This document shows, piece after piece, positions 1 to 42,283 of a stretch of DNA of 42,283 nt. Made by a program: the position numbers and the translations under genes. The number at the start of each line of letters is the position of its first letter. Position 1 is the first letter of the stretch. The notes below the pieces were generated by a model that made no database searches, was not told where the DNA came from, and worked only from the letters and a program-made list of their open reading frames with translations. The DNA comes from a virus: the IMG/VR virus record IMGVR_UViG_3300009161_003226, positions 1 to 42,283 of that record; one strand, written 5' to 3'.

Positions 1-53
1 TTAAAATGTATCTACCTAAAGCATCAACGTTAAAACAGGTATTAGGAACATGA
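1..53 (+). CDS. 3' end of an upstream gene (partial, unidentified)
   Basis: An open frame enters the window and reads KMYLPKASTLKQVLGT before a TGA stop at 51-53. This stop overlaps the ATG of the next gene (ATGA at 50-53), the translational-coupling arrangement used elsewhere in this genome. Too little is visible to name a product. Its position just before a baseplate hub-like gene suggests another virion protein, but that is inference. Confidence 0.5.
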   Translation, partial: KMYLPKASTLKQVLGT

Positions 54-3000
54 AAGAACAACAAGCAGATACCGTAGTAACTCGAGAAAAGTATCCTTTT
101 ACTAATTCGTCTAAAGGAGAACAAGCCGCACGTGCCGCAGGTAAAGTTATAGTGGATCAACTGGCTGAATCTAATGTTTTAAATTCTTTTAGGTCAGCAA
201 CTTATAATTTTACATTAGCTGGATTGAAAAAGGGATATTTGTCCGATCCTAAAAAATATAGAGAAAGCGAATTAGAGTTAGTTATTTTAAAATCCGGAGG
301 CAAAGGTGGGGGATCAATAACTGCTTCTGCTGGTAATGGTGTATCTGCTGCTCCACAAAGCGGCGGCAAAGGTACACCCGGATATATTGATCCTAGACGA
401 TCTGATATATCAGAAGATGCCAAAAAACAGCCTCTGAGAAATTTTGAGAATGAGCTAGCTGACGGTTTTAATAAAAATAGTCCAGGTCAATACGATATGT
501 TTATTGAAGATATAAGCATTGATACTATTATGGCATTTACTGAAGAGGGTGGTACTACATTACCTACACAAATTAAATTTGAAGTTATTGAACCTTATAG
601 TATTAACGGTTTCATCGAAGCATTACACGTTGCATCAATATCTGCAGGATACTCTTCATATTTGCAAGCTAGCTTTGTTTTAAAACTGGATTTTTGGGGG
701 TATCCTGACCAAGGTGATTTTCCTGATCCTATAAAAGTTCCCAAAGCAACTAGATATTTTCCTATAGGCCTTACTGGAATTGATGTTGACATAACTGAAA
801 AAGGTACAAGATATCGTTGTACTGCGGTTCCATATAATGAACGATCTTTTGGCGAACCAAACGTACTCAAAAAACCTATACAGATGTCCGGTGTCACTGT
901 CGAGAAAATTTTAAAAAATCTTATGGGAAATATAAATGATCAAATGGCTCTGGTAACAAGTGAGGATGACACCCGTACTTTTACAGATAACCACAATATC
1001 TATTATGTTAAATTTCCTCAATGGGTAGAGGGAGGGGGCTTTGTGGGTCCGGACCCAAATCAAATTGGATTATCAAAATTCTCAGCGATTCTACAAGATA
1101 ATGCGTTATATAAAATGGTCGATCCTGCCACCACTGAAAAAGCCACAGCATATCATTCTCCGGGCCCGGTCCCCCCGACTGAGAGTCAGCAAACTAAAGA
1201 GCCTGAAGCACTCAAGTATGTTCCTTACAAAACTGTAGTACAATTTCCTGAAGGCTCAAACATACATGAAATAGTTTCATCAGTTATTCGTGATAGTGAC
1301 TACTCGAGAAACATTTTACGTGATGTAGCAAATAGTATAGATCCATATGGTATGTTAGACTATTTCATAGTTAAATTAGAAACAGAAAATCGAGAGGTAT
1401 ATGATGAAAAAAGTAAAAAACCTTATCAAATTTATACATACGTAGTTACACCGTATAAAGTTCACTATACTAAAATTCCAGGATATGGTCAATCACAAAT
1501 TGATGGTACTAAATTAAAAAAATTAAGCCTTCGCCAATACAATTATATCTATACAGGCAAAAATGTAGATATAATAAATTTTAAATTAAATTTTAACACA
1601 TTGTTTTTTGAAGCGATACCGGCAGCCATGGGTAATAAAGAAGCTCCGTCTGCAAAAAATGCTGCCGCACCTGACAATAGTGTTCACGTTAAACAAAAAT
1701 CTGTAGCCCAAGACTCTACTAGAACTCAACAGGTACCCACACCTCCTTCAAAATATGAACCCACCGGTGTTCAACAAACGGGTGGTAATTCCGGACAGCC
1801 TAAAACTGATCCATATTCTGAAGTAGCTAAGAAAATGCATGATGCTATAATTGATTCTAAAGCTAGTATGATTACAGGTGAAATAGAAATATTAGGAGAT
1901 CCGTTTTTTTTAGCTACTGGTGGTATAGGCAATTATGTAACAACACCTGATGGCCGAGGAAAAACTACAGAGGGTGAAGCTGATCATGTATATGGACAAG
2001 TGTTAATTACTGTAAATTTTCAAAATCCCATTGATATAAATCCTAGTACAGGGATGATGAGATTTGATCCAAAACTTGTCCCATTTAGCGGAGTTTATTC
2101 CGTTCAAAAAGCATCTAGTACATTTAAGAACGGCGATTTTAAACAAAAATTAGAGATTATGCGTATACCGGGACAAATATTAGATTTAGATATTACACCT
2201 ACTGATCCTAATGATTTAACTATAGTTAAACCTAATCCTAAAAATGAAGTAGTTCCAGATGTTACTAGGGCAGAAGCGCCTAGTCAACGAATTGACTCGT
2301 CAACAGTAATGGAGCAATTAGATAGAGGTTTGCCTAGTTCCGGCCTTCCGGGTGAAGCAAGCAATTTTACAAATGCAACTGGCGGACTTGGCGGCGCAGG
2401 AGACGGATTGATTGTAGAAACTCCCGGAGCAACTATGATGGCTAGTGATTTGTCTTCAGGAGCGTTTGATATTGGTAATCCGTTACCGACTGATGTAGCA
2501 TCTAATATACGGTTAAGCTCAGCAGGTCTTACTGATATTACACAAACTAATCTTGGATCAGGTGCGTCATTGGCGGCAGCAACAAATATTATTTATGGAA
2601 ATAATCCTTCACAGTTTTCAGTAAGTAGTTTAGCTAATTCTATTAATGCTGATAACATTACAAATTCTCTTAACATATCAAATATAGGATCTGGTATAGG
2701 TGAAGGGGCATCTCTTAAATTACCTGCTACAATAACAGACCCAACTGGATTAGATATTAAATCTAGATCAAATATTGATGCAATTAAATTAAATTCAAAT
2801 TCAATTACCAGTTCAGTAAGTTCAAATAATGAATTAGGAACTTCTGCAATTGGAGCAGTAAACGGGTTAGGAGGTAATGTTGGATCATTAGTAGGCGGCG
2901 TAAAAGATAAAATTGCCACGTTTGGCGGCTCATCGTCTGATCCTAATGCAATTGGTGCTCGATTAGGATTAGATGTTTCTAAATTATCAGGATTGGGCAG

Positions 3001-3547
3001 CGGCCTACAAAGCAAAGTTCTCAAACAGTTGGGAGATATAGGAAAAAATATACCAGAAGGTGTTAATTTAAAACAAGCCGCTGATGCTGGTATAGTTCTA
3101 GATTATATTCCTCCTAGTAAAATGAAAAATATTCCACCAAGTCCTCCATATACAACTGCTCCGGCAGTAAAACCTGACATGACATATGTTAACGCAGTTA
3201 CTGCCAAGAGTGGTTCTGTTGGGTTAGCAAATTTATATGGAGTTACTAATGTTAAAAATATACCAGGAAGTTTATTACCACCTGATTTAGTTAATTCAGC
3301 ATTGTCAGCAGCACCGTCATATCAGACAAATCCTCTTTCGAATTTAACTGGAAACTTTAATCCAGTTGATTTATCATCTATTAATAATAAAATAGCAAGT
3401 GCTAAATCTCAAATTTCAAATTTAACTGGAAAAATACCAATTCCTGATCAAGGGGTAGCAGGAACAATAAGTTCAAAATTCGGAAGTGCATCCAATGGAT
3501 CAAGCCCATTGGATAAATTAATTAGTACAATAAAAAATAAAGTATAG
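50..3547 (+). CDS. Baseplate hub-like virion structural protein
   Basis: This 1165-residue protein lies directly upstream of the gp5-like needle gene, where marine T4-like phages carry a hub protein. Residues about 150-700 are beta-rich and read as a tail structural domain; examples are an RYRCTAVPYNE segment near 265 and an IMRIPGQ segment near 720. From about residue 760 to the end the protein turns into a low-complexity Ser/Asn/Gly/Ile/Leu-rich tail with loosely repeated NSLNISNIGSGIG-type stretches. No transmembrane segment or enzyme motif is visible. The start at 50 follows an AGGAAC Shine-Dalgarno-like stretch and overlaps the previous stop. The hub role (gp27-like) is inferred mainly from gene order; a generic tail structural role is safe. 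Confidence 0.6.
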   Translation: MKEQQADTVVTREKYPFTNSSKGEQAARAAGKVIVDQLAESNVLNSFRSATYNFTLAGLKKGYLSDPKKYRESELELVILKSGGKGGGSITASAGNGVSAAPQSGGKGTPGYIDPRRSDISEDAKKQPLRNFENELADGFNKNSPGQYDMFIEDISIDTIMAFTEEGGTTLPTQIKFEVIEPYSINGFIEALHVASISAGYSSYLQASFVLKLDFWGYPDQGDFPDPIKVPKATRYFPIGLTGIDVDITEKGTRYRCTAVPYNERSFGEPNVLKKPIQMSGVTVEKILKNLMGNINDQMALVTSEDDTRTFTDNHNIYYVKFPQWVEGGGFVGPDPNQIGLSKFSAILQDNALYKMVDPATTEKATAYHSPGPVPPTESQQTKEPEALKYVPYKTVVQFPEGSNIHEIVSSVIRDSDYSRNILRDVANSIDPYGMLDYFIVKLETENREVYDEKSKKPYQIYTYVVTPYKVHYTKIPGYGQSQIDGTKLKKLSLRQYNYIYTGKNVDIINFKLNFNTLFFEAIPAAMGNKEAPSAKNAAAPDNSVHVKQKSVAQDSTRTQQVPTPPSKYEPTGVQQTGGNSGQPKTDPYSEVAKKMHDAIIDSKASMITGEIEILGDPFFLATGGIGNYVTTPDGRGKTTEGEADHVYGQVLITVNFQNPIDINPSTGMMRFDPKLVPFSGVYSVQKASSTFKNGDFKQKLEIMRIPGQILDLDITPTDPNDLTIVKPNPKNEVVPDVTRAEAPSQRIDSSTVMEQLDRGLPSSGLPGEASNFTNATGGLGGAGDGLIVETPGATMMASDLSSGAFDIGNPLPTDVASNIRLSSAGLTDITQTNLGSGASLAAATNIIYGNNPSQFSVSSLANSINADNITNSLNISNIGSGIGEGASLKLPATITDPTGLDIKSRSNIDAIKLNSNSITSSVSSNNELGTSAIGAVNGLGGNVGSLVGGVKDKIATFGGSSSDPNAIGARLGLDVSKLSGLGSGLQSKVLKQLGDIGKNIPEGVNLKQAADAGIVLDYIPPSKMKNIPPSPPYTTAPAVKPDMTYVNAVTAKSGSVGLANLYGVTNVKNIPGSLLPPDLVNSALSAAPSYQTNPLSNLTGNFNPVDLSSINNKIASAKSQISNLTGKIPIPDQGVAGTISSKFGSASNGSSPLDKLISTIKNKV

Positions 3548-3548
3548 C

Positions 3549-5885
3549 ATGACAGAAGAAACTAGAAAACGAGCGCCGTTACCATCACCTGGCCCATTCT
3601 TAGCAGAAATTACCAATCATCTTGACCCAACATATATGGGCGGATTGGAAGTTGCTATAATTAAAGGATTGCCCGGCTCTACTAAAATACAAGGCGAAAC
3701 TTATCCTGTTCGTTACCTAAGTCCATTTGCAGGTAATACATCAATTAGATACGAGGGAACAAACAGCAGCGATTTTAATGATGTACAAAAAAGTTATGGA
3801 TTTTGGGCAATACCTCCTGATATAGGATCTACGGTCATGGTCATATTCATTGATGGTGATCCTAATCAAGGATACTGGATAGGATGTGTAAATGATGTAT
3901 TTCAAAATCATATGGTACCGGGTATTGCCGCTAGTAAACTTGTAGACATGACTGCTGAACAACGTAGAAAATATGGAACTGATTTTCTACCTGTTGCTGA
4001 ATATCATAAGAAATCTAAAAAAATGGAAAATCCTAATCCTGAAAGATTTCTAAAACCTGTTCATCCTTTTGCTGATAGACTAGTAGAGCAGGGACTACTA
4101 TTAGATACAGTGCGCGGCGTGACAACATCTGGTGCAAGGCGCGAATTACCTAGTCACGTATTTGGTATTTCAACTCCTGGTCCATTAGATCTCAGCGCCG
4201 GCGCAAGAAAAGGTAAGTTAGGTTACGACGGAAATGTACAAGCACCTGTTAGTAGATTAGGGGGTAGTACGTTTATTATGGACGATGGAGATATTAACGG
4301 TCAAAATGAACTTGTTCGATTACGAACTCGTACTGGACATCAAATATTAATGCATAATAGTCAAGATTTAATTTACATAGGTAATAGCAAAGGTACTACT
4401 TGGATTGAATTAACTTCGAATGGAAAAATTGATATATTTGCAACTGACAGTGTTAGTATTCATTCTGAAAACGATTTTAATTTTAGAGCTGGTAGGGATA
4501 TTAATTTTGAAGCCATGCGTAATATAAATGTACGTGCTGGTAATAACATGGAAACAAATATTACAGGATATAATTATCTTGTAGTTGATGGGGATCAAAA
4601 AATTGCTATTAGAGGAGCTCACGACGAGGTCATTGGTGGAATTACTAAAGTTTCAGTAGCCGCAGGATATAATCTTAATGTTTCAGATGACATTAAAATG
4701 TCTGCAGGAGGAACATTTAATGCAGGTGCCGAAGGCAATATTAACTTAGGTACAGCAGCAAAATTAAACCTTGGCGCTAATGGTAATATTGTAGCATCCG
4801 GAGCTGAAATACATTTAAATGGACCCGCCGCCGCAGCCCCTGGTCAAGCAGAAGCAGCAGATATTCCTCCTAAACTTACTATTTTTAGTTTGCCTGACAA
4901 ACAAGTTCCATATGGTTGGAGTGATTCTAAGTTTTATAATTCGGGAACAATTAAAACTATTATGCAACGTGTGCCAACACACGAACCGTGGCCCCAGCAT
5001 GAAAATATTGATCCTCCTAAATTTTCACCAGCAGCCACTGATGTCACGTTAGCAGACACGCCCGCCAAGCCGCCTACTCCTGGAGATCCAGGATCTCCTC
5101 CTAGTCCTAGAGTTGCTGCTGGCGTTCCTCCTAATCCTGCTGCTGGCAAACAACCACCCGCTAACAAAGAAGAAGTTGTTCCTGGAACATGTACATCTGA
5201 TTATGGTAAAGCAATTAACTCTTCCTCAGCACAAACGGGCATTGCAGCAATTAAAGCAGCTTGTGCTAAATTTGGATTAACAAGTCCAGGTGCAGTGGCA
5301 GCATTATTGGGTATTGCTGGTGGGGAATGTGGATGGAAATTAGTAGAAGAAGGATTTAATTATCCAGCGAACCGATTATTAGAGGTATTTCCTAGTGTAT
5401 TTAAAGGCGACCAAGCACTTGCTCAAAAATATGCAGGTAATCCCAATAATAGCTTACCTGAATTTTTATATGGCCATACAACTGCTAAAGGTAAAGGTCT
5501 AGGAAATACACAACCAGGCGACGGCGCCAATTTTATAGGGCGGGGATATATTCAATTAACTGGAAGAAGTAATTATACCAAGTATGGTAATCTAGCAGGA
5601 AGAGATTTAGTAAATAATCCTAAATTGTTAAATGACCCAACTGTTGCAGCTGAAGTAAGTGTAAAATATATGCTTGATAGATGCAAAGTTGATCAAAATG
5701 ATCCGGGGTATGTTGAAAAGGCCATACATGCAGTTGGATTTTGTGTCCCCGATATATACGCTAGAAAGAAGGGATATTATGAATGCTTCCTTGGACAATT
5801 AAAAGGTAAAACAGTGGGTACAGGATCGGGCGGAATTCTAGTTGATGGAAGCGGTAACCCTGTAAAGACTGGTTCCGGAGGATAA
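3549..5885 (+). CDS. gp5-like baseplate needle with C-terminal GH19 lysozyme/chitinase-type domain
   Basis: T4 gp5 is the needle at the baseplate centre that punctures the outer membrane and digests peptidoglycan. Here residues about 15-135 form a gp5/VgrG-type OB domain (VRYLSPFAGN, then PPDIGSTVMVIFIDGDPNQGYW). Residues about 240-430 contain short alternating beta repeats (SVSIHSENDFNFRAGRDINF) consistent with the triple beta-helix. A Pro/Ala/Gly-rich linker spans about 495-545. Residues about 565-750 look like glycoside hydrolase family 19, with candidate catalytic glutamates E593 (GGECGW) and E600/E601 (VEEGFNY) and the family hallmark GRGYIQLTGRSNY near 663-675. T4 gp5 instead carries a T4-lysozyme domain between the OB fold and the helix, so both the fold and its position differ. 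The gene starts one base after the hub-like gene and probably shares its late transcript. Confidence 0.85.
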   Translation: MTEETRKRAPLPSPGPFLAEITNHLDPTYMGGLEVAIIKGLPGSTKIQGETYPVRYLSPFAGNTSIRYEGTNSSDFNDVQKSYGFWAIPPDIGSTVMVIFIDGDPNQGYWIGCVNDVFQNHMVPGIAASKLVDMTAEQRRKYGTDFLPVAEYHKKSKKMENPNPERFLKPVHPFADRLVEQGLLLDTVRGVTTSGARRELPSHVFGISTPGPLDLSAGARKGKLGYDGNVQAPVSRLGGSTFIMDDGDINGQNELVRLRTRTGHQILMHNSQDLIYIGNSKGTTWIELTSNGKIDIFATDSVSIHSENDFNFRAGRDINFEAMRNINVRAGNNMETNITGYNYLVVDGDQKIAIRGAHDEVIGGITKVSVAAGYNLNVSDDIKMSAGGTFNAGAEGNINLGTAAKLNLGANGNIVASGAEIHLNGPAAAAPGQAEAADIPPKLTIFSLPDKQVPYGWSDSKFYNSGTIKTIMQRVPTHEPWPQHENIDPPKFSPAATDVTLADTPAKPPTPGDPGSPPSPRVAAGVPPNPAAGKQPPANKEEVVPGTCTSDYGKAINSSSAQTGIAAIKAACAKFGLTSPGAVAALLGIAGGECGWKLVEEGFNYPANRLLEVFPSVFKGDQALAQKYAGNPNNSLPEFLYGHTTAKGKGLGNTQPGDGANFIGRGYIQLTGRSNYTKYGNLAGRDLVNNPKLLNDPTVAAEVSVKYMLDRCKVDQNDPGYVEKAIHAVGFCVPDIYARKKGYYECFLGQLKGKTVGTGSGGILVDGSGNPVKTGSGG

Positions 5886-5895
5886 TAAATACATC

Positions 5896-6333
5896 ATGCC
5901 TTATAAGAATCTAGAAATTAATGTAAGTAATTACAGAAATCAACATACTGATGTATTAACACATTTTTATAAAGGATTTAGTACAGCTGATCCTAATAAT
6001 AGAGGGTCTAAACTCTATGATTTTTTTATAATCAAACAAGATTTGTTAAATCATTTTAATACTCGAAAAGGCCAACGTTTAATGAATCCTAAATTTGGTA
6101 CCATTATATGGGATACATTAATGGAGCCGTTGACTACAGATATTAAAAATTTATTAACTAAAGATATTCAAGAAATTTGTAATTCGGATATTAGGGTATA
6201 TCCTACCCAAATTCAAGTAAATGAATTTGAGAGAGGATTCTTAATTGAAATTAGTCTTGTGATGAGAGAAACTAATGAATCATCTAATTTAAAATTAATA
6301 TTTGATCAAAAAACTGGGTTAACGGTACAATAA
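5896..6333 (+). CDS. 25: Baseplate wedge subunit gp25
   Basis: The 145-residue product matches the GPW/gp25 family (T4 gp25 has 132 residues). The conserved core KGQRLMNPKFGTIIWDTLMEP lies at about 58-78, followed by the helical segment and a C-terminal beta strand typical of the family. gp25 joins the wedge inner ring and contacts gp6 and the sheath initiator, and it is essential for tail assembly. It sits between the needle gene and gp6. The ATG at 5896 has no clear Shine-Dalgarno sequence; an AATAAATA at 5884-5891 lies only four bases upstream, too close for an ordinary leader. Confidence 0.9.
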   Translation: MPYKNLEINVSNYRNQHTDVLTHFYKGFSTADPNNRGSKLYDFFIIKQDLLNHFNTRKGQRLMNPKFGTIIWDTLMEPLTTDIKNLLTKDIQEICNSDIRVYPTQIQVNEFERGFLIEISLVMRETNESSNLKLIFDQKTGLTVQ

Positions 6334-6353
6334 TATATATGGTTAATTATTTC

Positions 6354-6361
6354 AATAAATA
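6354..6361 (+). promoter_or_regulatory. Candidate T4-type late promoter upstream of gp6
   Basis: AATAAATA lies in the 46-base gap before gp6. The T4 late-promoter core is TATAAATA at about -13 to -6, which would place the start of transcription near 6367, about 13 bases before the gp6 ATG. It is a one-base departure from the T4 consensus and lies in AT-rich DNA, so chance is possible. Confidence 0.45.
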
Positions 6362-6379
6362 TGGTATCAATAATAAATT

Positions 6380-9300
6380 ATGATTCCTTCAACTAACACA
6401 AAACTATTAGTCGGCCAAGATTGGACAAAAATCTATCAATCATTCCGTAACGCTGATTTTAAAAGCTATGATTTTGAAACATTAAAACGTACTATGATAT
6501 CTTACCTTCAGGAAAATTATCCTGAAGATTTTAATGATTTTATTGATAGTAGTGAGTATATTGCATTAATTGATCTTATTGCATATCTAGGACAAAATTT
6601 AAGTTTTCGTATCGATTTAAATGCTCGTGAAAACTTTTTAGAAACAGCGCAGCGCCGCGATAGTATTTTACGTCTTGCACAATTAATCAGTTACCGCCCA
6701 AAAAGAAATGTTCCATCAACTGGATTTTTAAAAATCACAGCACTAGCAACTACTGATAGTGTAATTGATTCAAATGGTACTAATTTAGCTAATACTACAA
6801 TTGGATGGAATGATGCTACTAATTCTAATTGGTATCAACAATTTATCAATATTATAAATTCATCAATGAGTTCTAATTTTGGGCAACCTGCAGATAGAAA
6901 AACATTAAACGGTATTTTAACAGAACAATATTATTTTAATAATGTAACAACAGATGTACCGTTATTTGTTTATAATAAAAATATTGACGGCGTGTCTATG
7001 GGATTTGAAATAACTCCTTGCACATTTAATAATAACAATTATATATACGAAGCATCTCCCAAGCCTGGCAATCCATTTGGGTTTGTTTATAAAAATGATA
7101 ATCAAGGAGCCGGAAGTGCCGACTCGGGATTTTTTACCATGTTTAAACAGGGTACTATGAGTCTAGTTTCATTCTCGTTAGACAACCCGGTTCCTAATGA
7201 AATAGTAGGAATTAATACACCTGATATTAATGACACTGATGTATGGTTATGGCAATTAGATAAAAATGGTAAGTATTCAACCTTATGGACAGATGTTCCT
7301 GCAATAAACAATAATAGTAATGTTATATATAACAGTCTTAATAAAAATCTAAGAACCATTTATTCAATTAGTCCTAGAGAAAATGATCAAATAGATTTAA
7401 ATTTTGCAGATGGTGTATTTGGTGATTTACCCAAGGGTAGTTTTAAATTATTTTATAGACAAAGTAATGGTAAAGTATATGTAATTAAACCTGCACAAAT
7501 GAGCGGAGTTCTTGTTGAAATCCCATATATTAATTCTATTGGGCAAACTCATAGTTTACAAGTAACCCTTAGTTTACAATATACTATTAATAATAGTGCA
7601 GGCCAAGAAAGTAATGCTAGTATACAAACTAAAGCACCGCAGAATTATTATTTGCAAAATAGAATGATTACTGGAGAAGATTACAATATTGCTCCATTAA
7701 GTGCCGGTACTGATATATTAAAAATAAAAAGCGTTAACAGAGTTAGCAGTGGCCTAAGCAAATATTTTGATTTATCAGACGTATCGGGCAATTATAGTAA
7801 AACTAATATATTTGCTGCAGATGGTATTTTATATCAAGAAGCATCAGAATCAAATTTTGAATTTGAGTTTACTAGTAAGAATCAAGTTTTTTCAGTAATC
7901 AAAAATAGACTAGCTCCTATAATAACATCGCCAAGCATACGGTCTTTTTATTTTAATAATTATAGTAATCCATTATTAGCGTCCTTACAGTTGTCATGGG
8001 TAGAAACTAATAAAACACCAGGACAAAGTAGAGGCTATTTTAAAAATTCGTCAAACCCAGTATCAATTGGCAATTACTCTGGTAATAATTCAAAATATTT
8101 GTTGCCTGGAGCATTGGTTAAATTTATTCCACCGTCAGGAAAATATTTTAATCAAAGTAATAATTTAATAGCAATTCCTGCATCGGGTATAGTTCCAGAT
8201 GGCGGTAAAGATTATCTATGGACTACTGTTTATCAAATTATCGGCGACGGTAGTAATGGAGGTAATGGAACATTGGATGACGGTACTGGTCCTGTAATTT
8301 TTGCATCACGCATTCCGTCTACTGCAATTCCCGTAGAAATTCTTCCAAGATTTATTCATATATTAACTTCCTCAATAGAAACTGAAATTGCTAATTTATG
8401 TATGGGACACCGAAATTTTGGTTTAACTATAGCGGCTGGATCTAGACAATGGGAAATAATTTTAAATTCTAATTTAAATCTTATTAATGAGTTTAGTTTG
8501 GATTCTCAAGGCAATGTAAACGATTCAGGATTAGATAGTAGTTGGATAATTGCATTTATTTGGACAGGCAAAAATTATAAAGTTCGCTATAGAAATTTAG
8601 ATTTTATATTTGAAAGCTCATCAGAAACATCTTTCTATACAGATAGTAGTTCTATAAATTATGATTTTTCTACTAATAGTATTGTTAAAGATAAAATAGT
8701 GATTCTCGGAACCAATCCGCAACCTCAATCAAATAGAGCCTGGCTAAGTGGCGCAGGCGCTCCTACTGCTGCAACTTTAGCAAATAATGGTGATTATTAT
8801 ATTAATACTAATGCAAAAATAAACAATGTTTATAGAAAAATTGCAAATGTTTGGTTACAAGGGAATAATTTTTCTAGTAATATTGGATCAGATTATGAAT
8901 GGCAAATAGACGGTCCAGTAATTGAAGCAGATGGATATATAGAACCTAAAAAAGTAAAAATAAGTTTTTATAATTATAACAACACGGGACAAATAGAAAA
9001 TCCTGATTCATTTATTAGTATTGTCAATCCTGAGTATATTGATCCTGTTACTAATGTTAAAAATAGTTTTGTTTATTTTAAAAAAACAACAGACGGATTA
9101 AGATATAATTTAGTTAATAATATGAACATAACACCTTTTGATACAGAGTCTGATTTCTTTACTTATAAGGCAGCCTCTGCAGATAATTCAAATGCAGTTA
9201 AAGATGCAGATTTATTTTATTTTTATAATCCTTCATTGAATATAATTAAATATTGGTCAGAAACAGTACAGCAATTAATATATACTAATCAATATTTTGC

Positions 9301-9955
9301 TCGAGTAGGCCGTAGCAATTTAAATTTCCAATATGTTCATAATAGTGGTTCTAATCGTAGGGTAGACCCCAGCAAATCAAATATTATGGATATCTATGTA
9401 TTAACTACAGGATACGATAATTCGATTAGAAGCTGGTTGTTGGGTAATATTCCTGAGGAGCCGTTAACACCGACTAGCTATGACTTAGAACAAAATTACT
9501 CAAATTATTTAGAACCAATAAAAGCTATTAGTGATGAAATTATTTTTCATTCTGTAAAATACAAGATATTATTTGGATCTAATGCCCCTACTAGCTTACA
9601 GGCTAAATTTAAGGCGGTAAAAAATTCACAAATACCCACTACTGATAATGATTTAAAAACTAGAATACTAACTGCAATAAATGAATTTTTTGTACTTGAA
9701 AATTGGGAATTTGGCCAATCATTTTATTTTAGTGAATTATCAACTTATGTAATGAATATGATGTCACCTGATATAACTAATTTTATTATTACTCCTAAAA
9801 ACGTTGGTAGCTTTGGTAGCTTATACGAAATTGCATGTATGTCCAATGAACTTTTTATCAGTAGTGCAAAAGTTGCAGACATTGAAATAATCGATGCTAT
9901 TACAGCATCACAACTAAATTCAGTATCAACAATTGTAACATCTAGCGGAACTTAA
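6380..9955 (+). CDS. 6: Baseplate wedge subunit gp6
   Basis: gp6 forms the inner ring of the contractile-tail baseplate and transmits the conformational switch that triggers sheath contraction. The N-terminal 110 residues carry the characteristic block: LVGQDWTKIYQSF, then a SYDFETLKRTMISYL helix, then AYLGQNLSFRIDLNARENFLETAQRR. The C-terminal 150 residues also fit the family (VKYKILFGSNAP, then the helix TRILTAINEFF). At 1191 residues it is much longer than T4 gp6 (about 660), with the extra mass as a beta-rich, Asn/Ser-rich insertion around residues 130-1020. It follows gp25 by 46 bases and is followed after one base by the giant gene. No strong Shine-Dalgarno sequence is visible. Confidence 0.88.
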   Translation: MIPSTNTKLLVGQDWTKIYQSFRNADFKSYDFETLKRTMISYLQENYPEDFNDFIDSSEYIALIDLIAYLGQNLSFRIDLNARENFLETAQRRDSILRLAQLISYRPKRNVPSTGFLKITALATTDSVIDSNGTNLANTTIGWNDATNSNWYQQFINIINSSMSSNFGQPADRKTLNGILTEQYYFNNVTTDVPLFVYNKNIDGVSMGFEITPCTFNNNNYIYEASPKPGNPFGFVYKNDNQGAGSADSGFFTMFKQGTMSLVSFSLDNPVPNEIVGINTPDINDTDVWLWQLDKNGKYSTLWTDVPAINNNSNVIYNSLNKNLRTIYSISPRENDQIDLNFADGVFGDLPKGSFKLFYRQSNGKVYVIKPAQMSGVLVEIPYINSIGQTHSLQVTLSLQYTINNSAGQESNASIQTKAPQNYYLQNRMITGEDYNIAPLSAGTDILKIKSVNRVSSGLSKYFDLSDVSGNYSKTNIFAADGILYQEASESNFEFEFTSKNQVFSVIKNRLAPIITSPSIRSFYFNNYSNPLLASLQLSWVETNKTPGQSRGYFKNSSNPVSIGNYSGNNSKYLLPGALVKFIPPSGKYFNQSNNLIAIPASGIVPDGGKDYLWTTVYQIIGDGSNGGNGTLDDGTGPVIFASRIPSTAIPVEILPRFIHILTSSIETEIANLCMGHRNFGLTIAAGSRQWEIILNSNLNLINEFSLDSQGNVNDSGLDSSWIIAFIWTGKNYKVRYRNLDFIFESSSETSFYTDSSSINYDFSTNSIVKDKIVILGTNPQPQSNRAWLSGAGAPTAATLANNGDYYINTNAKINNVYRKIANVWLQGNNFSSNIGSDYEWQIDGPVIEADGYIEPKKVKISFYNYNNTGQIENPDSFISIVNPEYIDPVTNVKNSFVYFKKTTDGLRYNLVNNMNITPFDTESDFFTYKAASADNSNAVKDADLFYFYNPSLNIIKYWSETVQQLIYTNQYFARVGRSNLNFQYVHNSGSNRRVDPSKSNIMDIYVLTTGYDNSIRSWLLGNIPEEPLTPTSYDLEQNYSNYLEPIKAISDEIIFHSVKYKILFGSNAPTSLQAKFKAVKNSQIPTTDNDLKTRILTAINEFFVLENWEFGQSFYFSELSTYVMNMMSPDITNFIITPKNVGSFGSLYEIACMSNELFISSAKVADIEIIDAITASQLNSVSTIVTSSGT

Positions 9956-9956
9956 T

Positions 9957-12900
9957 ATGTCAGACATTAAAAAATCAGTAAATTTATTACCAGAATTTTT
10001 GCGGTCAGATAAAAATTCTAAATTTTTAGCTAGTACAATTGATCAATTAATCCAAACACCCCAAGTTGAACGTGTGGACGGCTTTGTGGGATCTAAATTA
10101 ACACCTACTTATAATCCCTTAACTGATTCCTATCTAACTGAAACTTCAGAATTACGAAACAGATATACTCTTGAACCTGCATTGGTTCTTAAAGATTCAA
10201 CTAATAACATCACTGATATAATTGCATATGATGATTTAATTAATGAGTTAAAAAATCGAGGAGGTGTAACAGATAATCTTGATAAACTATTTAGATCTAA
10301 AACATATTCTTTTGACCCTTTAATTGATTGGGATAAACTTGTTAATTTTACTGATTATTGTTGGCTACCTACTGGACCGATAGCTATTCAATTTCCAGAA
10401 GATAAATCAGTGGGCTTTACTATTGATAGTAAAATAGTAGGTCAGCCGTCATATACTATGAGCAATGGATATGCATTGAGCAATGGAATGAAAATTTTAT
10501 TTTCAGCCAACGCTGAATTAAAATATCGAAATAAAGAATATATTGTAGAGGGAGTAGGAAATTCAATTGTTTTAGTTGAATTTGAATCTTTATCTTTTTA
10601 CGGCTCTATATCTACAGTATTAAACGAAACTTATGACACTACCACGTTTGATACGTATTCTTTTGATGCAGATCGTCCTCTTCCTTTAACTCCTGAATAT
10701 ATTACTATTAATAAAGCTAGTAATGATGCAAATCCTTGGTCACAATATAATAGATGGTTTCATAAAGATGTTATTAAAATCTCAAATGAAATAAACAATA
10801 TACCTAATATAATTCCTCTTCAGGCAAAAGCAAAACGTCCTATTATTGAATTTAGAGCAAATTTAAAATTACATAATTTTGGATCGACAGGAATTCAAAA
10901 TATTGATTTAATCGATACTTCTACTACTGATGCATTTGCTCATGTACATAATTTGTATGGATATTATATTGACGGTGTTAAACTTCAGCAAGGTCATAGG
11001 GTAATTTTTAACTCTGATGATAATTACGAGGTTCGGGGAAAAATATATAAAGTTACTTTTGATATAACAGGAGCAACCTCAATATTAAAATTAATTCCAG
11101 AATTAGTATATCCTGCAGAGTTAAATTCTTTAAATGTAAAATTAGGTTCTAAATTTGCTGGAACTAGTTGGTATTTTGATGGTGTTGCTACTAAATGGAT
11201 ATACGCACAACAACATACTACAATAAATCAACCGCCACTATTTGATTTGTTTACATCGGATGGTATCAGTTATACAAAAGTTAATAATCCTAATAATTTT
11301 ATCGGAAATCAAATATTTGGATATGAAATAGGAACAGGAAATAATGATAGTGTATTAGGATTTCCATTAAAATATCAAAATAATGGTAAAAGTTATTTGT
11401 TTAAAAATTATTTTATGACAGATGTAATATCAATTACACAAAATAACATAGCATCCACAATTCCAACAGGCAATACATTTTTAAAATTAGATAACACATT
11501 AGTTAATGTATGGACTGATGCGGTTGAGCATAAAATTCCTATAATAGAAATTCAAACAATTGTTGCTTCTACTACTACATTAATATTAACATGTTTAGAT
11601 GCACCAATTAGTACAAATATATCTATTTTTGCATATGTTAATAATGTAAAAATTCCTATTACAGTAACTAATGTATCTAATGCAGTTATAATAACTAATT
11701 CATCTACATTTGCTGCAAATGAAGTTGTATTATTAAAAATATATACCGATCAATTACCTAATAGTAATGGTTATTATGAAGCTCCTATAGGATTATCACA
11801 TAATCCATTAAATGAATTTTTAAATAGTTTAACACTAGGAGAATTAAAAGATCATTTAACAACAATGATTAATAATACTAGTAGCGTTATCACAAACAAT
11901 CTACGAGATATATCAGATTATACCAAGTACGGATCTCGATTAGTAATTAATGACACACCGATGGCATTCGCACAATTCTTTTTTGGAAAAAAAGAACATA
12001 ATGTAGTAGATGCAATAAGACAAGCCGGTGCAGATTATGATCGATTTAAATTAAACTTTTTAAGAGTAATTAAAGAAATTGATAGTCAATTAACCGCACC
12101 TGATGCACTTGACCTAGCATTATCTATTATAAATGATGAAAAGGATATTCGGTCTTTATATCGAACATCTGATATGTTAGGATATGGAAAAAATAAAATT
12201 GTAAGAACAATTACAGTTACGGATGTTACAATTACTTCTTATCCAATTAGTTTTAGTTTTGATATTAATCGTCTAAGTTTTCAATCAGTTATTATATATC
12301 GTAACGGAGTTCAATTAATTGGCACTAGGAATGAGTATTTTTTCGATTATGATAATAATGCAGTGATTATATTACTACCACTAGCATTAAAAGATGTAAT
12401 TAGTATTCATTGTTATCTTGATACTACGGGATGCTATATTCCGCCTACACCGTCTAAATTGGGAATGTATCCTGCCGCGGTTCCTACTGTATATGTAGAC
12501 ACATCAGTTACTCCTGCTCGTACATATATTTTAGGACATGATAGTTCTTCATTCCTTGGATATGGAGATTATAGAGATAATATTATTTTAGAATATGAAA
12601 AACGTGTTTATAATAATATTAAAGTTAGATTTAATAATAAAATTTTTGATTCCATTTCATCTCAACCTGGAGCATTTAGAAATTTAAAATATACTTTTAA
12701 AGATTTTGATAACTTAATTGAAAATGATTTTTCTACGTGGTGTGGAACATATGGAATAGATAGTGTAACTAATGATACATTTGATGTCTCTCGTAGTACT
12801 ACTTGGAATTATAGCGGCACTATTGATACATTGTTTAAGAAACCTATACCTATTAGTATGGCATTATTATATTTTTATGATACTGCTCGTCCACACACAT

Positions 12901-15900
12901 CGCCGTGGAGAATGCTTGGATTTTTTGACCGTCCGAGATGGTGGGTTCCAACATACGGAAATGCTCCGTATCGGTCAACTAATACATTGCTATGGACTGA
13001 TTTAGAAAATGGCTATGTTAGAGGAACAAACACATATTTGCCTAGATATACTCGCCTCGGATTATCATCTATTCTTCCTGTAGATATTAACGGTAATTTA
13101 AAAAATGTTTTTACTAGTTTAGCAATACCTAATACCTATACTAATAATCAGTCTAATTGGAAATTTGGTGATAACGGCCCTGCGGAAGCGTCGTGGCGCA
13201 ATAGAAATAGCAATTATCCATTTGCAGTATGTGCAGCATTAGCTGTAATTTTTCCAGTTGAATTTTGTTCTACTCAATATGATTTAAGTAGAACTACACT
13301 AAATGCAGCAGGACAAGTTATATATAATGGAAATTATTTAAATCTTAAAAATTTAGTAATTGCCGGAGAAAATGATAATCAAATTGCTGGCTATGGAGTA
13401 TATATTGCAGAAAATGGTCAAAGAGTTGATAGCCAGTATAATGAAAAATTAAGACAAGATTTGGATTATCTTAATATAAATTTATTTCACAAGTTAGGTG
13501 GCTTTGCTTCTAAAGACAAATTACAAATTACAATTGACTCAATTGATCCAAAATCTACTAGCCCCGGAGTTATATTACCGTCAGAAGATTATTCTTTAAT
13601 TTTAAATGTCAGTAATCCAATTGTTACTGCTAGAATATCTGGAATTATAGTTCAACGTTCTAAAGGTAATTTTAAAATTAAAGGGTATGATGTTAAACAT
13701 CCTTATTTTGAAATATTAAAACCTATAAAAATATCTACTTCTGGTGCAGTTAGAGTTGGCGGAGTATCTGAAGAATTTACTGAATGGTCTAGTGTTGTTA
13801 ATAATGGTAATAACGGATTGAGTTCAGTTGATCTAACATCTGCTAGTTCTTCTACTACCCGTTATTATAAACAAGGACAGTTAGTACGATATAATAATAG
13901 ATTTTATAGAGTCAAGACAGGACATAACGCAGAAACGTCATTTGATTTAACGCTATATCAGCAATTACCAGAGTTACCAGTTAAGGGAGGTGCATCTGCA
14001 CAAATATCTAAGACATTTGAAAATATTGTAACTAAAATACCATACGGTACTGAATTTTCTTCAGTACAAGAAATATATGATGTAATTATAGGATATGGAG
14101 CATTTCTTGAAAAACAAGGATTTATTTTTGATGACTTTAATTCAGATCTTAATGAAATTTTAAATTGGAAATTAACCGGCAAAGAGTTTTTATATTGGAC
14201 AACTCAAAATTTTGCAGATGGTAATTTAATTACATTATCTCCTTTTGCAAATAGTTTAAAATATAATTTTCCTAATTCTGTAGTAGATGATATATCAGGT
14301 AAAAAATACGAATATAGTTTATTAAAAGCCGACGGCAAACCATATCCTATTGATAGATTTACTATGTCTAGAGAAGATACTATTTGTACTATTAAAACTA
14401 GAGATGCTAATGAAGGATTGTTTTTTGCAGTATTGCATTCTGTACAAAAAGAACATGCAATGGTCTTTAACAATTATACAGTATTCAATGATACTATATA
14501 TGATATTACTACAGGCTATAAACAACAACGTATTAAACTATCAGGATTTAGAACTAAAAATTGGAATGGTGATTTATTCAGTCCTGGTTTTGTATTTGAT
14601 GACGTTAATATTACTGATTGGCAATCGTATAAAATGTATTTGCCGGGTTCAATTGTAAGATATAACGGTAAGTATTATCAGTCTTTAATAAAAATTATTT
14701 CTTCTAAAACATTTGATTTTACTAAATGGACTCAATTACCTGAAAAACCTGTATCAAAATTATTGCCTAATTTTGATTATAAGGTTGATCAATTTGAAGA
14801 TTTTTATAGTTTAGATATTGATAATTTTGATTCTGGTCAGCAACAACTAGCACAACATCTTACTGGATATACTCCGAGAAGTTATCTAAATAATATTTTT
14901 ACTAACCCTATTAGTCAATATAAATTTTATCAAGGACTTATAAAAGACAAGGGAACTAAAAATGCACTTGATAAATTATCAAAAGCAGGACAATTTAGCA
15001 ATAAAGGAGAATTGTCATTCAACGAAGAATGGGCATTTAGAATAGGTCACTACGGAAGTTTTGAAACTTTTAACGAAATTGAATTTACGTTAACTGAAGG
15101 AACATCGTTAGAAAATCCATATGTTGTTAAATTTGTTGATACTATTCCGTCTGATGCAAATCCATTAATTAATCATGTAGTAACTTCAGACCTGTTATTA
15201 ACTCCTAATGATTATTCTGCATCTAATGCTATGTCGTCTATGGCCGGAACATTGAATGATAATAATATAGTATTAACTACAGCAGGTTATGTTCGCCTTG
15301 ACGATGTTACAACCACAGCATATAGTAAAAATAGTTTATTAGATATTGCAAATAATGCAATGATACAAGACGGAGTTACTGTATGGCTAGGATTTTTAGA
15401 GAATGGAGACTGGGCAGTTTATAGATATACTAAACAACTGTCAAAAATAACTGGAGTTTTTGTTAGTGCCCCTACTATTGAAATAACATTTGTTACTGAT
15501 GGTCACCACAATCTTAATATAGGCGACATTATTTCTGTAGTTAGGTTTAATGAACAAGTTAATGGAGTTTATATAGTTTCTGCTATTCCAACTATAAATC
15601 AATTTGCAGTTAAATCTACATTGGCTAGTATTGAAAATGCAGAATTAATAAATTATGGCGGATTGTATAGATTTGAAAATGCTAGATATTCAAATCTTAA
15701 ACAACTATCGGAAATTACTGACTTATTAAAACTTAATGCAGGTGACAAAGTATGGATTGATAGCGGCACGGATAATAAATGGCAAGTATATGAAAAAATT
15801 AAAAACTATGATGTAAAAGTTGTAGAAACGGCTGGACAACCACTTGATCAAGAATTTGGCTCATCAGTGTGGGCATCTGATAATAGTTCAGTAATGTTAG

Positions 15901-18900
15901 TATCATCACCAAACTGGCATACAGACAATGCATATAGTTATGGTAGAGTTAAAGTATATAATCAAATAAAAACTGAATGGAAACGACAGTATGATTATAT
16001 TTTAAATGCTAATAATAAAACATATGCTGACCCAACATCTGTTAGTGACTTTGGTCATGCTATACAATACGATATAGGAAAAAAATTATATATCACCGGC
16101 GCACCGTTAGCAAGTTCAATTCGATCACATTCTACTGGTACCGGTACTGTAATTTTAAGCACTGGATCGGGCCTTATAAAATCTTGGTCAAATGAAGGAT
16201 TAGTTAAAATTATTAGCAGAGCCGAAGATCACGGAAAAATTGATGTTAATATAGTGTTAGTAAATCCGTACGGACAATTAACAACTACTGCAACTAATTC
16301 TAAATTTGGTTATTCGATTGCGATAAATCAAGTTGTTGCAACAACTGCAACCACTTTATTAGTAGGTGCTCCTGGATCTTCTACAGGATATGTTTTTGCT
16401 TATAAATTAAATTTAACAACTGCAACTAATGCTACTGCAACAATTACAGGTTTTTCACATTCAACAAATGTTTTATCAGTACGCCCACCCATTACGTTAA
16501 CTTTATCTACAGGAAGTTATTGGGGACACAAAATTGCAGGAAGTCTTCGAGGATTTGCAATTAGTGCGCCTGCACACAATACATCCACCGGTGTAGTGCA
16601 AACTTATAATAATGATTTACAACCTAGACAGACCATTACGTCACCATTTGGATTAAATGGTAAATTTGGACATGACATTGCAATATCAAATGATGCAATG
16701 TATATGATAATTTCTGCACCGTATGCTAGGGGCACTAATGAACCATATGGTAAAGTTGCGGTCTATAAAAACTTAGGAAATTTAACTGATTATCTTGCAT
16801 CACGGCCTGAAGTAATATTAGCTCTCGCAACAAATATATCAGCACCTGTTTATTATGGAGAGGTAACTATTCTAAATTGGATGACCGCAGGACTTACCGG
16901 GTTTAATCAATATTGGATTAATTACAGAGCTTCTCATCCTGCAGATGCAGCAATATATGATGCAGAAAGAGCAGTAGATGCAGTTATTAAAGGTGGATCT
17001 AATGCCGGAGTTGCTATAGTAGATTCTAGGGCAAGAGTAATTGCAGCATATCAAAATCATCCCGATGCACAACTATATCCTTCTGAACCTGATATTAGAT
17101 ATTGGATGGAAAATGGGTTAGGTAGTAAAAATAATGTTATAAATTCTAGACAATTGGCCGGTGGACTAGGAGGTGCTCGCCGCAGTACAGATATCAACTA
17201 TGAATTAACTGCGGTAACATTAGATTATGCATGGAATGATTTTATGAATTCTTATGCAATATGGAATGCAGATGGAACTCCAACTCTAAATTTTACAACT
17301 TCTGTTAGTTTTAATCGTTCCGGTATATTCATATTTGAATTAGCAGCTGATAATTATGCATCCATGTATGTAGATAATATCAATATATTATCATCGTATG
17401 GTTTTACAAATACTGAACGTAGAGAAATATATGTTCCTCAAGGAACGCATACAATACGTATAGGTGCTTACAACTCCGGCGGCCCAGCAGGACTTGCATT
17501 TAAAATAACATCTGATATTGCGTTTACTAATACTGATACAAGTATTTTTGATGCATCAGTTGTATATAATAATATATTATATCCGAATGAGTATGCTCGA
17601 AATATTGCAGAAAGAGCAGCACAGCAAGCTACTTTCCAATTAGATCAAATTATAACCAATCCATTATTGGCCAGTGATTTAAAATTTGGATATTCTGTTT
17701 CTATTAGTAAAGATAATACTACTATTGGAATAGGTGCGTTAGGAAAAAATAGAACCAAAGTTCAACCATTTGACATCACTTCTAATATAGGCGAGACTAC
17801 TTTTGATAATTCATCTACTAAATTTTATGATAATATACTAGATGGCGGAACAGTATACCTATATAATAAAGTTGGTGATAAATTCATCCAGGCAGATGAA
17901 TTAAATGATGTTAACATAATATCTGGTAGTAAATACGGATCTTGTTTAGCAGTTACTAATAATAATGTTTTTGTTGGTGCACCAGCATCAGATCTAGTTA
18001 GCAATGTAGATAAATCTAAATTTTATATCTTTAATAAAATTGATACAACTAGCCAAAGTTGGAAATTATTAAGAACACAAGAAGATACTGTTGATGTTTC
18101 TGGAATAAATCGAATTTCATTAATTGATACATTAAAAGAAGAAGTTATAGAATACTTAGATGTTATTGATCCTTTAAAAGGTAAGATTGCAGGAATTGCT
18201 GATCAAGAATTAACATACAGAGCTGCATCTGATCCAGCAACATATTCAATAGGACTTGCAGGAACAATTGTTGATTCATCAACTAGTTGGATCGATGATC
18301 ATATCGGAGAATTGTGGTGGGATTTAAGTACTGTAAAGTATCAATGGTACGAGCAAGGTGATGACATTTTCAGAAAAAATAATTGGGGTAAATTATTTCC
18401 GGGAGCAAGCATTGATGTATATGAATGGGTTAAATCATATATATTGCCCAGTGAATGGGCTGCTCAAGCCGACACTAATAAAGGGTTAATTAATGGTATT
18501 AGTGGCCAACCTAAATATGTTAATAATAGTTCAATTTCAATTAAACAATTATTTAATAATGTAACTGGATCCTTTGAGAATGTATATTATTTTTGGGTTA
18601 AAAATAAAGTTACACTACCAGGAACTAAAAATAGGAGATTAAGTGCTTATCAAGTTGCTAGTTATATTGCAGACCCTGTATCTAATGGTTTAAAATTTAT
18701 TGAGATTTTATCACCTAGTGCAATTGCGTTTGCTAATGTGCAACCTTTATTAATAGGTAATAGAATTAATGCAAATATTTCTACTGATAATCGATCATCT
18801 ATACCAAGACATACTGAATGGTTATTATTAAACGAAAATAATGCTAATTCAGTTCCTAATACTTTATTAGAGAAAAAATTATTTGACAGTTTAATAGGGC

Positions 18901-21900
18901 ACGATTCGTTAGGAAACTCTGTTCCTGATCCAGCATTAACTGACAGAAATCGATACGGAGTAAGTATCAGACCTCGACAAACATTATTTAAAAATAGAAT
19001 AGAAGCACTACGTAGTTTAGTATCTTTTGTAAATTCTGTATTTCTAAAAAATAGAATTGTTGGTATTTACGAGTTTACTAATCTTAATAAAAAAGAAGAA
19101 ATTCCAGTAGAGTTTTCCAATGAATATGATGCATTAGTTGAAGACATCGAAATTTTAGCTGAAATAGAAACTATAAAATATCAACGAGCTGAAATAAATT
19201 GTTATGCTGATAATGGAAAAATAAAAAGTGTATCTATAATAGATGCAGGTTTTGGTTATATCAATCCTCCAAAAATTAACATACTTACAAATAGTTCTAT
19301 CTCTGCAGAATTTGTAACTGAAATAGATAGTTATGGAAGATTAAGTTCGGTAACAATAATTAATGCAGGCGTTGGATATCCTGACGGTATAGTTCGTTCA
19401 AACGTAAGACCGCATACAGTTATTGTAGAAATTAACAGCGAAAGCGGAAATAGATGGACAAAACATGAATTTGATTATATAAAACAAGTATGGGTTAAAA
19501 CGCATACTCAAAAATATAATACTACTTTATTTTGGAAAAAAATTGATTGGAAAGCCGACACCTTTAACAATTTTAAAATAATTAATCATACCATAAGTGA
19601 TTTATTTGCACTAGCTTCTTTTACTGGAATTAAAATCGGTGATTATTTAAAAGTTAAAAATAGCGGAGACGGGTCATATATTATACTTGAAAAAGTACAA
19701 GACTCTGGTAATTTCACACCGTTATATAATATTATATATAAAGAAAACGGTACAATTAGATTACGTGATACTTTATGGAACTATAATTTAGGAAAATATG
19801 CATATGATAAATCTGATATTGATGAAACATTATATGATGAACGTCCTGACTTAGAAATATACTATATTCTTGTTGCATTACGTGATAATATTTTTATCAA
19901 TGATTTAAAAATAAATTGGAATTTATTCTTTTTTACTGCTGTAAAATACGCCCTTACTGAACAAAAATTATTAGATTGGGCATTTAAAACATCATTTATT
20001 AATGTAACGAATAATGTTGGGTCTTTAAATCAACAACCTGTATATCAGTTAAACAATGAATCATATTTTGAAGATTATATTAATGAAATAAAACCTTATC
20101 GTACTAAGATAAGAAGTTATTCTTCAATATATAAGAATTTAGAACAAGCTGATTTATCTATAAACGATTTTGATTTTCCTTCTGTCTATAATGAAAACAC
20201 TAACAATTTTGATATAGTTTCCGTTTCTGCAGACACTACAGGATTAATAGATACTTCTCCTTGGAAAGACTGGAAGAATAATTATAAATTGCATGTAGGA
20301 TCAATAAAAGTAGGATATGCGGGATCAGGTTATACACAGCGGCCTATAGTGTCTATTGTTACTGCAACAGGTGATACTGGATCCGGCGCAACCGCGGAAG
20401 CATATATTAGAAACGGTAGTTTATATGAAGTAATAGTTACTAATCCAGGGAGTGGATACACAACTACACCAAAGGTAATAATTACCGGAGGTGGACAAGG
20501 TGTTAATGTTGCTAGAGTATCAGTAATAATGAATAATAATGTTACTAGAGCAAACACTATTGGTATGAAATTTGATAGAGTTTCGTTAACAGGTAATTTA
20601 ACACAATTAAATACGTCCGATGAATTTATTTGTGATGGAACTACGAATAAATTTATTCTATCATGGTTACCGGCACCGGATAAAACAACAATAGTGCCTT
20701 TACTTGATGGAAAATTAGTATTCGCAACAGATTATACAATTGAATATTATGAAGTAGCTACTACTAAAAATACATCAAATGATGTAGCAAAATTATTTCC
20801 TATTAATTCTTGGAAAGGTGAATCGTCAATTGATCATCGATATCGATATTATACTAGTGTTGTTTCTAGTTCATTGGCGCCTAGTGAAATTCAACACTAT
20901 GCTAGATTTGTATTTTTAAATCAAATTCCTAATTTTGGTCAAATATTTAAAATATCATATAATAAAAATATAAAATTATATAATGCTATTGATCGAATTT
21001 CTGCTGCATACAATCCTACAAATAGTATGCCAGGTAAAGAATTGCCGTTATTAATGACTGGAGCAGAATTTCCAGGATTGTTAGTACAGGGTCTAACATT
21101 TAATCAAACTTCAAATTGGGATAGCGTAGGTACACCTTACGATTCTATACCCTGGAATGATGCAATTAGTGATTATACAATAGTTGAAAAATACTATTCT
21201 GCTATAAATGTAGGTTCGGGTGGAATTTCACTGACTCCTACTAATTTGGTAGTAGGAATGCAGGTGTCTGTAGTGGGTAGTCAACCAGGTGAATACTTTA
21301 GAAAAAATACGCTAATAAAAACAATACAGAACAATGCAATAGAATTGAATAATATTATTCCAAGCACGTATCCTATTAAAGTATATTCATCTGGTACTGC
21401 TTATAATTCTACAGTAACTATTGTTTTATCCGAACCGATAGGTACATCTATCCTTGTAGGTGATCTTATACAACTAGTAGGTGTTCACGCATTATATGGA
21501 AATGGCATTACTGCTCTTCGAATAAACACTAAATTTACAACTACTGGTGTAGTATCAATTACAATACCAGCACCGTATTTTAACAATGGAACTACAGCAA
21601 CATTTACCGCAGTTAAAACTGAAAATACCGTAACAGGTTTTACTCAGGTAGGTACATATAGCATGGGCTATAGTTACTTACAACTTTTTGACAACAAAGA
21701 TTTGCCAACGGCATATATGCCAGCTGGTCAAAGCAGAATACAGACAAATTCGGGATTGTACTCACCCCCTCGACTAGTTACACAGCTTGACAACGGCGGC
21801 ATTATCATTACTTCTACAGCTCCTATCTACTGGGATGTGCCAGTCCCATTTGATATCCTTGGACTGACACATAGGCCAGATGTAGAAGCAATACTTGATA

Positions 21901-24900
21901 ACTCATTTAGTGTAGTATATCCTGTTGACAAAATTATTAATGATAATACAATCATTACTAGATTAGTAAATGGTGCGATAAGTAGTACAGCCTCTGCATT
22001 TGTTGACGAATATTATCGAAATCCAGACGGGTCTCTTTCAAAGTTTAAATATGAGATTCCGCAAGGCCGGCCAGGGGAATCGCTCGGCAATATCGGTCTA
22101 CCGGCTCTTATGTTATTTGGAGTTATTAAACGTATTCCTACTAATGGTAGATTATTAGAGTATATTAATACTATAACAGTTGCATCAACTTCTTCAGTGA
22201 CTATTCAAACTGGAGTTTATTATGACTCCGCCCAAGAAGCAAAAATTGTATTAAGTTCAACATCTTCATCAATAACTACTACAGGTGCGCCCGGCGGAAA
22301 TTCTACATCTGGTGGTAGTGTTGAGTATTCTACTTGGCCGCTTCAGCCGTATGATAATCCGATTGTATATAATATAACTACATCAACTGACGGTAAAAAT
22401 CGGGCAGTAGTAACCGTGTATAGTCTTAACCCGTCTGCTCGTATGGTATCTGGCACTTTACAGGTATCAATATATGGAAATACACAATTAGAATTTTGGA
22501 AAACAGATCCTGGTAAAAATAGTTTGATAGATTCTTCAATTAACGAACTATATCCTACTTATAATTTACAAGCTTCTAACTATATTGGATATAATCCAGA
22601 AGACATTATAATTGATGGTAATAATTTTTTAAATGCCATTGATAGCTATGCTCCGGAAGAATGTGTCCCGGGTCATGTTCGAGATTCAGTAGGAATTAGT
22701 GTATATACTGCATCAACGTCAACAACTCCAATGGTAATATCCGGAGTAATTGGAGTTTTAGGAAATACAATTGAGCCTACTCGAGCTAAAATAAATCTAT
22801 TATCTGACAATGAAATAGGAGCATTAGTTTTTGCTAACGGCATAAAATTTGATAGGGTTCCAGCTGCAAACTTTACTACAAATACACAATATGCTATTAT
22901 TGGTGATCAAATTGTAATACCAATTCAACCTCGTAGGACTTTGGTAGAATATACATTTATTACAGCTGGGTCAAATGTAATAATGGATAGCAATTTTACA
23001 GTAACATACACTAGCTTACCATACCCTAATGCTTACTTAGATATTGTTGTTGAAAGTTCGTTAAACATTAACGATGTAAGAAGTGTGTATGTGTTAGTTA
23101 ATGGCAACGAAATTGCTGAAGCAGTAACTAACAATTTGAATGATTATGGTTATAAATTAAAACCAATGTCGTCTACTAATAATAGAGCATCGATACACAT
23201 TCAAGGAGTTCAACCTGGTGGTTCGGTAATTGTTCAAGCATGGTTCTTTAATAAACCATTTGTTAATTTTAATCGAGTACATGAACAATTATATACAACT
23301 TCAACTACTACTACTAATATTCTTCTAGATTCTACTATTGGAAATATACAACCAGTAAGTGATAAAGTAATAGTTGAAATTATAACACCATCAGGTAGAA
23401 CTAGACTATCACCGCCTTGGGTAGCTTATTACAAAATTAACAATAGTCAATACACATTTGCAATTGACCCTATTAATTATAGACCATCAGTGTATACTTT
23501 AGATAATGTTAAAGTATTTTTAAATGGAAAAGAACTTCGTCCAGGTTTTGATTTTTCTATTAATGGAGCAACTCAAACATTTACTATTACACGACCTAAT
23601 ACAGTAGACGGAGATGCTATAGCAGTTATGCCATTATTAGATTATGAATATATTATTACTAATAATAAATTAACTTTATCATCAGCTATTAGTACGGGTA
23701 CTGTTAAAATAACATCGTTTACTAATCATGATAATATGATGATAAACACAGAAAAATTTTCGTTAACTGGCAGATCTGTTACGTTAAATTCTTATATACT
23801 AAGTGATACTTATGTATGGGTTACATTAAATAATCAATGGTTAATTGCAAATTATGATTATAAAGTGCTTTCTGATTATAAAACTATTGTATTTGCTGAT
23901 TCTATAGAAACTGGTAGCAATTCTAAAGTTATTGTTACTATAGTTAATCCTCCGAGCTATGGAAATACTATACTAGGATATAGAATGTTTTATGATATGT
24001 TTAATCGTCATTATTTTGCACGGTTATCGACATATTTTTCTACAAGATTAGCACAACCTTTACAATATACTGACACTTCAATTATTGTAGAAGATGGTGA
24101 TCATTTATTTCAACCTAATCCGTCTTTAAGATTACCGGGAGTTATATTACTTGACGGCGAACGAATAGAATATACTTCTAAAAATGGAAATCAATTAACT
24201 GGTTTACGAAGAGGTTCATTAGGGACAGGCCCCCCTAAATTTTCAGATCAATACACTACAGTTATTGATCAAAGTATTACTCAAAAAATTAAAACTGAAG
24301 AATACATTAATATTCAACGGATTGAAAGTTCAAATACTAATACATATATTATTAGTACATTATCAAACACGCTTAGTAATTATAGTGTAAATTCATCAGG
24401 CGATGTTAGTGGGATATCATTACCTGCCTCAGTTGCAAATTTCTATATGGGAATAACATTATTAACAACGAGTACTATGATAAATCCGCCAGCAGCAATT
24501 GATCAGGTAGAAGTGCGTTATGGTGGCCGCCTATTAAGAAAAACTTCTATAGATGTACATGATAAGTCTTTATCATATTATTCTTCTAAAGATAGTATCA
24601 TACCACTTCCTCCTGAGTTTAGTATTATTACAGCAACTCAAACATTAATATTAAATATTGATGAAACCATTACTACAGGTACAACAATAACTGTTATTCA
24701 AAGATTGGGTAAATTATGGGAAGAAAATACATCAACATCGTTATTATCTAATGCAACTTCAGCATATATTACACGCGGTAATAGGGCAGAATTCTTACGT
24801 GAAAGACCTGCACAATTACCCGATATATATTATTATGGTGGAGATAAGATACTTTATGATAGTGGTCTTGCAATGACTGATGAAAACGGTGAAAACTTAG

Positions 24901-24911
24901 AAGGATACTAA
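9957..24911 (+). CDS. Giant (4984-residue) multidomain tail/baseplate protein in the gp7 position
   Basis: One uninterrupted frame of nearly 15 kb immediately follows gp6, where T4 has gp7. Visible modules, in order: an N-terminal virion-type region (about 1-1000); two chitin-binding-like modules near 1275-1345 and 1550-1600 (YKQGQLVRYNNRFYRV and YLPGSIVRYNGKYYQS); seven FG-GAP-like beta-propeller blades starting near 1966, 2031, 2116, 2188, 2236, 2576 and 2659; a PA14-like beta sandwich at about 2410-2522, placed between blades five and six; two GxGY-type modules near 3091-3145 and 3455-3530; and C-terminal repeats of a V-x-L-N-G-x-x-L...DY type (near 4516 and 4619). A LLDGERIEYT segment near 4730 resembles phage tail proteins. 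There is no signal peptide or membrane segment. A role as wedge component and adhesion scaffold is inferred from order and domains; direct gp7 homology cannot be shown by eye. Confidence 0.72.
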   Translation: MSDIKKSVNLLPEFLRSDKNSKFLASTIDQLIQTPQVERVDGFVGSKLTPTYNPLTDSYLTETSELRNRYTLEPALVLKDSTNNITDIIAYDDLINELKNRGGVTDNLDKLFRSKTYSFDPLIDWDKLVNFTDYCWLPTGPIAIQFPEDKSVGFTIDSKIVGQPSYTMSNGYALSNGMKILFSANAELKYRNKEYIVEGVGNSIVLVEFESLSFYGSISTVLNETYDTTTFDTYSFDADRPLPLTPEYITINKASNDANPWSQYNRWFHKDVIKISNEINNIPNIIPLQAKAKRPIIEFRANLKLHNFGSTGIQNIDLIDTSTTDAFAHVHNLYGYYIDGVKLQQGHRVIFNSDDNYEVRGKIYKVTFDITGATSILKLIPELVYPAELNSLNVKLGSKFAGTSWYFDGVATKWIYAQQHTTINQPPLFDLFTSDGISYTKVNNPNNFIGNQIFGYEIGTGNNDSVLGFPLKYQNNGKSYLFKNYFMTDVISITQNNIASTIPTGNTFLKLDNTLVNVWTDAVEHKIPIIEIQTIVASTTTLILTCLDAPISTNISIFAYVNNVKIPITVTNVSNAVIITNSSTFAANEVVLLKIYTDQLPNSNGYYEAPIGLSHNPLNEFLNSLTLGELKDHLTTMINNTSSVITNNLRDISDYTKYGSRLVINDTPMAFAQFFFGKKEHNVVDAIRQAGADYDRFKLNFLRVIKEIDSQLTAPDALDLALSIINDEKDIRSLYRTSDMLGYGKNKIVRTITVTDVTITSYPISFSFDINRLSFQSVIIYRNGVQLIGTRNEYFFDYDNNAVIILLPLALKDVISIHCYLDTTGCYIPPTPSKLGMYPAAVPTVYVDTSVTPARTYILGHDSSSFLGYGDYRDNIILEYEKRVYNNIKVRFNNKIFDSISSQPGAFRNLKYTFKDFDNLIENDFSTWCGTYGIDSVTNDTFDVSRSTTWNYSGTIDTLFKKPIPISMALLYFYDTARPHTSPWRMLGFFDRPRWWVPTYGNAPYRSTNTLLWTDLENGYVRGTNTYLPRYTRLGLSSILPVDINGNLKNVFTSLAIPNTYTNNQSNWKFGDNGPAEASWRNRNSNYPFAVCAALAVIFPVEFCSTQYDLSRTTLNAAGQVIYNGNYLNLKNLVIAGENDNQIAGYGVYIAENGQRVDSQYNEKLRQDLDYLNINLFHKLGGFASKDKLQITIDSIDPKSTSPGVILPSEDYSLILNVSNPIVTARISGIIVQRSKGNFKIKGYDVKHPYFEILKPIKISTSGAVRVGGVSEEFTEWSSVVNNGNNGLSSVDLTSASSSTTRYYKQGQLVRYNNRFYRVKTGHNAETSFDLTLYQQLPELPVKGGASAQISKTFENIVTKIPYGTEFSSVQEIYDVIIGYGAFLEKQGFIFDDFNSDLNEILNWKLTGKEFLYWTTQNFADGNLITLSPFANSLKYNFPNSVVDDISGKKYEYSLLKADGKPYPIDRFTMSREDTICTIKTRDANEGLFFAVLHSVQKEHAMVFNNYTVFNDTIYDITTGYKQQRIKLSGFRTKNWNGDLFSPGFVFDDVNITDWQSYKMYLPGSIVRYNGKYYQSLIKIISSKTFDFTKWTQLPEKPVSKLLPNFDYKVDQFEDFYSLDIDNFDSGQQQLAQHLTGYTPRSYLNNIFTNPISQYKFYQGLIKDKGTKNALDKLSKAGQFSNKGELSFNEEWAFRIGHYGSFETFNEIEFTLTEGTSLENPYVVKFVDTIPSDANPLINHVVTSDLLLTPNDYSASNAMSSMAGTLNDNNIVLTTAGYVRLDDVTTTAYSKNSLLDIANNAMIQDGVTVWLGFLENGDWAVYRYTKQLSKITGVFVSAPTIEITFVTDGHHNLNIGDIISVVRFNEQVNGVYIVSAIPTINQFAVKSTLASIENAELINYGGLYRFENARYSNLKQLSEITDLLKLNAGDKVWIDSGTDNKWQVYEKIKNYDVKVVETAGQPLDQEFGSSVWASDNSSVMLVSSPNWHTDNAYSYGRVKVYNQIKTEWKRQYDYILNANNKTYADPTSVSDFGHAIQYDIGKKLYITGAPLASSIRSHSTGTGTVILSTGSGLIKSWSNEGLVKIISRAEDHGKIDVNIVLVNPYGQLTTTATNSKFGYSIAINQVVATTATTLLVGAPGSSTGYVFAYKLNLTTATNATATITGFSHSTNVLSVRPPITLTLSTGSYWGHKIAGSLRGFAISAPAHNTSTGVVQTYNNDLQPRQTITSPFGLNGKFGHDIAISNDAMYMIISAPYARGTNEPYGKVAVYKNLGNLTDYLASRPEVILALATNISAPVYYGEVTILNWMTAGLTGFNQYWINYRASHPADAAIYDAERAVDAVIKGGSNAGVAIVDSRARVIAAYQNHPDAQLYPSEPDIRYWMENGLGSKNNVINSRQLAGGLGGARRSTDINYELTAVTLDYAWNDFMNSYAIWNADGTPTLNFTTSVSFNRSGIFIFELAADNYASMYVDNINILSSYGFTNTERREIYVPQGTHTIRIGAYNSGGPAGLAFKITSDIAFTNTDTSIFDASVVYNNILYPNEYARNIAERAAQQATFQLDQIITNPLLASDLKFGYSVSISKDNTTIGIGALGKNRTKVQPFDITSNIGETTFDNSSTKFYDNILDGGTVYLYNKVGDKFIQADELNDVNIISGSKYGSCLAVTNNNVFVGAPASDLVSNVDKSKFYIFNKIDTTSQSWKLLRTQEDTVDVSGINRISLIDTLKEEVIEYLDVIDPLKGKIAGIADQELTYRAASDPATYSIGLAGTIVDSSTSWIDDHIGELWWDLSTVKYQWYEQGDDIFRKNNWGKLFPGASIDVYEWVKSYILPSEWAAQADTNKGLINGISGQPKYVNNSSISIKQLFNNVTGSFENVYYFWVKNKVTLPGTKNRRLSAYQVASYIADPVSNGLKFIEILSPSAIAFANVQPLLIGNRINANISTDNRSSIPRHTEWLLLNENNANSVPNTLLEKKLFDSLIGHDSLGNSVPDPALTDRNRYGVSIRPRQTLFKNRIEALRSLVSFVNSVFLKNRIVGIYEFTNLNKKEEIPVEFSNEYDALVEDIEILAEIETIKYQRAEINCYADNGKIKSVSIIDAGFGYINPPKINILTNSSISAEFVTEIDSYGRLSSVTIINAGVGYPDGIVRSNVRPHTVIVEINSESGNRWTKHEFDYIKQVWVKTHTQKYNTTLFWKKIDWKADTFNNFKIINHTISDLFALASFTGIKIGDYLKVKNSGDGSYIILEKVQDSGNFTPLYNIIYKENGTIRLRDTLWNYNLGKYAYDKSDIDETLYDERPDLEIYYILVALRDNIFINDLKINWNLFFFTAVKYALTEQKLLDWAFKTSFINVTNNVGSLNQQPVYQLNNESYFEDYINEIKPYRTKIRSYSSIYKNLEQADLSINDFDFPSVYNENTNNFDIVSVSADTTGLIDTSPWKDWKNNYKLHVGSIKVGYAGSGYTQRPIVSIVTATGDTGSGATAEAYIRNGSLYEVIVTNPGSGYTTTPKVIITGGGQGVNVARVSVIMNNNVTRANTIGMKFDRVSLTGNLTQLNTSDEFICDGTTNKFILSWLPAPDKTTIVPLLDGKLVFATDYTIEYYEVATTKNTSNDVAKLFPINSWKGESSIDHRYRYYTSVVSSSLAPSEIQHYARFVFLNQIPNFGQIFKISYNKNIKLYNAIDRISAAYNPTNSMPGKELPLLMTGAEFPGLLVQGLTFNQTSNWDSVGTPYDSIPWNDAISDYTIVEKYYSAINVGSGGISLTPTNLVVGMQVSVVGSQPGEYFRKNTLIKTIQNNAIELNNIIPSTYPIKVYSSGTAYNSTVTIVLSEPIGTSILVGDLIQLVGVHALYGNGITALRINTKFTTTGVVSITIPAPYFNNGTTATFTAVKTENTVTGFTQVGTYSMGYSYLQLFDNKDLPTAYMPAGQSRIQTNSGLYSPPRLVTQLDNGGIIITSTAPIYWDVPVPFDILGLTHRPDVEAILDNSFSVVYPVDKIINDNTIITRLVNGAISSTASAFVDEYYRNPDGSLSKFKYEIPQGRPGESLGNIGLPALMLFGVIKRIPTNGRLLEYINTITVASTSSVTIQTGVYYDSAQEAKIVLSSTSSSITTTGAPGGNSTSGGSVEYSTWPLQPYDNPIVYNITTSTDGKNRAVVTVYSLNPSARMVSGTLQVSIYGNTQLEFWKTDPGKNSLIDSSINELYPTYNLQASNYIGYNPEDIIIDGNNFLNAIDSYAPEECVPGHVRDSVGISVYTASTSTTPMVISGVIGVLGNTIEPTRAKINLLSDNEIGALVFANGIKFDRVPAANFTTNTQYAIIGDQIVIPIQPRRTLVEYTFITAGSNVIMDSNFTVTYTSLPYPNAYLDIVVESSLNINDVRSVYVLVNGNEIAEAVTNNLNDYGYKLKPMSSTNNRASIHIQGVQPGGSVIVQAWFFNKPFVNFNRVHEQLYTTSTTTTNILLDSTIGNIQPVSDKVIVEIITPSGRTRLSPPWVAYYKINNSQYTFAIDPINYRPSVYTLDNVKVFLNGKELRPGFDFSINGATQTFTITRPNTVDGDAIAVMPLLDYEYIITNNKLTLSSAISTGTVKITSFTNHDNMMINTEKFSLTGRSVTLNSYILSDTYVWVTLNNQWLIANYDYKVLSDYKTIVFADSIETGSNSKVIVTIVNPPSYGNTILGYRMFYDMFNRHYFARLSTYFSTRLAQPLQYTDTSIIVEDGDHLFQPNPSLRLPGVILLDGERIEYTSKNGNQLTGLRRGSLGTGPPKFSDQYTTVIDQSITQKIKTEEYINIQRIESSNTNTYIISTLSNTLSNYSVNSSGDVSGISLPASVANFYMGITLLTTSTMINPPAAIDQVEVRYGGRLLRKTSIDVHDKSLSYYSSKDSIIPLPPEFSIITATQTLILNIDETITTGTTITVIQRLGKLWEENTSTSLLSNATSAYITRGNRAEFLRERPAQLPDIYYYGGDKILYDSGLAMTDENGENLEGY

Positions 24912-24912
24912 C

Positions 24913-25758
24913 ATGCCAAATATTACTTTATTAACAACTTTATCTACTATAACAAATGCTACAACTTTTGTTGTAGTGGATAATGCCCTCACTAGAAGAT
25001 ACACTTATAATTCTCTTAGAACACAAATAGCCGTCGAATTAGCTGCCAGTGGTCTGTTTAGGGGCGCTACTGGACTTCCGGGGATAAATGGCATAAATGG
25101 AGTAGGCGTACCTGTCGGCGGACTTGCCGGCCAAGTATTAGCCAAAGTAGATTATAATAATTATAATACTACATGGATTAATAATGCAGCCATATCTACA
25201 AGTGGCGCATATTCATTACTAGTGGGAGCCCCTCTTGCTTATACCGCAACTAGTATCAGTGAATTTATTGATGTTAATACTACAGGGACATACGCTCCTA
25301 GTAACGGCCAAGCACTGTTATGGAATTCTACTGCTCAAGAATGGAGACCATCTTCAATTGGAACAGGTCTAGGATTAACTTCTAGAACAGACTTAATTGG
25401 AACTGCTACAAATTTAACTGTTGGTACTACAGGATTTGCCCAAATAACAGCCTACAAATCATATCTATTATCAAAAATTGTTACTGATCGCCCTGCTTGG
25501 GTTAGAATTTATTCTAGCGTAACATCTAGAGCCAATGATTTATCTAGAACTGATGCAACGGATGCATTACCGGGTACAGGTGTTATTGCCGAAGTTATTA
25601 CTACCTCCGGAGCGTTAACTCAATTAATTACTCCGGGTGTATTTGGATTTAATAGTGATTCACCTTTAACAACTACATTATATATGTCAGTTACTAATAA
25701 AAGTTCTTCTCAGGCATCTGTTAACGTAACATTAACACTATTACAATTAGAAGCTTAA
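24913..25758 (+). CDS. Virion structural protein with short collagen-like segment
   Basis: The 281-residue protein starts one base after the giant gene. Near residue 50 it has five Gly-X-Y triplets (GATGLPGINGINGVG), a short collagen-like stretch common in phage fibre proteins. The C-terminal half (about 160-281) is a compact beta-rich domain with AWVRIYSSVTSR, GVIAEVITTSG and a final VTLTLLQLE strand; from memory this domain recurs in marine myovirus tail proteins. No enzymatic motif is seen. It is probably a fibre or fibre-cap component, but the exact place on the virion cannot be told. Confidence 0.65.
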   Translation: MPNITLLTTLSTITNATTFVVVDNALTRRYTYNSLRTQIAVELAASGLFRGATGLPGINGINGVGVPVGGLAGQVLAKVDYNNYNTTWINNAAISTSGAYSLLVGAPLAYTATSISEFIDVNTTGTYAPSNGQALLWNSTAQEWRPSSIGTGLGLTSRTDLIGTATNLTVGTTGFAQITAYKSYLLSKIVTDRPAWVRIYSSVTSRANDLSRTDATDALPGTGVIAEVITTSGALTQLITPGVFGFNSDSPLTTTLYMSVTNKSSSQASVNVTLTLLQLEA

Positions 25759-25759
25759 T

Positions 25760-27427
25760 ATGAGAGAATATGTTATAACTTTACATAATTTTGAAGATCT
25801 TGATGATTTTTATCAAGATATGGAAACACCCGGCGGAAATCTTTTTATACCCAATAGAGCAGTGGACGTAACTCATCGTCGTCCAGTAAGTAGAAACACA
25901 AATTACATGTTGACCGAGGAAGAAGCTCAAACAATATCTCAAGATCCTAGGGTATTATTTGTAGAACTGTCTATGGAAGAAATGGGAATAGAGCTAGTTC
26001 CTTTAGGAAATGTTCCCATAAACATATCTGAAGAAACATTAACTCCGAACTGGACCGAAGGAGCACCTCCGGTATTATGGGATAAATCAAATATAATATA
26101 CACAAATGTTTCTCAAAAAAATTGGGGTCTTTTAAGATGTGTTGAAGGTTCGCAAAGGGCAAACTGGGGTAAAGATACTGCGACTAAAAGTTTTTATAAT
26201 ACTTTAATTAATGTAACAGCAAGTGGAAAAAATGTTGACGTGGTTATTGTAGATGGGCATATGAATCCAGCACATCCAGAGTATGCAGTTAATGTAGATG
26301 GTACAGGCGGTACTAGGGTTAATCAATATAATTGGTTTAGTTTAAACCCCCTAGTAACCTACGGATCAAGTTCTACATATGTTTATACTCCATATATTGA
26401 TAGCAATGGCAACAATGACCATGGTGCCCATGTTGCAGGAACAGCAGCCGGGAATACCCAAGGATGGGCGCATGATGCTAACATTTATAATATAAATCCA
26501 TATACCACTGATTCTAATTACCTTTTAGATTATATTAAAGTGTGGCACACAAATAAACCAATTAATCCTGTTACTGGTATTAAAAATCCTACGATAACAA
26601 ATCATAGTTATGGACCTACTCCTTATACATATAGTGTAACCGATATTACTTCAGTTAGATATAATGGTACTGTATATACTGGCCCATTTACTTCTAATCA
26701 ATTAATTAGTTGGGGAATTTTTAATTCTGGTGGAATTGTAGAAACATTAAAAAGAAATGCAGCTCTGGAAGCTGATCTTTATGATTTAATGCAAATGGGT
26801 GTCATTGTTGTAAGTTCTGCTGGCAATAGTTCTCATAAAGTGGCATTATATAGTAGCGTAGCATCTAATGAATATAATAATTATTATGTTGCATCAGGTA
26901 CTACTGTTTTTTATAATCAAGGGTCAATATCTGCAGCTCCAGGTGTTATTTGCGTTGGGTCAATCAGTGCAGGAGTTGATGAATCAAAAGCAGGATCTAG
27001 TAATTGCGGTCCGAGAGTAGATATATATGCTCCGGGCGAACTAATAATGAGTAGCGTAAATACTACCACAGGTGTACTTGCAGCTGATGTTAGAAATGTT
27101 AATTTTTATGCAACTAAAAAATCAGGAACATCTATGGCTAGTCCCCAAGTTTCGGGAGTATTAGCATGTTTTCTAGAAACAAATCTAAAGGCATCACAAG
27201 CTGATGCATTAAATTATATCACATCTACTGCAAAAACCAATCAAATTTTTAGTTATAACCTAGGACCATCTGATTCAACTGATTTACAAGGATCACCTAA
27301 TAGATATTTGTATTTTTATAAACAAAGATCTGATAATGGATTTGTTGGTCCAAAAGTTAATTTAGGGCCTCGTCCTGATACCGGACAGAAATGGCCTAGA
27401 ACAAACATTTTCCGATACGGAAGTTAA
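25760..27427 (+). CDS. Subtilisin-like serine protease (S8 family) in the virion block
   Basis: The catalytic triad of subtilases is readable: Asp165 (VVIVDGHMNP), His221 (NNDHGAHVAGT) and Ser458 (SGTSMASPQVSG), with oxyanion Asn356 (VSSAGNSS). The Asp motif lacks the usual D-S/T-G and reads D-G-H. Residues 1-80 resemble a prodomain or attachment domain rather than a secretion signal, since no hydrophobic leader is present. A roughly 110-residue stretch separates the His and oxyanion Asn blocks. It lies in a chain of one-base gaps between structural genes, so it is likely made late and either attached to the particle or used in maturation. Substrate is unknown: a prohead or tail maturation target, the propeller protein, or host surface protein are all possible. 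Confidence 0.88.
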   Translation: MREYVITLHNFEDLDDFYQDMETPGGNLFIPNRAVDVTHRRPVSRNTNYMLTEEEAQTISQDPRVLFVELSMEEMGIELVPLGNVPINISEETLTPNWTEGAPPVLWDKSNIIYTNVSQKNWGLLRCVEGSQRANWGKDTATKSFYNTLINVTASGKNVDVVIVDGHMNPAHPEYAVNVDGTGGTRVNQYNWFSLNPLVTYGSSSTYVYTPYIDSNGNNDHGAHVAGTAAGNTQGWAHDANIYNINPYTTDSNYLLDYIKVWHTNKPINPVTGIKNPTITNHSYGPTPYTYSVTDITSVRYNGTVYTGPFTSNQLISWGIFNSGGIVETLKRNAALEADLYDLMQMGVIVVSSAGNSSHKVALYSSVASNEYNNYYVASGTTVFYNQGSISAAPGVICVGSISAGVDESKAGSSNCGPRVDIYAPGELIMSSVNTTTGVLAADVRNVNFYATKKSGTSMASPQVSGVLACFLETNLKASQADALNYITSTAKTNQIFSYNLGPSDSTDLQGSPNRYLYFYKQRSDNGFVGPKVNLGPRPDTGQKWPRTNIFRYGS

Positions 27428-27446
27428 CTACTGAATAAATTATATG

Positions 27447-27454
27447 GATAAATA
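27447..27454 (+). promoter_or_regulatory. Candidate T4-type late promoter
   Basis: GATAAATA lies in the gap after the subtilase gene. Using T4 late-promoter geometry, transcription would start near 27460. The leader would then contain a GGAAG Shine-Dalgarno sequence (27462-27466) and the ATG at 27475. This promoter, ribosome site and start codon fit together well. Confidence 0.5.
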
Positions 27455-27474
27455 TCATTATGGAAGATAATAAC

Positions 27475-28125
27475 ATGAGCAATTCGCCAAAAGATAATAC
27501 ACCGACTCCACAATCTAAACCTAACGAAGTGGGTGGAGTTGGTGTTCAGGGTCATATTAAAATATTTGATCCTGTTAGTAAAGAAGTATATGTTGATAAA
27601 CGTAATGCAATCCATTACGAAAACTTTTCTATTGCGTTAGCACAGAGTATATCAAATCAAAGCGAAGGTACTATTGGAGAAATGGTATTTGGAAACGGCG
27701 GAACCCGCGTTGATCCTACAGGAATTATTACATATCTAACACCTAATAGTACAGGTAATGTTGCAGCATTATATAATCAAACTTATTATAAAACCGTAGA
27801 TGCTAGACAATCATATTCATTAGATCCTGCAAGAAATTTTATGGAAACTAGACATCTTGCAGGCACCGCATATACAGATGTACTAGTAAGTTGCTTATTA
27901 GATTTCGGAGAACCAAATGATCAACGTGCGTTTGATAATGCTACATTAACTGATGACGCTTATGTTTTTGATGAATTAGGCTTAAAATCTTATAGTTCAG
28001 CTGGACCGAACACGGGATTACTATTAACCCATGTTATTTTTCACCCTGTACAAAAATCGTTGAATAGATTAATCCAAATTGATTATACTATAAGAATTCA
28101 AAGTTTAAGTAATAATGGAATTTAA
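27475..28125 (+). CDS. Conserved virion structural protein, function unknown
   Basis: I chose the ATG at 27475 (216 residues) because GGAAG lies 8 bases upstream; an in-frame ATG at 27460 would add MEDNN but has poorer ribosome-site support and would sit at the predicted transcript start. After a Pro/Asn-rich N-terminus of about 25 residues come GVQGHIKIFDP, GTIGEMVFGNGG and a C-terminal beta-rich half ending IQIDYTIRIQSL. The mix of short beta strands and no catalytic motif fits a tail or baseplate accessory protein. It lies between the subtilase and the fibre paralogues, two bases upstream of the first of them. Specific function is not recognised. Confidence 0.6.
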   Translation: MSNSPKDNTPTPQSKPNEVGGVGVQGHIKIFDPVSKEVYVDKRNAIHYENFSIALAQSISNQSEGTIGEMVFGNGGTRVDPTGIITYLTPNSTGNVAALYNQTYYKTVDARQSYSLDPARNFMETRHLAGTAYTDVLVSCLLDFGEPNDQRAFDNATLTDDAYVFDELGLKSYSSAGPNTGLLLTHVIFHPVQKSLNRLIQIDYTIRIQSLSNNGI

Positions 28126-28127
28126 TT

Positions 28128-29900
28128 ATGGCATATACACTTAAATTTTCTGATCCTGGTAAAACTAATACTATAGCAATTGATGGTCCTATAATTGATA
28201 ATTATAGTAGTAGTTTAAACTTTGTAGGCCAGGGGTATACTGGGTACGGTCAGGTTATGGCTCAAAATTTCTTAAAATTATTAGAAAATTTTGCCGGCCC
28301 TAATGCACCTGAAAGTCCTATTGAAGGACAACTATGGTACGATACTAGTAATCCAAATCGTGGTGTATTAAGAATTAGTAATGGTAAAGCTTCTATTTTT
28401 CGGTGGCCTAGTGCTAATGGAATATATCAACAAGCAAATGATCCTAGTATTGAATATGGTGTAAATCTTGTAGAAGGTGACATTTGGGTTGATACTGGTA
28501 ATACACAAGTTTTTATTAGATACGGTAAAACATGGAGATTGGTAGGACCAACAGTATCAACAGGCATTGCTAAAACTGGTGCTGAAAGTGTTACATTACA
28601 AAGTAACTATGGAGAATCTTTCCCTGTAATATTAAATTGGGCAAACGGTAAAGTTATAGCAATAACGAGTTATAATGCATTTACTCCGAGGGCAGTTATT
28701 GATGGATTTTCTAGTTTAAGCGTCGGTATTAATCTTAATTATAAGGTTGCTGGAAAATTTAACGGGTTAGCTGATAGAGCATCGTCTTTAGAAATTTCAA
28801 ACGGAGTATTAGTTAAAGCTAGTGAAATTTTAAAGAATACGTGGCCGTCGGCTCAGCGACAAGTAATGTCGGGTTCTCTTATTGTTGAATCTACTCAGGG
28901 ATTGTTTGTTAGAAGACCGGGGACTGCTGGCTTTACCGCTAAAGAATTACAATTATATACAACAGTTAATTCAAGTGCTGTTATTAATTTTGATAATGAT
29001 GCATCTTCGTTAAAAATAGGAATTAATGACACCTCTTATCTAATTTTTAATGGATCAAATGGATATGGTAATATAGGTATTAATACATCAACAGTTGGAA
29101 ACGTAGCATTATCAGTAGGTGGTACTGCAACTTTTAAAAATAATATAAGAATAACAACCTCATCGATATCTACTGTGGGATTAACCTTAGATGGTTCTGC
29201 AGCAATTGGTGGCAACACGTCGATATCTGGGAACTTAAATGTAACAGGATTAACAACTATATCTAATGTGTTAACGATTGGAAATAATATTATTCCATCT
29301 ACTCCTACACAGGCTATAGGATCAGCCGCAGCACCATTTGAAAGAATATTTGTAAAAAATATAGGTAGTGCAACTACATATGTTAAAATTTTTGGATCTG
29401 TTACAACTGCAACAACATTAGAAACTATTAGATATTTTCAAATTGCCGGACATTCAACATCAACATTAGCAGTAGGATTTAACGGTTCTTCAGCTGTTAC
29501 ACTCGTAACAACATTAGATAGGTCAACAATTAGTTCGCCAACTGGCGGCTCAACTACTGCTACTAATGCAAATCAAACACTATTAGTTTTAGATACTTCT
29601 ACTAATACTGCAGATCTTCAAAGTATTTCTAAGAAAAACTTTTTATCTGATATATATTCTGCAATATTGAATACAGGTATGATTATTCCGTCTGGAACAT
29701 CTACAGTTTCAAGCTCTTTCCTATTATGTGATGGCCAACCTCAACAGCAAGTAGGTACATATACTAATTTGTTTAATGTAATAGGAACTAGATACGGAGT
29801 TGGCCTAGCTGGAACATTTAGGGTTCCGTATTTGTTAAACGTTACTACTTCGACAACTGCATCAGTAACTTCATCAATTTTTTACCATATAAAAATATAA
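28128..29900 (+). CDS. Tail fibre-like protein with C-terminal tail-collar domain (paralogue 1)
   Basis: The first of three tandem genes that share an N-terminal domain. Residues about 1-150 carry the paired motif seen in all three: a GYGQVMAQNFLKLLENF helix and EGQLWYD, then GDIWVDTGNTQVFIRYG and WRLVGP. Residues about 516-575 look like a phage tail-collar domain: a TGMIIPSG start, FLLCDGQ, YTNLFNVIG and FRVPYL. The middle is a repetitive Ser/Thr/Gly/Ile-rich beta region likely to form a trimeric shaft. The expected role is host recognition or fibre assembly at the tail. A 29-base stretch (28264-28292) is identical to one in the third paralogue. Confidence 0.78.
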   Translation: MAYTLKFSDPGKTNTIAIDGPIIDNYSSSLNFVGQGYTGYGQVMAQNFLKLLENFAGPNAPESPIEGQLWYDTSNPNRGVLRISNGKASIFRWPSANGIYQQANDPSIEYGVNLVEGDIWVDTGNTQVFIRYGKTWRLVGPTVSTGIAKTGAESVTLQSNYGESFPVILNWANGKVIAITSYNAFTPRAVIDGFSSLSVGINLNYKVAGKFNGLADRASSLEISNGVLVKASEILKNTWPSAQRQVMSGSLIVESTQGLFVRRPGTAGFTAKELQLYTTVNSSAVINFDNDASSLKIGINDTSYLIFNGSNGYGNIGINTSTVGNVALSVGGTATFKNNIRITTSSISTVGLTLDGSAAIGGNTSISGNLNVTGLTTISNVLTIGNNIIPSTPTQAIGSAAAPFERIFVKNIGSATTYVKIFGSVTTATTLETIRYFQIAGHSTSTLAVGFNGSSAVTLVTTLDRSTISSPTGGSTTATNANQTLLVLDTSTNTADLQSISKKNFLSDIYSAILNTGMIIPSGTSTVSSSFLLCDGQPQQQVGTYTNLFNVIGTRYGVGLAGTFRVPYLLNVTTSTTASVTSSIFYHIKI

Positions 29901-29901
29901 A

Positions 29902-31284
29902 ATGTCATATACAATATATAATACAGACGGGACACTTTTATCAAATATTGCAATAGGCGATATTGATAATTACTCAACTAGCCTAACTTTAGTAGGCAAA
30001 AATGTTAATAATTATGGAGAATATCTTAATAATAATTTTATTAGATTATTAACTAGTTTTGCATCTACCTCGTCTCAAAGTCCTACAAGCCCATTAATTG
30101 GACAATTGTGGTACAATAAGACTACTAATAGACTAACAGTCTATGATGGAATATCATTTCAACCAACATACGGATCACATGTAAGTGGGTTATCTCCTAC
30201 TACTGCTACAATTGCTATTGGAGATTTTTGGTATGATACAGTTAATACTCAATTAAATATATGGGATGGTGATAGTTTTAATTTAGTAGGTCCTGCAACA
30301 TCTGGATTATTAGGTACATTTGGTATAGTACCTACTTCTGCGGTTATTAGAGATAATGTTAGTGCTGTTACTCAGCGAGTTGGTTCTATTTTTGCACACG
30401 GCGTATCTGCGGGAATAATTTCAACTTCGTCATTTAATATATCACCTTCAGATGCAACACTGTTATTGCCTGTGAGTTCTAAAGCAGGTATTGCAAGCTC
30501 TATTGTAAAAGGCGTAACATTAATTAATGATCTAGAAGTGTTAGGACGATTATTTATTAATGGATGGGATGTACAAACCCATGAAGAGGTATCTCTTACA
30601 ACCTCATATGATATAACTCCATTTGGAATTACAACAGCAACTACTACTGAAGCACAATTTGGTTATACAAATTCAAATTATATTGCTTATGCTGCTGCAA
30701 ATTATGCGATAGCACAAGATCTTGCAAAATTGTTTGACACTGCAAGATACCAAGCAGGCTCCCAAGTATCAGTTTTATGCAAATATAATACATCAACTTC
30801 TGTAAGAAAATTCCAGTTACAATCTCAGTATCCATTACCTGGCTCTCCACCTTGGTGGGAACCATATACGGTTTATCCTTATTTTTGGACAGGTACAACT
30901 ACCTCTACAGTTGGACAAGCAACTTGGTTATGGACAGGTACAGAATATACTAATATAACTTACCCGGTGTGGAATGAATTAGTTAGGATTGATAGCACTA
31001 GTTCGACATCGACCACGTATCTATCTCCAGCGATTGTAGGAACAACATTCTATATAAAAATTATTAATGGAATTCCAAATACAAGAGTTTCATATGCAGG
31101 TGTAGATCCGTTAACTGCCTTTATAGGTTCTGCTACCTTAAATCAAGCTGGTGAATTTACTACAGCAACTATTATAACAAATATAATTCAGCCAGTTATT
31201 ACAACTGCAACATATACAGTTAATTTTGCGTTTGCTGCAACTAATCATACAAGGAAATTAGCATTCATTGCTATACGTCCATAA
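29902..31284 (+). CDS. Tail fibre-like protein (paralogue 2)
   Basis: The 460-residue product shares the N-terminal module with its neighbours: NNYGEYLNNNFIRLLTSF, IGQLWYNKTTNRLTVYDG, then GDFWYDTVNTQLNIWDG and FNLVGP. The C-terminal 250 residues differ from both paralogues and lack a tail-collar motif; they contain aromatic-rich stretches such as PPWWEPYTVYPYFW near 315-328. It is separated from paralogue 1 by one base and from paralogue 3 by 12 bases. A fibre or fibre-tip role is inferred from the shared module and order; the divergent C-terminus would suit receptor binding. Confidence 0.68.
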   Translation: MSYTIYNTDGTLLSNIAIGDIDNYSTSLTLVGKNVNNYGEYLNNNFIRLLTSFASTSSQSPTSPLIGQLWYNKTTNRLTVYDGISFQPTYGSHVSGLSPTTATIAIGDFWYDTVNTQLNIWDGDSFNLVGPATSGLLGTFGIVPTSAVIRDNVSAVTQRVGSIFAHGVSAGIISTSSFNISPSDATLLLPVSSKAGIASSIVKGVTLINDLEVLGRLFINGWDVQTHEEVSLTTSYDITPFGITTATTTEAQFGYTNSNYIAYAAANYAIAQDLAKLFDTARYQAGSQVSVLCKYNTSTSVRKFQLQSQYPLPGSPPWWEPYTVYPYFWTGTTTSTVGQATWLWTGTEYTNITYPVWNELVRIDSTSSTSTTYLSPAIVGTTFYIKIINGIPNTRVSYAGVDPLTAFIGSATLNQAGEFTTATIITNIIQPVITTATYTVNFAFAATNHTRKLAFIAIRP

Positions 31285-31296
31285 AGGAACTTACAC

Positions 31297-32574
31297 ATGC
31301 CATACATTCTTAATAAAACAAATGGAACAATTGTTGCTACAGTTCAGGATGCTTCTATCGACCGAACTACAGATTTACAATTTTTAGGTAGAAATTACGC
31401 CGGATATGGTGAAATTCAAAATGAAAATTTCTTAAAATTATTAGAAAATTTTTCAAATAATACTCCGCCAGAAAATCCAATTGACGGACAAGTTTGGTAT
31501 AATCCTTCATATAAAAATTTAAATGTATATGATGCAATGAACTGGAGATCACTACCAACAATAATAATAGATTCGTTGGATCTTTCAAAGAATGTTGTTC
31601 CGGTAATTGGTGATTTATGGTATGATATTAAAAATGCTCAATTAAAAATTTGGACAGGCACTGAGTACGGACTAATAGGACCACTGTCGGGATCCGATGC
31701 TAAGGCATCATGGCGCGGCGATTTTGAATATGACATCCGTTCTCCTGATATTCCAGTTTATAATATTAAATCTATTCTAGGAGTAGATAATGCTGTAGTT
31801 GCTATAGTTTCTAATGAGTCATATTACATGTATAAAGACTATACGGAATCACCTGTATATCCTACTTATGTAGCTCCAGCTGGAGGTAATCCGGGGTTTA
31901 CAAAAATCGTAAAAGGAATTTCTTTATTTGGTGCCGATCCAGTTACTGGCTCAACTAGAAGTGCAGTAACTGGATTAACTACTAGCAGTTATTTTTGGGG
32001 AACAGCAGCTGAATCATTAAATTCTTTATATGCAACAACATCCAGTTATTCTGCAGGAATAGTATGCACTACAACAAATACCAATATAGCATTTAGTGTT
32101 CCGTTTGTAAATACATCAACTAATTTGGCATATATTGATTCTGGTATTAAATATAATCCTTCAACAAAGATTTTAACAACAGTCGCATCATCGGCTCTCT
32201 ATGCCGATTTAGCAGAACGATACGAAGCAGATGCAAATTATGAACTCGGAACTGTATTGATTATTGGTGGAGAAAAAGAAGTCACTGTTACTACAACATT
32301 TGCTGATACAAGAGTAGCGGGCATAGTAAGTAAAAATCCAGCATATATGATGAATTCTGAGGCAGGAACCGATGAAACTCACCCCTATATTGCGTTAAAA
32401 GGTCGAGTTCCGTGCAAAGTTACAGGACAAATTAACAAAGGTGATTTAATTGTAACAAGTAGTACGCCGGGCTATGGTTGTTCATCTAATTATGCAATGG
32501 GCGGAGCAATAATAGGAAAAGCCATTGGTTCGCAAATCAATGGCTTAGGAATTGTTGAAGTTTTAGTAGTTTAA
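31297..32574 (+). CDS. Tail fibre-like protein (paralogue 3) with peptidase G2-like C-terminus
   Basis: This 425-residue protein has the family N-terminus (GYGEIQNENFLKLLENF, DGQVWYNPSYKNLNVYD, GDLWYDIKNAQLKIW). Its C-terminal 120 residues read ADLAERYEAD, then GTVLIIGGEKEVTV, VAGIVSKNPAYMMN and KGDLIVTSSTPGYG. This resembles the intramolecular chaperone/auto-cleaving (peptidase G2-like) domains at the ends of some phage fibres and spikes; I cannot confirm catalytic residues by eye. AAGGAAC upstream of the ATG is a good Shine-Dalgarno sequence. It is the last gene of the plus-strand virion block and its stop overlaps that of thymidylate synthase on the other strand. Confidence 0.7.
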   Translation: MPYILNKTNGTIVATVQDASIDRTTDLQFLGRNYAGYGEIQNENFLKLLENFSNNTPPENPIDGQVWYNPSYKNLNVYDAMNWRSLPTIIIDSLDLSKNVVPVIGDLWYDIKNAQLKIWTGTEYGLIGPLSGSDAKASWRGDFEYDIRSPDIPVYNIKSILGVDNAVVAIVSNESYYMYKDYTESPVYPTYVAPAGGNPGFTKIVKGISLFGADPVTGSTRSAVTGLTTSSYFWGTAAESLNSLYATTSSYSAGIVCTTTNTNIAFSVPFVNTSTNLAYIDSGIKYNPSTKILTTVASSALYADLAERYEADANYELGTVLIIGGEKEVTVTTTFADTRVAGIVSKNPAYMMNSEAGTDETHPYIALKGRVPCKVTGQINKGDLIVTSSTPGYGCSSNYAMGGAIIGKAIGSQINGLGIVEVLVV

Positions 32575-33464
32575 ACAGCCATAGGAGCCTGTATAGCTTC
32601 ATGGCTATTATAATTTTCTAAAACAATATCTTCCATATCAAATTCAGTTATGATAGATATATCTGAATTTAATTTAATGGTAGGTAACGGCAGGGGTTTA
32701 CGCGACAATTGCTCTTTAATTTGATCAATATGATTTGAATATATGTGAGCATCACCTATAGCAATAATTAAATCTCCAACTTCTAAATTACAAACTTGTG
32801 CTATCATATGTGTGAACAATGCATATGATGCAATATTAAATGGAATTCCTAAAAACATATCTGCACTACGTTGATACATTTGACAACTTAGTTTACCATT
32901 ACTAACATAAAATTGGCTCATTATATGGCATGGAGGTAATGCCATTAATTCAATTTCACCAGGATTCCATGCGGTTATAATATGTCTTCTACTGTATGGA
33001 TCTTCTTTAATACCTGAAATTAATTCAAGCAACTGGTCGTAATTTTGAAGACCTACAGTATTAATACGAATTAATGGTTTACGCCATCTACGCCATTGTA
33101 CTCCGTATATACGTCCTAGATCACCCGGATGGCGTTGCAATCTTTTATTAATCCAATATGGTGCTGTAGCATTATCACTCCATATAGTTTTTTTATCAGA
33201 ATATCTATCACCATGTAGAATTTCTTTTAGACGATTTTCGTCACCACTTCCTTCTATAAACCAAAGTAGTTCGCTAACAACAGCTTTCCATGCTAATTTT
33301 TTAGTAGTAACTGCGGGAAACCCTTCTGTTAGATCAAACCGCATTTGAATACCGAATTTACTAATAGTACCAACTCCTGTTCTATCAGGTCGATGCTCTC
33401 CAGTTTCTAAAATATCTGAAAGAGCATCGAGGTATGCATACTCGGATTCGTTATGTTTGCTCAT
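32571..33464 (-). CDS. thyA: Thymidylate synthase (ThyA type)
   Basis: ThyA methylates dUMP to dTMP with methylenetetrahydrofolate, supplying thymidine for phage DNA. All hallmark blocks are present: RTGVGT near 28-33, Glu65 in VSELLWFIEG, the arginine pair 159-160 in PYSRRHIITAWNP, catalytic Cys179 in LPPCHIMSQFYV, the dUMP-binding block CQMYQRSADMFLGIPFN (194-210), DAHIYSNH near 238-245, and the C-terminal APMAV that closes over the active site. At 297 residues it is slightly longer than E. coli ThyA (264). Its ATG overlaps the stop of the upstream gene (TAATG, 33462-33466), so translation is probably coupled. It is the last gene of the minus-strand run. Confidence 0.97.
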   Translation of the reverse strand: MSKHNESEYAYLDALSDILETGEHRPDRTGVGTISKFGIQMRFDLTEGFPAVTTKKLAWKAVVSELLWFIEGSGDENRLKEILHGDRYSDKKTIWSDNATAPYWINKRLQRHPGDLGRIYGVQWRRWRKPLIRINTVGLQNYDQLLELISGIKEDPYSRRHIITAWNPGEIELMALPPCHIMSQFYVSNGKLSCQMYQRSADMFLGIPFNIASYALFTHMIAQVCNLEVGDLIIAIGDAHIYSNHIDQIKEQLSRKPLPLPTIKLNSDISIITEFDMEDIVLENYNSHEAIQAPMAV

Positions 33465-34057
33465 TAAACTGCAACTGGTTTAGTTTTTTTCTTCGGCGGA
33501 TCTAATAGATCAGCTTGCTTACGCAGACTCTGAGCATCTTTAAATAGTTTGTCAGCTAAAGATCTCATTTCTGTGGCACTCTTTGGTGTATTACTTGTTT
33601 CTGGATCTTTAGGCAATACAATTTCTTCTGCAACCGGCTTTGATTTCTTTTTAGAAGATTGAGTACCGTCAGTAATTGCCAAGTCTTCGATATCAACACC
33701 TTTTGATTCAGCAATCATTTTATTAAGTTCGTCTAATTGAATTTGCGATTTTGCATTTTGCGTCATCAATACCATATTAGTTGGAACTTTTTTCAAGTGT
33801 CCATTATTGTGTAACCAACCCAACATTGGATCTCCGTCTGGGAATCTCCGTACTGATAATACATCTCCTAATTCATTAGACTGTTGTCCTGCATCGCTTT
33901 CAAGCAACGACATTAAGGAATCATGATATGCATCTGGCAACCCGCTAGTACCTACTACTAATGCGCTTAGTGGTTCACCTGGAATTGTTCTATATACTAT
34001 TGCAACTCTTGCAGCATTATTTTTCATTTTCCCTACATGTTTGGTGTCTTTAGACAT
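33464..34057 (-). CDS. Conserved phage protein of unknown function
   Basis: The 197-residue product has two parts. Residues about 12-105 form a compact domain (ARVAIVYRTIPGEPLSALVV, LPDAYHDSLMSLLES, GDPMLGWLHNNGHLKKVPTN) that I recognise, from memory only, as a conserved hypothetical of marine T4-like phages. Residues about 130-197 are Lys/Pro/Ser-rich with a short amphipathic helix (MRSLADKLFKDAQSLRKQADLL), probably flexible. AGGA lies 6 bases upstream of the ATG. The gene is coupled to thyA by a TAATG overlap and follows the small gene upstream by 11 bases. No function can be assigned. Confidence 0.7.
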   Translation of the reverse strand: MSKDTKHVGKMKNNAARVAIVYRTIPGEPLSALVVGTSGLPDAYHDSLMSLLESDAGQQSNELGDVLSVRRFPDGDPMLGWLHNNGHLKKVPTNMVLMTQNAKSQIQLDELNKMIAESKGVDIEDLAITDGTQSSKKKSKPVAEEIVLPKDPETSNTPKSATEMRSLADKLFKDAQSLRKQADLLDPPKKKTKPVAV

Positions 34058-34068
34058 ATTATTTCCTA

Positions 34069-34299
34069 TTATTCTTTAGGTGCTTGTTCAGCAGGGGGAG
34101 TAACTGCATTTACAAATGCATTTAATTTATCAAAAGTTGAACCTACCGCTGATAATTCGGCAGCACCAAATGCCCCACGTCGAACAGCAACGTCGACTAT
34201 TGCTCGAAGATTTGTTAAATCTGTTACAGTTAATTCGGGTTGTCCTACCTGTGGTTCGATATTAGGCGATGCTAATTGTGCAGTTTCTTGATTTTCCAT
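34069..34299 (-). CDS. Small conserved phage protein of unknown function
   Basis: The 76-residue protein has a Gln/Pro/Glu-rich start, then a helical core (TVTDLTNLRAIVDVAVRRGAF, GAAELSAVGSTFDKLNAFVNAV). The pattern of an RRGAF turn followed by an ELSxVG helix recurs in small marine phage proteins known to me only as hypothetical. It has a good AAGGAA ribosome site 9 bases before the ATG. The upstream sequence also contains TATAAAATAAA, an imperfect late-promoter-like box. No catalytic or binding motif is seen. Confidence 0.65.
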   Translation of the reverse strand: MENQETAQLASPNIEPQVGQPELTVTDLTNLRAIVDVAVRRGAFGAAELSAVGSTFDKLNAFVNAVTPPAEQAPKE

Positions 34300-34312
34300 G
34301 TTATAGTTTCCT

Positions 34313-34594
34313 TTATTTTATATGTAAATAATGACAGCCTAATGATAGCAATGTTAATTCTTTAGGATCTTCTAATCCAATTTCTGTTACCTGTTGCACT
34401 TTTCTAGAACTATCTAAACCATAGTTTGGTTGAATTGAATATCTACTGTTTAAGTTATATTCAATCCAATGTTCTACAGCTTTAATATCTATTCTATTAT
34501 GAATAGATATTTTAGAAAAATGAGCTGGAATAAAAGATAATTTTCTAAATCCTAAAACACTTAACGCATTTACTGTTCCTCTATTTAGCGACAT
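34313..34594 (-). CDS. Small protein of unknown function
   Basis: The 93-residue product (MSLNRGTVNALSVLGFRKL...) is mixed alpha/beta with a helix IDIKAVEHWIEYNL near 35-48 and a C-terminal EDPKELTLLSLGCHYL. I do not recognise a family. It starts 11 bases after the metallopeptidase/VWA gene. An exact TATAAATA late-promoter core sits just upstream (34607-34614), overlapping the stop codon of that gene, and would give a very short leader. No Shine-Dalgarno sequence is obvious. Confidence 0.6.
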   Translation of the reverse strand: MSLNRGTVNALSVLGFRKLSFIPAHFSKISIHNRIDIKAVEHWIEYNLNSRYSIQPNYGLDSSRKVQQVTEIGLEDPKELTLLSLGCHYLHIK

Positions 34595-34605
34595 TATATA
34601 CTACT

Positions 34606-35880
34606 TTATTTATAATAGGCAGTTTGGCCGAATGGTGAAATTATGGTTTCGTTGCCGTGAATAACAAATAATGTATCACAGTAATCTTCATCACCCCAGC
34701 TTCCGCAAGGATAGCCATCTGTAAACATAATAAAGCGTTTTGGTTCAATACCCTCATTTTTCATAAATTGCCAGTTAGCATCAAAGTCAGTACCGCCACC
34801 GCCTTTGCACTCGTATGCATTAATATCATCGGCATTGTCACCAGTGTATTGGGCATAATTATATATCTCAGTATCAAAACACCAAATGTCTAATTTAAAA
34901 TCAGCATACTCGTCCATGATGCCTTTAACTTCACTTAAAAAGTCTTTAGCCATTTCATCGCTAATACTTCCGCTCATGTCAATAGCAATACTAACATCAA
35001 TAGTTTCTTCATTCATCATTCCGGGTAATATTGCACCTGAATGCTGTGACTTACGATTAGGTCTGCTGAAACTAAAATTACTTTTAAGAATACTTTGAAT
35101 ATTCATACGTAATAACTGCCGCCAATCCATCTTAGGTTCAGTAAGATCTTTGATCATACGTTGAATACCTGCAGGCACTTTGCCAGCACCTGCGTTCTGC
35201 GCGGCAGCAATAGTTGCTTCTTTGATTTCGTCTCGAATTTGCTTTTTTTCTTCAGCAGTTAATTTTGGACGACCTTTACCTTTTCCCTTACCTTCATCAT
35301 CACCATCTTGATCACCACCTGGGCCGTTATCACCGTCGTCATCATCTAAGTGATCGTCAAGTAATTCACCTAGGCTACCAATATCAATCTTTTCTGCTTT
35401 TTCGTATAGGTCGTTATAAATTTGTTCATAACTCATTCCGCGATATTTGTCGTCTTGAAAAATTTGAATAAAACTAGGAACAGTACCAATTCGTTCGTCT
35501 TTTAGAATTTGATTAGCAGCATAGTCTGCGGCAATATTTGATAGTACTGGATCACGTCCATCACGACGTCCCATGTGGTCAAAAACATTGTGTAATACTT
35601 CATGTGCAAACCCAAACTCTGCTTCTTTGGGAGTAAGTTTGTTCACAAATCCATAATTAAAGTAAAAATGTCTGCCGTCTGTGGCTAGCGTATTGCACCA
35701 GGCATCGGCTTCTACCATTTTAAGACGAGTTGCTAAATTTCCAAAGAACGGATGACGTAGCAATAGGCCAACTCTAGCAGTAATTAACTTATCTAGAATT
35801 TTAGCCTTTTCATTGGGTGTAAATTCTTTATTGAGCCAATCTTGCTTTTTTTGACGCTCTGCTTTCATTACTTTAGACAT
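34606..35880 (-). CDS. Metallopeptidase-like / von Willebrand factor A protein (DUF2201-type), partner of MoxR
   Basis: The 424-residue product has an N-terminal zinc-peptidase-like domain with HEVLH at 93-97 (HExxH), followed by an acidic Asp/Gly-rich linker at about 173-195 and a basic patch. The C-terminal von Willebrand A domain has a metal-ion-dependent adhesion site: DMSGS at 301-305, Thr364-Asp365 in GGGTDF, and Asp388 in FTDGY. This layout matches the DUF2201 family, usually encoded beside MoxR-type AAA+ ATPases, as here. Such pairs act as chaperone or metal-insertion systems in bacteria; the phage target is unknown. The gene has its own sigma70-like promoter (35909-35937) and an AAAAGG ribosome site. 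Confidence 0.85.
   Translation of the reverse strand: MSKVMKAERQKKQDWLNKEFTPNEKAKILDKLITARVGLLLRHPFFGNLATRLKMVEADAWCNTLATDGRHFYFNYGFVNKLTPKEAEFGFAHEVLHNVFDHMGRRDGRDPVLSNIAADYAANQILKDERIGTVPSFIQIFQDDKYRGMSYEQIYNDLYEKAEKIDIGSLGELLDDHLDDDDGDNGPGGDQDGDDEGKGKGKGRPKLTAEEKKQIRDEIKEATIAAAQNAGAGKVPAGIQRMIKDLTEPKMDWRQLLRMNIQSILKSNFSFSRPNRKSQHSGAILPGMMNEETIDVSIAIDMSGSISDEMAKDFLSEVKGIMDEYADFKLDIWCFDTEIYNYAQYTGDNADDINAYECKGGGGTDFDANWQFMKNEGIEPKRFIMFTDGYPCGSWGDEDYCDTLFVIHGNETIISPFGQTAYYK
34607..34614 (-). promoter_or_regulatory. Candidate T4-type late promoter, exact TATAAATA
   Basis: On the minus strand this reads TATAAATA, identical to the T4 late consensus core. Transcription would start near 34601, about 7 bases before the ATG of the small gene at 34313-34594. 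It would serve that gene and the downstream small genes and thyA as a late unit. The site overlaps the end of the VWA gene, so chance occurrence cannot be excluded. Confidence 0.4.
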
Positions 35881-35908
35881 AGTGTAACCTTTTAGTGTTT
35901 AAGTATAT

Positions 35909-35937
35909 ATTATACATTAAATTTATCAAAAGAGCAA
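35909..35937 (-). promoter_or_regulatory. Sigma70-like promoter of the VWA gene
   Basis: On the minus strand: -35 TTGCTC (35937-35932), a 17-base spacer and -10 TATAAT (35914-35909). Transcription would start about 20 bases before the gene's ATG at 35880. The -10 is perfect and the spacer ideal; the -35 matches 4 of 6 positions. It begins two bases past the terminator of the preceding gene. Confidence 0.55.
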
Positions 35938-35939
35938 GT

Positions 35940-35967
35940 AAAAATCCCCCCCTTGTGGGGGATTTTT
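35940..35967 (-). terminator. Rho-independent terminator after the MoxR gene
   Basis: A perfect 11-bp inverted repeat (AAAAATCCCCC at 35940-35950 with GGGGGATTTTT at 35957-35967) with a 6-base loop. On the minus strand the hairpin ends in a U-tract and begins at the MoxR stop codon. Because both flanks are A/T tracts it could stop transcripts in either direction, but no converging gene is present. Confidence 0.85.
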
Positions 35968-37049
35968 TAACCTTCCATTGCTTGGATAATATATTTTCCA
36001 TACTTGTCATGGAATTTATCAAAGTTCTTCAATTTACTAGCATCAAAGGGCAATTGGTATCCAGTTAGTGCAACTTTGGCACCCATAACAACTAGCTCAG
36101 TTGGAAAATTATCCATCATAAAGCCAAAGAAATTATCTGCCATTGAATCCCAATTTTTAACTTTCTTGCGGTCAGCTTCTTGGAGCTCGTAACACAAACT
36201 AATAGTTAAAGAATACATTGCAGAAATTTCTTTAATTTCAGATTTTGTAACTTTACCTGCTAGTACATCAGTTGGATCAGGCATCTGTTTAGCAACCTTG
36301 CGATGTGCCATAAATTTAATTGCCAAACCTTCACCGATAGCACCTGAAATTAGATCAGTAAGAGTGTTATCTGGAACATCATCTTCTTCCAACAATTCAC
36401 TAACAAATACCCAAGAGCGGGGAGTAGCGAATGCTTTGCTAGGACTTTTTGGATCAAAGTCGTATAGATCTTGTTTGGAAAAACCAACATAACCTAATAC
36501 TTGTTCGTGAATACGATTTTGTACAGCCCAAGAATGGAAGTCATCAAAATCGCAACGAAGTTCTAAATGCAAGAAACGATTAGCCAATGGAGCAGGCATG
36601 CGATAAGTAACACCTTTATCAGTTTCACGGTTACCTGCGGCAACAATACTAACACCTTTTGGCAGCTGATAAGTACCAACACGACGGTTAAGAATAAGTT
36701 GATATGCTGCTGCCTGTGTAGCAGGTGCCGCTGAGTTTAGCTCATCAAGGAACAAGATAGAAGTATCTTCTGGATCGCTAGGAAACTCTAGCGGAGGTGC
36801 CCATGCCATAGTACCGAGTTGACTATTATAAAATGGAATACCTTTAATATCTGTAGGTTCCCAAAGACTTAAACGAACGTCAATAACGTTTCGATCTTGC
36901 TCTGCACCAAGTTGTTTAACGATATCGGATTTACCAATTCCAGGAGGGCCCCACATGAATACAGGACGTTGCTTTTTCAAGCATTTACGGATTGCTGCTT
37001 TGGCTTCGTTGGGACTAACAGTACGATTTGCGGAAAGTTTTTCTGACAT
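35967..37049 (-). CDS. MoxR-family AAA+ ATPase
   Basis: MoxR ATPases remodel partner proteins, commonly together with a von Willebrand A protein. Here the core is clear: Walker A GPPGIGKS at 34-41, Walker B SILFLDEL at 97-104, sensor-1 Asn140 in SIVAAGN, and an arginine in PLANRFLHLEL near 158 that fits the arginine-finger position. A C-terminal helical region (about 220-360) completes the protein. At 360 residues it is of usual size. It is related to what is often annotated as CobS in marine T4-like phages. The next gene downstream encodes the VWA/peptidase partner but is separated by a terminator and a new promoter, so the two may be expressed at different levels. Confidence 0.9.
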   Translation of the reverse strand: MSEKLSANRTVSPNEAKAAIRKCLKKQRPVFMWGPPGIGKSDIVKQLGAEQDRNVIDVRLSLWEPTDIKGIPFYNSQLGTMAWAPPLEFPSDPEDTSILFLDELNSAAPATQAAAYQLILNRRVGTYQLPKGVSIVAAGNRETDKGVTYRMPAPLANRFLHLELRCDFDDFHSWAVQNRIHEQVLGYVGFSKQDLYDFDPKSPSKAFATPRSWVFVSELLEEDDVPDNTLTDLISGAIGEGLAIKFMAHRKVAKQMPDPTDVLAGKVTKSEIKEISAMYSLTISLCYELQEADRKKVKNWDSMADNFFGFMMDNFPTELVVMGAKVALTGYQLPFDASKLKNFDKFHDKYGKYIIQAMEG

Positions 37050-37096
37050 AGTGTTTCTTTCTAAAAAACAGTTGAAGTAAGTTGTTTACAGCATAT

Positions 37097-37125
37097 AGTA
37101 TAACAAAGATCTTCAGGTATGTCAA
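37097..37125 (-). promoter_or_regulatory. Strong sigma70-like promoter of the MoxR gene
   Basis: On the minus strand: -35 TTGACA (37125-37120, perfect), a 17-base spacer, and -10 TATACT (37102-37097, 5 of 6). Transcription would start near 37090, giving a leader of about 40 bases. The -35 box overlaps the stop of the gene upstream. This is among the best host-type promoters in the window. Confidence 0.7.
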
Positions 37126-37508
37126 GTGATTTTTTCTGTAAATCTTTCTTTAGCTCTTTGAAATTTGGCAATGTTTCCGGAAAACAATACCAGTTGTACA
37201 GCAGTTTTTTCTCCAAATACAAATATTTGTTTAGAAGTTAAGTAAAACGGACACTCTAGATTTTGATCTATCCAAATCGCTAATTTATTTGTAAAAAAAA
37301 TGGGTTCATCAAATTTAACTTCGTAGTATTTTATATCTGCTTGTTTTAAACATTCGAAACCTTGCTCAGTTAATCTAAGCCCGCCCTTACTCTTAGTTCG
37401 GATATTGTGCCACCAAATAGGTATAGTTTGTTTAATTCTTTTTTCGTCAAACTCATGCCCGCAAGCTTCTAATACTATTTTGGTTATTTTATGTTTCTGT
37501 GATATCAT
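37122..37508 (-). CDS. Conserved phage protein of unknown function
   Basis: From the ATG at 37508 the product has 128 residues; an in-frame GTG at 37520 would add four and lengthen the overlap with the upstream gene to 32 bases. Neither start has a strong Shine-Dalgarno sequence, so translation probably depends on the upstream gene, whose stop (37489) lies inside this one. The protein is mixed alpha/beta: KIVLEACGHEFDEKRIKQTIPIWW, then GGLRLTEQGFECLK (a winged-helix-like turn) and a C-terminal half rich in beta strands. Layout is suggestive of a small regulator or nucleic-acid binder, but that is weak inference. Confidence 0.6.
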   Translation of the reverse strand: MISQKHKITKIVLEACGHEFDEKRIKQTIPIWWHNIRTKSKGGLRLTEQGFECLKQADIKYYEVKFDEPIFFTNKLAIWIDQNLECPFYLTSKQIFVFGEKTAVQLVLFSGNIAKFQRAKERFTEKIT

Positions 37509-37788
37509 TGACTTTTTCACCGGCAGTTAATTTATAAACGGAAAAGTATGTGGTATTAAAAAGTTTGTTTAATTTTTCAGATAAATTAAAGGCGTGACCA
37601 CTATTAGAAAAACTTACTTTTTTATATTTTGGATTCAATTGATGTGCAACAATACTAGTAGTTTTTAAATTGATAGGTTTATCTTGATAATATACTGCCC
37701 AGATAGCGTCAGACTCTAATACTTGCTCGGTTTTATAAGTTTTTTTATTAGTGAATTCTAATAAAATATTAGGTTTCGGTCTTGACAT
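37489..37788 (-). CDS. Small conserved protein of unknown function with a hairpin at its start
   Basis: The 99-residue product reads MSRPKPNILLEFTNKKTYK..., with a core IWAVYYQDKPINLKTTS, AHQLNPKYKKVSFSNSGHAFNLSEKLNKLF and YFSVYKLTAGEKV. I do not recognise a family; a positively charged N-terminus and alternating beta strands are all that can be said. A GGAG Shine-Dalgarno sequence lies 8 bases before the ATG, but it sits in the loop of a 9-bp perfect inverted repeat whose stem includes the first two bases of the start codon. Translation is therefore a likely point of control. Confidence 0.62.
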   Translation of the reverse strand: MSRPKPNILLEFTNKKTYKTEQVLESDAIWAVYYQDKPINLKTTSIVAHQLNPKYKKVSFSNSGHAFNLSEKLNKLFNTTYFSVYKLTAGEKVNDITET

Positions 37789-37814
37789 ATACGTATCTCC
37801 AAAAGTACGTATAT
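37786..37814 (-). promoter_or_regulatory. Hairpin over a ribosome-binding site (candidate translational operator)
   Basis: On the minus strand, ATATACGTA (37814-37806), a 10-base loop CTTTTGGAGA (37805-37796) and TACGTATAT (37795-37787) form a perfect 9-bp stem. The loop carries the GGAG ribosome site and the stem contains the A and U of the AUG at 37788-37786. T4 uses similar structures to hide or present start sites and for autogenous repression. Function here is inferred. Confidence 0.5.
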
Positions 37815-37829
37815 ATTTAGCCAGAATTT

Positions 37830-38063
37830 TTAGAAATTACCACCATCCATTTTAATTTCAATCTTATCCGGAACTTTAGTTTCCACAATAGCTGACAATG
37901 TTTGATCTAATTTACCAGTTAGTCGTGTCATTGCCATGCTAATACTATCATATAAATCGTTGTATTCTTTAGCAGTTAATGCTAATGTTTTTTGTCCACT
38001 TTTTTTGGCAATTCTTGCTTTATCTAAAAAGTCTTCTATAGGAAATACGTTAATTGGTTTCAT
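37830..38063 (-). CDS. Small protein of unknown function
   Basis: The 77-residue protein begins MKPINVFPIEDFLDKARIAKK and continues as a mostly helical, charged chain (LTAKEYNDLYDSISMAMTRLTGKLDQTLSAIVE) ending in a Lys/Asp-rich tail. It may form a short coiled coil. The ATG overlaps the stop of the upstream gene (ATGA at 38060-38063), so it is translated from the same message. No known family recognised. Confidence 0.62.
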   Translation of the reverse strand: MKPINVFPIEDFLDKARIAKKSGQKTLALTAKEYNDLYDSISMAMTRLTGKLDQTLSAIVETKVPDKIEIKMDGGNF

Positions 38064-38521
38064 GCTTTGTTTACACTAGCTAAGGCTGCCTTCATTGCTG
38101 CTTCTGTTTTAAAAGGTCCTCGATAAGGATTTCTATCTATAGTTATTAGCTTAGGACAAAAACTTTTAACCCACCCTTTTCGGAATTGAATTATATAATA
38201 GCCTGCACAGTATTGACTTTTGCTTTTTGAACTTTTAGCAAATAATGGTAATTTTTTCTTTACATCATACACAGACCCATGTGGTTTCGAACTGCAAGGA
38301 TAGTCATATATAAAATGTGTAAGTGGTTCTATTTCAAATTTATGTTTAGACACTACATCTAATTTGTCAACTATGTCTTTATAATTTTTAATATTGATAG
38401 CTTGACCTTTACGTAAAAACGTATAACCTTTTTTATTTTTAGCAATAGATCCTATCTTTTTGCCCGAATCCTCAAGGATCCATTCTTTATTTGGTATTAA
38501 TACTTTTGATATAATGTTCAT
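38060..38521 (-). CDS. Conserved phage protein of unknown function
   Basis: The 153-residue product has a basic N-terminal half with a KKIGSIAKNKKGYTFLRKGQ segment. Its central block, YDYPCSSKPHGSVYDVKKKL then KSKSQYCAGYYIIQF and WVKSFCPKLITIDRNPYRGPF, resembles a conserved hypothetical of marine T4-like phages (memory, not a search). Cysteines in CSSKPH, YCAGYY and SFCPK might bind metal, but spacing does not match a finger I know. An AAGG ribosome site precedes the ATG, and a TTGTTC/16/TATAAG promoter-like pair lies upstream (weak). It is coupled to the next gene by ATGA. Confidence 0.7.
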   Translation of the reverse strand: MNIISKVLIPNKEWILEDSGKKIGSIAKNKKGYTFLRKGQAINIKNYKDIVDKLDVVSKHKFEIEPLTHFIYDYPCSSKPHGSVYDVKKKLPLFAKSSKSKSQYCAGYYIIQFRKGWVKSFCPKLITIDRNPYRGPFKTEAAMKAALASVNKA

Positions 38522-38563
38522 TGGAATAACCTTATACTTTTTTATTTTATAGGAACAAGTTTT

Positions 38564-39568
38564 TTATACGGGCAAAGATATACTATATCTTGCATTGAGT
38601 GGTTCTGCATAACTTTGTACCTGTTCACTGATTTTAATTAAATCATACTCTGCACACAATTTTAATAACCTAATGCCTACTTGAGAAATATTCTTTTCTG
38701 CCTTTGTAGCAGTTTCTATTGTTTCTTTAATTACCAATTTAACATCATCTGGTTGTGCCGTTAAATCACAAAGTACTACATTGCGGTTATAATCATCTAA
38801 TACACGATGTTCAATACTCTCGTGGTCAGTCCACCGCTGCAACATGAGATTGTTCCAAGACCAGCCTTTGGATTCTCTATCAGCAAACGCATCACGGAGA
38901 CCAACTTTATTCTTTGTCCCTTTCTCACGTACTCCCGGATAAGCACTAAAGATATTGTCAGAAGTATCGCCACGCATACACTTCTCAAAAAGTAACCATG
39001 CAGGATCTGGAGGACCCTTTGGCAAATTAGTTTTTTTATCAATTACATATTTGCCCTTCTCATCAAAGTATCCTTTGTCTGTAGTGGTAATTTGCATTAC
39101 ACCGTTATATTGTTTGACATTGGGTGCAATGAGTTGTGCAAAATCTCCATCTGTCGAAATGATAACATGGTTATCTAACGGATGAGTTTGTATCCAACCT
39201 GCAATCAAATCATCTGCTTCTAGTTGCGGATGCTGTAATACAGTACAGTTAGTTTTGTTAGTAATATACTCTTTAAACTGATCAAATGTTTCCCAAAATA
39301 CACGATCTTCTTCTGCTTCCTTAGGACTTTGAGCAGCCCGGGCTTCTGTGCGTTGACGCTTGTAAGGAGCATACACATCCTTTCGCCAACTGCGACCTTC
39401 TAAAAAGAAAATAACATGATCGCCTTTAAAGTCTTTCCATGCTTTACGAACGCTACCTAGTACAGTGGCAAGACTCATACCAATCTTGTCATTAAGATCA
39501 CCACGAGTAGCATGTCGGGCTCTAAAGAAAGTATTAGCTGTATCTACAAGAATATATGTTTGCGTCAT
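38564..39568 (-). CDS. rnh: RNase H / 5'-3' flap exonuclease (T4 Rnh-like, FEN family)
   Basis: T4 RNase H removes RNA primers and short flaps during lagging-strand synthesis. This 334-residue protein shows the metal-binding acids of the FEN/5' nuclease family: Asp9 (ILVDTANTFFRARHA), Glu57 (FFLEGRSWRK followed by YAPYKRQR), Glu117/Asp119/Asp120 (QLEADDLIAGW), Asp140/Asp142 (ISTDGDFAQL) and Asp201/Asp204 (RGDTSDNI). The following AYPGVREKGTKNK segment fits the helix-hairpin DNA-binding element. Length is close to T4 Rnh (305). Its ATG overlaps the upstream stop (TAATG at 39566-39570), so it is translated together with the QueE-linked unknown gene. A general phage 5' exonuclease is the alternative name. 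Confidence 0.88.
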   Translation of the reverse strand: MTQTYILVDTANTFFRARHATRGDLNDKIGMSLATVLGSVRKAWKDFKGDHVIFFLEGRSWRKDVYAPYKRQRTEARAAQSPKEAEEDRVFWETFDQFKEYITNKTNCTVLQHPQLEADDLIAGWIQTHPLDNHVIISTDGDFAQLIAPNVKQYNGVMQITTTDKGYFDEKGKYVIDKKTNLPKGPPDPAWLLFEKCMRGDTSDNIFSAYPGVREKGTKNKVGLRDAFADRESKGWSWNNLMLQRWTDHESIEHRVLDDYNRNVVLCDLTAQPDDVKLVIKETIETATKAEKNISQVGIRLLKLCAEYDLIKISEQVQSYAEPLNARYSISLPV

Positions 39569-39981
39569 TAAGAATTCTCTTTTCTTCCATTACCTAAATT
39601 ATTTACATCAATAAAACCGGCAGTTCTTTGATTCATATTAACACCTGAATCGTTTCCAACATTTCTACAAAGTTCTCCAAACCAAGCATCTACTACTGCT
39701 TCTTCGGAATCACCTTTATATCCATTTGCTCTTAATTGTAACACAAAGTATTCATTCCAATCAAGTTCAAAAAATCCATTACGTATATTATCTTTGTTAA
39801 CATGAGTATCTAATACAGTAACCCATGGTTCTTTATTTGCAGTAGCAATTTCTTTTGGAGAAAGTTTTACTGGCTCTTCTTTTTTAATCAATTCTATATC
39901 TTTAATGCCAAATAGTTTTTTAATAAATTGTTTCATAGTATTCTTTTTAATTGGTATAACAGCTTGATCTAAGATACCCAT
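39568..39981 (-). CDS. Conserved phage protein of unknown function
   Basis: From the ATG at 39981 the product has 137 residues and overlaps the QueE stop as TAATG, the arrangement used throughout this cluster. A GTG at 39993 would add four residues. An internal ATG at 39936 (MKQFIKKLFGIKDIEL) is also plausible because the preceding 15 residues look unlike a structured start. The conserved core is KEPWVTVLDTHVNKDNIRNGFFELDWN followed by a helix (SEEAVVDAWFGELCRNVG); from memory this is a widespread unknown of marine T4-like phages. No motif for catalysis is seen. It is in one transcription unit with queE and the RNase H gene. Confidence 0.7.
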   Translation of the reverse strand: MGILDQAVIPIKKNTMKQFIKKLFGIKDIELIKKEEPVKLSPKEIATANKEPWVTVLDTHVNKDNIRNGFFELDWNEYFVLQLRANGYKGDSEEAVVDAWFGELCRNVGNDSGVNMNQRTAGFIDVNNLGNGRKENS

Positions 39982-40841
39982 TAAGTACCCCACTCATTTT
40001 TAAATAGTGGAACTTGTAGTCGGTCACTGTACCTTAGTCCATGTTTCATTGCTAACAATGCTACATTACGATTGTTCATTGCATACACACTTTCAACACC
40101 GCCGACTGGCATTAGGTACACATGACCTGTAAATCCTGCATTACGATATTCGGCAATGGCACGTTCTGCATCAGTAAAGTCTTCTTCTGTGGCAATAACA
40201 AACTTCAAATATGCTGTACCATATTCTTCATACTCAAATACACGTTCAGGTTTGATAGCATCCTCCCACGGCTCTCCGCTGCATGGCAGTTTGGCACTTA
40301 CACTAAATGTAACGTCTCTCCAGAAGTCAATATCATCAGAATGATATTTCCAGGTGTGCAAATATTGTTTAAATTCTGTTGTTAACTTCATTGTGCCATT
40401 TGTCTCAAAGGTAATCTCTTTAAGACCTTTCATCTTAGGATGCTTCAACAAGTCTGGATATTGCTTTTGCCAGCCTAACAATGGCTCGCCACCTGTAATA
40501 ACTAAATGTTCATCACGCCATTCACCATGGGGAAGTATTTCCATAATGCGTTCTACAATTGCATCAGTAGTAAGTAATGGACTTAGATCTTTAAAGCGTG
40601 GATCCCAACTGGCATAACTATCACACCCTGTGCTAACTAGTGGTAGTTGTTTGTAATCGTTATACAAATGAACCACTTGTGCAATATCTTCAACTTCTGT
40701 ACTCAGTTCGCCGCGTGGCATACCGAAGCCCCTACAAGAAAAATTGCAGCCAAAAGTTCTAAGGAACACGCTAGGTACTCCCATATATCTACCCTCGCCC
40801 TGTATAGAGTAGAAAAGTTCCGCTATCTTAATCTTTGACAT
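39981..40841 (-). CDS. queE: QueE-like radical SAM enzyme (7-carboxy-7-deazaguanine synthase)
   Basis: QueE makes 7-carboxy-7-deazaguanine, a precursor of queuosine and of 7-deazaguanine bases that some phages put in their DNA. The N-terminal SIQGEGRYMGVPSVFLRT block (12-29) is diagnostic of QueE. The iron-sulfur cysteines are atypical: Cys32 and Cys36 (GCNFSC), with the next candidate Cys73 (STGCDSYASWDPRF) after a 36-residue spacer, instead of a tight C-x3-C-x2-C or C-x14-C-x2-C. GGEP at 117-120 and ETNGT near 145-149 are the SAM-binding motifs. The 286-residue length is longer than E. coli QueE (223). A TTGACA/16/TATAAT promoter and an AGGA ribosome site precede it. Confidence 0.85.
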   Translation of the reverse strand: MSKIKIAELFYSIQGEGRYMGVPSVFLRTFGCNFSCRGFGMPRGELSTEVEDIAQVVHLYNDYKQLPLVSTGCDSYASWDPRFKDLSPLLTTDAIVERIMEILPHGEWRDEHLVITGGEPLLGWQKQYPDLLKHPKMKGLKEITFETNGTMKLTTEFKQYLHTWKYHSDDIDFWRDVTFSVSAKLPCSGEPWEDAIKPERVFEYEEYGTAYLKFVIATEEDFTDAERAIAEYRNAGFTGHVYLMPVGGVESVYAMNNRNVALLAMKHGLRYSDRLQVPLFKNEWGT

Positions 40842-40862
40842 TTATAATTCCTAGAATATATT
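40835..40862 (+). promoter_or_regulatory. Sigma70-like promoter for the radical SAM gene
   Basis: Plus strand: TTGACA at 40835-40840 (within the first codons of queE), a 16-base spacer and TATATT at 40857-40862. Transcription would start near 40869, about 45 bases before the ATG at 40913. It overlaps the oppositely directed queE promoter, so the two may compete. Confidence 0.5.
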
Positions 40863-40868
40863 AAATAC

Positions 40869-40896
40869 ATTATATATGTTTATTTAGATTTGTCAA
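40869..40896 (-). promoter_or_regulatory. Perfect-hexamer sigma70-like promoter for queE
   Basis: On the minus strand: TTGACA (40896-40891), a 16-base spacer, TATAAT (40874-40869), both hexamers perfect. Transcription would start near 40862, giving a roughly 20-base leader with AGGA before the queE ATG at 40841. Likely drives queE, the unknown at 39568-39981 and the RNase H gene. Confidence 0.72.
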
Positions 40897-40912
40897 CAGA
40901 AAAGGTAAAAAA

Positions 40913-41926
40913 ATGAGAACACAAATTAATTGGATGCTTAATAATTATTGTACATCAGAATGTACTTATTGTCCAACTAAATTGCGGGGAGGAGAATCCC
41001 CAAAAGGTATACTCGAATATATCGAAGTCACTCAACAATTAATTGATCATTATAATTCATTGGGAAGAAAAATTGATTGGATATTTAATGGAGGAGAGCC
41101 ATTAGATATGTTTGATTTTCCTATGATACTTAAATTATGTAAAGAGAATGGTGGTACTATAGATCTTACTACCAATGGCGGAAAACTTTGGTTAGATTGG
41201 TGGGCAATAGCACCACACATTGATTCTTTACATTTAAGTTATCACTATTGGCAAAATCCAAATCTTATAAAATTTATTATACAAGCATTTCAAAAATCTG
41301 ATAAACATATCGATATTGGTGTTCCGATACGTCCTGATTATTTTGATCAAGATATGCAACGTGCATTAGAAATTGAAACTGAATTTAATATAGTTGTTTC
41401 AAAAAATGTATTATATAATGAAGCAGAGCATGTAGGAGGCATGTTTAATTATACTGAAAAACAATTACGTATTATGCGCGGCGAAATAATAGTTGAAGAA
41501 CCAATAATTGAAGAGCCAATTATTGAATTTAAAAAACCTGTTTTTAAAGAAAAAAGAATTAAGATTACCCCTATATATGTTCCAAACAAATTAGTTGAAG
41601 AACAACAATATTTTAAAAATACTACTTTTCAAGAAAGATATGAAAATAAAATAGCAGAAAATCCAGTCTATACTGGTATGTTATGCAATGTGGGAATTGA
41701 AAAATTAACTATATCACATTTAGGATGGGTTTCAGGCAGTTCGTGTAATGATAAACCATTGGGCAATATATGGAGCAATAATGGAATACCGGTGTCTGAT
41801 GCCGAAATAGAACAAAAGATTCTTAATAAATTAAGATTACCAACAACACCTCATGTATGCGGGATGAGAGCGTGTATGGATACATCGGATCAACTAATAA
41901 CTAAATTTCCTCAAACCGGTTCGTAA
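40913..41926 (+). CDS. Radical SAM protein with C-terminal twitch/SPASM-like cysteine cluster
   Basis: This 337-residue protein has the radical SAM cluster motif C-x3-C-x2-C at Cys13, Cys17 and Cys20 (NYCTSECTYCP), a GGEP-type motif at 60-63 and a TTNGG segment near 86-90. The C-terminal part holds Cys258, Cys278, Cys316 and Cys321, spaced C-x12-G-x6-C then C-x4-C. Together with LGNIW this looks like a twitch or reduced SPASM domain carrying a second Fe-S cluster. Such enzymes modify peptides, enzymes or nucleotide-like substrates; the phage substrate is unknown. Residues 195-204 are a tandem EEPII linker. An AAAAGG ribosome site lies upstream. It is the only plus-strand gene in this arm, divergent from queE and convergent with mazG, overlapping the latter by 16 bases. 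Confidence 0.82.
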   Translation: MRTQINWMLNNYCTSECTYCPTKLRGGESPKGILEYIEVTQQLIDHYNSLGRKIDWIFNGGEPLDMFDFPMILKLCKENGGTIDLTTNGGKLWLDWWAIAPHIDSLHLSYHYWQNPNLIKFIIQAFQKSDKHIDIGVPIRPDYFDQDMQRALEIETEFNIVVSKNVLYNEAEHVGGMFNYTEKQLRIMRGEIIVEEPIIEEPIIEFKKPVFKEKRIKITPIYVPNKLVEEQQYFKNTTFQERYENKIAENPVYTGMLCNVGIEKLTISHLGWVSGSSCNDKPLGNIWSNNGIPVSDAEIEQKILNKLRLPTTPHVCGMRACMDTSDQLITKFPQTGS

Positions 41927-42189
41927 ATATTCGACCATTGTTTAAGTTTTTCAATCTTGGCCTTTTTTGCAATTTCGAGGTTGCTCCATGATACAACACC
42001 TAGTTCCATCATGATATCAATCATTGCCAGCACGTCACCTAATTCTTCTTCAAGATGTTCTCGATTAGTTTTAGGCTTACCTGGTTTTACATTATCGGCA
42101 CCAAACCGATTAATTTTACTAACCGCCTGAATTACTTCAGCACATTCTTCTTGCAATATGTCCATGACCTCTTTTTCTTTTGCTTTCAT
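41911..42189 (-). CDS. mazG: MazG-like nucleotide pyrophosphohydrolase
   Basis: MazG enzymes hydrolyse NTPs or (p)ppGpp-type nucleotides to monophosphates; phage forms are thought to tune host nucleotide or alarmone pools. The 92-residue chain carries the all-alpha NTP-pyrophosphohydrolase signature: Glu14/Glu15 and Glu18 in QEECAEVIQ, and Glu49 with Asp52 in EEELGDVLAM. One such domain is the usual size for phage MazG, about a third of the bacterial two-domain protein. A strong AAGGAG ribosome site lies 9 bases before the ATG. Its 3' end overlaps the radical SAM gene on the other strand by 16 bases. The true substrate (dNTP, NTP or alarmone) cannot be read from sequence. Confidence 0.85.
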   Translation of the reverse strand: MKAKEKEVMDILQEECAEVIQAVSKINRFGADNVKPGKPKTNREHLEEELGDVLAMIDIMMELGVVSWSNLEIAKKAKIEKLKQWSNIYEPV

Positions 42190-42283
42190 TTGTTTTTACT
42201 CCTTCTGACAAATATTGATCGTTATGCATCCATTTGTTGTTTACAAGAAATCCCCATTCTCGTGTTTGCGGACCGGGCATAAA
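42137..42283 (-). CDS. Partial small ORF at the window edge (tentative)
   Basis: On the minus strand an open frame enters at the right edge, has an ATG at 42280-42278, and reads MPGPQTREWGFLVNNKWMHN before running on past the mazG start to a stop at 42137-42139. Trp/Asn-rich composition upstream of mazG looks protein-like, but the last third overlaps mazG in another frame and the true start may lie outside the window. I do not recognise it. Confidence 0.3.
   Translation of the reverse strand, partial: FMPGPQTREWGFLVNNKWMHNDQYLSEGVKTNESKRKRGHGHIARRMC

Follow-up and report, generated by a model that had tools for sequence, protein, structure and literature searches.

The window, that is, the whole 42,283-nucleotide stretch of viral DNA that was analysed, carries near its end a gene for a twitch-type radical SAM protein, here called rSAM, that lies between genes for QueE and MazG. 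The features at this locus are:

38060..39993, minus strand: conserved block downstream of QueE, comprising c4 (38060-38521), a 5'-3' exonuclease (38564-39568) and c3 (39568-39993)
39981..40841, minus strand: QueE-like 7-carboxy-7-deazaguanine synthase of phage type (PHROG 2076, E 5e-52; TIGR03365 sub-threshold)
40835..40862, plus strand: promoter-like TTGACA-N16-TATATT, 11/12, directed toward rSAM, poorly conserved
40869..40896, minus strand: promoter-like TTGACA-N16-TATAAT, 12/12, directed toward QueE, in the rSAM-QueE gap
40913..41926, plus strand: twitch-type radical SAM protein gene (open reading frame, PF04055, 46-sequence alignment, AF2 model, dN/dS)
40949..40972, plus strand: CxxxCxxC motif with Cys13, Cys17 and Cys20, predicted SAM-cluster ligands (invariant, 46/46)
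41486..41593, plus strand: hypervariable linker from barrel to twitch, about residues 192-227 (alignments; low pLDDT there)
41684..41875, plus strand: twitch-like C-terminal segment, Cys258-Cys278-Cys316-Cys321 (invariant, 46/46; near-identical spacing in a sister family; profile match to the SkfB C-terminus)
41911..42189, minus strand: MazG-like nucleotide pyrophosphohydrolase (PF03819, E 1.8e-7)
42137..42283, minus strand: 3' end of a cupin gene cut by the window edge (homologue L003:5053-5508; PHROG 4786 'cysteine dioxygenase' type in relatives)

The rSAM open reading frame occupies exactly positions 40913-41926, starts with ATG and encodes 337 amino acids. It is divergent from QueE at a distance of 71 nt and convergent with MazG, which it overlaps by 16 nt, and the gene stands alone on the plus strand facing both neighbours, as an earlier note on this DNA had described. 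There is no room for a precursor peptide between rSAM and either neighbour, in agreement with the same note. Small plus-strand ORFs beside rSAM, considered as co-clustering genes, proved to be antisense shadows of MazG; an unvalidated script returned no small ORFs with a ribosome site near rSAM, a result that carries no weight. Among relatives, 79 of 80 loci have QueE adjacent to rSAM and on the other strand; the remaining contig begins within rSAM. In a second set collected with a divergent query QueE is divergent from rSAM in all 44 loci with QueE, 43 of them within 900 b. The c4/exonuclease/c3 block retains its synteny in about 80 loci and in Pseudomonas phage PA5oct. Beyond rSAM, relatives carry MazG (on either side), a cupin, a glycosyltransferase (GT), two small conserved genes and a TGT-like protein of about 517 amino acids; in 34 of 35 loci the GT lies no more than 4 kb beyond rSAM. 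A phosphoribosyltransferase gene also belongs to this locus. Because the window record breaks off within the cupin gene, the GT and TGT-like genes are predicted for this phage from its relatives, and most of the 7-deazaguanine, TGT-fold and glycosyltransferase context lies beyond the window edge, outside the view of the earlier note. In the QueE of the window, the third SAM-cluster cysteine is displaced by an insert (C32-x3-C36-x36-C73, as against CxxxCxxC); relatives keep all three cysteines without exception, and QueE of nt-1 and PA5oct is laid out in the same way.

The rSAM protein scores over the Pfam cut-off for Radical_SAM, PF04055 (32.4 bits vs 29.5). Across an alignment of 46 full-length homologues, whose identity to the window protein is 43-84%, the CxxxCxxC and GGEP motifs are invariant, and the top AF2/Foldseek matches are radical SAM enzymes, as expected of a member of this superfamily. 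All seven cysteines to which the earlier note had assigned cluster roles (Cys13/17/20 and Cys258/278/316/321) are found at those residues and are invariant in 46/46 homologues, the C-terminal four being conserved as a set, and C76 is the sole other well-conserved cysteine (44/46). The first three would ligate one SAM [4Fe-4S] cluster, and the last four probably one auxiliary Fe-S cluster in a trimmed twitch segment. The C-terminal pattern is C258-x19-C278-x37-C316-x4-C321 in the window protein and C-x19-C-x21-C-x4-C in most members, the second-to-third gap ranging from x20 to x37 among the 46 homologues; in SkfB this segment has 33 residues, against about 21 in most members. The linker between barrel and twitch is absent from some relatives and poly-proline in several. 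Values of dN/dS between homologue pairs are about 0.04-0.19, which excludes a chance ORF, and by this measure the family is under purifying selection.

The AF2 model of rSAM, built from the 46-sequence alignment, has a mean pLDDT of 85.4 and a pTM of 0.80. The twitch domain has been described as one cysteine before and one after a beta-hairpin, followed by two more cysteines (PMC6231123, PMC9012708), and the model shows this half-SPASM topology, the first two of the four cysteines being separated by strands 264-267 and 272-274. Foldseek searches of the PDB with the model returned BlsE, MoaA, EpeE, SuiB, anSME, SpeY and BtrN, and VIA-align gave Z scores of 13.6 for SkfB, 13.6 for PqqE, 13.0 for BlsE, 12.8 for viperin and 12.6 for MoaA. 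As these five lie within about 1 Z of one another they are ties, and assignment of a substrate by structure match was rejected. Profile searches matched the twitch part of SkfB (E 2.1e-4) and the barrels of QueE and YydG/EpeE. BtrN (VIA Z 10.0) and SpeY share with rSAM the radical SAM barrel and a C-terminal four-cysteine segment, and the auxiliary cluster of BtrN is fully ligated by four cysteines (PMC9012708); rSAM differs from both in its low identity (13-18%), its shorter gap between the second and third cysteines in most members and its gene context. The cytosylglucuronate decarboxylase BlsE is the best Foldseek match (E 2.3e-7), but it is only 12-16% identical, has a TM of about 0.5, is tied with several others and has a reported auxiliary motif of CxCxxC.

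No curated family in NCBIfam, PADLOC or PHROGs claims the rSAM protein, and the matches in PHROGs are weak only. The proposal of a twitch-type radical SAM enzyme outside the families of well-known function is thereby upheld by cysteine conservation, fold class and these profile libraries alike, and on the evidence of sequence and predicted fold the protein is a genuine, conserved radical SAM enzyme of the twitch type. Several identities were tried and rejected: QueE (22.7 bits vs a cut-off of 240, the hhalign match to the neighbouring QueE covering the GGEP region only), MoaA (18 bits vs cut-offs of 231-325) and N_Twi_rSAM, NF033640 (12 bits vs 170 needed, with no N-terminal extension in rSAM). 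Relatives of the window family are found on viral contigs only, with 79 loci from a first profile and 113 confirmed with a divergent profile; none was found in bacteria in a scan of GTDB genome contigs, nor among the isolated phages of INPHARED. Judged from these scans, this is a phage-only twitch family carried by a group of large uncultured phages related to PA5oct.

A sister family of 319-residue radical SAM proteins was found through locus L235. It is 23% identical to the window protein by tblastn and aligns with the window family over the whole length in hhalign (probability 98, E 1.7e-13), with nearly the same four-cysteine spacing (C-x18-C-x21-C-x4-C) and one extra cysteine. It is present at no fewer than 98 viral loci, with one bacterial match, in a Rhodobacteraceae MAG, in the genome-contig scan. 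Unlike the window family, which stands as one gene next to QueE, the sister family occurs in tandem arrays with N-terminal-twitch radical SAM genes (NF033640) and sugar-type genes, and these arrays also hold SGNH-like, aminotransferase-like and SDR genes. Arrays of 3-5 tandem radical SAM genes, the N-twitch type included, together with SGNH-like, aminotransferase-like and amidinotransferase-like genes, were observed in many viral contigs (L260-L339).

The rSAM gene is present in 8 of 50 assessable QueE loci and missing from 42, and in one of the eight (L235) the gene is really the distant sister, located at another place on the contig. On the QueE tree its presence requires about 10 changes, at least 5 of them forced by well-supported branches, vs 32 with shuffled labels. 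Locus L178, whose QueE is 91% identical to that of the window, represents the empty site: there MazG adjoins QueE directly, and both rSAM and its 71-nt gap are missing. The QueE-directed promoter-like site in this gap is the only perfect match with a 16-nt spacer in the 42-kb window. Among 56 homologous loci, which are related and not independent, an outward TTGACA-N16/17-TATAAT site, directed toward QueE or MazG, is perfect (12/12) in 29, and 50 have a site of 11/12 or better. The earlier note had suggested that rSAM may be regulated separately, which is only partly borne out: a promoter-like site does point toward rSAM in the window (11/12), but a site of that quality or better recurs in only 2/56 loci, and the strongly conserved intergenic site points away from rSAM. 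As far as sequence can tell, rSAM is an accessory gene that phages have repeatedly acquired or lost as a single gene, along with a sigma-70 promoter-like site facing the operon. It can be read as a gene inserted into an operon in reverse orientation, its promoter restarting the predicted operon transcription. Other cassettes (SDR, aminotransferase, SGNH-like, HIT) also occur in the strip upstream of QueE, and this may be an insertion hot spot.

The wider context was examined in 14 long records of rSAM phages. FolE was found in two of them (G001 and G002) and a QueD/PTPS-like protein in three (G001, G002 and G006); most of the 14 are fragments, and the absence of FolE and QueD from the others means little. 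No QueC exceeded its cut-off in these 14 mostly fragmentary records. The QueD-like protein scores 33 bits vs a QueD cut-off of 89, and in two copies (L110:2043-2549 and L220:2796-3326) the usual zinc-site histidines look altered (SHCNxxHGYSF). An IMPDH/GMP-reductase-type gene, which perhaps steers the purine pool, overlaps FolE or adjoins rSAM in several loci (L120:934-1953; L031:8490-9512; L043, L049, L054). The TGT-like protein (cluster-16) contains the motifs GDSGGYQ and SFDCASP; its AF2 model is weak (pLDDT 60), and all 50 Foldseek matches listed are tRNA-guanine transglycosylases. Pfam TGT (PF01702) has no match in the 14 records, and no similarity to DpdA2 of nt-1 was detectable. The protein is possibly an undescribed DpdA subfamily, set apart by comparison with nt-1 DpdA2 alone. 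It is encoded, for example, at L008:7966-9630, with homologues such as L107:11995-13617, and is named 'hypothetical protein' in PA5oct, whose copy is 41.6% identical.

PA5oct shows the same gene order without rSAM: TGT-like, GT, c11, phosphoribosyltransferase, QueE, c3, RNase H and c4. BUCT-ZZ01, also without rSAM, has QueE, phosphoribosyltransferase, QueD, FolE, a GT, a second TGT-motif protein and another GT, and one of its GTs is 65% identical to that of L039. The GT profile yields only a weak match to WlaC. The GT and the TGT-like protein have a distance correlation of 0.88, the tightest pair tested, and genes of UDP-glucose dehydrogenase-like and NAD-epimerase type lie beside FolE and QueD in rSAM phage genomes. 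Phages known to modify DNA with 7-deazaguanines use DpdA/DpdA2 and FolE-QueD-QueE-QueC (PMC6884629). The rSAM phages resemble them in having QueE, FolE, a QueD-like protein and a TGT-fold enzyme within one phage group, a gene set found in related records and not in the window itself; they differ in the lack of a recognisable QueC and in the added glycosyltransferase and accessory rSAM. The locus looks like a 7-deazaguanine DNA-modification pathway that would end at the 7-carboxy base. No measured modified base was found in the literature for any of these phages.

Given the constant address of rSAM in this 7-deazaguanine locus, the best single guess is that it tailors the base or a sugar added to it, and we tentatively favour rSAM as an accessory radical tailoring enzyme of phage 7-deazaguanine DNA hypermodification, while placing this somewhat short of probable. 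In this scheme FolE, the QueD-like protein and QueE would produce 7-carboxy-7-deazaguanine (CDG), the TGT-fold DpdA-like enzyme would swap CDG into DNA, the glycosyltransferase, supplied by the UDP-sugar enzymes, may decorate it there, and rSAM would carry out a radical change on the base or the attached sugar, its auxiliary cluster perhaps accepting an electron as proposed for BtrN. A full phage S-adenosylmethionine synthetase (MetK) directly beside QueE and near rSAM (L004:1297-2397) fits an extra demand for SAM and was counted in favour of this role. BlsE acts on a base joined to a uronic acid (PMC3715490), and the UDP-glucose dehydrogenase-like genes of the rSAM loci form a parallel that is no more than suggestive. 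The more specific idea is doubtful, namely that the 7-deazaguanine in phage DNA, made without QueC and probably glycosylated, is tailored by a radical SAM/twitch enzyme that related phages carry as an interchangeable single gene. In phage M6, a role in thymidine hypermodification has been assigned to a phage-encoded radical SAM enzyme, and DpdL, DpdM and DpdN are enzymes tailoring 7-deazaguanines. If the tailoring role holds, the chemistry of DNA hypermodification would be new; if rSAM acts on the base, 7-deazaguanine DNA modification would gain a tailoring step catalysed by a radical SAM enzyme, and the scattered occurrence of rSAM would amount to natural variation by which phages evade host restriction. 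Even if it does not act on the base, the analysis defines a twitch family confined to phages and with a constant place in their genomes, and it exposes a FolE/QueD/QueE/TGT-fold/glycosyltransferase locus common to the cultivable PA5oct, in which the predicted base modification is directly measurable.

Against the tailoring role, most relatives with the same QueE locus, as well as PA5oct and BUCT-ZZ01, have no rSAM, and rSAM barely tracks QueE. Its distance correlations are 0.13 with QueE, 0.28 with the TGT-like protein, 0.39 with the GT and 0.60 with c4. These observations suit an rSAM that is independent, moron-like cargo in an insertion hot spot, acting on a sugar, a glycan or a surface component, and whose position next to QueE would reflect a point that tolerates insertions and has a promoter built in, not shared chemistry. 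The patchy presence on the QueE tree and the clean empty site of L178 point the same way, as do the fold-class relatives BtrN, BlsE and DesII, which act on sugars. Since the divergence of rSAM does not follow that of QueE, other cassettes occupy the same spot and the sister family lives elsewhere, in its arrays with N_Twi_rSAM, SGNH-like, aminotransferase-like and SDR genes, such a role is nearly as likely as tailoring. What speaks against it is that the rSAM family is never found away from the QueE locus (44/44 and 79/80), though its immediate neighbours change.

It is unlikely that rSAM matures a ribosomally made peptide or a protein of the phage or its host. The profile matches to SkfB and YydG/EpeE and the VIA ties with SkfB, PqqE and EpeE would suit such a role, but SkfB has an RRE domain, located at its N-terminus (PMC6231123), a precursor peptide and a CXC ligand pair that are without counterpart in rSAM, whose barrel begins at residue 2 of the model with no N-terminal extension. 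No RiPP model of NCBIfam scores above its cut-off, and the tight spacing on both sides would leave only a distant precursor; peptide modification, one of the options raised by the earlier note, thus finds no support. It is very improbable that rSAM makes modified nucleotides in the manner of viperin, or that it is a second enzyme for the reaction of QueE: its best sub-threshold matches are indeed to QueE and viperin/pVip, and viperin structures rank among the VIA ties, but the latter matches (32.9 bits vs an NCBIfam cut-off of 180, residues 4-110; 37.7 bits in PADLOC, residues 5-115) cover the N-terminal barrel only, rSAM has four conserved extra C-terminal cysteines, and a complete QueE already adjoins it.

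Two further observations concern the rest of the window. A MoxR-like AAA ATPase followed by a DUF2201 VWA protein, the latter named 'HNH endonuclease' by PHROGs, is encoded at 34606-37049 on the minus strand, and the pair is conserved in about half of the loci. A single ORF of 4984 amino acids (9957-24911, plus strand) lies in the first half of the window.
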